64,000 nt of DNA from Thermincola carboxydiphila (GTDB lineage Bacteria; Bacillota; Thermincolia; Thermincolales; UBA2595). Of the stretch, positions 1 through 64,000 are shown piece after piece. The notes beneath the pieces were generated by a model that worked only from the letters and a program-made list of their open reading frames with translations, was not told the origin of the DNA and made no database searches. The stretch covers positions 62,001 to 126,000 of the forward strand of contig JAENYP010000006.1 in the NCBI GenBank assembly GCA_016841725.1, in the 5' to 3' direction. Position numbers and translations under genes: made by a program. The number at the start of each line of letters is the position of its first letter. The stretch's first letter is position 1.

Positions 1-91
1 CGGTGTTTTATAATTATCTAAATAGCAATATGTACTGCTGATATACGGCTAGGTCGCAAAAGCGAGGTGAATACACATAAATACTTATATT

Positions 92-310
92 ATGAAAAAA
101 ATCCCAGATGAGGACTGCGGCGTGAATGAGGAAATGTTTCCCTGCCTGGGGAAGTGCTGCCGCAAAAATGATGCCGCATTCATGGCTTCATATGAAAAGA
201 TTTGCCCGTACTGTGACCTATCAGCTTCTCTTCCATATGGAGCAAGCTTGAAGATAGTGACTATTTTTGAATGTAGTAGATTTAGTTATGGCAAAAGGGT
301 AACGGAATGA
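92..310 (+). CDS. small cysteine-rich hypothetical protein
   Basis: A 72-codon frame with seven cysteines, including CCRK and CPYC pairs that could bind metal. I do not recognise the family. There is no well-spaced ribosome binding site: the only GAGGTG lies about 22 bases upstream of the ATG, so expression is doubtful. It lies directly upstream of the SLH gene and could be a remnant of an older gene. Nothing else is apparent in the first 360 bases. Confidence 0.3.
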   Translation: MKKIPDEDCGVNEEMFPCLGKCCRKNDAAFMASYEKICPYCDLSASLPYGASLKIVTIFECSRFSYGKRVTE

Positions 311-363
311 CCAAATATTTAAAAAAATAAGGAGAAATGAAACGGATTGGGGGAAGATGAGTG

Positions 364-3300
364 ATGAAAAAAAACATTTCTTTATTGATTATGTTAATGC
401 TCTTGCAATTGTTTGTTGGTGTGACACCAGTGATTGCAGAAGAAGAAAAGGTTGAAAAGGGTATTGAAAAAGGTATTGAAAAAGAAGAGCCGGTTCAAGA
501 CATGATGATGCTTAATATTGCGCCTATGTCTGGGGAGCCCTTTACCGGAGCAATAGATTCTGATGGAACCTATCAACTGCCCGAGGAATTTACAGGAGCT
601 ATTACCATTGGGAATGAAGTAACATCGGTTACGGTCATTGGCAATGGTGTGGAGAGCCAGCATATAAATACATATATTGTCGTAGCAAGTGGGAGAATCG
701 ACCCTTTAACTCTTACGATTGAAAATTTGAATATAAAAGCACTATACAATAAACCGGGAATAGATTTCGGTTCCGGCGGATCTTATGACCATATACTATA
801 TATAAGTGGTGCCTCCAAAGTAGCAGGAGGTGGAAACTGTGCAGGGATACATGTACCTGAGGGGGTATCTCTGGCTATTGCATCAGGATCCGATGAATCA
901 TCACTTGAAGCTGTAGGAGGCGAATATGGAGCGGGTATCGGCGGTGGCGGAAGTTTAGATGGAGATGGAGGCTCAGGAGGCACAATAACAGTCTCCGGTG
1001 GAACTGTAACAGCCACAGGAGGTCGTTTGGGAGCGGGGATCGGCGGTGGAGGAAGTCAGTATGAAAATGGAGGCTCAGGAGGCACCATAACAATCTCCGG
1101 TGGAAGTATAGAAGCCACAGGAGGCGGTGCTGCAGCGGGCATCGGCTGTGGAGGAGGAGCGTTTGGAAATGGAGGCTCAGGAGGTGAAATAACAATCTCC
1201 GGTGGAACTGTAACAGCCGCAGGAGGTCATTTGGGAGCAGGCATTGGCGGTGGAAACAAAGGCTCAGGAGGCAGAATAACAGTTTTTGGTGGAAGTGTAT
1301 CAGCCGCAGGAGGAAACTATGGAGCAGGCATCGGCGGCGGTGGTAATGGAGATATGGGAACGTGGCAGGTAATCCCAGGAGGTTCAGGAGGCACCATAAC
1401 AGTCTCCGGTGGAAGTGTAACAGCTACAGGAGGATACTATGGAGCGGGCATCGGCGGTGGAGGATGTTACAAGGATGGTGGAGGCTCAGGAGGCATAATA
1501 ACAATCTCCGGCGGAACTGTAACAGCCACAGGAGGATCATCTGATATGGAATTAGAAGGAGAAGGCCATGCGGCAGTGGGCATCGGCGGTGGAGGAAGTC
1601 ACAAAAATAATGGAGGCGCAGGAGGCACCATCATCATCAATAACCACCCTACAGTCATAGCTACCCATGGAACAGCTGCTGGTATCGCTGATATTGGAAA
1701 TGGATATAATGCTGCAGGATCAACTATTATAAAGCGTGATAATGAAAGTGGCCCAGATTTAACATATATAAGACTAGAAGTTCAAAATTTGCCGCCTGAT
1801 ACGGGAAATAAGATAAGCTTCAATGAACAGGAACATGAAATCGATAACGGTGGGCTGACTGGATTCTTTGTTGAAAAACCGACAGCGAGCATGGATATTA
1901 CCCTGAAACTTGCAGAAGATGAAGCAGAAACTGTAATAAATATAAATCCGGGAGATGTTCAAAACAGCAGGATAACGTTAAATGAAAACATAACCATCAC
2001 CTATGGAGTAACAACAGGCGGAACAGTAAATCCAGCAAGTGAAACCCTGGCATCAATAATGGGAGTAGCTCAGGGGTCAGAAGCAACAGCAAGCGCTGGA
2101 TATAGCTTCGTAAACTGGACTGAAGGCGGAGAAGAGATAAGTAAAGACTTAAAATATATCCCTGTGAAGGTAGGGATAGTGAATGTAGCAGCAACTTATA
2201 CCGCGAACTTCAAGGCGAATACCTATACGGTTACATTCAATGCAAACGGCGGCGTAACCCCATCACCGGAAAACAGGGACGTGACCTATGACAGCACCTA
2301 TGGCGCACTGGCCACCGTCACCAGGGACGGTTACAACTTCAACGGCTGGTTCACGGCAGCATCCGGAGGCACCGAGATTACCTCAGCCACCACAGTTGAC
2401 ATTACGGCTGAACAGATGCTTTACGCCCAGTGGGAGGTGGAACCTTACCCCATTAACTATATTCTTGACGGCGGCACCAATGGGGACAATTCAGAAAGCT
2501 ACAATATTGAAATGGTGGACATAATTTTGGAAGATGCCGCCAAGCCTGGTTATACCTTTGTCGGCTGGTATGATGCATCTACAGATGGTAATAAAATAAC
2601 ATCCATCCTTCAAGGTTCTATAGGTAACATAACTCTTTATGCCAGATGGGCCCTTCTTGACTATATAGTAACCTATAATGGCAACGAAAACACAGGAGGT
2701 AATGTCCCTGCAGAAGAGGTTGTTTTTCACACTAACGATTCGGTAATAGTGTTGGGTAACATCGGTTGCCTGGAGAAATCAGGCTATACTTTTGCAGGCT
2801 GGAACACAAAAGCCGATGGCAGCGGCACCGAATATGAGGCTGGAAATGAGTTTACTATGGGTGATGACAATGTAATTTTGTATGCTCAATGGGCGAAAAA
2901 AATTACAGTTACAGCAAATAGTGATTCTAAGGTATATGATGGGACACCATTAACAAATGGTGGGCACACACATACAGAACTACTTTCAGGAGATAGCCTG
3001 GAAGTAACAGTAACAGGAAGTATAACAGATGCAGGAACAGATTCAAATGAAATTACCGAAGTAAGAATAATGAATGGAATTACAGAGGTAACCGAAAACT
3101 ATGATATAACCGAAGTAAACGGCACACTGACAGTAACAAAAAGACCGCTTGAGATAACAGCAGCAAGTGCTTCCAAAAAACATGATAGAACCCCATTAAC
3201 AAATACAGGATATTCAATAACATCAGGAAGCCTGGCGGCTGGTCAGACATTGGCTTCAGTGACAGTAACAGGATCTCAGACTGATCCGGGAAGCAGCACG

Positions 3301-4755
3301 AATGCAGCAAGTGAAGCAGTAATAACGGATGGAGTAGAAGATGTAACAGGAAACTATGACATAACATATGTAGATGGAACATTGGTTATTAATAGAAGAA
3401 GCGGTGGCCAGGGAACTACACCACCTCAGCCAACCCCGTCTCAACCAACACAGGGAAATGTTATCGTCATAGTCAACGGGGAAGAACATGATGCCGGAAT
3501 AGAAACAAAAACAACTGAAGATGAAAAGTCCACGGTTATAATTGAAGTTAACAATCAAGTCATTGCAAGCAAAATCAATGAAGCTATAACGAATAATCCA
3601 ACCGGAACAGGCAACGCCATCCAAGTACCGGTGGCTGATACCAACTCCCAAGTCGCTAAAGTAGAACTGACCGGTGACATTGTTAAGAAGCTGGCAGAAA
3701 ACACCTTTGATGTTTTTATCACCCGGGACAATTTAGAGTATATTATTCCGGCTGAAGAATTTACCATCGGCCAGGTGGCTGAAAATCTTGGCGTTTCCAA
3801 AAAGGAACTTAAAGATATCAAGGTCGAAGTAAAGATTACCAAACCTGATGAAACTGTGGTTGCCAAGTATAATGAAGTGGTCAAAGCTAAGGGAGCAGAG
3901 CTGATATTCCCACCGGTAGAATTTAGAATTGCAGCAAAATCAACAAAATCGGATGGTACCACAGGAGAAGTAGAAATCAGCAATTTCAGCATTTATGTAG
4001 AAAGGGTAATAGAAATACCGGCAGAAGTTGACCCAAGTAGGATTACAACAGGAATTGTATTCAACCCGGACGGCACTTACAACCATGTGCCTACGGTAAT
4101 TTACCAAAAAGACGGCAAGTGGTATGCCAAGATAAATTCTCTAACCAACTCTACTTACTCAATTATTTGGAATCCGGTAAAGGTGAAATCAGTGGAAAAT
4201 CACTGGGCCCAAGAAACAGTCAACGACATGGCAGCAAAATTGGTTATCTTTAATCCCGAGAGCTTTGAGCCCAATAAGGCCATTACCCGTGCAGATTTTG
4301 CAGAATACATTGTTCGTGCCTTGGGTCTGTATAGAGAAGGTTATAAGCATGAGAATAAGTTTACGGATGTAAGCAGTACAGGTGCAAGAACTTTGGCTAT
4401 TCTCATTGCCAATGAATACGGCATAGTCTCTGGATATCCGGATGGTACATTCAGACCTGCTCAGCAGATTTCAAGAGAAGAAGCTATGGCTATGCTCCAA
4501 CGAGCAATGCAGGTAACAAAGCTTATCGGAAGCGACAAGGACAGATATCGGAACTACACAGATTTTGCAAAAGTGAGTAGTTGGGCAGAAGCATCTGTAA
4601 AAGAAGCGCTATCCGCCCACGTCTTCAATGGAACAAGTGCAACAACTATTTCACCAGAATCGAATCTGACATATGCAGAAACTGCACAGGCAATTAAGAA
4701 TCTCTTGGTGGAATCAAAATTAATTAATAGAGCATTGAAGGAATACATTGATTAA
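364..4755 (+). CDS. SLH-domain surface protein with glycine-rich beta repeats and InlB-type repeats
   Basis: A 1463-residue exported cell-wall protein. The start chosen is the ATG at 364, behind GGGGGAAG; a GTG one codon earlier is also open. A signal peptide covers about residues 1-26 and ends VIA before an acidic run. Residues about 180-450 hold 7-8 imperfect repeats of the GAGIGGGGS / GGTITISGG / TVTATGG type, which predict a right-handed beta-helix or stacked-strand stalk. Residues about 615-850 hold three InlB/Flg_new-type repeats (GYxFxGW ... LYAQW). Two MBG-like modules (VYDGTPLTN ... NYDIT) follow, then a Pro/Gln linker, a conserved pre-SLH domain shared with the fourth SLH protein, and three SLH repeats from about residue 1275 that should bind pyruvylated wall polymer. 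Probable role is adhesion or surface structure; the ligand is unknown. Confidence 0.9.
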   Translation: MKKNISLLIMLMLLQLFVGVTPVIAEEEKVEKGIEKGIEKEEPVQDMMMLNIAPMSGEPFTGAIDSDGTYQLPEEFTGAITIGNEVTSVTVIGNGVESQHINTYIVVASGRIDPLTLTIENLNIKALYNKPGIDFGSGGSYDHILYISGASKVAGGGNCAGIHVPEGVSLAIASGSDESSLEAVGGEYGAGIGGGGSLDGDGGSGGTITVSGGTVTATGGRLGAGIGGGGSQYENGGSGGTITISGGSIEATGGGAAAGIGCGGGAFGNGGSGGEITISGGTVTAAGGHLGAGIGGGNKGSGGRITVFGGSVSAAGGNYGAGIGGGGNGDMGTWQVIPGGSGGTITVSGGSVTATGGYYGAGIGGGGCYKDGGGSGGIITISGGTVTATGGSSDMELEGEGHAAVGIGGGGSHKNNGGAGGTIIINNHPTVIATHGTAAGIADIGNGYNAAGSTIIKRDNESGPDLTYIRLEVQNLPPDTGNKISFNEQEHEIDNGGLTGFFVEKPTASMDITLKLAEDEAETVININPGDVQNSRITLNENITITYGVTTGGTVNPASETLASIMGVAQGSEATASAGYSFVNWTEGGEEISKDLKYIPVKVGIVNVAATYTANFKANTYTVTFNANGGVTPSPENRDVTYDSTYGALATVTRDGYNFNGWFTAASGGTEITSATTVDITAEQMLYAQWEVEPYPINYILDGGTNGDNSESYNIEMVDIILEDAAKPGYTFVGWYDASTDGNKITSILQGSIGNITLYARWALLDYIVTYNGNENTGGNVPAEEVVFHTNDSVIVLGNIGCLEKSGYTFAGWNTKADGSGTEYEAGNEFTMGDDNVILYAQWAKKITVTANSDSKVYDGTPLTNGGHTHTELLSGDSLEVTVTGSITDAGTDSNEITEVRIMNGITEVTENYDITEVNGTLTVTKRPLEITAASASKKHDRTPLTNTGYSITSGSLAAGQTLASVTVTGSQTDPGSSTNAASEAVITDGVEDVTGNYDITYVDGTLVINRRSGGQGTTPPQPTPSQPTQGNVIVIVNGEEHDAGIETKTTEDEKSTVIIEVNNQVIASKINEAITNNPTGTGNAIQVPVADTNSQVAKVELTGDIVKKLAENTFDVFITRDNLEYIIPAEEFTIGQVAENLGVSKKELKDIKVEVKITKPDETVVAKYNEVVKAKGAELIFPPVEFRIAAKSTKSDGTTGEVEISNFSIYVERVIEIPAEVDPSRITTGIVFNPDGTYNHVPTVIYQKDGKWYAKINSLTNSTYSIIWNPVKVKSVENHWAQETVNDMAAKLVIFNPESFEPNKAITRADFAEYIVRALGLYREGYKHENKFTDVSSTGARTLAILIANEYGIVSGYPDGTFRPAQQISREEAMAMLQRAMQVTKLIGSDKDRYRNYTDFAKVSSWAEASVKEALSAHVFNGTSATTISPESNLTYAETAQAIKNLLVESKLINRALKEYID
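960..1640 (+). repeat. in-gene glycine-rich tandem repeats
   Basis: Within the SLH gene, a unit of roughly 100-120 bases recurs about seven times with variable spacer length. Each unit carries GGAGGCTCAGGAGGCA, then an ATAACARTCTCCGGTGGAA segment, then ACAGCCACAGGAGG. Similarity is high at the DNA level, so copy number can change by slippage or recombination. Confidence 0.8.
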
Positions 4756-4806
4756 AGATTTTATTAAAAGCACGCTGCCTAAAATAACCTTATGTACTAA
4801 AAGAGT

Positions 4807-4840
4807 GACAAGTTAGTCATAATGACTGCTTGTCATTATT
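4807..4840 (+). terminator. probable terminator after first SLH gene
   Basis: A near-perfect hairpin: GACAAGTTAGTCAT (4807-4820) pairs with ATGACTGCTTGTC (4822-4834), with a one-base bulge. It is followed by an AT-rich ATTATTATTAT run rather than a clean U-tract, so termination strength is uncertain. Confidence 0.5.
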
Positions 4841-4994
4841 ATTATAGCAATATGGGTATATTGCAGGTTACCAAAACAATATGCCGACTGTGAAAAACGG
4901 GATACTGGATTGGAGAATATGTGTAAAGATGACGTATTGCCTACTGTTTAGATAAAATTTAGAATTTCTACATTTGCAATTTATATATGTCTGA

Positions 4995-5000
4995 TATAAT
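4995..5000 (+). promoter_or_regulatory. candidate extended -10 of kinase operon
   Basis: TGaTATAAT, an extended -10, lies about 37 bases before the kinase start. The best -35 (TTGCAA at 4974) is spaced only 15 bases away and is weak. GAAGGGGGGG at 5021-5030 is the ribosome binding site. Confidence 0.4.
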
Positions 5001-5037
5001 TTTAGGATAGAATTATGTATGAAGGGGGGGCGATGCC

Positions 5038-6429
5038 ATGAAGATAATTAACCGCATTATGACTTCAAGCGCTTTATTGGTGTTTCTTTCTCTTGTTTCC
5101 CTGCTTGCCGTTGTAAGTATTATAATTTTCACGTCCCCTGGTGATCCTGGCAAAGAGTTATTGGATAAAAACGTATTCCACAGTTGGGAAATACTTGATA
5201 ACTTTGACGCTTCTACAGGAGATTGGAATGCACTAAACGCTCAACTTGATCTGTATGGTTATAAGCTGCTTGTCCTGGAGGGCGATAACATAATTTTTTC
5301 CACACTAAGTGATTCACAAGGCTGGATTATAAACAGTCTTAAGCCGTTAGAGCTTGAACAAAGTGCGTTGGCGGGAAGAGCACAGGAAATGACATTTGCT
5401 GCTGTGGCAAAGGGGACATATTCAATATTTGCCGTTGGGGGCAGGGTAGATAACCTGAATGTTTTCAGCGGCTTTCTGCAGCCATTTCTGACATACTGCC
5501 TGATTGTCATTGCGGTTATCCTGCTGCTTAGCCAGCTTTTCACGCGCAAAATGGTTTGGCGTATCCTTCGCCCATTGAACGCCTTGTCGGACGGCGCAAA
5601 GCGGATAGAAAACGGTGATTTTTCAAAACCCGTGGTTTATCCGGGTAAGGACGAGTTTGCACCTGTCTGCACAGCGTTTAACCGTATGCAGGAGCATCTT
5701 TTGAAAGAACGGGAGAAAACCGCCTTTTACGAAAAAGCCCGCACGGAATTAATTGCCGGCATCTCCCACGACCTCAGGACTCCGCTGACCTCTGTCAAAG
5801 GCTACATCAAAGGTTTACGTGACAACGTGGCGAACACCCCGGAAAGACGGGAGCAGTATCTCGCAATCGCCTATAAAAAAGCATGCGAAATGGATGCACT
5901 TTTGCAAAGGCTTTTCTACTTTTCGAGCCTGGAAACGGGTAATCTGCCGCTTTCGCTTGACCGTGAGGATTTAGGAAGTTTTGTCCGCCGGTTTGCGGAG
6001 AATATGCATGACGAGCTTGATTACAAAAACATAAAAATGATCGTGGAGGCAACATCTGTCCCCCACCCCGTAAAATTTGATGGAGAGCAGATGCGTCGTG
6101 CATTGCTTAACCTGGTAGAAAATGCGGTAAAATATGCAAATACAAAGTCCCTTGTCCTACGTATATCCGTATGGCGTGAGCGTGGCATGGAACACCTGCT
6201 GTTTGCTGATAATGGTCGGGGCGTGCCGGAAGAACACTTGACCCGTTTGTTTGAGCGATTTTGGCGGGGCGACGAGGCCCGCGGTACAAAAAACGGCGAA
6301 GGCAGCGGACTTGGACTGTATATTGTGAAATACATCGTGGAAGCGCATGGCGGCTTTGTAACGGCTAAAAACGACAACGGCTTGCAAATCAAAATTTCCC
6401 TGCCGTGCGGAAAGGAGGAAAACCTTTGA
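5038..6429 (+). CDS. HAMP-domain sensor histidine kinase
   Basis: A 463-residue membrane sensor kinase. The N-terminal membrane segment spans about residues 8-32, an extracytoplasmic loop follows to about 150, and a second membrane segment lies at about 153-175. A HAMP linker follows, then a HisKA domain with phosphorylated His at about residue 244 (GISHDLRTPLTS), then HATPase with N box NLVENAVKYA, G1 DNGRGVP, F box FERFW and G2 GSGLGLYIV. It is the first gene of an operon with the response regulator (overlapping) and an ABC exporter. By analogy with similar loci it probably senses envelope stress or a peptide antibiotic. The kinase-before-regulator order is less usual than the reverse. Confidence 0.93.
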   Translation: MKIINRIMTSSALLVFLSLVSLLAVVSIIIFTSPGDPGKELLDKNVFHSWEILDNFDASTGDWNALNAQLDLYGYKLLVLEGDNIIFSTLSDSQGWIINSLKPLELEQSALAGRAQEMTFAAVAKGTYSIFAVGGRVDNLNVFSGFLQPFLTYCLIVIAVILLLSQLFTRKMVWRILRPLNALSDGAKRIENGDFSKPVVYPGKDEFAPVCTAFNRMQEHLLKEREKTAFYEKARTELIAGISHDLRTPLTSVKGYIKGLRDNVANTPERREQYLAIAYKKACEMDALLQRLFYFSSLETGNLPLSLDREDLGSFVRRFAENMHDELDYKNIKMIVEATSVPHPVKFDGEQMRRALLNLVENAVKYANTKSLVLRISVWRERGMEHLLFADNGRGVPEEHLTRLFERFWRGDEARGTKNGEGSGLGLYIVKYIVEAHGGFVTAKNDNGLQIKISLPCGKEENL

Positions 6430-7118
6430 GGAAGATACTCATTGTTGAAGACGACACCGAAATCGCTATGCTGGAAAAGGACTATCTGGAAATAAACGGC
6501 TTTGAAACAGAAATCATGGTGGATGGCAATCAAGCATTAGCAGCACTTCAAAAAGGCGGTTACGATCTGATTCTGCTCGACTTGATGCTGCCGGGCCAAA
6601 ACGGCTATGATATATGCAGGCAAATTAGGGACAAAATCGATATTCCAATCCTTATGGTAACAGCCCGCACAGAGTCTGCCGATAAAATCCGCGGGCTTGG
6701 CCTGGGGGCGGATGATTACATCGCCAAACCCTTCGACCCCGCCGAGCTGGTGGCGAGGATCAAATCTCATCTGAATCGTTATGCGCGGCTGACATGCTCT
6801 GCAAAAAGCAGCAAAGATGACACGATAATGATTGGGGACTTAAAAATACTGCCCAAAAGCTGGATGGTTTATAAAGGAGAAACTGAAATCAAATTGCCCA
6901 ATCGCGAGTTTGAACTCTTATTATTCCTCGCGGGGAACCCCAATACAGTTTTTTCAAAAGAACAGCTTTTCGAAAAAATCTGGGGTTATGATTATACAGG
7001 CGACAGCGCGACCGTCACCGTGCACATCAATCGTATCCGGGAGAAAATTGAGGACGACCCATCCAATCCGAAGGTGATAGTAACCGTATGGGGGGCAGGA
7101 TACCGGCTTAACGCTTAA
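6426..7118 (+). CDS. OmpR/PhoB-family response regulator
   Basis: A 230-residue DNA-binding regulator with receiver domain residues D9, D10, D52 (LILLDLMLPG) and K at about 105, and a C-terminal winged helix (NREFELLLFLA ... TVHINRIREKI ... GAGYRL). I place the start at the TTG at 6426, which overlaps the kinase stop and sits 7-8 bases behind AAAGGAGGAA. A GTG at 6405 is open but lacks that spacing and would add non-conserved residues. It is translationally coupled to the kinase and probably controls the ABC transporter just downstream. Confidence 0.92.
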   Translation: MRKILIVEDDTEIAMLEKDYLEINGFETEIMVDGNQALAALQKGGYDLILLDLMLPGQNGYDICRQIRDKIDIPILMVTARTESADKIRGLGLGADDYIAKPFDPAELVARIKSHLNRYARLTCSAKSSKDDTIMIGDLKILPKSWMVYKGETEIKLPNREFELLLFLAGNPNTVFSKEQLFEKIWGYDYTGDSATVTVHINRIREKIEDDPSNPKVIVTVWGAGYRLNA

Positions 7119-7191
7119 TTTATCTTTTTTCATCTGGCAGTTTAGGAATGGCTCCTATAATAAGCATATCGAAGCAAAAGGAGGCATTGAT

Positions 7192-8070
7192 GTGAAACTA
7201 ACAATCCAAAATATCAGTAAAAACTACGGTAAAAAGCGAGCCTTAAATGGTGTTAGCTTTGAAATGGAAAATGGTGTTTACGGCCTGCTGGGACCTAACG
7301 GGGCAGGTAAGAGTACCCTTATCCGCATATTGGCGGGGGTTACGAAAGCAAGCGGCGGCGAGGTTCTGGTAAACGGGAAAAACAAAAAATCCTGTGACAG
7401 GGAATTTCGAGCAACGCTTGGGTATCTTCCACAGTCGTTGGATTTTTATCCGGAATTTTCAGGACTTGACTATCTGCGCTTTGTCGCCGCGCTTAAAGGC
7501 ATAAAAAATGATGAAGTTGAGCCTAAAATTAAAAAACTTGCCGAACAGGTTCGTCTTACTCATGATTTGCACCGTAAGTGTGTCAACTACTCAGGAGGCA
7601 TGAAGCGGCGGCTCGGTATTGCGCAGGCGCTCCTTAACGACCCGGAGATACTCATTCTTGACGAACCTACCGCTGGGCTTGACCCCCATGAGCGTATTAA
7701 ATTCCGTAATCTTGTTTCAATTTTCTCCCGTGACAGGACGGTACTTCTCTCCACACACATCGTGTCTGACATTGATTGTATAGCAAAGGAAACAGTCATG
7801 ATAAAGGACGGTAGGGTGGGGAGAATGGAGAGTACGCAGAGTTTTGTGGACGCAATTGGGGGCAAGGTCTGGCTGATGAAGATGACAGTAGATGAACTGG
7901 TGGAATATCAAAATGACCATATCATCAGCAATGTCATTCCAACAGGCGACAAAATGGAAGTGCGAGTAGTGTCAGACGCAAAGCCTGCGGCTGATGCTGT
8001 GGTTGCAATGCCAACACTTGAGGATGCTTATCTCTATGAATTTAATGCGATGGCAGGAGATGTCGTATGA
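7192..8070 (+). CDS. ABC transporter ATP-binding protein
   Basis: A 292-residue ATPase of the ABC-2 exporter class. Walker A is GPNGAGKST, the signature is YSGGMKRRLGIAQ, Walker B is ILILDEPTAGLDP, and the switch is LLSTHIVSD. The GTG start sits behind AAAAGGAGG. A possible -10 (TATAAT at about 7155) lies in the 73-base gap after the regulator, so the exporter may have its own promoter. The stop overlaps the permease start (ATGA). Confidence 0.93.
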   Translation: MKLTIQNISKNYGKKRALNGVSFEMENGVYGLLGPNGAGKSTLIRILAGVTKASGGEVLVNGKNKKSCDREFRATLGYLPQSLDFYPEFSGLDYLRFVAALKGIKNDEVEPKIKKLAEQVRLTHDLHRKCVNYSGGMKRRLGIAQALLNDPEILILDEPTAGLDPHERIKFRNLVSIFSRDRTVLLSTHIVSDIDCIAKETVMIKDGRVGRMESTQSFVDAIGGKVWLMKMTVDELVEYQNDHIISNVIPTGDKMEVRVVSDAKPAADAVVAMPTLEDAYLYEFNAMAGDVV

Positions 8071-9272
8071 AACTCTTTAAATATGAAATGAAAAAGCTGG
8101 TTTGGCATAAAAATAGAATAATCTTGCTGGCAGTGATGTTCGTCATATTCACATTGCTGGGTCTGTGGACCAGCAGCGGTACTTTTGAATTGCGTGGCAG
8201 CGATGGCTACAGCGAGTATATAAATCTAGTTCAGCAATATTCAGGAACATTAGATTCTGAGCAATTGCAAGAGTCTAATGAAATAGCTGAGCAAGCCAAA
8301 GCCAAACAGAGGCAAGGCGATAACGATTCATTTATACTATACCTAAACCAAAATCCTGTAGTGAAATTTCATTATGACTATGCAAATTTTGGTAAAAGGG
8401 TTTATGAATACTGGAATGGCCCCGAATATCAGGACGAATCGGACATAAAGGGCGTTTATCCGCTTCAGGATAAATTAAAGACGCTTGAGAACAGGCAGGA
8501 CTCGTATGAATATAAGTATTACCAAAAACGTTTGGAAACAGAGCTTTCTCAGGGTGAACCGATCTTTACCTACACGCAATTCTGGAATAACTTTGCCAGT
8601 GCGTTTGACATTTCAAGAGTTGTATTTTTGCTTTTGATGACATTGGCGTTTGTTATAGCCCCTGTTTTCACACAGGAAATAAAGACCGATATGAACAGTA
8701 TTGTGCTCTGTTCATTCAAAGGCCGCAGCGAAATTGTAACTGCAAAGCTATTATCTGTTTGTTCGACCGCCGTCATTTTAACTGCTTTATATTTCAGCGG
8801 ATATTTTATTGGGGCTTTTATCGCAACCGGGAATATAGTAGGTTTTAATGCTCCAGCCCGCTGTTTTGCAACCTTTGAGGGAACAGCGATGGATACAACC
8901 GTAGTCGGTATGGCTATACTAGGCGTTTTATGGACGATGCTTGCCGCAGTAGTTTTTGGTTTGCTTATTTGCCTTATCTCCGCATACGCTAAAAACCAGA
9001 CATCAGTGTTTGGCTTGAGTGTTGTATTCATCCTGACATTTTCTATGATGGGTTTTTCCCCCGATTACATTCATGCAACGATCTGGCCTTTGATTGATTT
9101 TAACTTTGTTACACTTTCTCTTTTCGGCATTATATTCAGTGGAAGTACTATGTACAATTTTTTTGGAATGCCATTATCATACGGCATGTCGGCTTTCGTG
9201 GTCTGTATAGTTCTTTCCCTGGTTGTCGTTTTCCTGACATATCTTGTGCAGAAAAGGCGGCAGGTGGTGTAA
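8067..9272 (+). CDS. ABC-2 type permease
   Basis: A 401-residue membrane protein with one N-terminal membrane segment (about 18-38), a long extracytoplasmic loop of about 150 residues, and five or six further segments from about residue 190 (VVFLLLMTLAFVIAP, AVILTALYFSGYFIGAF, ILGVLWTMLAAVVFGLL, VFILTFSMMGF, FVVCIVLSLVVVFL). It overlaps the ATPase gene by four bases and should be its partner. The substrate cannot be read from the sequence; linkage to the two-component system suggests peptide or drug efflux. Confidence 0.85.
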   Translation: MKLFKYEMKKLVWHKNRIILLAVMFVIFTLLGLWTSSGTFELRGSDGYSEYINLVQQYSGTLDSEQLQESNEIAEQAKAKQRQGDNDSFILYLNQNPVVKFHYDYANFGKRVYEYWNGPEYQDESDIKGVYPLQDKLKTLENRQDSYEYKYYQKRLETELSQGEPIFTYTQFWNNFASAFDISRVVFLLLMTLAFVIAPVFTQEIKTDMNSIVLCSFKGRSEIVTAKLLSVCSTAVILTALYFSGYFIGAFIATGNIVGFNAPARCFATFEGTAMDTTVVGMAILGVLWTMLAAVVFGLLICLISAYAKNQTSVFGLSVVFILTFSMMGFSPDYIHATIWPLIDFNFVTLSLFGIIFSGSTMYNFFGMPLSYGMSAFVVCIVLSLVVVFLTYLVQKRRQVV

Positions 9273-9345
9273 GACACAATAAATTGCGAAGTTTTGCGAT
9301 AATCGCATATAAACTGGCTAACGGGGACGTACATCTGCCAGTGAA

Positions 9346-9453
9346 ATGTGGAAATGCCCGAAGTGCGGTCGTGAGTTCAAAAACATGGAACGAGACCATT
9401 TTTGTGTGAAACCGAACAGCATTCCCGAGCAGCCGCGCCATCAGCAGATTTGA
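9346..9453 (+). pseudogene. 5' scrap of a DUF1801-type zinc-ribbon protein
   Basis: An open frame beginning MWKCPKCGREFKN and containing DHFC matches the N-terminal zinc ribbon seen in DUF1801/DUF5655 relatives as I remember them. It runs only 35 codons and stops where the sequence switches into an antitoxin-gene fragment. It is a broken gene end, not a functional gene. Confidence 0.5.
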
Positions 9454-9496
9454 GAAATCACTATGGTGAAATTTCCAAGCAGTGCAAAGAATCAAG
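9438..9496 (+). pseudogene. fragment of YefM/Phd antitoxin gene
   Basis: About 59 bases match the 5' part of the intact antitoxin gene (12835-12892) with three or four mismatches, coding DLRNHYGEISKQCKES. Both flanks are unrelated. It is the scar of a second toxin-antitoxin cassette. Confidence 0.7.
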
Positions 9497-9748
9497 CTTT
9501 CTGGCAACTCCGGAATGAACCTACCCCAAGGCGAGTATGGACTGGATGACAATTCGATGGAAATCACATCTGCAGAGGCTGTAGCTTATGAGAGGATGCT
9601 ATCCTCGAATATTCACACAATATAGTGCGCAGCCAAGGCTCCACCAGGTCCAATGGGCATCTTTTTTATATCCTCAAGGCATGTTGAGACAGTAGTATTG
9701 ATGTCAAGGGTGGAGAAGTGAGCGTGTCAAAAACCCAGTAAATAAGTC

Positions 9749-9784
9749 ATTCGTGCGAATGGATAAATTTTATTCGCTTGCGAA
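9749..9784. promoter_or_regulatory. pair of TTCG-type dyads before a 16-codon orphan frame
   Basis: Two short palindromes, ATTCGTGCGAAT (9749-9760) and TTCGCTTGCGAA (9773-9784), lie 24 bases centre to centre. A ribosome-site-like ATGGAGAA follows, then an ATG (9809) opening a 16-codon frame that ends at 9859. This looks like a surviving operator and gene start whose gene body has been deleted. The cognate regulator is unknown. Confidence 0.3.
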
Positions 9785-9937
9785 ATTAAACATAATGGAG
9801 AACCATTTATGAAACTATATGGAACATTGGTGATAATAAATATGGTCAATGCGATTTAAGCGGGTGGCGCGGAATTCGCCAGCCCGGAAGTAGTTTTCCG
9901 AGCTGGTAAATATAGAGCATCACTGATTGGAGGATTA

Positions 9938-10092
9938 ACGCAGCTGTCGCTTATAATCAGCTTGGGACTGATGTACCGTGGGGACAAATCGAGCAATGCG
10001 CTGCTGAAGAGTGCGGACGTATGGAAGCTGCCCTGCGAGCTGTTGCCGTGGAGAACGAGCCAAGCCCGGCTAAAATCGATTGGAAATGCTGA
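9938..10092 (+). pseudogene. 3' fragment of Imm5-like immunity gene
   Basis: About 155 bases closely match the last 50 codons of the intact immunity gene (12156-12683), including DVPWGQIEQCAAEECGRME and the terminal KIDWKC with stop. The upstream two-thirds is missing. Many differences are at third positions, so this is a diverged paralogue, not a recent copy. Confidence 0.8.
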
Positions 10093-10179
10093 CAATGGTT
10101 TAAAGAAATAAAGCAAAATTTTTTTGATGTTGTTATATGTATTCGGGATTTAAGATTTAGGTAGATTAGAGGGGTAATT

Positions 10180-10782
10180 ATGGGTAACACAGATAAGTTT
10201 GAAATGATAGCTAATACATATGATACTCCTGAAAGGATCCAAATTGCAAAGCTATCATCAGATGCTATTCGTGAACATTTAGATGATGCAAAAACCAAGA
10301 ATGCTATTGATTTTGGATGTGGGACCGGTCTTGTCGGGATGAATTTATTGAATGATTTTCAATCAGTACTGTTTCTGGATACATCACAAAACATGATTCA
10401 TCAAATAAATCGAAAAATTTCTCGTTCTAATATACATAATGCTGGTACTTTATGCTTTGATTTTGAAAAAGATGGTCAATCGGAATTACATGCTGATTAT
10501 ATTTTTATGGTTCAGGTTCTACTCCATATTAAAGATTTTAAGTCAGTTTTATTAAAGCTATATGATGTTTTGAATCCGGGAGGGCATTTATTAATCATTG
10601 ATTTTAATAAGAATGATGAAATAGTTTCAGATATAGTTCATAGTGGCTTTGATCAAGAAATGCTAACGGATATTATGTTGAATATAGGATATAACACAAT
10701 TCGATCCAAAACATTTTATAATGGAAATAAAATATTCATGGGTCACGATGCGTCTCTATTTATACTTGATTCTCAAAAATAA
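10180..10782 (+). CDS. class I SAM-dependent methyltransferase
   Basis: A 200-residue soluble protein. The SAM-binding motif I is DFGCGTGLVG (about residues 45-54), the acidic motif II is LFLDTSQNM, and DYIFMVQVLLHI and NPGGHLLIIDFNK complete the fold. The start is the ATG behind AGAGGGG. The methyl acceptor is unknown. A monocistronic gene placed between an immunity-gene scrap and an AraC regulator, it looks like part of the accessory patch. Confidence 0.85.
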   Translation: MGNTDKFEMIANTYDTPERIQIAKLSSDAIREHLDDAKTKNAIDFGCGTGLVGMNLLNDFQSVLFLDTSQNMIHQINRKISRSNIHNAGTLCFDFEKDGQSELHADYIFMVQVLLHIKDFKSVLLKLYDVLNPGGHLLIIDFNKNDEIVSDIVHSGFDQEMLTDIMLNIGYNTIRSKTFYNGNKIFMGHDASLFILDSQK

Positions 10783-10899
10783 ACTGCAAGACCTTGGATG
10801 GAAATAATTTTTATATGGGGAATCGACTATACTGTACACAGATTATCGGATGGATAAATGCATCCTTTGATAGTATTGATGGTGGAAGGAGGTTGTTTG

Positions 10900-11778
10900 A
10901 TGGATTCTTTAAGTGGTATGAATAATGCATTGGCGTACATTGAAAAGCACTTAACTGAGGATATCGATTACAGTGAAATTTCTAAAATTGCCTACTGTTC
11001 AGAGTATCATTTTAAACGGATGTTTTCTTTTTTATCGGGCATAAGTTTATCAGAATATATTCGAAGAAGAAGACTGACGCTGGCTGCGCTTGACTTGAAA
11101 GATAGGGATTTGAGAATAATCGATGTAGCTGTCAAATACGGTTATAGCTCAGCTGATTCATTCTCCCGTGCTTTCCATTCTATGCATGGCATTCTCCCTT
11201 CTGAAGCAAGGAGTGAGAATACACAATTAAAAGCTTATCCTAGAATGACCTTTCAATTATCAATTAGAGGAGGATATGAAATGAATTATCGTATTGTTGA
11301 AAAAGAGTCATTTAAGTTAGTTGGATTTAAGAAGAGAGTTCCAATTATTTTTGAAGGTGTCAATCCGGAGATTGCAAAAATGACTGAACTTTTAACCCCG
11401 GAGGTTATTAAACAAATAAAAGCAATTTCAAATGTAGAACCAACAGGTATTATTAGTGCTTCCACTAATTTTTCAGAAGGGAGAATGGAAGAAAAAGGAG
11501 AATTAGATCATTACATTGGAGTAGCAACATCAAGTGATGAAACTGCAGAATTTGATGTATTAAAAATTGATGCTAGTACCTGGGCAGTATTTGAATCCAT
11601 TGGGCCATTCCCAGAGACACTTCAAAATGTGTGGGGTAGAATATACTCAGAGTGGTTTCCATCTTCAGGATACGAGGCAGTTGAAGGCCCTGAAATTTTG
11701 TGGAATGAGAGTCCAGACACTGGGAATCCGAAGTATAGAAGTGAAATTTGGATTCCAGTAAAGAAAAAAGACCATTAA
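10900..11778 (+). CDS. AraC-family regulator with GyrI-like effector domain
   Basis: A 292-residue transcription factor. Two helix-turn-helix motifs occupy about residues 1-105 ([36 protein letters not shown]). A GyrI-like small-molecule-binding domain covers residues 125-290 (ending [10 protein letters not shown]). I choose the ATG at 10900, eight bases behind AAGGAGG, rather than the ATG at 10858, which would add 14 non-conserved residues. A relative on the minus strand at 15917-16389 has lost most of its DNA-binding half. Members of this group usually respond to drugs or other ligands; the target here is unknown. Confidence 0.9.
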
Positions 11779-11829
11779 GTATATAGGCATAATCCGTAAA
11801 AAAAATACATCGAGCCTGTGAGCATCCAT

Positions 11830-11988
11830 GGAGGCAAAATTTATGGAATGTTTAAGGTTGAAGGTGCAGCAGCTTTGTATTTTCAATTTGATCTGGAGGA
11901 AGGGCAATCCCTGGCGGATATTAAACCGGAAAATAAGGTTGTCCGAATGATCCTGACATATCCGGAAATATTCGAATACTTTAGCTGA
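11830..11988 (+). pseudogene. unidentified 3' gene remnant
   Basis: A 52-codon frame coding GGKIYGMFKVEGAAAL ... LTYPEIFEYFS reads like real protein sequence and ends in TGA. It has no ribosome site and its neighbours do not continue the frame. I cannot name the family. The rest of 11779-12149 shows no gene. Confidence 0.35.
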
Positions 11989-12070
11989 CGTATCTCCCAT
12001 TTTTATTCCCAAATTGGTCTCAGCCTTTGGCGATTTAACCGTCATTTCCAATACTTCTCTCGATTAGGCA

Positions 12071-12098
12071 AGTAACCTATAATGGCAACGAAAACACA
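12071..12098 (+). repeat. 28-base exact copy of InlB-repeat coding sequence
   Basis: These 28 bases are identical to 2667-2694 inside the first SLH gene (the VTYNGNENT segment), while the flanks differ. The match is too long for chance in 64 kb and marks a tiny transferred or residual piece of a surface-protein gene. Confidence 0.65.
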
Positions 12099-12155
12099 TT
12101 GCTGAGATTGTGAAATGGTGCATGAAACCGGGAATAACCACTGAGGAGGATGAGT

Positions 12156-12683
12156 ATGCCGAAAGCGCGAAAGATGTTAAGTGACTGGAATGCACCGTAT
12201 ATTCAGTCGCTTATGAAATTAATTGAAACGCAGAGTAAGTCAACGCTTGCGATTTGGGCGGTTGGTTATTCCGAGCGGTTTATATTACCGCTATGGCGCA
12301 AGCACTATCCGGGTGACCTTCGTCCGCAAAGTGCTTTAAATGCTGCCCGCGAGTGGCTGTCAGGTACAATCAAACTGCCGCAGGCGAAATCGGCAATCCT
12401 CGAGTGCCATGCGGCCGCCCGTGAAGCAGATGGGATTCCTAGTGCCCAGGCTGCAGCAAGGACAATAGGCCAAAGCGCATCGACCATCCATTCGGCACAG
12501 CATTGTATCGGGCTTGCCTTTTATGGAGCGCTGGCTGTCGCTTATAATCGGCTCGGTACCGACGTGCCGTGGGGACAAATCGAGCAATGCGCCGCCGAAG
12601 AGTGCGGACGTATGGAAGCCGCGCTTCGCGCCGCTGCCGTGGAAAACGAACCAAACCCGGCGAAAATAGACTGGAAATGCTGA
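12156..12683 (+). CDS. Imm5-like putative immunity protein
   Basis: A 175-residue alanine-rich, all-helical protein resembling the Imm5 family of predicted immunity proteins in polymorphic toxin loci (IWAVGYSERFILPLW, ALNAAREWLSG, ECHAAAREA, IHSAQHCIGLAFYGALA). The ATG at 12156 is six bases behind AGGAGG, while the ATG at 12150 overlaps that site and is less likely. No toxin is nearby. A decayed second copy of its 3' end lies at 9938-10092. Function as an immunity protein is family-level prediction only. Confidence 0.65.
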   Translation: MPKARKMLSDWNAPYIQSLMKLIETQSKSTLAIWAVGYSERFILPLWRKHYPGDLRPQSALNAAREWLSGTIKLPQAKSAILECHAAAREADGIPSAQAAARTIGQSASTIHSAQHCIGLAFYGALAVAYNRLGTDVPWGQIEQCAAEECGRMEAALRAAAVENEPNPAKIDWKC

Positions 12684-12752
12684 CTGTTACCGTCACTCCG
12701 GATTTGTATTCCACAGTGAATCTGTCCTCATAGGCTTCAAATTTTCGTTTTA

Positions 12753-12792
12753 TTGCTCTTATAGTCATAGTATGATATAATATGACTATAAG
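12753..12792 (+). promoter_or_regulatory. toxin-antitoxin promoter with operator palindrome
   Basis: The -35 TTGCTC (12753-12758), a 17-base spacer and the -10 TATAAT (12776-12781) form a good promoter. A perfect 12-base inverted repeat, CTTATAGTCATA (12758-12769) and TATGACTATAAG (12781-12792), brackets the -10. This is the expected layout for repression by the antitoxin or its complex with toxin. Confidence 0.75.
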
Positions 12793-12814
12793 ATATGTAG
12801 AAAGAGGTGATACC

Positions 12815-13099
12815 ATGAAACCAGCAATCAGACCATCAGCCGATTTGAGAAATCATTATAGTGAAATTTCCAAGCAGTGCAAAGAATCAAGAGAGGCAGT
12901 TATTATTACCGTAAATGGAAGAGGTGATACTGCTGTTCTTGGATTGCAGGACTACTATCAAATGAAATCTGAATTGGAATTGCTCAGAACACTTGCAGAA
13001 GCGGAAGATGATGTGAAAAATGGGCGGTTAGCACCAATGCAGGATTCATTTGATGATCTTCGTGCATCTCTAATGGAAAGGAAGAAGAATGAAGTATAA
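12815..13099 (+). CDS. YefM/Phd-family antitoxin
   Basis: A 94-residue antitoxin. The N-terminal Phd/YefM fold (PSADLRNHYSEISKQCKESREAV, then TVNGRGDTAVLGLQDYYQM) binds DNA, and the charged C-terminus should wrap the toxin. The ATG at 12815 follows AGAGGTGAT, whereas the earlier ATG at 12782 lies inside the operator. The gene overlaps the toxin start by 11 bases. Confidence 0.88.
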   Translation: MKPAIRPSADLRNHYSEISKQCKESREAVIITVNGRGDTAVLGLQDYYQMKSELELLRTLAEAEDDVKNGRLAPMQDSFDDLRASLMERKKNEV

Positions 13100-13400
13100 A
13101 ATCTTACGAACGGATAAAGCGGAGGAACAACTGCGTGAAATCATTTTTTATATTGCAGATGATTCCGGCGATATTGGTATTGCACTCGGATATTTAGATA
13201 AGATTGAAACTGCAATCAATCGGCTTCGGGAATTTCCAATGTCGGGAAATGTCCCCAGGTATTCGATATTAAAAAAGCAAGGGTATAGAGTCTTAATTGT
13301 TGAAAGGCATCTCGTTTTTTATAAGATAAATGAGGCAGATAAATTAGTTGTTATTTATGCCATCGTTGATGGAAGAAGAGAATACCGTAATTTAATATAA
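13089..13400 (+). CDS. RelE/ParE-family toxin
   Basis: A 103-residue protein of the RelE/ParE superfamily: KILRTDKAEEQLREIIFYIAD at the N-terminus, INRLREFPMSGNVPRY in the middle and the terminal YRVLIVERHLVFYKI ... VIYAIVDGRREYRNLI. It is translationally coupled to the antitoxin by overlap. The fold does not separate an mRNA endonuclease from a gyrase poison. The frame is full length and looks intact. Confidence 0.87.
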   Translation: MKYKILRTDKAEEQLREIIFYIADDSGDIGIALGYLDKIETAINRLREFPMSGNVPRYSILKKQGYRVLIVERHLVFYKINEADKLVVIYAIVDGRREYRNLI

Positions 13401-13476
13401 AAGTTGAACAAAGCATTCAGGTTAGATCCGGATGGCATGTGGAGTGCGTTGTGCTGATAGAGCGGGTTTAGAGTAA

Positions 13477-13689
13477 CTTTATAATTTAATCTATGAACTT
13501 GACGAATTTTCTGAGAGGGATATTATCCAACCGTACATATCTAAAAATGAAGGCATAAATTACAATATTGGTAAATTGAGGGACTATTTATATAATCTCT
13601 GTGATATTGGGACGTTAAGATATAATGGTGCTTTTTTAACCTCGTACGGCAAGAAGTCTCGCGCCTCTAAGCTACCTTGCTCACGCTAA
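13477..13689 (+). pseudogene. unidentified gene remnant before TnpB scrap
   Basis: An open frame without a start codon codes LIYELDEFSERDIIQPYIS and LYNLCDIGTLRYNGAFLTSYG, which looks like a genuine helical protein fragment. It then runs into the IS605-type hairpin. I do not recognise the family. The sequence 13401-13476 shows nothing. Confidence 0.35.
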
Positions 13690-13709
13690 GTGAGACCGCA
13701 GGCGGGAGA
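13657..13709. ncRNA. IS605-type end hairpin, possible TnpB guide-RNA scaffold remnant
   Basis: TCTCGCGCCT (13657-13666) pairs with AGGCGGGAGA (13700-13709) with one mismatch, enclosing a smaller TCAC/GTGA hairpin. Structured GC-rich hairpins of this look occur at the right ends of IS200/IS605 elements and overlap omega-RNA scaffolds. Here it lies upstream of the tnpB fragment rather than at its 3' end, which implies rearrangement or a neighbouring lost element. Confidence 0.35.
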
Positions 13710-13766
13710 TGAATTGCGGCTAGTATTACCCCTAAGATTTGTGTCCATAATAACTTTGTCAAAGAA

Positions 13767-14321
13767 GTGGATAGCCTGGCTCTGGCCAATGCCCAACTAA
13801 ATCTCAATAGGGCTTACAATAACTTTTATAGAGCCAAGACGGTAGGATTTCCGAAATTCAAAAGCAAACATCATAACAGAAAACCCTATACCACCAATAA
13901 CCAAAAAGGAAGCATAAGGCTTATTGACAGCAAAACTATTCGCTTACCCAAATTAAAAGATGTGCTGGTTAAAATGCACAGGCAGTTACTACCAAACGTT
14001 ATAATAAAATCAGCAACAATAAGCCAAACACCAACAGGGAAATATTACATATCTATTCTGGTAGAATATGAAGCCAAAATAAAGCCAATAACACCAACAA
14101 TAGAAAATGCTATCGGACTTGACTATTCTTCAAAGGCATTGTTTGTCGATAGTGAGACAAACAGTCCGGATTACCCGAAATTCTACCGCCAAGCTGAAGC
14201 TAAGTTAAAAAGAGAACAGCGAAAACTATCGAAAAGGGAAAAAGGCGGTAAGAATAGGGAGAAACAACGCCGTAAAGTAACGAAGCTCCATGAGAAGGTT
14301 GCCAATCAGCGAAAGGACTAA
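13767..14321 (+). pseudogene. tnpB: TnpB (IS605 OrfB) fragment, truncated at both ends
   Basis: A 184-codon piece of an RNA-guided nuclease TnpB. It begins in the conserved KEVDSLALANAQLNL stretch and includes VGFPKFKSK, the IGLDYSSKALFVD segment with the first RuvC aspartate, and KLKREQRKLSKR. It breaks off at KVANQRKD, where full-length proteins continue for roughly 150 residues with the other RuvC acidic residues and the zinc finger. The N-terminal quarter is also missing. The stop codon is created by the junction with an SLH-gene scrap at 14322. It cannot be active. Confidence 0.9.
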
Positions 14322-14877
14322 GGTACTATGCAAAAATCAAAAGCTTGACCAACAGCACCTACTCTGTCATCTATAACCCTAAAGCCTTTAAAGATGTAGA
14401 AAACCACTGGGCAAAGGATGCAATAAACGACATGGGCTCAAGGCTGGTTGTCAGCGGTGTTGGCGAAGGCAGATTTGAGCCGGATAGTAGTATCACAAGA
14501 GCGCAGAGTTCGCGGCGATTGTAGTCAGGGCTCTGGGGCTCATGAGGCCTGGAACCGGAAAGGATACCTTCGGTGACGTAGCAGAAGAAGACTGGTATTA
14601 CGACGTATTATCAATTGCCAGTGAATACAGATTAATATTCGGCTATGGCAGCGGTAAATTCGGGCCGATGGACAAAATTACCCGTGAGCAGGCTATGACC
14701 ATAATTGCCAGGGCAATGAAGATTACCGGATTGAAGGTTGAATTGACTGACAGTGAGGTAAACAAGGCATTGACTAGCTTTACTGATGCAAATTTGATTG
14801 GGCCGAAGGACAATATCACCAGGGCAGAGGTTGCAGCAATTGTACGAAGACTGATACAAAAGTCAGGGTTGATTTAA
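14322..14877 (+). pseudogene. 3' part of an SLH surface-protein gene, frameshifted
   Basis: From 14322 the frame codes YYAKIKSLTNSTYSVIYNP and then three SLH repeats closely similar to the C-terminus of the fourth SLH protein (36640-37262). Two extra bases in GCGCAGAG near 14501 break the frame between TRA and EFAAI. The remaining 112 codons to 14877 are otherwise intact. It is the tail of a lost giant surface gene. Confidence 0.88.
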
Positions 14878-14884
14878 TTAAATC

Positions 14885-14999
14885 GCCCAATCGCGAGTTT
14901 GAACTCTTTAATATCCAATATTAAACCATGTGGACGATGCCCGCATGGTTTTTGCTATTACAATTTGTTTTCTTTTAATTTTTTTCATCCGGCAGCTTA
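14885..14999 (+). repeat. scar resembling the 5-7 kb response-regulator region
   Basis: The bases 14885-14908 are identical to 6895-6918 of the response-regulator gene (the PNREFELL codons). The bases 14976-14999 resemble 7118-7142, the stretch just after that gene. Order is kept but the DNA between is replaced, so this is a deleted copy of the same locus. Confidence 0.55.
14924..14955 (+). terminator. terminator after SLH remnant
   Basis: AACCATG (14924-14930) pairs with CATGGTT (14944-14950), extended by GG/CC pairs inside, and is followed by a T run. Confidence 0.55.
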
Positions 15000-15014
15000 A
15001 AAAAGATAGACTTA

Positions 15015-15067
15015 TTGACCTGTTAGGTAAATGAGTGTACAATGAAATTGACCTATTAGGTAAATGA
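15015..15067 (+). promoter_or_regulatory. tetR promoter with two direct-repeat operators
   Basis: The 20-base sequence TTGACCTRTTAGGTAAATGA occurs at 15015-15034 and 15048-15067. Each copy contains a near or exact ACCTA-T-TAGGT dyad, and the copies start 33 bases apart, about three helical turns. The first copy includes the -35 TTGACC. With a 17-base spacer the -10 is TACAAT at 15038-15043. The layout fits autorepression by the TetR protein encoded next. Confidence 0.7.
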
Positions 15068-15099
15068 ATTAAAAACTGAGTATAAGAAGGGTGATTGAA

Positions 15100-15723
15100 G
15101 TGTTCTCAAAATTTATGAGTTTAGAAACTGAAAGAAGGAATATTATTTTAAATGCTGCGCTAAAGGAATTTGCGGCTAAGGGTTTTGATGATGCCTCAAC
15201 CAATGTGATTGCCAAGGAATCCCGCATTTCAAAGCCCTTGATGTTTCACTATGTCAATAATAAAAAGGATTTCTTTCTCTTTCTCTTCGACTATTGTTTG
15301 GAGGTTCTGGAAAAAGAATACTTTAACCGGATTGATTTGCATGAGAAGGATATTTTTGAGCGTTTGCGGCAGACTTGTCTGTTAAAAATTCAGGTAATGC
15401 AAAAATATCCGTGGATTTTTGATTTTATAAGGGTTGCGGTTTTTACCGATTCCGAAGTGGTGAAGGATGACTTGGTAAAAAGGCGTAAAATGGTGGAAGC
15501 CAGCAGTTTTGAACGGTTTTATGGCGATATAGATACATCGCGCTTCCGCAGCGAGTTGGATATGGAAAAAGCAAAGCAGTTGATTTTTTGGGCGGTAGGT
15601 GGATATGCGGGACAAATATTGGAGCAGTTTAAAAATATAGATGTCCCAGAGTTTGATTTTGAAAAAATCCGTGCTGAGTTTGACGGCTATCTTAACGAGT
15701 TGCGAAAAACCTATTATAAATAA
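15100..15723 (+). CDS. TetR-family transcriptional regulator
   Basis: A 207-residue repressor. The helix-turn-helix is at about residues 15-55 (NIILNAALKEFAAKGFDDASTNVIAKESRISKPLMFHYVNNKKDFF), and a helical ligand domain follows. The GTG at 15100 is eight bases behind AGAAGGG; a GTG at 15091 overlaps that site. The gene once controlled an ABC exporter, of which only the last 45 codons of the permease remain just downstream. Confidence 0.85.
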   Translation: MFSKFMSLETERRNIILNAALKEFAAKGFDDASTNVIAKESRISKPLMFHYVNNKKDFFLFLFDYCLEVLEKEYFNRIDLHEKDIFERLRQTCLLKIQVMQKYPWIFDFIRVAVFTDSEVVKDDLVKRRKMVEASSFERFYGDIDTSRFRSELDMEKAKQLIFWAVGGYAGQILEQFKNIDVPEFDFEKIRAEFDGYLNELRKTYYK

Positions 15724-15760
15724 TTGGAGGGTATTATGATGAGGATGGTCCGCAATGCAA

Positions 15761-15898
15761 TGGACGCCCTTCGCTTACGCCCATTACATTATCCCAATCC
15801 ATGAGCTTTCAATTATGCCGCTAATACTCTTGATTTTTATTGCAGCAGTATTTGTATTGATAGGGCTTGTCGGATTCAAACGCCGAAGTATTCAATGA
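15761..15898 (+). pseudogene. C-terminal remnant of an ABC-2 permease
   Basis: Forty-five codons ending in TGA code a typical permease tail: HELSIMPLILLIFIAAVFVLIGLVGF followed by KRRSIQ. A ribosome site and short start (TTGGAGGG, ATG at 15736) survive upstream in another frame, so most of the transporter was deleted between start and tail. Confidence 0.65.
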
Positions 15899-15916
15899 TT
15901 TGCATGTTTTGAGTTT

Positions 15917-16389
15917 TTATTTCTGCCGAACAGGAATCCAAACTTCACTATAAGCGTAATCTTTTTTATGTTCATCCATTTTAGTAAAAGAAAAAGAAGG
16001 GGCATTTATTACTTCGTAATTTGAAGAAGGAAGCCATTCTGAATATATTTTTGCCATTGTTTCTTGTAAAGTAGCAGGAAATGATCCTTCATTTGGGAAT
16101 ATTGCCCAAGTACCGGCTTCGACCGGTACTTTTTCTAATAAATCACTTACTTGATTTTCAGTAGTTAAAATACCTATCAGATGAGTTAAATACCCTTCTT
16201 CTTTTAAGAAATTAGCGTCAGCCTCGTAAGAAGCATTGACAATTTCATAAGGCTCTATATTTTGCAGAGAATGCATTTCTTGTTTTTGTTCGTCCGTTAT
16301 GCTTTGTGCAAGCTTTACAATCTCATTATTAACACCTTCAAATTGCATAGGGACACGTAGTCAATCACATGGTTTAATTCGTTTAACAT
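15917..16389 (-). pseudogene. AraC/GyrI-type regulator with internal deletion
   Basis: On the minus strand a start behind a GGTGGGA site (ATG at 16389-16387) codes MLNELNHVIDYV, the normal beginning of an AraC/GyrI protein. The sequence then jumps, out of frame, to the effector domain from VPMQFEGVNNEI to SEVWIPVRQK. Almost all of both helix-turn-helix motifs are missing. An internal ATG at 16348 could still give a free 143-residue GyrI-like domain. It is related to the intact regulator at 10900-11778. Confidence 0.7.
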
Positions 16390-16530
16390 TACTTCCCACC
16401 TTTCATATCTATATAATATCAAAGCTACTTTTACCGTGCTCGACTTTTTTAACATAAAAAATATCGAAGGCAAAATAAAGCACATTAACCTCTATAAGTA
16501 ATGCTTTTGAAGCCAAAAATGAGCAAAAAG

Positions 16531-16566
16531 CGGGCTGGAAAAGTGTATTTTCCGGCCCGGTTTTTT
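16531..16566 (+). terminator. strong intrinsic terminator
   Basis: CGGGCTGGAAAA (16531-16542) pairs with TTTTCCGGCCCG (16548-16559), with a five-base loop, and is followed by TTTTTT. It lies upstream of the phosphotransferase gene and insulates it from the remnants before it. Confidence 0.85.
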
Positions 16567-16671
16567 CGGGTTAGCGTATTTATGGTTTACTTCTTTGCAA
16601 ATTTAATTCTCTCCACTTTAATTATAACATATAAAAAATTGTAAATGCAGACTGTTTATTCCCATTTGCCG

Positions 16672-19948
<3,277 letters not shown>

Positions 19949-20025
19949 TTCATCATTCCTATCATAGTATTTATTAATATTATATGCATATGTTTAGAGA
20001 GGGTGCTTTAATTGCTTTTAAGGAC

Positions 20026-20066
20026 GGCTCAGGAGCGGAATACGCCATGGGGGCCGAAAGCTGTTG
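20026..20066 (+). pseudogene. fragment of a MalT-like LuxR regulator gene
   Basis: About 41 bases code GSGAEYAMGAESC, close to the GSGAEYVMEAESC segment of the intact regulator at about 25623-25661 (roughly 80 percent identical DNA). It lies just before the first hairpin element, as the 3' end of the intact regulator gene lies before the second. Apart from the elements listed here, 19949-20265 shows no gene. Confidence 0.55.
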
Positions 20067-20111
20067 CAACCATCTGAATGACTTTTGACTTTGGTTATTA
20101 AAAATCACCTC

Positions 20112-20181
20112 TAAAACTACCCGATGGGTAGTATCATGTCGAAACGATCCATTATATCATTTTGGTATAGTGGTTTTTTTT
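20112..20181 (+). terminator. two-hairpin repeated element, copy 1
   Basis: The first hairpin is CTACCC-GAT-GGGTAG (20117-20131). The second is CCATTATA (20149-20156) with TATAGTGG (20166-20173), followed by eight T residues, and works as an intrinsic terminator. About 65 bases are shared with copy 2 at 27356-27430 with few differences. A C-to-T change in one arm still allows a G-U pair. Confidence 0.65.
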
Positions 20182-20184
20182 GTT

Positions 20185-20220
20185 CAAATAAAAAGTGTTA
20201 TACCGAATGCCGACTACAGT
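20185..20220 (+). pseudogene. 5' remnant of a DUF2442 gene
   Basis: The bases code IKSVIPNADY, matching IKSVIPKSGY at the start of the intact DUF2442 gene (27451-27699), and are placed identically relative to the hairpin element. The reading frame happens to run into the SLH gene, so a long frame from 20170 exists, but its first 32 residues are not a signal peptide. Confidence 0.6.
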
Positions 20221-20265
20221 ACCATTGAAAATAAAAAAAGCTTAAAGGAATGGAGAGATGAAAAA

Positions 20266-23200
20266 ATGAAAAACTATTTTGGCAAGGCATTGCCCCTGCT
20301 CCTTGTTTTGGTATTTATGCTGCTAGCCATACCCGGGGAGGCAGATGCTTTCAACTATGGGAACGACGGGTCTCTGGCAAATCCTTACCGGATTGAAACA
20401 GCAGAACAGCTGGCATTAGTAGCCGGGGCAGTTTACCTGGATAAGCATTTTATCCTGGCGGCCGACCTTGACCTGTCCGATTACCTGTCGGAAGGAGGCG
20501 GCGGCTATAACGACGGTGCAGGCTGGGCACCCATCGGCACAGCCATAACACCCTTTAATGGCAGTTTTGACGGCAACGGGCATACCATCAGCAACCTCTT
20601 TATTGATCGGCCGGATTGGGATTGTTTAGGCCTGTTCGGTTATATCTGGAGCAGTGCCTCCATCGAAAACCTGGGGCTGCTGGATGTAAATATTTCCGGC
20701 CGCGAATATGTTGGCGGCCTGGTGGGGATAAACATCGAAGGCAATATCGAAAACTCCAATGTTACAGGTGTTTTAAAGGGCTATCAAAATGTCGGCGGCC
20801 TGGCAGGAAGTAACTCGGGCGCTATCACCGGTTCTTACGCTACCGGCACTGTGACGGGTTACGGAGATAATGCCGGCGGCCTGGCGGGGAGAAATCTTGA
20901 CGGTACGATTACCGATTCCGGTGCTGCCGTGGTCGTGACGGGTGCCAATAGTACCGGCGGCCTGGTGGGTGAGCACAATGGCGGCACTATTTCCGGTTCT
21001 TACGCTACGGGCGCCGTGAAAGGCGCTTATGTTGTGGGCGGCTTGGCTGGGAATGTCCCAAGCGCATCAGGCACGATCACCGGCTCCTATGCTACGGGTG
21101 CAGTTGAGGGTACTGGCAGGGTTGGCGGCCTGGTCGGGTGTAACGTCTATGGAACGGTCACCGGTTCTTATGCGAACGGTGATGTAGTGGGCAGCAGTTA
21201 TATCGGCGGCCTGGTGGGAGAAAACCAATATGGTATCATCAGAAACTCTTATGCCACGGGCGTTTTGACAGGAGCCGACAGTGTCGGCGGCCTGGTGGGG
21301 AATAATGGCGGCGGGGTCAGTAACTCATACGCTTTGGGTGATGTGACGGGTTACGGAGATTATGTCGGCGGGCTGGTGGGGGACAATGACGGCGGGGTCA
21401 CTAATTCCTGCGCTGTGGGTGTGGTGAAGGGCTTCACTACTTATGTCGGCGGCCTGGTGGGCCGTAACGATGGCGGCACAATTACCAGTTCCTATTACGA
21501 TGGCGATACGTCCGGCCTGTCTGATACCGGCAAAGGTGAGCCCAAAACCACCACTGAGATGAAAGCTTATGCCACCTTTTTGGGTGCCGGCTGGGATTTT
21601 ACCGGTGAAACCGGCAACGGAGCTGAAGACATCTGGGGTATTGATGAATCTTTAACTGCCCCTGTCAATGACGGCTACCCCTTCCTGGTCTGGCAGGGTT
21701 ATGACCATATACTCAGGCCTGCCGTAACTACCGGGGAAGTAGATGACCTTACCGCAACAACAGCTGCCGTCAATGGGGAGATTACATATTTGGGCTATCC
21801 CGGTAATCCCGTACAGCACGGGGTCTGCTGGAGTACTTTAGAGAATCCGGACACAGACAATGCCAAGACAGCAGAGGGGGCAGCTTCGGCGACCGGAGCA
21901 TTTACCTCTTCCCTAAGCGGGTTGGTTCCGGGTACAATTTACTATGTTAGAGCCTACGCTACAAATGATGCAGGAACAGTTTACGGGGAACAGGGTCAGT
22001 TTACCACAGCGGCTCCCGGTACGGTTAACCTTGCAGCTATCCCCGGCCTAACCGTTCCGGCAGCGGGAGGCTTTCCGGTGACAGCCGTTACCGGGACCGG
22101 TCAGTATACCGGAACCGTAAGCTGGGAGCCCGGTCATGACCCGTTCCAGGGAGGAACAATTTATACAGCAACTATTACCCTGACAGCCAAAGCAGGCTTT
22201 ACCTTTGATGGCGTGGCTGCTGACTTCTTTACTGTAGAGGGAGCGGAAACCGTTTACAACGGAGCTGATTCAGGGGTAGTAACGGCAGTATTCCCGGCGA
22301 CCGAAGCAGCCCCGGAACCTCAGTATATTACCGTGACGTCCACCGGCCCGGTAAACGGCGCCACGGGCGTTTCGCTGAAACCGGACATAACCATTACCTT
22401 CAGCGAAAACGTTGCAGCAGATACCGGTTACGGCGGCATTAAACTGGAGGATACCGGCAACAACACTGTGAGCATCAGTAAGAACATCAGCGGCAAGGTA
22501 TTGACTGTCACACCGGATGTCAATCTCTCTTACAGTAACACCTACACGGTGACCGTACCGGCGGAGGCGGTAAAAGGCATCGGAACGGGGGCTAACCTGG
22601 AAGGGCAGTACCAATTCGGCTTCACTGTCCGGTCTGCGCCTTCGGGCGGCAATAACGGGGGAGGGGGGAACCCGGCTCCTAAACCGAAGGCAATTGTAAA
22701 GGGAGAAGACTGGAGTATCAGTATAGTAAACCCGGAGGCGGCTATGGAAGATGGTATTTCCACGGTGGAAATTACCCCTGAGCTATTCCAAAGTGCAGTA
22801 AAGCTTGCGTCCGAAGAGGGCTTAGAGACAATAAGGATAACAATACCGGGAAGTGAGGAAATTACAGCCTGTACGTTAAAACTACCTGCCGGGGCACTTT
22901 CGCAGGAAACCCGCGAGTACCAGGTGATTGTATCATCAGGGATAGGAGATATGGTATTACCGGGGAACATGCTGGCTCCCGCAGTGGTTGGAAACAGTTC
23001 AAACATGGAATTGGCCATGGGGTATGGTGATAAGGAAGCGCTTGCTCCCGGGATAAAGGAGATCATTGGCGACAGGCCTGTTATTCAGCTTACCCTGACC
23101 CTGGATGGAGAACAGGTGGCATGGAACAATCCCGACGCTCCGGTTAAGATATCCATACCCTACACACCAACAGCGGCTGAGCTTGCCGACCCCGAACACA

Positions 23201-23871
23201 TTACGGTATGGTATATAGACGGAACCGGGAATGTGGTGGCGGTACCAAACGGCAGGTATGACCCCGCGACCGGAACTGTGACATTCACTACCACCCACTT
23301 CAGCTATTATGCCATAGTCGATATACACAAAACCTTTAGCGACCTGGATAATCACCCCTGGGCCAGAAAACCCGTCGAGGTCATGGCTTCCAAAGGCATC
23401 ATCAGTGGTACCGCAAAAGATACTTATTCCCCCGGGGCAAACATTACCAGGGCCGACTACCTGGTCCTGCTGGTAGAGACCCTTGGGCTGACAGCAGACT
23501 TTGACAGCAATTTTGACGATGTGGAGAAAGGCGACTATTACTACAAAGCCACAGGTATCGCCAAAAAGCTGGGCATAGCAAACGGTACCGGGGACAATCG
23601 GTTTAACCCCAATGAGCACATCACCCGCCAGGATATGATGGCGCTGACGGCCAGAGCCCTGGAGAAGTTCGAAGGACTGCAGGTCTCCGGTGATTTAACA
23701 GCGCTGGATAAATTCAGCGATAAGGGTGAAATTGGCGGTTATGCCCTGGAGAGCCTGGCGACCCTGGTTAAGGAAGGTCTGGTCACGGGTTACGGGAATA
23801 TGATAACCCCCCTGGGCAATACCACCCGCGCTGAGGCAGCGGTATTCCTTTACAGAATATATGACAAGTGA
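20266..23871 (+). CDS. GLUG-repeat SLH surface protein
   Basis: A 1201-residue exported wall-bound protein. The start at the ATG 20266, behind GGAGAG, gives a clean signal peptide (MKNYFGKALPLLLVLVFMLL ending EADA). Residues about 112-425 hold around ten GLUG-type units (VGGLVGxN ... ITGSYATGxVTG) forming a beta-solenoid. Residues 482-583 are fibronectin-III-like, 583-684 a VNLAAIPG module, and 686-791 an SbsA-type Ig domain (VNGATGVSLKPDITITFSENV). A Gly/Pro linker, a conserved pre-SLH domain (PEHITVWYIDGTGNV) and three SLH repeats from about 1022 complete it. It is closely related to the protein at 27752. Confidence 0.9.
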   Translation: MKNYFGKALPLLLVLVFMLLAIPGEADAFNYGNDGSLANPYRIETAEQLALVAGAVYLDKHFILAADLDLSDYLSEGGGGYNDGAGWAPIGTAITPFNGSFDGNGHTISNLFIDRPDWDCLGLFGYIWSSASIENLGLLDVNISGREYVGGLVGINIEGNIENSNVTGVLKGYQNVGGLAGSNSGAITGSYATGTVTGYGDNAGGLAGRNLDGTITDSGAAVVVTGANSTGGLVGEHNGGTISGSYATGAVKGAYVVGGLAGNVPSASGTITGSYATGAVEGTGRVGGLVGCNVYGTVTGSYANGDVVGSSYIGGLVGENQYGIIRNSYATGVLTGADSVGGLVGNNGGGVSNSYALGDVTGYGDYVGGLVGDNDGGVTNSCAVGVVKGFTTYVGGLVGRNDGGTITSSYYDGDTSGLSDTGKGEPKTTTEMKAYATFLGAGWDFTGETGNGAEDIWGIDESLTAPVNDGYPFLVWQGYDHILRPAVTTGEVDDLTATTAAVNGEITYLGYPGNPVQHGVCWSTLENPDTDNAKTAEGAASATGAFTSSLSGLVPGTIYYVRAYATNDAGTVYGEQGQFTTAAPGTVNLAAIPGLTVPAAGGFPVTAVTGTGQYTGTVSWEPGHDPFQGGTIYTATITLTAKAGFTFDGVAADFFTVEGAETVYNGADSGVVTAVFPATEAAPEPQYITVTSTGPVNGATGVSLKPDITITFSENVAADTGYGGIKLEDTGNNTVSISKNISGKVLTVTPDVNLSYSNTYTVTVPAEAVKGIGTGANLEGQYQFGFTVRSAPSGGNNGGGGNPAPKPKAIVKGEDWSISIVNPEAAMEDGISTVEITPELFQSAVKLASEEGLETIRITIPGSEEITACTLKLPAGALSQETREYQVIVSSGIGDMVLPGNMLAPAVVGNSSNMELAMGYGDKEALAPGIKEIIGDRPVIQLTLTLDGEQVAWNNPDAPVKISIPYTPTAAELADPEHITVWYIDGTGNVVAVPNGRYDPATGTVTFTTTHFSYYAIVDIHKTFSDLDNHPWARKPVEVMASKGIISGTAKDTYSPGANITRADYLVLLVETLGLTADFDSNFDDVEKGDYYYKATGIAKKLGIANGTGDNRFNPNEHITRQDMMALTARALEKFEGLQVSGDLTALDKFSDKGEIGGYALESLATLVKEGLVTGYGNMITPLGNTTRAEAAVFLYRIYDK

Positions 23872-23923
23872 AATGTAAAGGGACAAAAGTCGAAAACAGG
23901 ATAACTGAATTCACAAAAATGAT

Positions 23924-23977
23924 GCGTATAGGATAGCAGCTAAAATACCGGCTGCTTATCCTATACGCTTTTTTTAT
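23924..23977 (+). terminator. terminator after GLUG/SLH gene
   Basis: GCGTATAGGATA with GCAGC (23924-23940) pairs with GCTGC and TATCCTATACGC (23951-23968), one of the strongest hairpins in the window, followed by a run of seven or more T residues. Confidence 0.9.
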
Positions 23978-24076
23978 AAAAAATTTAATGCGATATAGAT
24001 AAAAATAGATGGTATAATAAAAAATAGAGAGAAATTTAGCGAATTATAAAAAGCTATAGATGAAGGGGGGATATTC

Positions 24077-26557
24077 ATGCCCAAAGCAAGGCAATACAAC
24101 ACCAAAAGCCTGTACTTTCCAAGTCGAATAACAAGGGCTTTGGACGGAATCCTTGATCATCCCCTTACCATCATCGAAGCGCCCATGGGCTACGGCAAAA
24201 CCACTTCCGTAAGGGAGTATTTAAGAAACGCGGGAGTGGATATGCTGTGGCAAAGGGTTTATGACAGTTCAACCGTCAGCTTTTGGGACGGCTTCGCCAG
24301 GCTGTTTTGCGAATTGGACGGCGACCGCTCCCAAAGCCTTGTCCATCTCTGCTTCCCGGATAACGACATATCCAGGCATGAGGTAATTAAATTAATCAAA
24401 GATATTAAGCTGCCGGAAAAAACCGTTTTGGTAATCGACGACTTTCACCATATCAATATTCCCCGCTTAAACAGCTTTATTGAGCTTCTTGCAGAAAACA
24501 ATATTTATCATCTGCATATCGTCCTAACCACGCGCATTGCGAAATTTCAAAGGCTTGAAGAGCTTGCCCTGAAAGGCTATCTGCATCATATAACAAAGGA
24601 AACCTTTGAGCTTATGCCAAATGAAATCATGGCGTATTACAAGACCTGCGGGATCACCCTTAGTGACAGTGAAGCACAGCAGCTTTATGCGGATACTGAG
24701 GGATGGATCAGCGCCCTGCACCTGATCATGCTGGAATACGCAGCCACGGGCAGCTATACGCCAGCCGAAAGCATCTATAAGCTGATTGAAAAGGCTGTAT
24801 ATATACCGCTACCGGATGATATAAAAGAGTTCTTGATTACGCTGTGTATTTTTGACAGCTTTACGCTTAAACAAGCCACATATATGTGGGGGCAGGAAAA
24901 TGCCGGCCGGTTCCTTGACCGGCTCACCGGTAATAACTCCTTCGTAAAATATGACAGCAAGTTTAAAACCTATCATATTCACACCATCTTCACAGAATTC
25001 CTGAAAGAACTGCTTGAGAGAAAAGAGGTAAGCCATCAACAAAACCTTTATAGAAAAGCGGCACAGTGGTTCTTGGAAAACGGTGATTACCCCTCAGCCC
25101 GGCGATATTATTATGAGTGCGGGGATTTTGACGGTATTTTGCTGGCCCTGGAAGCGGACAGATCTAACGATTATACCGCTTTGAACAAAGAGCTGCTCAC
25201 AAAGTATATGGCCGAATGTCCGGAGGAGATCAAGTCCCGGCACCACTATGCGCTGCTCATCTATGCCATGTACTTGTTTGTCCATAAAGAGCTTGAATTG
25301 TTTCATAAAACATGCGATGAACTCAGGGTCAATATAGAAAGGGATAAAGGCCTGGACCCCGGCATGCGAAACAGGTTACTGGGCGAATATGAGCTTTTGC
25401 TCAGTTTTGCTGAATTCAATGACCTGAAAAAAATGTCGGTACGACATCAAAAGGCCTGGCAATTGTTGAATCAGCCGACATCCATTTATGATACCGGAAT
25501 GAATTGGACTTTTGGATCACCATCGGTGTTGAGTCTGTATTATAGAGAAAGCGGCAGGCTCGAAGAGCATATAAGAGATTTAAAAAAAGCCATGCCTCAC
25601 TTTAACCGTCTGACAAAGGGACATGGTTCAGGTGCGGAATATGTCATGGAGGCCGAAAGCTGCTTTAATCAGGGTGATTTTGAAAATGCTGAGATTCTGG
25701 CGGAAAAGGCATTGCTTAAGGCGAAGTCGGGTAAGGACGAAAATATTGTTTTTAGCGCACAATACTTTCAGATACTTATTGCTTTCATGAAAGGTAATTT
25801 ATCCAGGGTAATGGAGCTTATGAATATAATTCATGAGTATATGCCGGACACAAACGAATATTATTTTATCCATACGGTTGAAATCTGTGAGGGCTGCATC
25901 TACGCCTACCTTGACCAAACGGATAAACTTCCTGAAAGGCTGCTGGAAGTTGATTTTGGCAATCCCCGGCTGAGATTTCCCGCATATCCGTTTTTTAATG
26001 TCATGTATGGCAGGGCGCTGTTAATCAAAGGAGAATACTTAAAGCTGATCGGCAGTGCAGAGCATTTTATCTCCATATGCTCCGTTTTTTCCAATCTGCT
26101 GGGATACATTTATACATACATTTATCTGGCGGCAGCATATAGAAAGATATTCAGGGAGGATGAAGCGCTGTCCAGTCTGAAAAAGGCCCTTGATATTGCC
26201 ATGCCGGACAAACAGTATATGCTCTTTGCGGAAAACTGTGATTACATTGAACCGCTCCTTGGGAAAATTGCCGCAGAAGGCAGTTGCCGGGAGGATATTG
26301 CCAAAATATTGACGCTGTATAAGACTTTCAAGAGTTCCAAAGAGCAAATGATTAAAGAATATTTTACGGAACAAAAGCCCAAGCTTACCCTAAGGGAAAT
26401 CGAGGTAGCCCGTCTGGCGGCAGCGGGAATGACTAACATCGAAATAGGAAGACAGCTTTTCATATCGCCCAATACGGTAAAAATGACGTTAAAATCCATC
26501 TATGCAAAGCTTTCCATCAACAGCAGGGTACTGTTGCAACAGCATTTGAATGGCTAA
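24077..26557 (+). CDS. MalT-like LuxR-family regulator
   Basis: An 826-residue ATP-dependent activator of the LAL/MalT type. The N-terminal P-loop is APMGYGKTTS (about 33-42) and Walker B is VLVIDDFHHI (about 120). A helical TPR-like region of about 400 residues acts as sensor or multimerisation domain. The C-terminal LuxR helix-turn-helix is at about 765-825 (LTLREIEVARLAAAGMTNIEIG, FISPNTVKMTLKSIYAKL). The start follows GAAGGGGGG. It sits between two related GLUG/SLH genes and a scrap of a second copy precedes the first, so it may control these surface proteins. The inducer is unknown. Confidence 0.9.
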   Translation: MPKARQYNTKSLYFPSRITRALDGILDHPLTIIEAPMGYGKTTSVREYLRNAGVDMLWQRVYDSSTVSFWDGFARLFCELDGDRSQSLVHLCFPDNDISRHEVIKLIKDIKLPEKTVLVIDDFHHINIPRLNSFIELLAENNIYHLHIVLTTRIAKFQRLEELALKGYLHHITKETFELMPNEIMAYYKTCGITLSDSEAQQLYADTEGWISALHLIMLEYAATGSYTPAESIYKLIEKAVYIPLPDDIKEFLITLCIFDSFTLKQATYMWGQENAGRFLDRLTGNNSFVKYDSKFKTYHIHTIFTEFLKELLERKEVSHQQNLYRKAAQWFLENGDYPSARRYYYECGDFDGILLALEADRSNDYTALNKELLTKYMAECPEEIKSRHHYALLIYAMYLFVHKELELFHKTCDELRVNIERDKGLDPGMRNRLLGEYELLLSFAEFNDLKKMSVRHQKAWQLLNQPTSIYDTGMNWTFGSPSVLSLYYRESGRLEEHIRDLKKAMPHFNRLTKGHGSGAEYVMEAESCFNQGDFENAEILAEKALLKAKSGKDENIVFSAQYFQILIAFMKGNLSRVMELMNIIHEYMPDTNEYYFIHTVEICEGCIYAYLDQTDKLPERLLEVDFGNPRLRFPAYPFFNVMYGRALLIKGEYLKLIGSAEHFISICSVFSNLLGYIYTYIYLAAAYRKIFREDEALSSLKKALDIAMPDKQYMLFAENCDYIEPLLGKIAAEGSCREDIAKILTLYKTFKSSKEQMIKEYFTEQKPKLTLREIEVARLAAAGMTNIEIGRQLFISPNTVKMTLKSIYAKLSINSRVLLQQHLNG

Positions 26558-26983
26558 TTGTTTTTATTCGTTTCTTCGTATATACTATTTATGGAAAATA
26601 AATATTTGCTATCTTTTGATGATAGCATTAGTAACTATTTAGATAAGGAATTATTGAATAATCTTCATATTTACAAGGGTAAAGATTATACAAATAATAT
26701 TAAAATCAAACATCTGTTGAAACAAACATCAGGTTTATTTGATAATTTTTGGCCACTACTAGATAAGCTTCTTGAGGAAGAGGAATTTAATATGAGTCCA
26801 CGGGAAGCTATTATCTGGGGTAAAAATAATTTAAAACCTTATTGTCCACCTGGGAAAAAGACAAAATATACAGATGCTAATTATCATCTTTTAGGATTAA
26901 TCATTGAAAATATTACAGGCAAGCCATTCCATGAAGTATTGAAGGATTATATTTTTATATTTATGATTGGAATAGAATGTTGA
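26558..26983 (+). pseudogene. fragment of a serine hydrolase (beta-lactamase family)
   Basis: The frame codes the middle of a class-C-like serine hydrolase: LLSFDDSISNYL, IKHLLKQTSGL, then the YxN motif in YTDANYHLLGLIIENITG and HEVLKDYIF. The upstream half with the catalytic SxxK motif and the entire C-terminus are missing, and the last eight residues are junction-derived. The DNA is AT-rich compared with the preceding gene, and it begins directly after that gene's stop codon. Confidence 0.8.
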
Positions 26984-27034
26984 TGATGGGGCATAATTAT
27001 GGTACAATAAGGCCACGGAAAGGAGTTGGATATT

Positions 27035-27295
27035 ATGCCACAGATTATTCCAATTCGGGATATGAAAAACACAAGTAAGATTTCTCAAATGTGTCATGCA
27101 TCTGATGAGCCAATTTTTATAACAAAGAACGGTTATGGCGATATGGTTATCATGAGCATGAAAATGTATGAAGAAAAAATGTTCATGCTTGATGTATATA
27201 ATAAACTTATTGCAGCCGAGGAACAATTGGCGGAAGGGAAAATGCTTGACGGAGACGCTTCTTTAAAATGTATAAGAGGGAAATACAATGTATAA
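27035..27295 (+). CDS. Phd/YefM-type antitoxin, orphaned
   Basis: An 86-residue protein: PQIIPIRDMKNTSKISQMCH, then EPIFITKNGYGDMVIMSMKMYEE, typical of the Phd/YefM fold. The ATG at 27035 follows AAGGAG; a TTG at 27026 overlaps that site. The toxin gene starts eight bases before its stop but is cut off after about eight codons, so the antitoxin has lost its partner. Confidence 0.8.
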   Translation: MPQIIPIRDMKNTSKISQMCHASDEPIFITKNGYGDMVIMSMKMYEEKMFMLDVYNKLIAAEEQLAEGKMLDGDASLKCIRGKYNV

Positions 27296-27335
27296 ATCTA
27301 ATAATTATATGCGTGTACTGTTGAACAGCATTTGA
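27288..27335 (+). pseudogene. start of truncated toxin gene
   Basis: The ATG at 27288 overlaps the antitoxin end, as in intact operons. MYKSNNYMR is followed at once by sequence matching the 3' end of the LuxR gene and a stop. Only the first eight or nine codons of the toxin remain. Confidence 0.55.
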
Positions 27336-27340
27336 ATGGC
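27315..27340 (+). repeat. direct repeat of LuxR gene 3' end
   Basis: These 26 bases repeat 26528-26554, the last codons of the LuxR regulator, with one base missing. The two copies flank the hydrolase scrap and orphan antitoxin. Confidence 0.75.
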
Positions 27341-27355
27341 CTTGGTTTGTAAAAG

Positions 27356-27430
27356 AGTCTAAAAACTACCCGATGGGTAGTATCATCTCAAAAGGATCCA
27401 CTATATCATTTTGGTATAGTGGGTTTTTAT
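27356..27430 (+). terminator. two-hairpin repeated element, copy 2
   Basis: CTACCC-GAT-GGGTAG (27366-27380) is followed by CCACTATA (27398-27405) pairing with TATAGTGG (27415-27422) and a T run. It lies just before the DUF2442 ribosome site, so it could end LuxR-region transcription or attenuate the downstream gene. Confidence 0.65.
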
Positions 27431-27450
27431 TTGTACGGAGGTGATGCTTA

Positions 27451-27699
27451 ATGATTAGAATAAAAAGTGTCATACCGAAGAGTGGCTACCGTTTGGAGGT
27501 ACAGCTTGAAAACGGCAGCAGCATTATACTGGATTTTTCAGACAGGCTGCATACCGTCCGCTTTGGTTTGCTTGCCGACAGGGCCTTTTTCCGGCGTGCA
27601 GTCACAGATGGCGACTTTGTCAGGTGGAACAACAAAATCGAAATATCCGTCAGCGAGGTATTTCAGCTGGCACAAAAAGAAAAATTCCCGTCCGCATGA
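27451..27699 (+). CDS. DUF2442-domain protein
   Basis: An 82-residue protein: IKSVIPKSGYRLEVQLENGSSIILDFSDRL at the N-terminus, then the VRWNNKIEISVSEVFQLA tail typical of DUF2442. The start follows GGAGGTGAT. DUF2442 proteins are often paired with DUF4160 proteins as possible toxin-antitoxin partners, but no such partner is here. It precedes the GLUG/SLH gene by 52 bases and may be cotranscribed with it. Confidence 0.82.
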   Translation: MIRIKSVIPKSGYRLEVQLENGSSIILDFSDRLHTVRFGLLADRAFFRRAVTDGDFVRWNNKIEISVSEVFQLAQKEKFPSA

Positions 27700-27751
27700 C
27701 GGTGGACAACCACTGTTTACCATAAGGAGATAATAAAGGAGGTTGAAGGAA

Positions 27752-30700
27752 ATGAAAATAGCGAGCAGAATCCTGCTGTTTGCAGCAGGCATGGTCTTGG
27801 TACTGGCTGTAATGTTTTTCGGAGGCGGTACGGCCTTGGCCGAAGGCGGGTTTGCGGGGGGAACAGGTACTTTGGAAGACCCCTGGCTGATTGAGACCCC
27901 TGAGCAGTTGGCCAGGATTGTGGAAACGGTTTATAGCGACAGCCATTTCAAATTGAATACCGACATTGACCTGAACGGTTACCTGTCGGAGGGAGGCGGC
28001 GGCTGGAATGAAGGCGCGGGCTGGGAGCCAATTGGTACGTGGATCGGCGTATCGGATCCGGGTAATCCCTTCACCGGTAGTTTCGACGGTGGCGGGCATA
28101 CCATCAGCAACCTTTACATCAACCGGGATGAGACGGAGGGGGTGGGACTATTCGGTTACACGGATGGTGCGGTCATTAGAGACGTGAGGCTGGAGAATGC
28201 TGATATTACCGGTTATTTGTACGTCGGCAGTCTGGTGGGCTACAATAAAAACAGCACTATTGACGGTTCTGCCACTGATTCGGTGGTAATACAGGGCTAT
28301 GGGTCAATAGGCGGCCTGGTGGGGAACAATCGTGACGGCACGATCATTAACTCCAATGCCGCAGGCAATGTAACCGGTACTTTTTTTACAATCGGCGGCC
28401 TGGCGGGCAGCAATGCCTGGGGAGAGATTACCAACTCATACGCCGAGGCTGCTGTACAAGGGGATTATATGGTCGGCGGCCTGGTGGGAGATAACTCAAA
28501 CGGAAGCATTGAAAGCTCTTACGCTACAGGCACTGTGTCGGACATTGCCGTCCCAGATCCCGAAAGCGAGGGATACTTCGGCGGATTGGCAGGGCGTAAC
28601 ACTTGTGATGGAACGATCACCGATTCCTATGCCACGGGCAATGTAGACGGCACTGTTTATGTTGGCGGTTTGGTGGGGAGTAATAAAGATGGCGGAATTA
28701 TCACCAACTCTTACGCCACCGGTGATGTGACCGGCGCCAATCATGTCGGCGGTCTGGTGGGGTTCAATTTTCTGGATGACTATCTTTTTTACGAGGATCC
28801 CCAGATTAACGGCTGCTATGCGAGAGGCGCCGTGGCAGGGACTCAATACATAGGTGGTTTGGTGGGGGTAAATGACGGCGGTAAGATTACTCAGGCTTAC
28901 GTTGCCGGCGCTGTCACCGGCACTGATTATGTCGGCGGTTTGGTGGGGAGTAATAACAGTCCCCTTACCTCCATTACCGGTTCTTATTACGACAGTGAAA
29001 CCACTGGTTCGGAAACCGGTGATGGTGAATCCAAAACCACAATTCAGATGCAAACCCCTGTTACTTTTATTGATTGGGATTTTGCTGCGGTCTGGGGAAT
29101 AAATCCGGAACAAAACGACGGCTATCCCTTCTTCAGATGGCAGGCGGAATATACGGATGCCCAATTTGCCGGCGGCACGGGCGAGGCTGCAACACCCTAT
29201 CAGGTGGCTGCGCCGTGGCAGCTAAACAATGCAAGACTTTACCTGGATAAGTATTTTATCCTGGTGGCAGATATTAACCTATCCACTTACCTATCGGCAG
29301 AAGGTGGAGGTTATAACGAGGGTGAAGGTTGGGAGCCCGTCGGTACAAGTGAAAATCCTTTCACAGGCAGCTTCGACGGCGCCTGGTTTGCCATCAGTAA
29401 CCTCCTTATAGATAAGACGGGGACTAATTATGTGGGTTTGTTCGGTTACATAGGCGAGAATGGCGAAATTCGTAATCTGGGCCTCGATAATGTGGATGTC
29501 ACCGGCGGAGAGTACGTTGGCGGTCTGGCAGGGTTTAACTTCAAAGGAACAATTACCAACTCCCGCGTTACGGGTAGTGTTAACGGAGTCGATACTATCG
29601 GCGGCCTGACCGGGCAAAACCAGGGTACCGTTACCGGCTGCTATGCCATAGTTGATGTTACCGGTGTCGAAAACGTTGGCGGCTTATCGGGATTAAACTT
29701 CCAAAGTGACATCGAAAACTCCTACGCTGCAGGCACTGCAAATGGTGATTATTACATTGGCGGGTTGGTAGGGTATAACTACTCAAGCGGCAGTATCACT
29801 AATTCTTACGCCACAGGCGTTGTCGAGGGCAATAGTTCGGTCGCCGGGCTGGGAGTGAACGATGACGGTACGATCACCAGTTCATTTTGGGACACCCAGA
29901 CATCAGGTCAGTCAGGCGCTTCCGGCGGTACAGGAAAAACTACCGCGGAAATGAAACAGCAAACTACTTTCACGGGAGCCGGTTGGGATTTTAATAGTAT
30001 ATGGGAAATTAATGTGGGCACATATCCTTATCTTTCATGGCAGACCGACCATTATGACTTTGCACCTCCTGTCTTTGCCAGTGTTTACCCGCAGGCTGAC
30101 AACGTTACTCATAATGCGTTGGACCTGCTGCTTCAAACAGATGAAAACGCCACCGCTTACTACGTGGTATTGTCCGATGAGGCCGCTGCGCCCACCGCCG
30201 ACCAGGTCAGGGCAGGTACCGGCGCTGATGATGAAGTGTTGGATGCAAACCGTAAGGGAAGCATCGGGCTAACGACCGGCACGGAAGAAACGGTATCCAT
30301 TACCGGACTGGAACCGGAAACGTCCTACCATATTTACGTGACAGCCGAGGATGCCGCCGGCAACCTGCAGCCTGATTTGCTGATGGCCATGACGGCGGTG
30401 ACTACGATAGAAGCGTCAGACACCACCGTCAACATTGCAGCTATCCCCGGCGTAACCCCTCCGGCAACTGACGGCGTTCCGGTGACAACTATTAATGAAA
30501 CAGAGCAGTACACCGGAACCATAAGCTGGGAGCCAGACCATGACCCGATCCAGGGGGAAACGGTGTATACAGCTATTATCACCCTGACAGCTAAAGAAGG
30601 CTTTACTTTTGATGGCGTGGCTGCCGGCTTCTTTACGGTAGCGGGAGCCGAAACAGTGACTAATGAAGTCAATTCAGGAGCTGTAACGGCAGTATTCCCG

Positions 30701-32257
30701 GAGACAGCAGCAGTACCTGAAACGCAATATATCACAGTAACGTCCACCAGTCCGGTGAACGGCGCCACGGGTGTATCGCTGACACCGACCGTTACCATAA
30801 CTTTCAGCGAGAACATAGAGGCGGACAGCAGTTACGGCGGCATTACGATGAAAAACGCCGGAGGCGGCACCGTAGGCATCAGCAAAAGCATCAGCGGCAA
30901 AGTATTGACCATCACCCCGGACAGCAGCCTCTCCTACAGCGCCACCTACACGGTAACCGTACCGGTGGCAGCGGTAAAAAGCACCGCCACGGGGGCTAAC
31001 CTGGAAGAACAGTACCAAATCAGCTTCACTGTCCGGTCAGCGCCTTCGGGTGGAAGCGGAGGCAGCAGAAGTAGTACACCTGTTTACAATGCCGCGATTA
31101 CAGGCGGCAGTGCTTCGGGAACCGGCTTATCGATTGATGTCAGCACCCGGCCGGGCAGCGCAGTGGTTAACCTGGGAGAACAGGCGGGAGATATTCTGGA
31201 CGGTGAAGGAATTACGGTCATCACAGTACCCACCATCCCCGGAGTGAATAATTACACTTTGGAAATCCCCGGTTCTTCACTGTCCGGTACTTTAGGGGAA
31301 AACATCCTTACCTTCTCTACCGATGCCGGCAGTATTACTATACCGGACAACATGCTGTCCGGCACCGGATTAGAGGATAAAGGCGATATAGGGATTACCA
31401 TAGGCGAAGGAGATAAATCCGGATTGCCGGACTATGTGAGGGATGACATTGGCGACAGACCCATTATCCGGCTTACCCTGACTTTGAACCAGGAGCAAAC
31501 CGACTGGAACAATTCCGATGCCCGGGTTACGGTATCCATACCCTATCAGCCCATAGCCGGTGAGCTGGCCAATCCCGAGCATATTACAGTATGGTACATT
31601 GATGGTGATGGTAATGTGGTGGAAGTGCCCAATGGCCGCTATGACCCCGGAACCGGAAGCGTAACCTTTAGTACTACCCATTTCAGCCGGTATGCAGTGG
31701 TGTATGTAACCAAAACCTTTGACGATTTGGAAAGTGCTGTATGGGCTACGAAGCCCATCGAAGTTCTCGCCTCCAAAGGCATCTTGAAAGGCATATCGGA
31801 AAAGGAATACGCTCCACAGACAAATATAACAAGGGCCGACTTTCTGTATTACCTGGTAAGAACCCTGGGAGTTGATGCAAAGCTTGAAGGAAACTTTGGT
31901 GACATAAGCCGGGACGCCTATTATTACAAAGAGATAGGCATAGCCAAAAAGCTGGGTATCACCCACGGTACGGGAAACAACAAATTCAGCCCTGATCTAA
32001 GCATTACAAGACAGGATATGATGGTATTGACAGAGAGAGCGCTAAGAATGTTGAAAAAGCTTGAAGTGCAGGGTGCGGCTGCAGACCTTGACAGATTTAC
32101 CGACAAATCACTGATAGCGGCCTATGCCACAGATAGCACAGCCTCCCTTGTAAAGGAAGGATTGATCGTTGGCAGCGGCGACAGAATTAATCCCCTTGGC
32201 AATACTACAAGGGCGGGGGCAGCTGCGTTCCTGTACAGAATATATAACAAGTATTGA
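27752..32257 (+). CDS. double-block GLUG-repeat SLH surface protein
   Basis: A 1501-residue exported protein. The ATG at 27752 follows AAAGGAGG, and a signal peptide ends near TALA. The solenoid is duplicated inside the gene: block 1 at about residues 110-416 and block 2 at about 470-746, each opening with FAGGTG and a YLSxxGGGxNEGxGWEP segment. A fibronectin-like domain (770-888), a VNIAAIPG module, an SbsA-type Ig domain (993-1099), the PEHITVWYIDGDGNV pre-SLH domain and three SLH repeats (from about 1317) follow. From the Ig domain onward it is a close paralogue of the protein at 20266. Confidence 0.9.
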   Translation: MKIASRILLFAAGMVLVLAVMFFGGGTALAEGGFAGGTGTLEDPWLIETPEQLARIVETVYSDSHFKLNTDIDLNGYLSEGGGGWNEGAGWEPIGTWIGVSDPGNPFTGSFDGGGHTISNLYINRDETEGVGLFGYTDGAVIRDVRLENADITGYLYVGSLVGYNKNSTIDGSATDSVVIQGYGSIGGLVGNNRDGTIINSNAAGNVTGTFFTIGGLAGSNAWGEITNSYAEAAVQGDYMVGGLVGDNSNGSIESSYATGTVSDIAVPDPESEGYFGGLAGRNTCDGTITDSYATGNVDGTVYVGGLVGSNKDGGIITNSYATGDVTGANHVGGLVGFNFLDDYLFYEDPQINGCYARGAVAGTQYIGGLVGVNDGGKITQAYVAGAVTGTDYVGGLVGSNNSPLTSITGSYYDSETTGSETGDGESKTTIQMQTPVTFIDWDFAAVWGINPEQNDGYPFFRWQAEYTDAQFAGGTGEAATPYQVAAPWQLNNARLYLDKYFILVADINLSTYLSAEGGGYNEGEGWEPVGTSENPFTGSFDGAWFAISNLLIDKTGTNYVGLFGYIGENGEIRNLGLDNVDVTGGEYVGGLAGFNFKGTITNSRVTGSVNGVDTIGGLTGQNQGTVTGCYAIVDVTGVENVGGLSGLNFQSDIENSYAAGTANGDYYIGGLVGYNYSSGSITNSYATGVVEGNSSVAGLGVNDDGTITSSFWDTQTSGQSGASGGTGKTTAEMKQQTTFTGAGWDFNSIWEINVGTYPYLSWQTDHYDFAPPVFASVYPQADNVTHNALDLLLQTDENATAYYVVLSDEAAAPTADQVRAGTGADDEVLDANRKGSIGLTTGTEETVSITGLEPETSYHIYVTAEDAAGNLQPDLLMAMTAVTTIEASDTTVNIAAIPGVTPPATDGVPVTTINETEQYTGTISWEPDHDPIQGETVYTAIITLTAKEGFTFDGVAAGFFTVAGAETVTNEVNSGAVTAVFPETAAVPETQYITVTSTSPVNGATGVSLTPTVTITFSENIEADSSYGGITMKNAGGGTVGISKSISGKVLTITPDSSLSYSATYTVTVPVAAVKSTATGANLEEQYQISFTVRSAPSGGSGGSRSSTPVYNAAITGGSASGTGLSIDVSTRPGSAVVNLGEQAGDILDGEGITVITVPTIPGVNNYTLEIPGSSLSGTLGENILTFSTDAGSITIPDNMLSGTGLEDKGDIGITIGEGDKSGLPDYVRDDIGDRPIIRLTLTLNQEQTDWNNSDARVTVSIPYQPIAGELANPEHITVWYIDGDGNVVEVPNGRYDPGTGSVTFSTTHFSRYAVVYVTKTFDDLESAVWATKPIEVLASKGILKGISEKEYAPQTNITRADFLYYLVRTLGVDAKLEGNFGDISRDAYYYKEIGIAKKLGITHGTGNNKFSPDLSITRQDMMVLTERALRMLKKLEVQGAAADLDRFTDKSLIAAYATDSTASLVKEGLIVGSGDRINPLGNTTRAGAAAFLYRIYNKY

Positions 32258-32310
32258 ACTTCAGGTTATGTATAAGGATTGGCTTTTGGGAGCATTACCT
32301 GGCATAAATT

Positions 32311-32338
32311 TAGGTACTCTGGAATAGGTACTCTGGAA
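32311..32338. repeat. 14-base tandem duplication
   Basis: TAGGTACTCTGGAA occurs twice in direct succession (32311-32324, 32325-32338) just before the terminator. It is probably a slippage event. Confidence 0.8.
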
Positions 32339-32350
32339 TAGAATTTGGCT

Positions 32351-32385
32351 AAAGCCTGTGCAGCTTGCTGTAGAGGCTTTTTAGC
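32351..32385 (+). terminator. terminator after double-block SLH gene
   Basis: AAGCCTGTGCAGC pairs with GCTGTAGAGGCTT with one mismatch and one G-U pair, followed by TTTTTA. A second T run lies about 15 bases on. The rest of 32258-32501 shows no gene. Confidence 0.65.
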
Positions 32386-32501
32386 TGTGCGCTTATTTTT
32401 TTTTTGGTTCGTATTGCATATGGGAGAATTTTGGGAGAATCGGGTGGTACAATGGGATACAGTTCAAGCAAGCAGCAAAATGAAAGGGGCTGGAAAGTAG
32501 G

Positions 32502-35500
32502 ATGGCGAAAAAAAGGCAATGGAAAAAAGCAGGGGTTATCTTAACTGTAGTGGTCTTATTGATGCAGTTGATTATACCGGCTGGCGGCGCTTATGCTGAA
32601 GAAGCTGCTGCAGCTCAACCCCCTGGAAGTGGAATGGAAGGAGACCCGTATCTGATTTCAACACCTGGCCACCTGTTATGGATGTCTGAAAATAATACCA
32701 CCTGGTTTAGCTTTGACGGGAAGTATTTTATACAGAAAGCGGATATTGATATGACTGGGATAGACTTTTTGCCAATAGGGGATATATGGAATTATTTCGC
32801 GGGCAAATATAATGGGAACGGTCATAAAATTTCTAATCTGTCCATAGATGCCGGCACTCGTACTGGTGTAGGATTATTCGGTTGTATTAAAGGGAACCAA
32901 ACACTGGTAAAAAGCCTGACACTTGAAAATGTTACTATGATCAATAGTAAGACAACAGGTACATATAATTACGTTGGCGGTATTGCCGGTGAAAATGAAG
33001 CTACTATTGAATACTGCAATGTAACGGGCACAAGTACCATTTCTGCAACCGGTAATGCTATGGCCGGAGGTATTACAGGTTACAGTGCGGGTGGAACGGT
33101 AAGGAATTGTTCAAACTCAGCCGATGTTTTCACTAACTATACCGGCGATGGAGGTTCCCGCTCTGCCGGTGGGATAGTTGGAGAAAATGCTTCCTTCAGT
33201 GTTATAGAAAATTGTTTGAACACCGGAAGTATTACTCTGGGTTCTGCCACTTCAGCAGAGGCCGGCAGTGGTGGAATTACCGGTAAAAACTGTAACAGCT
33301 ATGGAGATCAGGGTACTGTACGATATACTCTGAATTTAGGTACTGTTACCAAAACCGATAATGGTCAGGCAGGCGGGATTATCGGCTATGATGAAGGCGG
33401 GGTAACAACTTCAACTTATTTCCTGAGCAGTGCGGCCCCCAATGGCATTGGTTATGATGCTGCACTGGCGGGAGCAACAGATACTAATGCTGAGCCCCAG
33501 ACTGCCGAAAATCTAAAGGATGTCAATACCTATACCGGTTGGGATTTTGACACGGTTTGGAAGCTGGACCCGCCGGTTAATAACGGATTTCCTCATTTGA
33601 TTCCGCTGCTGCCGGAATTTGACGGTATTTCTGCGGAAATCGGCAATGACATGGGGGAAACGTTAATTAACATTACGGATACTTTAGGGATCGACAACCG
33701 CCTGGTCATTAAGTTTGCCGAAGCGCTGATAGCAACACCTCTGTACGGGTCGGCGGTGCCGCAGGGCGAAACCGTAACAGACCCATATACATCCGGCGAA
33801 GGCTTCAGTATCGATGCTGATGTCTATAAATATATCGTTGTATATGAAGTGAATCAAACTGATGAAGTAGTCAAATTCAGCGAGGTTACGCCAAACGTCA
33901 GGTATATGGAGGGCCTTGGCACTGAAGAAGCCCCGTTTCAGGTTACCAATGCTCTTCAGCTTTCGAGGGTATATGGTAACCCCGATGCTTATTACAGGCT
34001 TATGGACGATATTGATATGACCGGAGTTTCTGACTATATTCCAATAGGCATCGACAATTTACACAGGTTCAATGGAACCTTTGACGGAGACAACCATATC
34101 ATAAGCAATTTAACATTAACCAGCAGCGATTACTCTTATTTAGGACTGTTTGGACAGATTGGTACCGGGACTGTTAAAGACCTGGAATTGAAAGATGTCT
34201 CAATAACCAATACACAGGCATGGCCGGACGGAACCGGAGGTTTAACCGGCTTGAATACAGAAGGGACAATTTCGAATTGTTGGGTCACTGGAAACAGTAC
34301 CATTACCGGTGGTGCATCAGTAGGCGGTATAGCCGGTGAACATGATGGCGGCAGCATTGCTCAGTGCTCGAATAATGCAAGTATTGCAGCCAATGAAGAT
34401 TCTTCCTATTATGTGGGCGGCATTGCCGGTGGATACTGGGGAGGCAATATTACAGACTGTTACAATACCGGTTCTGTCACAGGGGTCGATGGCGCTGAAA
34501 CAGGGGGCATTGTCGGTGAAGCATGGCCATGGCCAGACGATTTCATTAGAAATTGTTACAATACAGGAACGGTTAGCACCGGCTCTAGTGTAGGAGGTAT
34601 TGCGGGATATTGGGGCGACGGCATTCTGGAGAATACTTATTTTCTTGATACGTCAGCAGAATTACCTTATGGCGCCGATGACACGGGAAGTGCACAGGCA
34701 GTGGCCAGGACTTCTGTGGAAATGCAGGACCAGAATACTTACATCGGCTGGGATTTTACAGCAATTTGGGCTATCGACAGTGATATCAATTCGGGGTTTC
34801 CCTATTTGCAGGGGGCCCAGGAGGAATTAACTCCAGTAGGGATAACCGGCAACTGGGCAGACAATGCAGCTGCAGTTGAGGGCACTGACTATTCCGTAAT
34901 TGGAGCTGTTTATACTATTAAAACAGCTACAGGGCTTGCCTGGCTGGCCCAGCAGGTGAATGGCGGGGATTCGTTCAGTGGTAATACGGTTGAACTGGAA
35001 AGTGATCTGGATATCTCAGACTATTATTGGACACCTATTGGAACTGCTCATCCCAACTATTATTCATTTGCCGGTATTTTTGACGGAAAAGGCCATAAAA
35101 TTACCGGACTCTATATTGGGACCAGTGTTGAGTCACCTGGTACAAATGGCTTTGAGGGACTTTTTAGTGTTATTGGCAGTGATGGTGAAATAAATCGCCT
35201 GGGTGTTGAAGCGGCAGCAATATATGCCGGTGCCGGTGAGTATGGCGGAATACTTGCAGCAGTCAATTACGGTGAAATAACAGATTGTTATACAACAGGA
35301 GAAATAGCCGGCGCCAACGGTGCAGCATTTATTGGCGGATTAGTTGCCTCCAATGAAGAGGGGCTGATAGCAAACAGTTTTTCTACAGCTAATGCGTCAG
35401 GCAATGATTACGATACTTTGCCTCCCGCAGCCGGGGGATTGGTCGGCAGAAATACGGGCAGCGGTGACTATGGAGTTATTGTCAACAGTTTTGCCACAGG

Positions 35501-37262
35501 CAATGTCAGTGTAGGTTCAGGCTCATTCGGAAATACCGCTTATGCCGGCGGACTGGTTGGAGTAAATGAAAACAAAGGCAGGATTGAAAACTGCTTTGCC
35601 GGCGGAAACATCACCGGTGGAGCAACTGCAGGAATTGGCGGAGTGGTTGGCTTTCTGCATAACGGCTTTGATGAACTGGTGCCCAATGCGAAGAATATTT
35701 ACTGGAACAGTGATGCAGTCCATACGCTAAACGGCAGCGCCTTAGATTTGGCTGATAAAAAAGGCGCCGGTGAGATGCTGGTTGGTTCGGATACCACAAC
35801 ATCTAAGACAGCAGACGATATAAAGGCCGCAGCTTTTGTTACTGAGCTCAATAACAATATAACCGAGAGCACGTCTGTGCCAGATATTGTCTATTTGGCC
35901 TGGGGTCCGGATGAGGCTAATGAAAATAACGGTTATCCTGTAATAACTGATGAACCTGTCAACACAGGTACACAGCCAGGCGGCGGCAGCGGCGGGGGCT
36001 CTACCAACAACACCATCTCAGTAGAACAGGATGGCAGGAGTACTCAGGTGCCCGGAACAATTTCCACAGATACCGATGGAGAAAGGACTACTGCAACAAT
36101 CAAGGCTGATGATGCGGCTATCCGGAAACTAGTGAACGCCGGTGCCAAGGGAACCGTGATTACCCTGCCGGTAAACAGCGGCGCCGATGTCGTTACCGGT
36201 CAGTTAAACGGGCAGACCGTGAAAACCATGGAACAGAGGGAAGCTGTTCTGGAAGTCAAAACAAGCAATGTAACCTATAAATTGCCGGCATCGGAAATAA
36301 ATATTGATGACATAAGCGAACAATTGGGCCAACAGGTTGAGCTAAAAGACATCAGGGTAGATGTCACCATAGCCGCATCTTCCGCAGATACAGTCAAAAT
36401 AGTTGAGGATACGGCTAATAAGGATAACTATCAAATAGTTGTCAAACCGGTAGAATTTAATATTACCTGCACCAGCGGCGGCAAAACGGTTGAAGTCAGC
36501 AAATTCAATGCCTATATTGAAAGGGCCATAGCCATACCGGATGGGGTTGATACGGCCAAAATCACTACTGGGATTATCGTGGAGCCGGATGGAACCACAA
36601 GACACGTGCCAACAAAGATAACTGTGGTCAACGGCAGATATTATGCTGTCATCAACAGCCTGACCAACAGTACCTATTCAGTCATATGGCATCCCCTGGA
36701 GTTCAGTGATGTAACCGGCCACTGGGCCAGGGAAGCCGTCAACGATATGGGCTCAAGAATGGTAATCAGCGGAATTGGCAACGGTATGTTTGACCCTGAC
36801 CGTGATATCACCAGGGCTGAATTTGCGGCTATTCTGGTAAGGGGACTGGGCCTGCAGCCGGGAGAAGGGAGCAAGAGCTTTAAAGACGTGGATTCTTCCC
36901 AGTGGTACTCTGACTACATCAAAACGGCTTATGAATACAAGATTATCTCAGGCTATGATGCAGATACCTTCGGACCATCGGATAAAATCACCCGTGAACA
37001 GGCAATGGCCATGACAGCCAGGGCAATGGCAATCACCGGGCTGCCGGCGGATATTTCATCAGGTGAAACAGATGAACTTCTGGCCGGCTTCACAGATGCA
37101 GTCCAGGCGGCAGATTACGCCAAAGACAGCATAGCGGCATGTGTAAAGACCGGAGTTGTCTCCGGCAGAAGCAGCGCTATAGTTGCTCCGAAGGATAACA
37201 TAACGAGGGCCGAAATTGCGGTTATCATCGGGAGACTGTTACAGAAGTCGGACTTGATATAA
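32502..37262 (+). CDS. giant GLUG-type SLH surface protein
   Basis: A 1586-residue exported protein. The signal peptide is lysine-rich, then VILTVVVLLMQLIIPAGGAYA. Three solenoid blocks of GLUG-like units (GGIAGEN, GGITGYS, GGLVGRN types) lie at about 140-350, 460-770 and 780-1145. Each opens with a PYLISTPGHL- or LARVYxxPDAYYRLMDDIDM-like strand. A Gly/Ser/Thr linker, a pre-SLH domain homologous to that of the first SLH protein (PDGVDTAKITTGI, YYAVINSLTNSTYSVIW) and three SLH repeats from about 1398 follow. The SLH part is also closely similar to the pseudogene at 14322. Role: wall-anchored surface structure; ligand unknown. Confidence 0.9.
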   Translation: MAKKRQWKKAGVILTVVVLLMQLIIPAGGAYAEEAAAAQPPGSGMEGDPYLISTPGHLLWMSENNTTWFSFDGKYFIQKADIDMTGIDFLPIGDIWNYFAGKYNGNGHKISNLSIDAGTRTGVGLFGCIKGNQTLVKSLTLENVTMINSKTTGTYNYVGGIAGENEATIEYCNVTGTSTISATGNAMAGGITGYSAGGTVRNCSNSADVFTNYTGDGGSRSAGGIVGENASFSVIENCLNTGSITLGSATSAEAGSGGITGKNCNSYGDQGTVRYTLNLGTVTKTDNGQAGGIIGYDEGGVTTSTYFLSSAAPNGIGYDAALAGATDTNAEPQTAENLKDVNTYTGWDFDTVWKLDPPVNNGFPHLIPLLPEFDGISAEIGNDMGETLINITDTLGIDNRLVIKFAEALIATPLYGSAVPQGETVTDPYTSGEGFSIDADVYKYIVVYEVNQTDEVVKFSEVTPNVRYMEGLGTEEAPFQVTNALQLSRVYGNPDAYYRLMDDIDMTGVSDYIPIGIDNLHRFNGTFDGDNHIISNLTLTSSDYSYLGLFGQIGTGTVKDLELKDVSITNTQAWPDGTGGLTGLNTEGTISNCWVTGNSTITGGASVGGIAGEHDGGSIAQCSNNASIAANEDSSYYVGGIAGGYWGGNITDCYNTGSVTGVDGAETGGIVGEAWPWPDDFIRNCYNTGTVSTGSSVGGIAGYWGDGILENTYFLDTSAELPYGADDTGSAQAVARTSVEMQDQNTYIGWDFTAIWAIDSDINSGFPYLQGAQEELTPVGITGNWADNAAAVEGTDYSVIGAVYTIKTATGLAWLAQQVNGGDSFSGNTVELESDLDISDYYWTPIGTAHPNYYSFAGIFDGKGHKITGLYIGTSVESPGTNGFEGLFSVIGSDGEINRLGVEAAAIYAGAGEYGGILAAVNYGEITDCYTTGEIAGANGAAFIGGLVASNEEGLIANSFSTANASGNDYDTLPPAAGGLVGRNTGSGDYGVIVNSFATGNVSVGSGSFGNTAYAGGLVGVNENKGRIENCFAGGNITGGATAGIGGVVGFLHNGFDELVPNAKNIYWNSDAVHTLNGSALDLADKKGAGEMLVGSDTTTSKTADDIKAAAFVTELNNNITESTSVPDIVYLAWGPDEANENNGYPVITDEPVNTGTQPGGGSGGGSTNNTISVEQDGRSTQVPGTISTDTDGERTTATIKADDAAIRKLVNAGAKGTVITLPVNSGADVVTGQLNGQTVKTMEQREAVLEVKTSNVTYKLPASEINIDDISEQLGQQVELKDIRVDVTIAASSADTVKIVEDTANKDNYQIVVKPVEFNITCTSGGKTVEVSKFNAYIERAIAIPDGVDTAKITTGIIVEPDGTTRHVPTKITVVNGRYYAVINSLTNSTYSVIWHPLEFSDVTGHWAREAVNDMGSRMVISGIGNGMFDPDRDITRAEFAAILVRGLGLQPGEGSKSFKDVDSSQWYSDYIKTAYEYKIISGYDADTFGPSDKITREQAMAMTARAMAITGLPADISSGETDELLAGFTDAVQAADYAKDSIAACVKTGVVSGRSSAIVAPKDNITRAEIAVIIGRLLQKSDLI

Positions 37263-37288
37263 CTATAATCAAACGGCTTTTGTGTACG

Positions 37289-37322
37289 AACGCCAGGCAG
37301 TTAACTGCCTGGCGTTTTCTTA
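37289..37322 (+). terminator. strong terminator after fourth SLH gene
   Basis: AACGCCAGGCAG (37289-37300) and CTGCCTGGCGTT (37305-37316) are perfectly complementary around TTAA and are followed by TTCTT. Confidence 0.9.
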
Positions 37323-37373
37323 ATTAGTGCGCCCGGGCATGGGCGCAGTCTAACGGGTGAAACACCCTAATTA
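37321..37373 (+). ncRNA. three-way-junction element, possible group II intron 5' fragment
   Basis: TAATTAG (37321-37327) pairs with CTAATTA (37367-37373), enclosing GCGCCC/GGGCGC (37329-37346) and GGGTG/CACCC (37355-37367). The GTGCGCCC start and the GCAGTCTAACGGGTGAAA segment resemble the 5' end of bacterial group II introns. No intron-encoded protein follows. Identity rests on memory of such introns; the fold itself is visible. Confidence 0.35.
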
Positions 37374-37548
37374 GAAACGATAAAATTTTATTGTAAAACA
37401 ATAAAATATATGTTAATATCAAATTATCATTAAATAAGTGAGGTGCTTAGCGTGAATGTCAGCCTGGAGATGTTTTAGAATATAAAAGAGACGAAGACAG
37501 TCTTTGAAATAGTTTGGGGATATTATAATTATTTTGAGAGGTTATTTT

Positions 37549-38607
37549 ATGTATGATATTGTAATAGTAGGGTCAGGCCCTGCGGGATCTACCCTGGCAA
37601 GATTAATTGGTGACAAATATAAGGTTTTATTAATAGATAAACGGGACCTGGAAAATGAGAATCCTAAAAACCTCACAACTAAATGCTGTGGAGGATTATT
37701 AGCCCCCGATGCTCAGGAAATGGTTGCCAAGTTGGGTTTAGGGATACCTAAAGATATTCTGGTTGATCCGCAGCTTTTTGCAGTAAGAACCATTGATCTA
37801 CCTAATAAGATAGAAAGGCTATACCAGAGATTCTATTTTAATATGGATAGGGATAAATTTGATAGATGGCTGGTTTCTATACTTCCAACCGGAGTTGATA
37901 AAAAGTTCAACACATTTTTCAAAAACTTTGCTGAAATTCCAGGAGGATATGAAATCAGATATATTTTTAATGGACAAGAAATATCTGCAAAGACAAGAGT
38001 TATTATAGGCGCTGATGGTGCTCTTTCTAAGATAAGGAAATCCATTACTAAAGATACTCCTGAAAAGTACATTGCAATTCAGGAATGGTTTGAGAGTGCA
38101 GATTATATCCCCCATTTCACAGCAATTTTTGATGAAGAAATAAGTGATTTCTACTCTTGGATAATACCAAAGGAGAATTATCTATTATTAGGATCAGCCC
38201 TTAGACCTAGGGAGAGCACTTGGAAAAAGTATGATATGTTGAAAACAAAACTAAGACAGTTAGGCTTTAATTTTGATACCAAAATAAAAACAGAGGGGGC
38301 ATATATCTATAGGCCTAAGAAGGTATCACAGCTTCATGTAGGTAGGGATGGTATAGCCCTGGTTGGAGAAGCTGCAGGTGCGATTAGCCCTAGCTCTGCA
38401 GAAGGAATCAGCTACGCATTAAAAAGCTCTTTATATTTAGCTCAGAGTCTTGAAGAGGGAATAGATGGATTTTTGGATAGATATAAACAGAAGGTTAAGG
38501 ATATCAAGTTAAATTTACTCATTAAAAATTTAAAATCCCCAGCTATGTATAATCCTTTTCTTAGACAGTTAGCTATGAAATCTGGTCTGCGAAGTATTAA
38601 ACAGTGA
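37549..38607 (+). CDS. geranylgeranyl-reductase-family FAD oxidoreductase
   Basis: A 352-residue flavoprotein. The Rossmann motif is VIVGSGPAGSTLARLI near the N-terminus, with VLLIDKR as the ribose-binding strand end, GADGALSKIRKS and the second FAD motif GIALVGEAAGAISPSSAEGISYAL near 280. The family reduces isoprenoid chains or related substrates and often acts on quinones or lipids. The ATG at 37549 follows GAGAGGTT. It stands alone between the SLH genes and the redox module; a link to quinone modification is possible but unproven. Confidence 0.85.
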   Translation: MYDIVIVGSGPAGSTLARLIGDKYKVLLIDKRDLENENPKNLTTKCCGGLLAPDAQEMVAKLGLGIPKDILVDPQLFAVRTIDLPNKIERLYQRFYFNMDRDKFDRWLVSILPTGVDKKFNTFFKNFAEIPGGYEIRYIFNGQEISAKTRVIIGADGALSKIRKSITKDTPEKYIAIQEWFESADYIPHFTAIFDEEISDFYSWIIPKENYLLLGSALRPRESTWKKYDMLKTKLRQLGFNFDTKIKTEGAYIYRPKKVSQLHVGRDGIALVGEAAGAISPSSAEGISYALKSSLYLAQSLEEGIDGFLDRYKQKVKDIKLNLLIKNLKSPAMYNPFLRQLAMKSGLRSIKQ

Positions 38608-38645
38608 TAATGGTTAATTTGAAAATTATTACGGAAGGTATAACC

Positions 38646-39050
38646 ATGGAGATTAATAATCCGGTTATTGAAAATATTGCCAACCCCCATGAGCTGAGAA
38701 ATGTTGTTTACACCCTTGCAGCGCTATTCCTAATCTCCGGAATTTATCTTAATATGCTGCCACTGGAGGAAAAAGACGGTATTATCCTGGCTTATCTACA
38801 CCTCCCCATTTTCTTATGGGTATTATTAGGGCTTGCATTTACAGGAAATGAATATCCAAAAGGCAGCACAAGATTAGCCTATCTTAAATTTAATGGGGAG
38901 TTTTGCATACTCTACGCCAGCATGGCAATCAGCGGAATGCTGCTAACAGCATTAACCATGCAGTTATTTAGATTTGCCGGTCTACGGACTTTGGGCAGCT
39001 TTCGTTACATTTACTTTTCCTTTAATTTTTTCTTAGAAAGGCTCTGTTAA
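38646..39050 (+). CDS. membrane protein fragment resembling DUF4153
   Basis: A 134-residue frame with about three membrane segments (VVYTLAALFLISGIYL, LPIFLWVLLGLAFTG, ILYASMAISGMLLTALTM). The first 110 residues resemble the N-terminal part of long DUF4153 membrane proteins, which normally run to about 600 residues. The tail after RFAG looks junction-derived and is followed by GGCTCTGTTAA, a motif seen at some insertion-sequence ends. It is probably a truncated gene. The ATG at 38646 follows GGAAGG. Confidence 0.45.
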   Translation: MEINNPVIENIANPHELRNVVYTLAALFLISGIYLNMLPLEEKDGIILAYLHLPIFLWVLLGLAFTGNEYPKGSTRLAYLKFNGEFCILYASMAISGMLLTALTMQLFRFAGLRTLGSFRYIYFSFNFFLERLC

Positions 39051-39114
39051 TTTACACTTTGTAAAGAAATTCCCAATAAAAAGTCCATTGTAATTAGTTG
39101 TACCCAGTGATAGA

Positions 39115-40635
39115 ATGATACAAATTAATTGCGGCAAGGTCGAGGAGGAATTAGTTATTATAAATGTGCAAAGTTTTTTTATTAACAACATGTCTATAAT
39201 CTATTTTATCTATGGCTTAGCATTTTTTACCGTAGGTCTTTCTTTAGCCCTTCAATCTCGAAAAGACAGCGATTTTGTATTATCAAAATCTTTATGGATG
39301 TTAGCTGGATTTGGATTTATTCATTCTTTGGGCGAGTGGGCTAAAATGTATGTTCCTCTTGAACTTAGTGCAGATACAATTTCCAGTAATCTTGTTTTGC
39401 GTATTATAGAAGCACTAATTGTTTCAAATTCTTTCATGTTTCTATTTCTTTTTGGCATCAATCTGCTTATTGACTCCACTGGAAAGTATTATCGATTGAA
39501 ATATTTACCTTTTATTATAAACGGTATCTGGTTAATTAAGTTCGTCTTTTGGGATTTAGTTATAGTAGGAGTTGATGATATTGTTAACTGGACCTTTTAT
39601 AGCACAACTATGGCTCGTTATCTGCTTGCTTTGCCAGGATCGTTTGCCACAGGGATAGCTTTATTGATTCAAGCAAGTACATTAAGGGAATTTGATTTGA
39701 ACAGTGCCGCTAAAAATTGTAAAATCGCCGGTATAAGTTTTCTGCTATATAGTTTTTTCTCTGGTTTAGTTGTTTTACCAGTCAGCTTTTGGCCTGGTAA
39801 CTTTTTAAATACAGAAACGTTTTTCAGTATTGTAGGATTACCGGTACAAATTTTTCGGGCTTTGCTAGGACTTGTTATAGCCTTAACCATAAGCAGGATT
39901 ATAAATATGTTTAATGAAGAGCAAAGCCGACGGCTGGCTCAGGCTAAGCAGCAGAGTATTATTATTCAGGAGAGAGAAAGGTTCAGCAGGGACTTGCATG
40001 ATGGAATAATGCAATCAATTTACAGTGTAGGTCTGGTTCTAAAGGCCAGCAAATTAATGTTAAAAGAGGGTGAAACAGAAACTTTGGCAGCACAACTGGA
40101 TTACTCTGAGAACAAGCTAAATGAGACTGTGCTTCTTTTGCGAAACTATATTGGAGACCTACACCAGGTGAATAAAGAGGAGTATCGATTGAAAGAGCTA
40201 CTTGAAAATTTGGGCCAGGAATATAAAGGTTTATTGATGTTGAATTTAAAGATTGAGACTAATCTGGAAAAAGATATATTTCTAACACCAACACAAGCAA
40301 ACTATTTAAGTCATATCGTAAAAGAGGCACTCTTTAATATAATTAAGCATGCACATGCCAGTAAGGTGAAAATTCAAGTATTAACAGCAACTAACGGAAA
40401 ACAAGAGAATATCAATGTATTGATAATTGATGATGGGATAGGGTTTGATTTCCAAGTAGCAGGAAATAAACATGCGGCAGAAAACCTGGGGCTCGCCAAT
40501 ATGAAGTTTCGTGCTCAGCGGCTGCACGGAAGTCTTGAAATAATTACAGCAGCAAATATTGGCACCAAAATTTCTTTAACTTTTCCTGTAGACGTTACGC
40601 TCAGCGGCGTCCCGCTAAGTAATTTGAAACATTAA
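39115..40635 (+). CDS. 7-TM NarX/LiaS-type sensor histidine kinase
   Basis: A 506-residue kinase with about seven membrane segments in the first 270 residues, so sensing is probably in or at the membrane. The HisKA_3 domain has RERFSRDLHDGIMQSIYSVG with the phospho-acceptor His at about residue 295. The HATPase domain has VKEALFNIIKHAHA, DDGIGFD and GLANMKFRAQRL. The start is uncertain: the ATG at 39115 has no ribosome site, while GAGGAGG at 39142-39148 has only a distant GTG (39166) behind it. The partner is the NarL-type regulator at 41007. Confidence 0.88.
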   Translation: MIQINCGKVEEELVIINVQSFFINNMSIIYFIYGLAFFTVGLSLALQSRKDSDFVLSKSLWMLAGFGFIHSLGEWAKMYVPLELSADTISSNLVLRIIEALIVSNSFMFLFLFGINLLIDSTGKYYRLKYLPFIINGIWLIKFVFWDLVIVGVDDIVNWTFYSTTMARYLLALPGSFATGIALLIQASTLREFDLNSAAKNCKIAGISFLLYSFFSGLVVLPVSFWPGNFLNTETFFSIVGLPVQIFRALLGLVIALTISRIINMFNEEQSRRLAQAKQQSIIIQERERFSRDLHDGIMQSIYSVGLVLKASKLMLKEGETETLAAQLDYSENKLNETVLLLRNYIGDLHQVNKEEYRLKELLENLGQEYKGLLMLNLKIETNLEKDIFLTPTQANYLSHIVKEALFNIIKHAHASKVKIQVLTATNGKQENINVLIIDDGIGFDFQVAGNKHAAENLGLANMKFRAQRLHGSLEIITAANIGTKISLTFPVDVTLSGVPLSNLKH

Positions 40636-40645
40636 ATTTTAAACT

Positions 40646-40684
40646 GGCTTACTAGACATTTTTAGTAAGCCTGTTTTATTTTTA
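40646..40684 (+). terminator. terminator after 7-TM kinase gene
   Basis: GGCTTACTA (40646-40654) and TAGTAAGCC (40663-40671) are complementary around an eight-base loop and are followed by TGTTTTATTTTTA. The regulator gene beyond must therefore have its own promoter. Confidence 0.85.
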
Positions 40685-40740
40685 TTAAGGAAATTACCGT
40701 TTTGCAGGATTGTGGATAATTTCTTAATAATGGGGGTTAT

Positions 40741-40807
40741 AGGGGGTATGCCCCCTTTGAACAAGAAAATTGACATCGAAGATAAATTTGATGAAGTCAA
40801 TTTTCTT
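40741..40807. promoter_or_regulatory. two inverted repeats upstream of regulator gene
   Basis: AGGGGG-TATG-CCCCCT (40741-40756) is a perfect hairpin. AAGAAAATTGAC (40763-40774) and GTCAATTTTCTT (40796-40807) are perfect 12-base arms 21 bases apart. A 74-codon frame (40712-40936) crosses them but consists of these repeats and is unlikely to be a gene. Confidence 0.45.
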
Positions 40808-40824
40808 GATGCTAGTAATAAGTT

Positions 40825-40952
40825 TCGGGACATATTGTTATGGCAAATGCATCTGATTATTTTTAAAAAACAGTATTTTGACAGAGCAAAAGTAACAATC
40901 ATAATCGGGACATATCGTTATGGCAAATGCATCTGATTATTTTTAAAAAACA
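40825..40952. repeat. 48-base direct repeat, period 80, before narL-like gene
   Basis: The bases 40825-40872 and 40905-40952 differ at one position. Each includes CGGGACATAT and TGGCAAATGCATCTGATTAT. The second copy runs directly into GATATAAT, a likely -10 (40957-40962) for the regulator gene. A third ATCGGGATTAT partial copy lies at about 40975. They are candidate binding sites for the regulator or a duplicated promoter. Confidence 0.7.
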
Positions 40953-41006
40953 ATGATATAATAGTGAGCAAATATCGGGATTATTATCTAGAAAGGGTGA
41001 ATAGTC

Positions 41007-41681
41007 GTGGAAAAAGTAAAGGTGCTAATTGTTGATGACCATGAAGTGGTAAGATTCGGTTTGAGTTTATTGCTCACCCGGTATGATTATTTGGAAGTGG
41101 TTGGAGAGGCTGAGACAATTGAGGAAACTTTTACGTTGATGGAAAAACACAGGCCGGAAATTGTTATTATGGATGTGAGATTAAAAAAGTGCAGTGGAAT
41201 TGATTGTTGCCGTGAGGTTTTGCAACGACATCCCTATACTAATGTAATTATGCTGACTTCTTATGGTGATGATAAAGTGATACTCAATTCTATAAGGGCC
41301 GGAGCGAAAGGATTTGTTTTAAAGGACACTGGCAATGATGGATTAATTAGGGCAATAGATGCTGCCATAAAAGGGGAATCGATGCTGGATTCGAAGATAA
41401 CCAATGCACTAATGAACCATCTACGCAGGGCTTCGGATGATGATCAAAAAGTAAAACTATCTAAGCAAGAGCTAAAAGTGCTGAATCTGATTTCAAAGGG
41501 TTCTACCAATAAAACTATTGCTAAGGAAATTTTCCTTAGCGAAAAGACTGTTCGTAATTATGTGAGCAACATATTGAGCAAATTGAATCTGAATAACAGG
41601 GCGGAAGCTGCTGTCTATGCTCTTAAAAACGACCTTGGAGAGTCAGTTAATAATAAAAGCAGCAAGCATATTACCAGATAA
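41007..41681 (+). CDS. NarL/FixJ-family response regulator
   Basis: A 224-residue regulator with receiver residues D10, D11, D56 (IVIMDVRLKK) and K107-region (GFVLKD), and a C-terminal LuxR helix-turn-helix (LSKQELKVLNLISKGSTNKTIA, FLSEKTVRNYVSNILSKLNL). The GTG start follows GAAAGGGTGA. It lies 31 bases before the FeS-protein gene in the same orientation and should be cotranscribed with, and control, the redox module. Confidence 0.92.
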   Translation: MEKVKVLIVDDHEVVRFGLSLLLTRYDYLEVVGEAETIEETFTLMEKHRPEIVIMDVRLKKCSGIDCCREVLQRHPYTNVIMLTSYGDDKVILNSIRAGAKGFVLKDTGNDGLIRAIDAAIKGESMLDSKITNALMNHLRRASDDDQKVKLSKQELKVLNLISKGSTNKTIAKEIFLSEKTVRNYVSNILSKLNLNNRAEAAVYALKNDLGESVNNKSSKHITR

Positions 41682-41712
41682 TGTGACTAATAACTGAAAG
41701 GGATGAGCGGAG

Positions 41713-42525
41713 ATGTATATTTCACGGCGTGGTTTGCTTAAGGGTCTAGGGCTAGCCGGCTTATCTGTAACTATCATACCGACGATTGATAAGATTTCTG
41801 GCTTTAATTCTAAAGCCCTGGCCGATACGAGCAATTCAGAACGGAAAAAACTAGTTAGGCAATGGGTAAGAATTATCGACTTAAAAAAATGTGATGGTTG
41901 TGAAGGTCTTGGAATGGAGCCCCAGTGTATGGCTGCAGACAGAAGCGTTTACCACAGGCCGGAAGGACAGGAGTGGATAGATGTAAAGAAAGTTCATGGC
42001 GAAGGAGGCAGCAGTTATTGGATGCCAATACCCTGCCAGCATTGTGAAAATGCTCCTTGTGTAAAGGTCTGTCCGGTAGGAGCCACTTTCCATAGTGAGA
42101 CCGGTACTGTTTTAGTTGATAACAGAAAATGTATCGGCTGCCGATTTTGTTTGGCTGCCTGTCCCTATGACCGTCGCTTTTTTTACTGGGAAGCACAGGT
42201 TTCAGACCCGAAAAATACATTTACTGAATATTCTCCAGAGTTTCCCCTGCCGGCGCGTAAGGGCACAGCTAATAAATGTGTTCTTTGTGAATCATTTACT
42301 AAGGATGGCAAACTGCCGGCCTGTGTTTCGGGTTGTCCTCGGGGAGCAATGTACCTGGGAGATTTGGAAACCGATGTGGCAACAAACGGTTTAGAGGTCG
42401 TAGGGGTGAAAAAGATGTTGGCGGAACATAACGCATATCGTTACAAAGAAGAGTTGGGAACCAAGCCAAGAGTATACTACTTACCTGGCCATGGGCAGGA
42501 ACAAGGGAGGAACCCTCGTGACTAA
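41713..42525 (+). CDS. Tat-exported 4Fe-4S ferredoxin-type electron-transfer subunit
   Basis: A 270-residue protein of the DmsB/NrfC/PhsB class. The N-terminus has a twin-arginine motif (SRRGLLKGLG) and hydrophobic stretch, so it is exported folded. Cysteine groups read CDGCEGLGMEPQC, CQHCENAPCVKVCP, CIGCRFCLAACPYD and CVLCESF ... CVSGCP, enough for four clusters. It should pass electrons between the NrfD subunit and a periplasmic-side partner. Its stop overlaps the NrfD start. Confidence 0.92.
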   Translation: MYISRRGLLKGLGLAGLSVTIIPTIDKISGFNSKALADTSNSERKKLVRQWVRIIDLKKCDGCEGLGMEPQCMAADRSVYHRPEGQEWIDVKKVHGEGGSSYWMPIPCQHCENAPCVKVCPVGATFHSETGTVLVDNRKCIGCRFCLAACPYDRRFFYWEAQVSDPKNTFTEYSPEFPLPARKGTANKCVLCESFTKDGKLPACVSGCPRGAMYLGDLETDVATNGLEVVGVKKMLAEHNAYRYKEELGTKPRVYYLPGHGQEQGRNPRD

Positions 42526-43855
42526 TAATAAAAGAAGCAATGAATTAGTAAACAAAACTTTAGCGCCTTTGGTGAAACCGGGATTAGGTTACAACCTGGT
42601 GTTGGCCGTCTTAGCGGTTATTGTGTTAGTGGGTATTTTCTCCTACACCGGGCAGCTGCGGCAGGGTTTAAGTGTTACCGGTATGCAAAATCAAGTCTTC
42701 TGGGGATTATATATCACCACATTTGTATATTTTATCGGTATAAGTCTGGCAGGAACATTGGTATCGGCTGTATTGAGATTATCGGGGCAGCATTGGCAGG
42801 CCCCCATCACGAGAATTGCGGAAGTTATTACCGGTTCAGCCTTGATTGGTGCCCTGCTAATGATTGTTATCGACATGGGAAGACCGGAACGATTGTTAAA
42901 TGTATTTATTTATGGAAGAATCCAATCGCCATTGCTCTGGGATGTAATTGCTGTTAATACCTACTTATTTGGAAGCTTGTTATACTTATATATTCCAATG
43001 ATACCTGACTTGGCTTTATGTCGTGATAGACTTGAGAAATCAGTTTCTTCCACAAGACATAAAATATATAGTATGCTGGCTTTAGGATGGCAGAATACAC
43101 CTGAACAAAAGGAAAGATTGGAAAACGTTATCAAAATCATGTCAGTAGTGATTATTCCAGCCGGTATAGCGGTACACTCCGTTACAGCTTGGATATTTGG
43201 GATGACACTAAGGTCCGGTTGGGATAGTACGATTCTTGCACCTTATTTTGTAGTTAGCGCATTTTTCTCCGGGGTAGCGATGGTTATTGTAGCTATGGCT
43301 ATTTATCGTAAAGCTTTTGGCCTGGAGCAATACTTTACAGTTGAGCACTTTAAAAAACTGGGTTGGCTTCTGGTTGCGATGGGACTGGTCTATGGATATT
43401 TTAATTTTGCCGAACTGCTTACCGAAGGTTACAAATTAAAAGGTCATGAACAAGAATTTTTAAGCATGTTTTTTACGGGTCAGTTTGCACCACATTTTTG
43501 GTTGTTTTTCCTTAGCAATGTATTAATTCCGCTATTCTTACTTTCATGGTCAAAAACCAGAAATATAACCGGGATAACCGTCGCAGGACTGTTGGTTGTT
43601 ATCGGAGTATGGTTTAAACGTTATATTTTCGTAATTCCTACCCTTTCGTTCCCCAATACACCTACATATTATGGTTTTACACCATATAGCCCTACTTTGC
43701 AGGAAATCTCTATTACTATGATTGGTATGGCGGGTTTTGTACTGTTAATCGCTCTCTTCTTTCGTTTCTTTCCAGCTATTCCTGTTTGGGAAATTGCTGA
43801 TGATTTGGATAAAGACTCGACAATTAGTCACATTAATTCCTTACGGGTTAGATAA
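42518..43855 (+). CDS. nrfD: NrfD-family quinol-interacting membrane subunit
   Basis: A 445-residue polytopic protein with about ten membrane segments (YNLVLAVLAVIVLVGIFSY, FWGLYITTFVYFIGISLAGTL, ALIGALLMIVIDMGRPERL, VVIIPAGIAVHSVTAWIFG, WLFFLSNVLIPLFLL). The DMGRPERL and HSVTAWIFG segments are typical of NrfD/PsrC subunits. I place the start at the GTG 42518 behind GGGAGG; an earlier ATG at 42491 lies inside the upstream gene. It probably oxidises menaquinol for the FeS subunit. Confidence 0.92.
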   Translation: MTNNKRSNELVNKTLAPLVKPGLGYNLVLAVLAVIVLVGIFSYTGQLRQGLSVTGMQNQVFWGLYITTFVYFIGISLAGTLVSAVLRLSGQHWQAPITRIAEVITGSALIGALLMIVIDMGRPERLLNVFIYGRIQSPLLWDVIAVNTYLFGSLLYLYIPMIPDLALCRDRLEKSVSSTRHKIYSMLALGWQNTPEQKERLENVIKIMSVVIIPAGIAVHSVTAWIFGMTLRSGWDSTILAPYFVVSAFFSGVAMVIVAMAIYRKAFGLEQYFTVEHFKKLGWLLVAMGLVYGYFNFAELLTEGYKLKGHEQEFLSMFFTGQFAPHFWLFFLSNVLIPLFLLSWSKTRNITGITVAGLLVVIGVWFKRYIFVIPTLSFPNTPTYYGFTPYSPTLQEISITMIGMAGFVLLIALFFRFFPAIPVWEIADDLDKDSTISHINSLRVR

Positions 43856-43872
43856 TTGAAAGGAGGGGTGTA

Positions 43873-44646
43873 ATGGTGAAGCGATTAACTCTGGTTATTT
43901 TACTGCTCGGTCTCCTAACTTTGATTTATGTACCTGGTGCTTTAGCAAACGGTGTTTATTTTTCCAGAATTCCGGAAGGTCTGCAAAAAGACTGTACTTT
44001 GTGTCATTCCTCGGTACCTAATCTAAATGATTTTGGTGAAAAATTTAAAGCTAACAACTATGATTTTAAGGCCTTGGCGGGGACAGGCCAACCTCAAGAT
44101 AAGCCAGATACCTCAGGAGGGACAAATAAACCAACCGGTAAGCAGGACGTCAACATTGAGTTGATTTTACCTGATAGTGTTACCAGGGGTGAGAGAACCC
44201 AATTACAAGCCAAAGTCACTGTAGGTGCTACGCTGGTAGCTGACAAACAAGTTAATTTTTTCGCAGAAACTAATAACTTCTTTGGGCAGAACAAGATCAA
44301 TTTAGGCGGGGCTTCTACTGGTGCTGACGGAATTGCGCGGATTAGCTATTGGCCTCAAGTTTTAGAAGAAAAGATAAATGTGACTGCCGTTGTTGATGCG
44401 GATACGCAAATTAATGCCGGTGAGGCAGCAGGATCTTTTGATTTGGTCTTAACTGGACCTCTATATCATAAGGGTGAGGGTTTAGAGATACCGTTTTTAG
44501 GTACCTGGACGATTGGTTTAGTGATAGGGTTAATATGGGCTACCTATTTCTTCGCCGGGTATAAAGTGCTGCAAATTAGAAAGTATGCTAAAACTGCACA
44601 ACAAGAAGTTAAACGAGAAGCAGAAAGAAGACAGGCTCGGGCTTAA
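43873..44646 (+). CDS. membrane-anchored monoheme c-type cytochrome
   Basis: A 257-residue protein with a signal peptide (VILLLGLLTLIYVPGALA), one CxxCH heme site (CTLCHSSVPNLNDFGEKFKAN), a beta-rich domain of about 110 residues, a C-terminal membrane helix (TWTIGLVIGLIWATYFFAGY) and a basic cytoplasmic tail. The heme segment with following FGxxFKxN is seen in cytochromes linked to FeS/NrfD modules. It starts 17 bases after the NrfD gene behind AAAGGAGGGG and is probably the exit point for electrons. Confidence 0.87.
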   Translation: MVKRLTLVILLLGLLTLIYVPGALANGVYFSRIPEGLQKDCTLCHSSVPNLNDFGEKFKANNYDFKALAGTGQPQDKPDTSGGTNKPTGKQDVNIELILPDSVTRGERTQLQAKVTVGATLVADKQVNFFAETNNFFGQNKINLGGASTGADGIARISYWPQVLEEKINVTAVVDADTQINAGEAAGSFDLVLTGPLYHKGEGLEIPFLGTWTIGLVIGLIWATYFFAGYKVLQIRKYAKTAQQEVKREAERRQARA

Positions 44647-44698
44647 GGAAAAGTAATATACCGGGTAAAGGCATATCACTAAAAGAGGAGATGGTAAC

Positions 44699-45031
44699 AT
44701 GTTGTTCTGGGCAATCGGAGTGCTCTCGGTTCTTTTGGGATTTAGTGTTGCAATTTACTTGGTTTTTGAAAAGTTTGGCAGTGAACTTAGCACTATTAGC
44801 GTGTTCAGTACAGCAGCCACGGGAGTTGTTTTCAGTATAGTTATTGGATTAGTAGTGCTGCTAGTCGTGTGGCCGCCGGTAACATTTGCATCATGGTTGT
44901 TTTTTGTAGCCTTTTCAGGTGGAGTTTCATTATTAGTGTTAACTAGAGATAAAAAGAGAAATAAAAGAAGTAAGGGGTCTGTGAACGATATCAATAGTCG
45001 GGATGACTATTGCTCTAAAACTGGGAGTTAG
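44699..45031 (+). CDS. small three-helix membrane protein
   Basis: A 110-residue protein with three membrane segments (WAIGVLSVLLGFSVAIYLVF, GVVFSIVIGLVVLLVVW, FASWLFFVAFSGGVSLLVL) and a basic hydrophilic tail. The start follows AGAGGAG. I do not recognise the family. Its position as last gene of the redox operon suggests an accessory or assembly role. Confidence 0.65.
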   Translation: MLFWAIGVLSVLLGFSVAIYLVFEKFGSELSTISVFSTAATGVVFSIVIGLVVLLVVWPPVTFASWLFFVAFSGGVSLLVLTRDKKRNKRSKGSVNDINSRDDYCSKTGS

Positions 45032-45068
45032 TATAAGCGGTTCTTTGAATAATTGAAGGAAATGTAGA

Positions 45069-45098
45069 ACAGGTGAGTGTAAGAGCTCATCTGTTTTT
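45069..45098 (+). terminator. terminator of redox operon
   Basis: ACAGGTGAG (45069-45077) pairs with CTCATCTGT (45085-45093) with one G-U pair and is followed by TTTTTC. Confidence 0.8.
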
Positions 45099-45294
45099 CA
45101 TTTATAGTGTAAGTTGACAGATATGCAAGCTGTTTGCATAATACTAGGATATTATGACATGGATACCTGGACAAATGACGGTATTTTTGTTGTGAAAACA
45201 ATGAAAAAAAAGGGGAAAAAGTCCCGGGCTACTATTGGTTTTAGTATGGGATTATGATAAAATTAACATAACAAGCACTAAGGAGGTTTTAAGA

Positions 45295-45708
45295 ATGATT
45301 AAAACTAAAAACCAATTAGTAGCCAAAATTAAAGAACATAACTCTCTATTATCTGCTGCCGTCATGGGGTTAGGAGTAGGGTTAATTATAACTGTAATTT
45401 TTACCAAAATTGGTGTAGTGCTGGTCTTAGTTGCTTTAATGATAAAAAGTTTCGGGTATCCCATGAGCTCTACCATCCCTAAATTGATTAAATACCGGCC
45501 TGTTACATGTCCTTTTTGCCGAGATATTAGTCAAGTAAGAATAAATGCCAGCGAATTTACCTGTGACAATTGTGGTAATAGATTAGCTGTAGCGGAGAAT
45601 GGTAAAGTAAGACTTTATAAACATCTAAAATTGGCAGTAGATAACAGTCCTACCGTCTTCGGAAAACCAGTGATTAAAGCCCCTTTTAATTCAGGAGTAG
45701 AGGTGTAA
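45295..45708 (+). CDS. membrane protein with C-terminal zinc ribbon
   Basis: A 137-residue protein. A hydrophobic region at about residues 20-55 (LLSAAVMGLGVGLIITVIF, GVVLVLVALMIKSFG) forms one or two helices. It is followed by CPFC ... CDNCG, a two-knuckle zinc ribbon. The ATG at 45295 follows TAAGGAGG; upstream codons to 45235 are non-conserved. Function is unknown. Confidence 0.7.
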   Translation: MIKTKNQLVAKIKEHNSLLSAAVMGLGVGLIITVIFTKIGVVLVLVALMIKSFGYPMSSTIPKLIKYRPVTCPFCRDISQVRINASEFTCDNCGNRLAVAENGKVRLYKHLKLAVDNSPTVFGKPVIKAPFNSGVEV

Positions 45709-45752
45709 AGAAATTCTATATCAGTTTATTTACCGAAATAATGAACCATAGA

Positions 45753-45784
45753 AAAATGGCTAGGGAGATATCCCTAGCCATTTT
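45753..45784. terminator. bidirectional terminator
   Basis: AAAATGGCTAGGGA and TCCCTAGCCATTTT are perfect 14-base arms around GATA. With A and T tracts on both sides, it serves the converging zinc-ribbon and octaheme cytochrome genes. Confidence 0.9.
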
Positions 45785-45802
45785 GTGTTCGCAAGCTGCG
45801 GC

Positions 45803-47749
45803 TTATTTGTTCTGATGGCAGGTGCCGCAAGTGTTAGTGTATGGAACGGGCATTGGCTTCTTAGTTTTGTTGGGGACATCGAATACGTGCGCGGTGATGT
45901 CACCATGGAGATTTTCTCCGATCTGATTGAGGCCGGCACCGCTGTTAGCAGTCTTGACGTTATGGCAATCGATACACTTGGCATTGGCGCCCATGACGGT
46001 GCCAACCTTGTCTTTCTGATGCTCATCAATCTTGACGCTCGTATGGCAGGAGAGGCACAAGCTGCTGTCAGAGACGCCTGAGAGCTGGTGACGGTCCGTA
46101 CCGGGTGCGTGAAGATCATGGCACGAGGAACAGGTCAGTAACTGCGATCCGTTCCGGTACTTACCGGACTGAATAAAGTCGGTATACTGCTGGTGATGCG
46201 CTTTCGAGTGCAACCCATCTTCAAACATGTCACTCTCGGCAGAGTCGTTGCGAGATGTGTTATTGGCCAGGAAATCAGCCCGGCTGGTCCCGGCAATCAT
46301 CATCTTGTTTTCGCTGTTGAGGGGTGAATCCTTTTTAATTCCGAAGGAATCGTTCCCCTGAGGACGGCTGTGGCACTGGGCACAAATCACCGTTTCCCGC
46401 TCCGGAGTGAGGAGTTGAGGACTAACAATTGCCATGCCTTTACCACCTGCTGCTACGTGTTCGGAGCCAGGACCGTGGCAGGTCTCACAGCCGATGTTCA
46501 GTTCCTGCTTCTCCCCGGCTATCGGGTGCAGCTCACCATTGGGGTCAGCCACGCCTGTGGCCATGAATTCACCGGTATCGGCATTTTTGGTAACGCTGTA
46601 GCCGTTAAAGTGGCAGGTTGCGCACTGAACGTCGGCGGCGTTTTTAGCGGCTGGCTGTGATTTGAACACCGGCTTTCCAGAAGGATCATCGATCCACCAA
46701 TCCAGGTGATAATCCCGCCACTGCATTCTGACGCGTTCCTTGGAGGCTTCGTCACCCCTGGAATTGTACTGCAGCGGGAGCATGTGGATGCTGGTGCCGG
46801 CTGTGGTCAGGTAACGCTGCTTGTATACCCCGCCGCCATAAGTAAGCTTCACTTCTTTTGTGAACGGGCTGGCCGGGTCCGATGGATTCTTGACATTGGT
46901 GAAGGTCATCTTATACTTACCGTCAGTATCCTTGAACACCTTCACTGTGGCCCATACATTGCTGAGTTTTCCATCTGGGTCCGGATTTGTTTCCGAAGTC
47001 TTGAATTTATCGAACTTACGCTTCTCATCGTAATCGTAGAAGTAGATGGTAGTACCCGTCGAAGTAAACTTGTTTTCCAATGCGGCAAACATGTTATACT
47101 CGGCGTCATCGGCATCAAAATTGCTCGCATCCTGAAGGCCGCTCGGTTCTCCAGGTATCATGAAGCCGTTCTTGTGTGCCGTCTTCTTAACATCTGATTT
47201 GTCGCTATGGCAGCCGAGACAAGTGCTGGTGCCGACGAAAGTTGCTTCGGTGGAGGGTTTGGTGGACACCGTGACCTCAACCACTTTATTCAGAGAATCG
47301 CCAGTCACCGGTACTCGGGTGAGGCTGCCGCCGGGCAGATGAGCGCTGTCGTCATCAGCCGGTTGTACATAGATAAAATACTTATCTGCTTCGCCCATGG
47401 CAAGGCCGGAAATCTCCGCCTTCCCTTGGTCGTCGGTGACCCACTTTTGGTATGTCGTTACACCGCCGCCGGACGGGGTAAAATTACCGTTGATCAGATC
47501 TTCAAGGGGCTCATCCACGGTAAGGGCTTCGGCAGAATAATTGCCGAACTCCTTATCGTCCCGGGAAATTGGTACGGCGGCAAGAGCTTCAACGTCCGCC
47601 ACAGGAATAGCAAAGACAGTGGCCCCAACGATAGGTGCCCCCGAGGTATCCTTCACGGAAAAGTTCGGATCCGCTTTAGAGCTGCAGCCCAAAATACCGA
47701 AAACTGCTAATATAAGTAATGAGAAAAACAACAATAATTTTCTATACAA
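45803..47749 (-). CDS. octaheme c-type cytochrome lipoprotein
   Basis: A 648-residue exported cytochrome. The signal ends in a lipobox (FGILGCSS), so it is predicted to be lipid-anchored outside the membrane. Residues about 25-170 form an Ig-like domain (VKDTSGAPIVGATVFA ... DDQGKAEISGL). Eight CxxCH sites follow: CLGCH, CATCH, CETCH, CAQCH, CSSCH, CLSCH, CIDCH and CGTCH, with extra histidines (GPGSEH, DLHAPG) as distal ligands, as in the c554-like multiheme family. It could carry electrons across the wall or act as terminal reductase. It converges on the NrfD operon. Confidence 0.93.
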   Translation of the reverse strand: MYRKLLLFFSLLILAVFGILGCSSKADPNFSVKDTSGAPIVGATVFAIPVADVEALAAVPISRDDKEFGNYSAEALTVDEPLEDLINGNFTPSGGGVTTYQKWVTDDQGKAEISGLAMGEADKYFIYVQPADDDSAHLPGGSLTRVPVTGDSLNKVVEVTVSTKPSTEATFVGTSTCLGCHSDKSDVKKTAHKNGFMIPGEPSGLQDASNFDADDAEYNMFAALENKFTSTGTTIYFYDYDEKRKFDKFKTSETNPDPDGKLSNVWATVKVFKDTDGKYKMTFTNVKNPSDPASPFTKEVKLTYGGGVYKQRYLTTAGTSIHMLPLQYNSRGDEASKERVRMQWRDYHLDWWIDDPSGKPVFKSQPAAKNAADVQCATCHFNGYSVTKNADTGEFMATGVADPNGELHPIAGEKQELNIGCETCHGPGSEHVAAGGKGMAIVSPQLLTPERETVICAQCHSRPQGNDSFGIKKDSPLNSENKMMIAGTSRADFLANNTSRNDSAESDMFEDGLHSKAHHQQYTDFIQSGKYRNGSQLLTCSSCHDLHAPGTDRHQLSGVSDSSLCLSCHTSVKIDEHQKDKVGTVMGANAKCIDCHNVKTANSGAGLNQIGENLHGDITAHVFDVPNKTKKPMPVPYTNTCGTCHQNK

Positions 47750-48314
47750 TTTAATTTCCTCCCATACAGTAAATCATAGAATTATCTTGCTTTGTGAAAA
47801 AATCAACAAAAATTGGAGCAATCCTTTTTGCCTGAAAACCACCTCCTGAGAAGATTTTGCGACATCAGGGTCTTTCCTAAAGTAAAACCTATCAATAACT
47901 GTTTTGAAACGTCTTAGTAATTACTACCCCCTTTAGTTTGCTAACCTGATTATAACTGTTCTTAAAATCTTTAGCACGATGATGTTTGTCCTAATCGGCT
48001 AACATTTTGTCATAAATTCATCCTCACTTTTGCACTGGTTGTCATAATTTATCCAAAGAGTATGATGAACGAAGAAGTGAAATTGATTTCGATGCTTGAA
48101 TCCTGCCAATCGTTTACTTAGATTGTGGTACATTTGTAAAAAAATAACTTAAAAAACTGTCAAATAACTGTCTTAAGTATAAATTCTGAAACATAAAATG
48201 CGTTGGAGGCTAATTAATAGATGTCTTAACTTCTAATAGGGAATTGAACCCTATCCAAGTTTTGCTGAAAAAGAGGTGAGCCATACGGAAAAGGAAACGG
48301 GAGGCACAGCAGTA
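47750..48314. promoter_or_regulatory. divergent intergenic region with direct repeats
   Basis: No gene is seen in these 565 bases apart from a possible GTG start of the next gene at 48276. TTGTCATAA followed by ATTCATCC or TTTATCC occurs at 48007-48023 and 48039-48054, starting 32 bases apart, which is about three turns. Promoters for the cytochrome (leftward) and transpeptidase (rightward) must lie here, but no consensus pair stands out. Confidence 0.4.
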
Positions 48315-49799
48315 ATGCCGGCCAAAGAGCTCATAGAAATACCTGAAGAGGAACCGCCAGAAGAACCGCCAGAGGAACCGCCAGAAGAACCGCCAAAAGA
48401 ACCGCCAAAAAAAACTGTAAAGCAGCTGACCCAACAATATAGAAAATTTCTTACTGGCGGAATAATCCTGCTTTTTACTTTACTTGTTATTTATTTGGGA
48501 GTGGCATATTATTTTAAAGACCATTTTTATTTTGGGACTGAAATCAATGGCATAGATGTTTCGGGGGAAACTGTAGAGGATGTAAAGGCACTAATGGCAG
48601 CGGAACTTAATGCTTATACCCTGAACCTGAAAGAACGGGAAGGTAAAACTGAACAGATAAAAGCCGGTGATGTGGGCTTACAATTTGCTTCAGAGGGAGA
48701 ATTTAAAGAAATTAAAGACAGTCAGAGTTGCTTTAAGTGGATTTTAGGGTGTTTGCTAACTGAAGTCTCAAAAAAGGCAGTTATATTAAAATATGATGAG
48801 AAGTTGCTGCAGGAACGAATAGGCCGCCTATTATGTTTTAAGCCGGAAAATATAATTGAACCTGCAAATCCCGGCTTTAAATATGTGAATAACAGTTATG
48901 TAATTGTGGATGAAGTCATTGGAAACAAGGTGGATAAAGACCTGTTATACTCTCTGGCAGCGGATGCCATGTGTAATCTGAAAAACGAAATAGATCTGGA
49001 ATCAAGGGGCTGTTATATAGAACCACAATATGATTCCAAGTCACCACAAGTCATAGAAGTCAAAAACACCCTTAACAGGTATATTGCCACAAAAATCACC
49101 TATACTTCCGGAGACATAAATAATACTCTGGACGGGTCCCGGATAAATGAATGGCTTGCAGTTGATGAAAATTTAAATATTACAGTCAGTGAAGAAAAGG
49201 TAAAGGGTTATGTGAGTGAACTTTCCGCTGCCTTTAACACAGTTGGTAAGACAAGAAGTTTTACTGCATCATCAGGAGAAACAATCACAGTCAGCGGCGG
49301 TGATTATGGAAGGTCTGTAAATAAAGTTGAAGAAACCCAATTCTTACTTTCTGCCATCAGCAAAGGGGAGACCATAACCAAAGAACCGGCATTCAATCAA
49401 AATACCTTTTCACAGGGCAATAATGATATCGGAAATACCTATGTGGAAATATCCCTGGCAAACCAGCATTTATGGTTTTACAAAAACGGCTCTCTAATAG
49501 TACAGGGAGATACTGTTACAGGAAATGTAAGTCAAAATTATGCAACCCGTAAAGGAGTTTTCCGTTTAAAATATAAATCAGGAAATGTAATCCTCAGAGG
49601 TCCGGATTACGCTGTCCATGTAGACTTCTGGATGCCCTTTGACGGTGGTATAGGGATGCATGATGCTACCTGGAGAAGTGCGTTTGGACGTAATATCTAT
49701 CTGACAAACGGTTCACACGGCTGTGTAAATCTGCCATACAATGTGGCCAAAAAGATATTTAATAATATTACGCCAGGTACTCCTGTCATCTGTTATTAG
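48315..49799 (+). CDS. L,D-transpeptidase (YkuD) with peptidoglycan-binding domain
   Basis: A 494-residue membrane-anchored wall enzyme that forms 3-3 peptidoglycan cross-links. A short cytoplasmic head with repeated EEPPEEPP is followed by a membrane helix (GGIILLFTLLVIYLGVAYYF), a PG_binding_4-like region (about 85-370) and the YkuD domain. The catalytic site is HGCVNLP in SHGCVNLP, with Cys at about residue 470 and upstream VHVDFWMPF ... GMHDA. The ATG at 48315 follows GGGAGG by ten bases; a GTG at 48276 would add 13 residues. Confidence 0.92.
   Translation: MPAKELIEIPEEEPPEEPPEEPPEEPPKEPPKKTVKQLTQQYRKFLTGGIILLFTLLVIYLGVAYYFKDHFYFGTEINGIDVSGETVEDVKALMAAELNAYTLNLKEREGKTEQIKAGDVGLQFASEGEFKEIKDSQSCFKWILGCLLTEVSKKAVILKYDEKLLQERIGRLLCFKPENIIEPANPGFKYVNNSYVIVDEVIGNKVDKDLLYSLAADAMCNLKNEIDLESRGCYIEPQYDSKSPQVIEVKNTLNRYIATKITYTSGDINNTLDGSRINEWLAVDENLNITVSEEKVKGYVSELSAAFNTVGKTRSFTASSGETITVSGGDYGRSVNKVEETQFLLSAISKGETITKEPAFNQNTFSQGNNDIGNTYVEISLANQHLWFYKNGSLIVQGDTVTGNVSQNYATRKGVFRLKYKSGNVILRGPDYAVHVDFWMPFDGGIGMHDATWRSAFGRNIYLTNGSHGCVNLPYNVAKKIFNNITPGTPVICY
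48351..48410 (+). repeat. 12-base tandem repeat coding Glu-Glu-Pro-Pro
   Basis: The unit GAACCGCCAGAR is repeated about five times, coding EPPE/EPPK. It makes a stiff charged cytoplasmic linker, and copy number may vary. Confidence 0.85.
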
Positions 49800-49834
49800 C
49801 TACTTGCACAAAATCACTTACATGATATTTTAAG

Positions 49835-49866
49835 CCCCCTGTGAAAATTACTTCCAGGGGGTCATT
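49835..49866 (+). terminator. terminator after transpeptidase gene
   Basis: CCCCCTG (49835-49841) pairs with CAGGGGG (49855-49861) and is followed by TCATTT. The T run is short. Confidence 0.6.
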
Positions 49867-49898
49867 TAACTTGGGGGTGGTTTTATGAACAATTTTGA

Positions 49899-49958
49899 TT
49901 GACATTTACAGGTTACAAATGTAAACTATACTTACAGGTTACGTTTGTAACCTGTAAG
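49899..49958 (+). promoter_or_regulatory. blaI promoter and two BlaI-type operators
   Basis: TTGACA (49899-49904), 17 bases and TAAACT form the promoter. TTACA-AA-TGTAA (49913-49924) and the perfect CTTACAGGTTAC/GTAACCTGTAAG palindrome (49931-49958) contain the TACA/TGTA core recognised by the BlaI/MecI family. Autorepression is expected. Confidence 0.8.
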
Positions 49959-50015
49959 ACGGGTTGCCAATATAACCAATGTGGCGGGTTGTATAACCCA
50001 AAAGGAGGGGCAGAT

Positions 50016-50402
50016 ATGAGTAAATTAGTTTCCCGGATTACAGATTCTGAGCTGGAGGTTATGCGGGTTTTGTGGCAAGCTGATGGTGAACTTTCCCTGG
50101 CAGGCATAAGAAAAACCCTGGAGCAGACCAGTAACTGGGAAACATCTACAATAAAGACCCTGCTGCGCAGATTGTGCAACAAAGGGGTGGTTGCAGCAGC
50201 AAAAAAAGAAGTATATTATTACAAACCCCTGGTCAGTGAGGAGGAATACACCGAATATACAACTCAGAGCCTGATTGACCGCTTATACTCGGGCAGCGCC
50301 AAAAACCTGGTAGCATCCCTTTTGGGCAGCAAAAAGCTTGACGACAAAGAGATTGAGGAGCTGCGCACACTGTTTAAGGTAGGTGATGATAGGGATGAAT
50401 GA
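50016..50402 (+). CDS. blaI: BlaI/MecI-family repressor
   Basis: A 128-residue winged-helix repressor: RITDSELEVMRVLW, TSNWETSTIKTLLRRLCNKGVV, YYYKPLVSEEEY and a C-terminal dimerisation helix. The ATG at 50016 follows AAAGGAGGGG; codons upstream cross the operators and are not coding. It is inactivated by cleavage when its partner peptidase is triggered, and it overlaps that gene by eight bases. Confidence 0.92.
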   Translation: MSKLVSRITDSELEVMRVLWQADGELSLAGIRKTLEQTSNWETSTIKTLLRRLCNKGVVAAAKKEVYYYKPLVSEEEYTEYTTQSLIDRLYSGSAKNLVASLLGSKKLDDKEIEELRTLFKVGDDRDE

Positions 50403-52782
50403 GACAGTCAGGTTATTACTATCACTTTCCTTATCAGGGAGCATTCTCGGTCTGCTAATCCTGGCCCTTAAACCTCTGATAAAACACAGGGTCCCCAAAT
50501 CAATCCAATACTATATATGGCTGATTGTGTTATTGAGGCTGGTGACCCCGTTTTCTCCGGAAAACAGCCTCATGAATGATGTGTTTTACAGCAGCGGTCC
50601 TGCAGGAGAGACCAATCCTGCAGGCGAACATAATCCTGAGGGAGTAAACAGTCAAACCGGTAACCAGTCCGGTATCCCCTCCGGTGTTCAGACTTCGGGC
50701 AGTACCGGTGAGTTTCCCGGAATTTCGTTGACATTACCCAATATTATGGAAAATGCAGCCCGCGGGGCTTATAACAATGATGTTGACCACAGCAGGTATC
50801 TTCAGGACTTATTAACCCAGTATATTATATACCTTTGGTTACTGGGGGTTGTCATCGCAATTACGGTAAACTTGGCCGGATATACGAGGTTTTTGAACTG
50901 CCTGAGGCAGGGATACAGGGAGGCCACGGATGATGAAAACAGCCTGCTGACCGCCTTATTAAAGGGCCGAAAACGGGTAAGGCTGCTGCGTAATAAGTTT
51001 GTGCCCACACCCATGTTAATTGGCATTTGGAGACCTTGTATAATTATTCCTGATGTTGATTTTGATGAAAAACAGCTGAAGAACATTTTACTGCATGAGG
51101 TCACACACCTGCGCCGTTTTGATATCCAGGTAAAATGGCTGACCATGACAGCTGCTTCCATTCACTGGTTCAATCCCCTGGTGTACCTCTTTAAGAGGAA
51201 AATCAATCAAGCCTGTGAACTGGCCTGTGATGAAGCGGTTATCAAAAATCTTAGTCCGGCAGAAAAACAGGCTTATGGTGACACCTTAATCTCTGTGATA
51301 GCAGAGCATAAGTACCCGGTGGGGGTTCTGCAGGCGACCATGAGTGAAGAAAAAAAGAGTTTGCAGGAAAGACTGGTGGCTATTATGAAGCACCATCAGA
51401 AATCTAGGCAGATAATTATTTTATCGGGGATTTTATTGGGAGTTTTCCTGTTCGGTGCGATATATCTGGGCGCCGGAGTGGGGAGTGGAGCAGCTTCACC
51501 GCCTAACCTGTATATTGCCGCAGAAGGGGAAAAAACCAAAGCAGCCCTTAAAGGCAGTTATTCCTGGACAAATGGTGAACGACACATTCAGGCCGATTCT
51601 GACCACCCCGTCAATTTCGCATATAGTCTTGATAACACTGTTTCCGTATCAGGTAAGGAACAGCTTATTCTTGGTACCCGGAAAACAAAAAATGATAAAC
51701 AGTATGACTTTACCATTGAGGATTTAACTGTATATAAAGACAAACAGCCCGTAGATTTTGCGGGTGTGGAACCGGGCTTTATGAACGGAAGCCTATATCT
51801 TCAGGTGCCGCCGGACCCGGGAGAATACATCTATGTATTGAGATTAAACATTAAGGATGATAAGGGGAAGGCTAAGGGAACTGTCAGCTACGGATTTGTT
51901 GTCAGAGTAGATATGATGAACTATGATCTGGCTGAGCATCCCAGGGAAGTTATTGACCTGGTGGAAAATAACCTGGAAATTATCATGTCATCTCCTAAAG
52001 AATCATCTAACCCAATGGATTACATCAAAGCTCATCAAAACGAATACGAAACCATTATTAAATACAGCTATAGTTATAACAATGAAGAAGTACTAAAATA
52101 CATGCTTTCTCAATTTGAAGAAGGTAATGCAGAAGGTTTGCGCGGGCATCTTTTGATGGGGCTCTGCAAGGAATTATTAGGTGAAAGAAATAATGTAATG
52201 GATGAAACTCTAACTCCGGCGGAGTGGTATGCACAGCTTAATGTGCGGCAGGAAGTGAGCCTTCCCGATTTTTCTTATGGTGGTACTGACCCTATTGAAA
52301 AGTTGGTTTATGAGACAGAAATTGAAAAGAACAAAACAAGCGGGCAGGGGTTCACCATAATTGCCCCCCATATTTTCGGAAGCTATGTGGAAGGTAATAA
52401 ACTAAAGGTGTTTGTAACAACTTTTAGTTCCAGCTACAGACTATATGATAAGGTGCTGTCACTAGAGGGAGGGGGTATTATCCCTGTTGCCATAACCTAT
52501 GTTAAAAATGCTGATGGCAGTTACTCGTTGGAAGATTATGAACCAGCTCAGGATGGAGCTTACTTTGCCGGTTCAATCAGAGAATTCTGTACCATGCCCA
52601 CATCAGGTAAGAATATCAAAGGACTAGCCGGTGAAATCCTCCGCCACTATGGAGATTATGAAGATATTAAAAAACTGCAGCGGGAGAATTTAATCAGGCA
52701 CCTGAAGGCAAACGGTCAGTATGGAGTGTCTTTGTATCAAAAACAGTATCAAAAACCGGCTGGGCTGATACCGCTTACTTGA
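50395..52782 (+). CDS. blaR1: BlaR1/MecR1-type M56 sensor metallopeptidase
   Basis: A 796-residue membrane protein. Helices lie near residues 5-25, 37-52, 145-165 and 340-360. The M56 domain has zinc motif HEVTH (H234, E235, H238) and ACELACDEAV. The extracellular part of about 430 residues lacks the SxxK/SxN penicillin-binding motifs of BlaR1, so the inducer may not be a beta-lactam. Part of it (GSYSWTNGERHIQAD, YTFxIEDLTVYK) resembles wall-associated domains in clostridial homologues. The start codon overlaps blaI. Confidence 0.88.
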   Translation: MNETVRLLLSLSLSGSILGLLILALKPLIKHRVPKSIQYYIWLIVLLRLVTPFSPENSLMNDVFYSSGPAGETNPAGEHNPEGVNSQTGNQSGIPSGVQTSGSTGEFPGISLTLPNIMENAARGAYNNDVDHSRYLQDLLTQYIIYLWLLGVVIAITVNLAGYTRFLNCLRQGYREATDDENSLLTALLKGRKRVRLLRNKFVPTPMLIGIWRPCIIIPDVDFDEKQLKNILLHEVTHLRRFDIQVKWLTMTAASIHWFNPLVYLFKRKINQACELACDEAVIKNLSPAEKQAYGDTLISVIAEHKYPVGVLQATMSEEKKSLQERLVAIMKHHQKSRQIIILSGILLGVFLFGAIYLGAGVGSGAASPPNLYIAAEGEKTKAALKGSYSWTNGERHIQADSDHPVNFAYSLDNTVSVSGKEQLILGTRKTKNDKQYDFTIEDLTVYKDKQPVDFAGVEPGFMNGSLYLQVPPDPGEYIYVLRLNIKDDKGKAKGTVSYGFVVRVDMMNYDLAEHPREVIDLVENNLEIIMSSPKESSNPMDYIKAHQNEYETIIKYSYSYNNEEVLKYMLSQFEEGNAEGLRGHLLMGLCKELLGERNNVMDETLTPAEWYAQLNVRQEVSLPDFSYGGTDPIEKLVYETEIEKNKTSGQGFTIIAPHIFGSYVEGNKLKVFVTTFSSSYRLYDKVLSLEGGGIIPVAITYVKNADGSYSLEDYEPAQDGAYFAGSIREFCTMPTSGKNIKGLAGEILRHYGDYEDIKKLQRENLIRHLKANGQYGVSLYQKQYQKPAGLIPLT

Positions 52783-52817
52783 TACCTTTTGAGAACTCGA
52801 ATTATTTCAAATAAGGC

Positions 52818-52872
52818 TTGACATTTTCTGTTAGTAGGTTTATTATTATTCTATCGACCGATGGTCGATAGA
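52818..52872 (+). promoter_or_regulatory. tetR promoter and operator
   Basis: TTGACA (52818-52823), 17 bases and TATTAT (52841-52846) form a near-consensus promoter. Immediately downstream, TCTATCGACC-GAT-GGTCGATAGA (52850-52872) is a perfect palindrome that would be covered by the repressor encoded next. Confidence 0.85.
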
Positions 52873-52885
52873 AAGGGAGTATGGT

Positions 52886-53518
52886 ATGAAAACAGTTAAG
52901 GAAGGTGAAGTACGAAGACGAGAGATTCTGGTTGCAGCGCGGGAATTATTCATCAAGAAAGGTTATGAACAGACTTCTGTTAACGATATTCTAAAGATTG
53001 TGGATATAGCCAAAGGCACCTTTTACTATTATTTTGCTTCCAAGGAAGAAGTACTGGAGGCAATCATTCTTGATATCGTTGAAGAAGGGGCAAGGAGGGC
53101 AGAGAAGATCCTAAAGGATAAATCCATTCCTTTGGTGAATCGTATTATGATGGCGATAATGGCACAGGCTCCGGAGTTTGAAGGATCGGATGAGATTAAG
53201 GAAGAACTTCATAAGGTTGAGAATGCAAAGCTGGAACAGTTATATTTAAGGGCAATGCTTAAGCGTATGACCCCGGTTTTGCAAGAACCTGTTTTAGAAG
53301 GCATTGACCGGGATATTTTCCATCTGGAGTATCCGGCGGAATGCATAGAATCCATTTTGCTGTTGGGACATATGATGTTTGATTGCGATGTTTTCGAATG
53401 GAAAATGGAGGATTATCCAAGGAAAATACAGGCATTTTTGTGTAATGCAGAGAGAATGCTGGGGACAAAAGAAGGAGAACTTAAAGAATTTATACGGATG
53501 TTTGGACAGATGTCATAG
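52886..53518 (+). CDS. TetR-family transcriptional regulator
   Basis: A 210-residue repressor with an N-terminal helix-turn-helix (REILVAARELFIKKGYEQTSVNDILKI, AKGTFYYYFASKEEVLEAI) and a helical ligand-binding domain. The start follows AAAGGGAG. A related site (CGACC-GAG-GGTCG) precedes the transporter genes downstream, so it likely controls both itself and them. Confidence 0.9.
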   Translation: MKTVKEGEVRRREILVAARELFIKKGYEQTSVNDILKIVDIAKGTFYYYFASKEEVLEAIILDIVEEGARRAEKILKDKSIPLVNRIMMAIMAQAPEFEGSDEIKEELHKVENAKLEQLYLRAMLKRMTPVLQEPVLEGIDRDIFHLEYPAECIESILLLGHMMFDCDVFEWKMEDYPRKIQAFLCNAERMLGTKEGELKEFIRMFGQMS

Positions 53519-53554
53519 ATGAAGGACATATGCAAATTTTTTTTGCCCACCAAC

Positions 53555-53567
53555 CGACCGAGGGTCG
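53555..53567. promoter_or_regulatory. second TetR operator, before transporter genes
   Basis: CGACC-GAG-GGTCG (53555-53567) repeats the core of the palindrome at 52850-52872. It is placed 36 bases before the start of the truncated MFS gene. Confidence 0.65.
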
Positions 53568-53602
53568 AGAAAGAATAACCGAAAGGTTTAAGGAGAGTAA
53601 CA

Positions 53603-54753
53603 ATGAATCAACGGGATGAAGTACTTTGGCGGATCATTATGACAGAAGGGTGATGATGATTCTCGGGGAATTGTTTTCCGGCCTTGGATTGGTTATCTGC
53701 CTCGTCTCCATTATGAGCGCAAATCCTTCAATTGCAGCAATCTGCGTTGGTGTAGGTGTCAGTTCGTTATTTACGGCTTTGATGGAACCGGCATTTAAGG
53801 CGACCATTACGGATTTATTATTGGAAGAAGATTTTGCTAAGGCGGGCGGAATGGTTCAAATAGCAAACAGTGCTAAACTTATAATTTCCCCGGCTATTGC
53901 GGGATTATTGTTACAGATTACGACTGTCAGTACCCTGATAATTATCGATATTCTTACTTTCATTACAACAGTATTTATTATTGCGGCTGTGAAGAAAGGC
54001 ATGGTTACGAAACCCAGGGCAGATGCCGGTTTGAGCTTTCGCAGAGAATTGAAGGAAGGTATTGCTGCAATACGTGGGAAAAGCGGCATTGTGGCAATGA
54101 TTGTGATCATGACTATCGCAGTATTCTGCCTTGGTTTCGTACAGATTTTGAGTAAGCCGCTCATACTTGCTTTCGCAGGTGAAACAGAACTTGGTATTGT
54201 TACGACAGTCAGTGCATTGGGCATGATGGCCGGAGGTATCGTAATCAGCTGCATGAAGAATGCAAAATCTTATGTGAGGATGCTTTCTCTCGGATTGTTC
54301 GGCTGTGGAATCTTTTTTGCCCTGATGGGAGTTAAGGAAAATTTGTTTTTAATTGCAGTTTTCGGATTCATGATGTTTGTATTTATGCCGGCTGTCCAGA
54401 TTGGAGCAGAAGTCCTGATACGTAAGAATCTTGCCAATGAAGTACAGGGGCGCGCTTTTGGATTAATAAGTTTTATTACTCAGATGGGTTACATATTTGC
54501 TTATATACTGTCCGGAGCCCTTGCTGATTATGTTTTTGAGCCGTTTATGCGCGGTAACGGTTTGTTCGCGATAGAAATCGGAAAAGTAATCGGTGCCGGT
54601 GCGGGAAGAGGAATTGCGCTGCTGATCTTAATTGCAGGCATTGTACTGGCAATTCTCGGAATCGTTGTTTCCGGACTGAAGAGTGTAAAAACGTTGGAAA
54701 GGAGAATAAGAAAGAATGAAACTATTGCTGAATCTTGTCCGGAAGGACTTTAA
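53603..54753 (+). pseudogene. MFS efflux protein lacking its N-terminus
   Basis: A normal gene start survives (AAGGAGAG, ATG at 53603, MNQ), but that frame stops after 16 codons. The body of the transporter is open in another frame from a TTG at 53626: ADHYDRRVMMILGELFSGLGL onward, with about nine membrane segments to 54753. The family normally has 12 helices and about 410 residues, so roughly the first 60 residues (helices 1-2) were deleted at the junction. It overlaps the next gene by 38 bases and may still be transcribed. Confidence 0.75.
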
Positions 54754-57046
54754 GAGAAACAGGGTTATCACAACTGCCCTGGCGGTATTCCTGATTCTTT
54801 CGGCCCTTTTGATGGCAGGTGGCTTAAGGGTGGCAGGTATAATGATATCTTCACTGAATGGGTTAAATGAACTGGCTGTGCCGCCCGAATACCTGCAGAT
54901 GCATAAGGGAACGTATGATGAGGAAGCGTTTCAGAACTTTGTGGAAACCCATGATTATATTAAGGATTCGCAGATAGTCAAGATGCTTGATATCAGAAAT
55001 GCAAATATTATTTATCAGAGTGAAACGCTGGAAAATTGTCTGATGGATAACGGATTCGTTATTCAGAATGAAGGATTTGATTTACTCCTTAATATGGATA
55101 ATGAAATTGCTGTTGTTCAGGATGGGGAAATCGGGGTTCCTGTTTATTATGCGGAGGAGCTTGGTATTCAGGTCGGAGATGTCATTACACTGCATGAAGG
55201 TGATTACCGTAAGGAACTGAGTGTATCAGCAATCATTCGTGACGCATCGATGAACGCGGCACTCACATCTTCAAAGCGTTTCTTAATCAGTCAGGCAGAC
55301 CTTAATGAAATAAGTCTTCACATGGGAGTATGGGAATACTGTTTTGAATTCCTGTTAGAGGATGGTTCATCTACGGCGGTTTTGGAAAAGGATTATATTG
55401 ATGCGGGCATGCCATCCAACGGTGTTGCGGTAACAGGCAGTCTTCTGAGTATGCTGAATAATCTTTCTCATGGTCTGGTAGCATTCATAATCATCGCAAT
55501 CAGTATTCTTTTAATAATGATAGCAGTCCTGTGTCTATCTTATATTATTCGGGCAACCATGGCAGAAGAGAATTATACCATTGGGGAGATGAAAGCAATA
55601 GGATTTCCGGGAAAAGCAATTGAGAAGTTATATCAGATGAAATATATAATACTTGTGCTGCTAGCGGGAGTGATCGGTTATCTGGCAGCCATTCCGTTCG
55701 GAGATTTCTTTTCATCCTCGGTTATTATGTACTGCGGATATGGTACCGGCGAGTGGATGAAATGGTTATTTCCTTTCATCGGGGTAATCCTGCTCAGCCT
55801 GATTGTAATGCTCGGATGCCGCAGAATCATTCGCAGGAATCTGAAAAGTACTGTTATGGAACTGATGCGCGGGGAAGAGAAGATAAAGAGAGAAGGCCAC
55901 TATTCTTTACCTTCCGCAGGATTGAAACATCGCAATCTAACGATAGCATGCGGTGAATTGAAATGTAAATGGAAGGAATATGCCGTTATCTTTTTCGTAT
56001 TTATATTTTCGTCATTTTTGATTCTGCTTCCGATGAATATGAAGAATACGATTGAAAATCCGTCTTTCATTACTTATATGGGTGTAGCAGAATGCGATAT
56101 TCGTATTGATATTCAATACAGCGAGAAACTGGCGGAACAAAAAGATGCCGTCCAATCCTATCTGGAGAATGATTCCGAAATTGAGAAGTATGCAATTTAC
56201 CGGAATGGTTATGTGCAGCTTCAGAATGCGGATGGGGAATGGGAATACATCCGTGTGGAAAGTGGTGATGAATCTGTTTTTCCATTGGAGTATCTTGAGG
56301 GAAACGCACCGGATGACAGTAAAGAAATGGCGCTCTCTTATCTAAATGCTTCAGAATTAGGAAAAGAAGTTGGCGATTCCCTGAGGGTAACCTATCAGGG
56401 GGAAGAACTTTTATTTACCGTCTGCGGTATTTATCAGGATATTACATACGGTGGCAAGACTGGCAAAGCAGCCATTGATTTTGAGGAAAATGATGTGGAA
56501 GTCTATATTATTTATTTGGATGTCTACGACGGTGTCGCGATTGAGGAAAAGACGGATAAATTGAGAAGTATTCTGACAGACAGTAAAATAACTCCGAACA
56601 GTGAGTTCGTTTCGCAGACGCTTGGCGGTATTTCTGATAACATGAGCCTGGTGGAAGGTGCAGCCATCGTGATTTCATTGCTGTTAATCGTGCTGATTAC
56701 CGTGATGATTTTGCAGCTAATCACAGCGAGGGAACACAGTGCAATCGCAATCAAGAAAGCAATTGGCTTTGCAAACAGGGACATCAGGATACAGTTCGGT
56801 ATACAGATTCTTATGATTCAATTCGTGGCAATCGTTGTCGGAACGGTCCTCGCGAACTTTTTGGGAGAAGTTATTTTCGGATGGATGCTTTCTTTTATGG
56901 GCGTATCCAAAATAACGATGTTAGTTGAACCGGTTACGGCCTATCTGCTTTGCCCGGCAGCGCAGCTGCTGGTAGTGTTCATCACAGTGATTGTGGGAAC
57001 CAAAGTTGTTAGAAACTATCATATCAGAGATCAAATAATAGAATAA
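54716..57046 (+). CDS. FtsX/MacB-type ABC permease
   Basis: A 776-residue permease with two FtsX modules. Membrane helices are near residues 20-40, 255-285, 305-330, 345-365, 420-440, 645-670, 690-715 and 735-765, and two large extracytoplasmic domains lie between. The start follows AAAGGAG inside the MFS frame. With the ATPase that follows, it forms an exporter or mechanotransmission-type complex; such pairs often deal with antimicrobial peptides or lipoproteins. The substrate is not readable from sequence. Confidence 0.87.
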   Translation: MKLLLNLVRKDFKRNRVITTALAVFLILSALLMAGGLRVAGIMISSLNGLNELAVPPEYLQMHKGTYDEEAFQNFVETHDYIKDSQIVKMLDIRNANIIYQSETLENCLMDNGFVIQNEGFDLLLNMDNEIAVVQDGEIGVPVYYAEELGIQVGDVITLHEGDYRKELSVSAIIRDASMNAALTSSKRFLISQADLNEISLHMGVWEYCFEFLLEDGSSTAVLEKDYIDAGMPSNGVAVTGSLLSMLNNLSHGLVAFIIIAISILLIMIAVLCLSYIIRATMAEENYTIGEMKAIGFPGKAIEKLYQMKYIILVLLAGVIGYLAAIPFGDFFSSSVIMYCGYGTGEWMKWLFPFIGVILLSLIVMLGCRRIIRRNLKSTVMELMRGEEKIKREGHYSLPSAGLKHRNLTIACGELKCKWKEYAVIFFVFIFSSFLILLPMNMKNTIENPSFITYMGVAECDIRIDIQYSEKLAEQKDAVQSYLENDSEIEKYAIYRNGYVQLQNADGEWEYIRVESGDESVFPLEYLEGNAPDDSKEMALSYLNASELGKEVGDSLRVTYQGEELLFTVCGIYQDITYGGKTGKAAIDFEENDVEVYIIYLDVYDGVAIEEKTDKLRSILTDSKITPNSEFVSQTLGGISDNMSLVEGAAIVISLLLIVLITVMILQLITAREHSAIAIKKAIGFANRDIRIQFGIQILMIQFVAIVVGTVLANFLGEVIFGWMLSFMGVSKITMLVEPVTAYLLCPAAQLLVVFITVIVGTKVVRNYHIRDQIIE

Positions 57047-57057
57047 GGAGTCGAGCC

Positions 57058-57798
57058 ATGATAAAAGTTGAACAGATCAGTAAGTCATTTAAGGATACAC
57101 AGATATTGCATGACATATCTTTTGAAATCAAAAAGGGAGATTTCGTTGCGGTTATGGGACCTTCCGGTTCCGGTAAGTCAACACTTCTCTACAGTATCAG
57201 CGGAATGGATAGCATTAGTGACGGCAGGGTATTGTTTGAAGAAATAAACATATCCGAAATGCAGGAGGATGAATTATCCGGATTCCGGCTGACCAAAATG
57301 GGATTCGTATTTCAGAATGCACAGATGTTAAAGAATCTTTCTGTCTTTGATAATATTACCTTGCCCGGTCTTGTAGCCAAAAAACAATCGGCAGATGACA
57401 TCAGGAAACGTGCATCGGGATTAATGAAGCGGATGGAAATTGAAGGAATCGAAGAGCGTGATATCCGGGAAGTTTCTGGCGGACAGTTACAACGGGCTTC
57501 CATTTGCCGCGCCATGATCAATAACCCTGAAATTCTGTTTTTGGATGAACCGACAGGAGCTCTAAATTCCGGCGCCACGGATCAGGTATTGGCAATCCTG
57601 GAAGATTTGAATCGTGATGGAATGACCATAATGACTGTTACCCATGATCAGCGTGTCGCTGCCAAAGCAAGGAAAGTAATTTATATCAGGGATGGACAGA
57701 TTGCTGCCAGTAAGGAATTCTCGGTATGTGCAGATCGTGAAAGGGAACTGGATGAATGGTTAAAAGGATTTCTGGTATTTGATTCTGTATCAAATTAA
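57058..57798 (+). CDS. MacB/LolD-type ABC ATPase
   Basis: A 246-residue ATPase: Walker A GPSGSGKST, signature VSGGQLQRASICRA, Walker B EILFLDEPTGALNS, switch MTVTHDQRVA. The start follows AAGGAG and is 11 bases beyond the permease stop. It is the energy subunit of the FtsX-type permease. Confidence 0.93.
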   Translation: MIKVEQISKSFKDTQILHDISFEIKKGDFVAVMGPSGSGKSTLLYSISGMDSISDGRVLFEEINISEMQEDELSGFRLTKMGFVFQNAQMLKNLSVFDNITLPGLVAKKQSADDIRKRASGLMKRMEIEGIEERDIREVSGGQLQRASICRAMINNPEILFLDEPTGALNSGATDQVLAILEDLNRDGMTIMTVTHDQRVAAKARKVIYIRDGQIAASKEFSVCADRERELDEWLKGFLVFDSVSN

Positions 57799-57801
57799 AA
57801 T

Positions 57802-57946
57802 GTGCCAACAAAGATAGTCGTCATTGATGGAAAGTGCTATAGTCTCAGGAAGAGTGGATAAGACACTTGCGCCGAAAGATAATATTTCGAGAGCATAGGT
57901 TGCAGTGATAACTAAAAAGCTATTGCAAAAATGCGATTTGATATAG
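57802..57946 (+). pseudogene. scrap of an SLH surface-protein gene
   Basis: The first 42 bases code VPTKIVVIDGKCYS, matching the pre-SLH VPTKITVVNGRYYA of the fourth SLH protein. The sequence then jumps to GRVDKTLAPKDNISRA, a stop (TAG near 57896), and VAVITKKLLQKCDLI with the native stop. More than 150 codons between the two parts are deleted. The remaining 57947-58099 shows no gene. Confidence 0.75.
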
Positions 57947-58099
57947 ACTAAAGTGTGAAAAAATAATAATAAGATTTTACCACCTAATTTCAAAGTGGGT
58001 TTTATGTTCCCACAGACTGATGTTTGAGGGAACTTTTATGGGTGCGCCCTGAAAATTAGATGAAATTGGCTGCGTTTGATGGAATATCTAATATTATGG

Positions 58100-58105
58100 T
58101 ATAAT
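58100..58105 (+). promoter_or_regulatory. -10 box of helicase gene
   Basis: TATAAT lies about 50 bases before the chosen start. It makes an ATG at 58112 almost coincident with the transcription start, which supports the later ATG. Confidence 0.5.
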
Positions 58106-58156
58106 TAGCCGATGACAAATATGATGGCAGACACTGTTAAAGGAGACACAAAATTA

Positions 58157-59395
58157 ATGTTATTTAAAGAATTGAAAATTATTGCTCCTATCCTGGAGGC
58201 CCTGGAAAAAGAAGGGTACACCGAACCTACCCCGATTCAGGAACAGGCTATTCCTGTTATACTTGACAAAAGAGACCTGATCGGATTAGCCCAGACCGGG
58301 ACCGGTAAGACAGCCGCTTTTGCTGTTCCCATTCTGCAGATTCTCGAGGCTGGGTCTAAAGACGACCACGGGAGGCGCGCTATTAAAGCGCTGATACTGA
58401 CTCCAACCCGGGAACTGGCCATACAGATTGGTGAGAGCTTTACGGCGTATGGCAGGCATCTTGGTCTACGGCATACTGTTATTTTTGGCGGAGTATCGCA
58501 AGTATTGCAGACCGGCGCTTTAAAGAAAGGTGTTGACATCCTTATTGCCACACCGGGCAGGTTGCTTGACCTGATGAATCAGAAATATATTAACCTGCAT
58601 CATATCAAGCTATTCGTGCTTGATGAAGCTGACCGCATGTTGGATATGGGATTCTCCCATGATGTTAAAAAAGTAGTTGCCCACTTGCCGGAGAGAAGGC
58701 AAACCATACTATTCTCCGCCACTATGCCTCCGGAAATTGCTAAACTGGCTGGGGATATTTTAGAAAATCCGGTCAGGGTAGCTGTAACGCCCACCTCATC
58801 TACGGTAGACGCTATTGAGCAAACCGTATATTTTGTGGGGAAAAAGGATAAGAAACAGCTGCTGGTACACCTGCTCAAAAACAGAGCTGTTGTCTCCGCA
58901 TTAGTATTTACCCGCACCAAGCATGGCGCCGACAAGGTAACCAGAAACCTGGTTAAAGCCGGGGTACAGGCCGAGGCTATTCACGGCAATAAATCACAGA
59001 CGGCCAGGCAGCGGGCTTTGACAAAATTTAAAAACAGGGAGACCAGGGTTCTGGTGGCGACAGATATCGCGGCTAGGGGCATTGATATCGAAGAATTGTC
59101 TCATGTAATAAATTACGATTTGCCTAATGTGCCGGAAACGTATGTTCACCGCATTGGGAGAACCGGCAGGGCCGGTCTGGCCGGGGTGGCGCTTTCTTTT
59201 TGTGATCAGGAAGAAAAGGCGTATCTCAAGGACATCCAGAAGCTTATTGCCAAGCCAATACCGGTAATCGAGGATCACCCCTACCCCCTAAGTGAAGATT
59301 CGCTAATGCCCTCCAGGGATATTCCCCCGCAAGCGGCTGTGCGCCAAACCGGGAAAATCGGATATTTTAGGAGAAGCGGAAAAAAGATTAAATAG
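58157..59395 (+). CDS. DEAD-box ATP-dependent RNA helicase (RhlE-like)
   Basis: A 412-residue RNA helicase. Motifs in order: Q motif ([14 protein letters not shown]), I AQTGTGKT, Ia PTREL, Ib [38 protein letters not shown] and [12 protein letters not shown]. The C-terminal tail is short and basic ([11 protein letters not shown]). The ATG at 58157 follows AAAGGAGA; an ATG at 58112 would add 15 weakly supported residues. Likely role is RNA remodelling. Confidence 0.93.
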
Positions 59396-59407
59396 GGAAG
59401 GTAAAAC

Positions 59408-61342
59408 ATGTTGGCTAAACAATTATACATTACAGAAAAACCATCTGTGGCTAATGGCTTTGCAAACGTGTTAGGTTTAGAAATATCTAAATCTGATCGG
59501 GGAAGGGGCTATGCGGAAAATAATCAAGTGATTATTAGCTGGTGTTTTGGCCATCTTGTGACAATGGCATACCCTGAAGCCTACAATCCAGCCTATAAGT
59601 CATGGCGAGTGGAGCATCTGCCGATCATTCCCCAAGAATATAAATATATAGTCATTGATAATGCAGGCACAAAAAAACAGTTTGAAGTGATAAAGCAGCT
59701 GATGAACCGTCATGATGTGGATATGATTTACTCTTGTACAGATAGCGGGCGAGAGGGTGAGTATATCTTCCGCTTAGTTTATCAATTAAGTGGAACGAAC
59801 AAACCTGCCAAAAGGGTGTGGATATCTTCCCAGACTGATGAAGCAGTAAAAAAGGGTATCGATGAAGCAAAAGATATCAGAGAGTACGATTCCCTATCCC
59901 AAGCAGCCTATTGCCGAGCTAAAGAGGATTGGCTCTTTGGCATGAATTTCAGCAGGATTTACACCTGTAAGTATGGCAAGGATTTATCAGCCCGTTTCAA
60001 AGAGAATAAGCGGTCGGTAATTGCCATCGGCCGAGTGATGACCTGTGTCCTGGGCTTAGTGGTGGAGCGGGAATTGGAAATCAGAAACTTTGTGCCTAAG
60101 GTTCATTATGGGGTTGTGGCCGAATTTCTTTCTTGCGAGAGTTGTATTTCCTATAAGGGTAAATGGCAGCCCAAGAAAAAAAGGGGGCCAGACCCAACAG
60201 AAGAACCTGAAAGCGAAGAAAAGTATCTCAGCCAAGAGGATGCACAAGAAATCATCGAAAGACTGAAGGGACAGGAGGCTGCAGTAAAAAAAGTAGAGGT
60301 TAAGGTAAAGAAGGAACAACCACCCCTGCTTTTTAATCTGGCCGAACTGCAATCGGAAGTTAATAAAAAATTCAAACTACCTGTAGATAAAACCTTGGAG
60401 ATCGCTCAGAGCCTCTATGAGAAAAAGTTGATTTCTTACCCTAGAACCGACAGCCGGGTACTGTCATCTGATATTATTAAAGAAATCCCGAAAGTCCTTA
60501 ATGGTTTGGCTGCTAATGCCGTGTTTAAGGACTTTGTGCTAAGGATTAAGGATTTTGGCAAGCTTGCTATTAATAAATCCACCAAAAGGTTTGTTAATGA
60601 CAACAAGGTGACTGACCACTATGCTATCATCCCCACCTATGTGACGACTGATATTTCCAGGCTCGATGTAAATAGCCGGAATGTCTATAGCCTAATTGTG
60701 AAAAGGTTTCTTGCTATTTTCTACCCGCAGGCGGAGTATAATACCGTGAAGGTAGAGACGGAAATTACAGGAGAAATTTTTGTAACCAATTCCAAAACCA
60801 TGAAAGAGCCAGGCTGGAAAGAGGTCTATGAAGTTACGCCTGCAAAAAACGGAGAGGTGATTTCCACTTCACCTCTGCATTTGCTCATTAAAAAGGAAAA
60901 GTGTGCTGTAACGGCCTTTGATTTAGAACAGAAGGAAACGAAGCCACCTTCCCGCTTTTCCGATGCCTCCTTGGTGCTAACCATGGAAAAAGCGGGGAAG
61001 TATATCGAAAACGAAGAGCTTAGAGAGCAGATCAAGACATGTGGTATAGGGACTTCAGCCACACGTTCCGGGATTATTAAAAAGCTTAAGGATATTGGCT
61101 ATATTAGAATTAATCCTAAGACTCAGGTTGTTTCACCTGAGCCCAAAGGGGAAGCGATTGTTGATTTTGTTCGCTTATCAGCAAAGGAACTGTTGAATCC
61201 TATCCTGACTGCAAGTTGGGAAAAGGGCTTGTTCATGATTCAAAATAACGAGACTACAAGGGAAGTTTTTGAAGAGAAGTTGAACAGCTACATTACTCGA
61301 ACCATTGAAAAGGTGAAGAAGAATAGAGGGGAACTAAGGTAA
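59408..61342 (+). CDS. topB: DNA topoisomerase III
   Basis: A 644-residue type IA topoisomerase. The Toprim domain has YITEKPSVA and the DSGREGEYI acidic motif. The active-site tyrosine is in SYPRTDSR (about Y344). The C-terminal part lacks zinc fingers, as in many Firmicutes TopB. The gene starts 12 bases after the helicase, so the two are probably cotranscribed. Its size fits the family but it may be a mobile-element-type copy. Confidence 0.9.
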   Translation: MLAKQLYITEKPSVANGFANVLGLEISKSDRGRGYAENNQVIISWCFGHLVTMAYPEAYNPAYKSWRVEHLPIIPQEYKYIVIDNAGTKKQFEVIKQLMNRHDVDMIYSCTDSGREGEYIFRLVYQLSGTNKPAKRVWISSQTDEAVKKGIDEAKDIREYDSLSQAAYCRAKEDWLFGMNFSRIYTCKYGKDLSARFKENKRSVIAIGRVMTCVLGLVVERELEIRNFVPKVHYGVVAEFLSCESCISYKGKWQPKKKRGPDPTEEPESEEKYLSQEDAQEIIERLKGQEAAVKKVEVKVKKEQPPLLFNLAELQSEVNKKFKLPVDKTLEIAQSLYEKKLISYPRTDSRVLSSDIIKEIPKVLNGLAANAVFKDFVLRIKDFGKLAINKSTKRFVNDNKVTDHYAIIPTYVTTDISRLDVNSRNVYSLIVKRFLAIFYPQAEYNTVKVETEITGEIFVTNSKTMKEPGWKEVYEVTPAKNGEVISTSPLHLLIKKEKCAVTAFDLEQKETKPPSRFSDASLVLTMEKAGKYIENEELREQIKTCGIGTSATRSGIIKKLKDIGYIRINPKTQVVSPEPKGEAIVDFVRLSAKELLNPILTASWEKGLFMIQNNETTREVFEEKLNSYITRTIEKVKKNRGELR

Positions 61343-61395
61343 GGGTGACAAATATTGGGGAATTGGGATTGCTTCGATTTGATAAGCAGGTGATA

Positions 61396-61464
61396 ATGAT
61401 GGCGATTAATTATCAGCAGTGTCCAAAATGTGGGAGGAAATTGGTAAATAAAAGCGAAATATAA
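61396..61464 (+). pseudogene. zinc-ribbon fragment
   Basis: A 22-codon frame coding YQQCPKCGRKLVNKSEI ends in TAA. Past the stop, in another frame, IYCKF continues like a second zinc knuckle. It is probably a decayed small zinc-ribbon protein between topB and the cas operon. No CRISPR repeats are present in 61343-61524. Confidence 0.35.
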
Positions 61465-61524
61465 TATTTATTGTAAGTTTGTAAAACTATGGTCTGGAAA
61501 ACGAATTAGAAGGGTTGACAATCA

Positions 61525-63696
61525 ATGAAATATTATGCCCACTCGGCTGATAATCCCGAAAAACCATGGCAAACTATAGTTGAGCATTTGGAGAAAACTG
61601 CTAATATGGCAGGAGAGTTTGCTGCAGAATTTAATGCTGAAGAGTTTGGCTACGTATGTGGGATGCTGCATGATTTAGGAAAGTATTCAACAAAATTTCA
61701 ACAAAAACTGCAAGGGGCTATTTTAAGTGTTGATCATTCTACGGCGGGAGCGCAGGAAGCTGTGAATCTGTATGGCGAAGCCCTGGGTAAACTTCTGGCT
61801 TATTGTATAGCTGGCCATCATAGTGGGTTATCTGATTATGGTACTGCGGCATCTACCGAAGGAACTCTATTTGCTAGGCTTAACAAGATAATAGAGGATT
61901 ATAGTGCATATAAAAATGAATTAAATTTGGTTTCAGCTAAAACGCTGCTTAACTTGCCAATTAAACCCATTGATGAATATCAGGGCTTTACATTGGCTTT
62001 TTTTATTAAGATGATTTATTCTTGCTTAGTAGATGCTGACTTTATTGATACTGAGAGTTATATGTCTGATACCTTAAAACCTCGCGGAAATAATACTTCA
62101 ATTTCTCAATTAAACGATGTATTTAATAAGTTTTTATCGGATATGACCTTTAATAAAACGAAAATCAATATTAAGCGCAAAGAAATCTTGGAGCGGTGTT
62201 TAAGTATGGCTAAATCAGCCACTGGATTGTATTCGCTTACTGTCCCGACTGGAGGAGGAAAGACATACTCTTCTCTTGCATTTGCATTAAATCATTCAAT
62301 ATCAAATAATCTTAAAAAAATTATTTATGTAATACCGTATACCAGCATTATTGAACAAAATGCAAAGGTGTTTAAAGATGCTTTAGGTGATGAAAACGTT
62401 TTAGAGCATCACAGCAATTATCAGTTTGACAACAAGGATTTCGAGGATATTCAGGCTATTAACGAAAAATTGAAGTTTGCATCGGAAAATTGGGATATTC
62501 CAATTGTGGTTACAACAAATGTCCAATTCTTTGAGTCTTTATTTTCGAACAGAAGCTCGAAATGTAGAAAAATTCATAACGTGGCAAAAAGTGTTATTAT
62601 ATTTGATGAAGCCCAAATGCTGCCTATTCAGTTTTTGAAACCATGTCTTTTAGCGGTGTCTGAGCTTGTAAAGAATTATGGCTCTACTGCTGTCCTTTGT
62701 ACGGCTACACAACCCTCAATAAATGAATTACTTCCTTCTTCTGTTAAGTCAATAGAAATAATGGATAATCCAAAGCAACTATATGATGATTTTAAAAAAG
62801 TAAAAGCTGTTAAAAAAGGTGAGATGGATGACGACACTCTTGCCGGTGAAATCAACAGACTTGAACAGGTGCTTTGCATCGTAAATACAAGAAAGCATGC
62901 AAAAGAGATTTACAACAAATTAAAAGGCAATGTCTTTCACCTTAGTACTTTGATGTGTCCGGTTCACAGGCAAGAGACACTTGCAGAAATTAGACAACGT
63001 CTAAAAGATAAACAGCCATGTAAAGTTGTATCTACACAACTTATTGAAGCGGGTGTTGATATTGATTTTCCAGTGGTTTATCGTTCTATCGCCGGTATTG
63101 ATTCTATAGTACAATCTGCGGGCAGATGTAACCGTGAAGGCCGTTTACCGACAGGAAATGTCTTTGTATTTAAACCTGTTTCAGAATATGCCAAAATTAA
63201 AGGCTATTTAGAAAGAACTGCCAAGGTTGCGGATATGGTATTTAGAAGATATGATGATCCAATCTCTTTAGATGCCATTGACTATTATTTTAAGATGTTG
63301 TTTGACGTTGAGGGAGAACAAGCCATAGATAAAAAAGATATTATAGCCTGCTTTGAACAAAAAAGTAGTCAGTTGGAATTTAATTTTCAAACAGCAGCAG
63401 AGAGATTTAAACTAATTGAAAGCAACACATACTCTATTGTAATTCCTTATAATGAAGCTGCTAAAAAGTTGTTGAACGAAGCGCAATTCAGCCCATATCC
63501 GCGTGGTGCAGCAAGGAAACTGCAGCCGTATACTATATCGGTTTACGAATATGAATTCAAAACACTGCTCAAAAATGCTGCATTAAAAACAATTAACGAT
63601 AATTTTACTGTTCTCGATATTTTTGAAAAAAATTATGACCAAAGTACCGGTCTTATTATACCAAAAGATACCTATGGTGAAGCTATATTCGCATAG
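61525..63696 (+). CDS. cas3: CRISPR-associated helicase/nuclease Cas3 (type I-C)
   Basis: A 723-residue fused nuclease-helicase. The HD nuclease domain is at about residues 1-180 (MLHDLGKYSTKFQQ, VDHSTAGAQEA, CIAGHHSGLSDYG). The helicase has Walker A PTGGGKTYSS, IIFDEAQML as the DEAH-equivalent, LCTATQPS, and VSTQLIEAGVDIDFP with QSAGRCNREG. It degrades DNA marked by Cascade. The start follows AGAAGGG. The next gene is cas5c, which fits the I-C order cas3-cas5-cas8c-cas7. Confidence 0.94.
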   Translation: MKYYAHSADNPEKPWQTIVEHLEKTANMAGEFAAEFNAEEFGYVCGMLHDLGKYSTKFQQKLQGAILSVDHSTAGAQEAVNLYGEALGKLLAYCIAGHHSGLSDYGTAASTEGTLFARLNKIIEDYSAYKNELNLVSAKTLLNLPIKPIDEYQGFTLAFFIKMIYSCLVDADFIDTESYMSDTLKPRGNNTSISQLNDVFNKFLSDMTFNKTKINIKRKEILERCLSMAKSATGLYSLTVPTGGGKTYSSLAFALNHSISNNLKKIIYVIPYTSIIEQNAKVFKDALGDENVLEHHSNYQFDNKDFEDIQAINEKLKFASENWDIPIVVTTNVQFFESLFSNRSSKCRKIHNVAKSVIIFDEAQMLPIQFLKPCLLAVSELVKNYGSTAVLCTATQPSINELLPSSVKSIEIMDNPKQLYDDFKKVKAVKKGEMDDDTLAGEINRLEQVLCIVNTRKHAKEIYNKLKGNVFHLSTLMCPVHRQETLAEIRQRLKDKQPCKVVSTQLIEAGVDIDFPVVYRSIAGIDSIVQSAGRCNREGRLPTGNVFVFKPVSEYAKIKGYLERTAKVADMVFRRYDDPISLDAIDYYFKMLFDVEGEQAIDKKDIIACFEQKSSQLEFNFQTAAERFKLIESNTYSIVIPYNEAAKKLLNEAQFSPYPRGAARKLQPYTISVYEYEFKTLLKNAALKTINDNFTVLDIFEKNYDQSTGLIIPKDTYGEAIFA

Positions 63697-63714
63697 GGGA
63701 AAGGAGGGTGAGAG

Positions 63715-64000
63715 ATGGGATACGGAATTAAATTTAAGGTGTATGGAGATTATGCTTGTTTTACAAGGCCTGAAATGAAGGTTGAACGTGTCAGCTATGA
63801 TGTTATCACTCCGTCAGCCGCAAGAGGAATTATTGAAGCAATATACTGGAAACCGGCAATAAGATGGGTTATAGACAGAATTCATGTTATCAACGAAATC
63901 AAATTTACGAATGTAAGGCGGAATGAAGTTAGCCAAAAGATTTCAAGTAGTAATGTAAAAAAAGTTATGAATGGTGGCAATTCAGAGTTATATCAAATAG
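63715..64000 (+). CDS. cas5c: Cas5c (Cas5d) crRNA-processing protein, partial
   Basis: The first 95 codons of a Cas5 protein of type I-C; the window ends inside the gene. Visible are [46 protein letters not shown] and [11 protein letters not shown], all typical of Cas5c, which cleaves pre-crRNA in this subtype. The ATG follows AAAGGAGGG, 18 bases after cas3. Confidence 0.93.

Follow-up and report, generated by a model that had tools for sequence, protein, structure and literature searches.

A candidate menaquinol oxidoreductase with its own octaheme lipoprotein on a gene island of Thermincola carboxydiphila

Wall cytochromes such as OcwA and OmhA have been the subject of studies, whereas only candidates can be named for their quinol oxidases. 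The path of electrons from the quinone pool to the wall of Gram-positive bacteria is poorly known, and the cassette described here bears on its quinol step. In Carboxydothermus ferrireducens, multiheme proteins with CISM membrane-anchor domains have been proposed as quinol oxidases (PMC7829351). The Cbc4 complex of Geobacter is a menaquinol oxidoreductase with an FeS, a membrane and a cytochrome subunit, CbcT, CbcU and CbcS (PMC11434368), and has been linked to metal-oxide respiration (PMC11434368, PMC7894505). CbcT has been described as an ortholog of DsrO, and the SirCD proteins of Shewanella form an FeS/NrfD quinol dehydrogenase that is able to feed several respiratory pathways (PMC11434368).

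We analysed a stretch of 64,000 nucleotides of T. carboxydiphila DNA (the window), in which a first-pass annotation had seen an FeS/NrfD/cytochrome module recalling the Cbc-type complexes of Geobacter. The analogy holds for the subunit composition and is apt at the level of the working principle. The closest relative of the NrfD protein among solved structures, however, is ActC of the alternative complex III (three complexes, E 5e-61 for 6f0k_C to 6e-54). As in Cbc4 (CbcSTU), compared here by composition, an FeS protein, a membrane quinol subunit and a cytochrome c are found without a catalytic subunit. The module differs from Cbc4 in its monoheme domain, which is carried on an Ig-like domain with a C-terminal transmembrane (TM) helix, in its Gram-positive host and in the kinase, regulator and octaheme that travel along with it.

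The likeness to the alternative complex III (ActABCDEF) lies in the ActC-type NrfD with most of the quinol site, the monoheme cytochrome and the FeS protein, whose match is to the C-terminal, ferredoxin-like part of ActB. The module consists of the three core subunits only, whereas a pentaheme ActA, the large ActB domain, ActD and ActF are not encoded between 39115 and 48275. With DsrMKJOP it shares DsrO and DsrP as the best curated models for the FeS protein and NrfD, though with scores below the cut-offs and in a host without DsrA. SirCD is described as an FeS/NrfD pair lacking an anchored monoheme subunit, from a diderm host (PMC11434368). By working principle, the nearest counterparts of the module are Cbc4, the DsrJOP portion of DsrMKJOP and an alternative complex III in trimmed form. 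The octaheme lipoprotein is comparable to OcwA of Thermincola potens, likewise a multiheme cytochrome of a Gram-positive surface. The similarity is distant and local (E 1.8e-6, about 200 aligned residues) and does not extend over the full length, and OcwA has nine hemes instead of eight.

Gene content and promoter

The features of the locus are the following (TM, transmembrane helix).

39039..48095, unstranded: gene island of about 9.06 kb, absent as a block from G002 of the same genus
39115..40635, plus strand: sensor histidine kinase with about 6-7 N-terminal TM, HisKA_3 and HATPase_c
40646..40671, plus strand: intrinsic-terminator-like hairpin 3' of the kinase gene (consensus scan)
40674..40811, unstranded: dispersed genus repeat inserted upstream of the operon promoter (G002 copies in several places, 86-98% identity)
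40827..40843, plus strand: first copy of an operon-specific box, GGGACATATTGTTATGG, the upstream duplicate
40907..40962, plus strand: second box, GGGACATATCGTTATGG, with conserved spacer and -10 TATAAT (40957-40962), aligned with G003
41007..41681, plus strand: response regulator of NarL/MadR type with Response_reg and GerE domains
41713..42525, plus strand: Tat-exported FeS protein of DsrO/TtrB/CbcT type with the Tat motif SRRGLLKG, Fer4_11 and 15 cluster cysteines
42491..43855, plus strand: predicted NrfD/ActC-like quinol-binding membrane subunit (PF03916, E 2.6e-38)
43873..44646, plus strand: anchored monoheme cytochrome with signal peptide, CTLCH domain (its single CxxCH), Ig-like domain and a single C-terminal TM
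44699..45031, plus strand: small membrane protein with about 3 TM, also in G003 and G050
45066..45097, plus strand: intrinsic-terminator-like hairpin ending the operon (consensus scan)
45235..45708, plus strand: TM/zinc-ribbon protein after the module, with relatives in G003, G117 and G284
45803..47749, minus strand: octaheme c-type lipoprotein with 8 CxxCH, lipobox ILGC, N-terminal Ig-like stretch and TTG start

The terminator-like hairpins after the kinase gene and after the small membrane protein delimit one operon at 41007-45031, which encodes the regulator, the FeS protein, NrfD, the anchored cytochrome and the small membrane protein. The FeS and NrfD genes overlap by 35 bases. The closest NCBIfam models of the regulator are MadR and NarL, with scores below their cut-offs. 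The zinc-ribbon gene has a promoter-like site of its own at 45114, and its likely start is the ATG at 45295. The first-pass annotation had placed the module at 41007-47749, with a 7-TM kinase as sensor and an octaheme lipoprotein convergent with the operon. Every gene was found at these positions, including the convergent lipoprotein with exactly eight CxxCH motifs and a lipobox, and the kinase is present upstream of the operon. The kinase gene, however, belongs to the same island and had been left outside the coordinates.

G003, a genome of another genus, shares the promoter region of the operon, which consists of the GGGACATWTYGTTANGG box, the spacer and the TATAAT; no good -35 element was recognisable in the scan or in the alignment with G003. 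The segment 40907..40962 is probably an activator site with its promoter. In the window the box is duplicated, at 40827 and 40907. When the host genome (G000), its genus-mates G001 and G002 and G003 were scanned, perfect matches were found only at this operon, with two copies in the host genome and a match in G003. Matches with two mismatches were no commoner than those of a control pattern, and a genome-wide GGGACA repeat was rejected. The HisKA_3 kinase and the NarL-type regulator are linked to the operon and conserved with it, as expected of a two-component-regulated operon, and G003 (two kinases, L036) as well as G050 (L037) have relatives of the kinase beside the module. It is a natural inference that the box is the activator site for the linked regulator. 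Upstream of the octaheme gene, no Rfam match to a riboswitch (GEMM or similar) was found in the window or at the G003 locus.

Mobility and distribution

The DNA of window positions 36000-52500 was compared with related genomes. G002 matches 36010-39038 and then 48096-52235 at 94-98% identity, with 97 bp containing a hairpin in between. G003 is homologous over 39162-48011, at an unrelated site in its genome, and has a copy of the window's flanking gene on a different contig from the module. The G003 locus has the kinase, regulator, FeS, NrfD, cytochrome, small protein, zinc-ribbon and octaheme genes at 76-86% DNA identity. Since the block is absent from G002 and is found elsewhere in G003, the kinase, the operon and the octaheme travel as one island. 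The octaheme gene of G003 lies upstream of the two kinases on the same strand, whereas in the window it lies downstream and inverted; with the same gene set in both genomes, the set has stayed together through rearrangement. A gain of the island in the window lineage seems likelier than a loss in G002, because the neighbouring gene for a 429-residue protein has an internal deletion in the window (38604-39050), whereas its G002 copy (L083:4003-5292) is intact.

The distribution of the core was examined in 398 genomes of the phylum. With the NrfD profile at E <= 1e-40, 6 genomes matched, and 5 encoded the FeS protein, NrfD and monoheme cytochrome in the same order. These belong to four families (f1, f43, f34, f120), and all have kinase or regulator genes near the core; no catalytic subunit is encoded next to it in any of the five. 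The protein identities to the window were 84-60% for FeS, 81-58% for NrfD and 76-39% for the cytochrome. As the order of the genes recurs in four families at 39-84% protein identity, the arrangement is not due to chance. Among named genomes, the NrfD search had a sole match, HGW-Firmicutes-14 (G003). In G117 and G284, a class I cytochrome c (PF00034) is encoded between the kinase and the FeS protein. No paper describing the module was found in the literature searched, which covers few subscription journals.

An ortholog of the octaheme protein was found in 2 of the 398 genomes, the window genome and G003, in both adjoining the module, and no octaheme is encoded next to the module at the G050, G117 and G284 loci. 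The octaheme is thus a clade-specific partner. Its gene has a higher GC content (0.52) and was considered as a recent foreign gene. This was rejected, as its fourfold-site identity to G003 (0.67) falls among those of the operon genes, which run from 0.52 to 0.74. The octaheme and operon genes therefore share a history, and the high amino-acid identity of the octaheme reflects constraint and not a separate transfer. These results support a physical and evolutionary tie of the octaheme to the module.

The electron-transfer subunits

In ActC, the quinol-binding residues are His139, Ser164, Asp169 and Asp253, with Arg395 as a gate (Calisto and Pereira review, PMC8076601). In the alignment with the NrfD protein these correspond to Asp128, Ser146, Asp151, Ile235 and Arg377, respectively. 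An acidic residue at the position of ActC His139 is usual in the DsrP, QrcD and PsrC types. Judged from these residues, NrfD is likely to bind quinol with one ActC residue (Asp253) missing. A tree of NrfD with ActC had few supported forks. Of 16 cluster cysteines, the FeS proteins of the window, G003 and G050 retain 15, with Asp or His in place of the fourth one in motif I, whereas the relatives in G117, G284 and G027 have at least 16. One of the clusters may be of the 3Fe type or have an Asp ligand.

The third subunit consists of a heme domain, an Ig-like domain and a TM in the five genomes. In the predicted structure only the Ig-like part is confident; it matches generic Ig/macroglobulin domains and no cytochrome. 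A conserved distal His or Met for the single heme was not found. The third subunit of the first G027 locus shares the Ig-TM part, at 30% identity and E about 3e-12. It also has a cupredoxin domain (PF13473), and a second stretch of the form Cys-x3-Cys-x2-His was read by eye. In the second loci of G117 and G027, the FeS-NrfD pair is followed by an Ig-like domain and TM without heme. The G027 genome (78% complete) has no excess of heme motifs (39 vs 49 in the control). Because the variants keep the Ig-TM scaffold with a cupredoxin or no head, this subunit is most simply read as the electron exit, its redox head being exchanged to suit the available carrier.

The octaheme lipoprotein contains 17 cysteines, 16 for the hemes and one in the lipobox. 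All eight heme motifs are plain CxxCH, with no CX9-20CH or CxxCK among them. Its resemblance to surface and conduit cytochromes is weak and partial, namely to the DmsE and GSU2203 models (decahemes), to an MtrC-like domain and to OcwA. The structure prediction (pLDDT 32) was too low for use.

Proposed electron flow and alternatives

As in the first-pass annotation, no catalytic subunit is found at the locus, and none is left unaccounted for in the molybdopterin pool of the genome. A partner encoded elsewhere was considered and rejected, as the host genome encodes no more than four PF00384 proteins, each of which contains an in-frame TGA. Two of them are encoded beside an FeS protein of their own and a membrane protein as third subunit, whereas the remaining two adjoin other redox genes, and from their sequences all four look like selenocysteine formate dehydrogenases. 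DsrA stayed below the cut-off in the host genome, G003, G284 and G027 and exceeded it only in G050 and G117. Within these protein families, the results argue against a molybdenum reductase or Dsr partner in trans, and the module does not track with Dsr.

The island probably encodes, under the control of a two-component system, a compact menaquinol:cytochrome oxidoreductase together with the wall-side acceptor of its electrons. The ActC-like NrfD would oxidise menaquinol at a site close to the membrane's outer face and may translocate protons. By way of the FeS clusters of the Tat-exported protein, the electrons would reach the one heme of the cytochrome, which is held in place by the Ig-like domain and the C-terminal TM helix. 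The next carrier would be the octaheme lipoprotein, which would reduce an extracellular acceptor or hand the electrons to other surface cytochromes. When the acceptor is available, the kinase is expected to phosphorylate the regulator, which would bind the duplicated GGGACATWTYGTTANGG box and switch on the operon. Extracellular or metal respiration by way of the module, as suggested earlier, is plausible.

A role of the octaheme as a catalytic reductase in its own right, acting on a soluble acceptor (sulfite, tetrathionate or nitrite, for example) and served by FeS/NrfD as its quinol dehydrogenase, is unlikely. The MccACD complex has just this subunit list of FeS, NrfD and octaheme (PMC8076601), and here too octaheme and module travel together. 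The matches of the octaheme, however, are to the decahemes, MtrC-like domains and OcwA named above and not to nitrite or sulfite reductases, and other loci of the module were read without an adjoining octaheme. Octaheme sulfite reductases of the MccA type have one long-spaced heme motif, CX15CH, which is lacking among the eight CxxCH motifs of the protein in the window.

A reverse flow, in which wall or extracellular cytochromes deliver electrons through the monoheme and the FeS protein to menaquinone for electron uptake, is also improbable. QrcABCD and NhcABCD are NrfD complexes that reduce quinone from periplasmic cytochromes (PMC8076601), and NrfD matches the QrcD model, albeit weakly. Against this, the closest solved relative is ActC of a quinol-oxidising complex III, and the analogues Cbc4 and SirCD act as quinol oxidases (PMC11434368). 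A third reading, in which the module would be a remnant or diverged piece of a DsrMKJOP-type complex for sulfite reduction, can hardly be credited. The best NCBIfam models are indeed DsrO (171.6 bits) and DsrP (136.5 bits), but their cut-offs are 200 and 350, DsrM, DsrK and the triheme DsrJ are not in the locus, and DsrA is below the cut-off in the host, a lack that by itself largely refutes this reading.

On the main reading, the module is a compact and mobile form of the electron-export complexes that other bacteria are known to have. More tentatively, it may represent an undescribed family of minimal complex-III-like quinol oxidoreductases of Gram-positive bacteria, in which an Ig-like/TM subunit bears an exchangeable head (c-heme, cupredoxin or none), packed here with sensor, regulator and terminal wall cytochrome into an intergeneric cassette for plug-in electron export. 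A self-contained cassette that unites sensor and regulator with a quinol oxidase, its anchored cytochrome and a wall octaheme would make the path testable by a single transfer, and the exchange of heads on one scaffold would reflect the adaptation of a quinol oxidase core to different carriers.

The window genome contains 841 heme motifs vs 211 in the control. The genus-mates G001 and G002, both without the module, have 869 and 867 vs about 200 in the control. With genus- and family-mates that lack the module equally rich in heme motifs, the module can be at most one accessory, inducible branch. The host genome also has ResB genes for cytochrome c maturation and encodes a protein of 3060 residues with 42 CxxCH motifs.

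Left edge and upstream region of the island

Two repeated elements were found upstream of the operon.

window 40674-40811: hairpin-containing repeat that is dispersed between genes in this genus
window 40827-40875 and 40907-40955: stretch of about 49 bp, directly duplicated and nearly perfect

The dispersed repeat is present in several copies, at 86-98% identity, in G002, a genome of the same genus that lacks the island. The duplicates are 80 bp apart and lie upstream of the operon promoter, and the putative regulator box falls within the duplication. Adjoining the left edge of the island, window 38604-39050 carries a membrane-protein gene reduced to an in-frame remnant by two internal deletions of about 298 and 524 bp; its counterpart in G002 is intact and encodes 429 aa.

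Subunit variation and the octaheme start codon

The fourth cysteine of motif I (residues 60-76) of the FeS protein (window 41713-42525) is replaced by Asp or His in the window, in G003 (island in another genus) and in G050, and is retained in G117, G284 and G027. When the monoheme cytochrome (window 43873-44646; residues 41-45, 199) was compared across five relatives, no conserved distal His or Met was observed and Lys59 was invariant. In G027, FeS and NrfD are followed by a variant third subunit with the same Ig-TM scaffold (Ig-like domain and C-terminal TM) as the monoheme cytochrome subunit.

L052:9373-11247, minus strand: cupredoxin domain fused to the Ig-TM scaffold

TTG appears to be the start codon of the octaheme gene (window 47749); a CTG is aligned to it in G003 (L036), and GGGAGGAAATTAAA precedes both codons.

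Other multiheme genes and other genes in the window

The host genome (G000) encodes further multiheme proteins.

G000:C9:29749-38931 (L086:7750-16932), plus strand: 3060-aa protein with 42 CxxCH motifs
G000:C3:52279-53658 and 55649-58216 (L087): 459-aa protein with 15 CxxCH; two tandem 7-heme proteins

Two 6-heme proteins are encoded ahead of the 3060-aa protein, and genes for cytochrome c maturation come after it; these include a ResB match and, judged by eye, a CcsA-like membrane protein. Elsewhere in the window are:

window 361-4755, 20170-23871, 27743-32257, 32502-37262: four large proteins with S-layer homology
window 61525-63696: helicase resembling Cas3, at the right end

GLUG repeats occur in three of the four S-layer-homology proteins, and a CRISPR locus may lie past the helicase, beyond the right end of the window.
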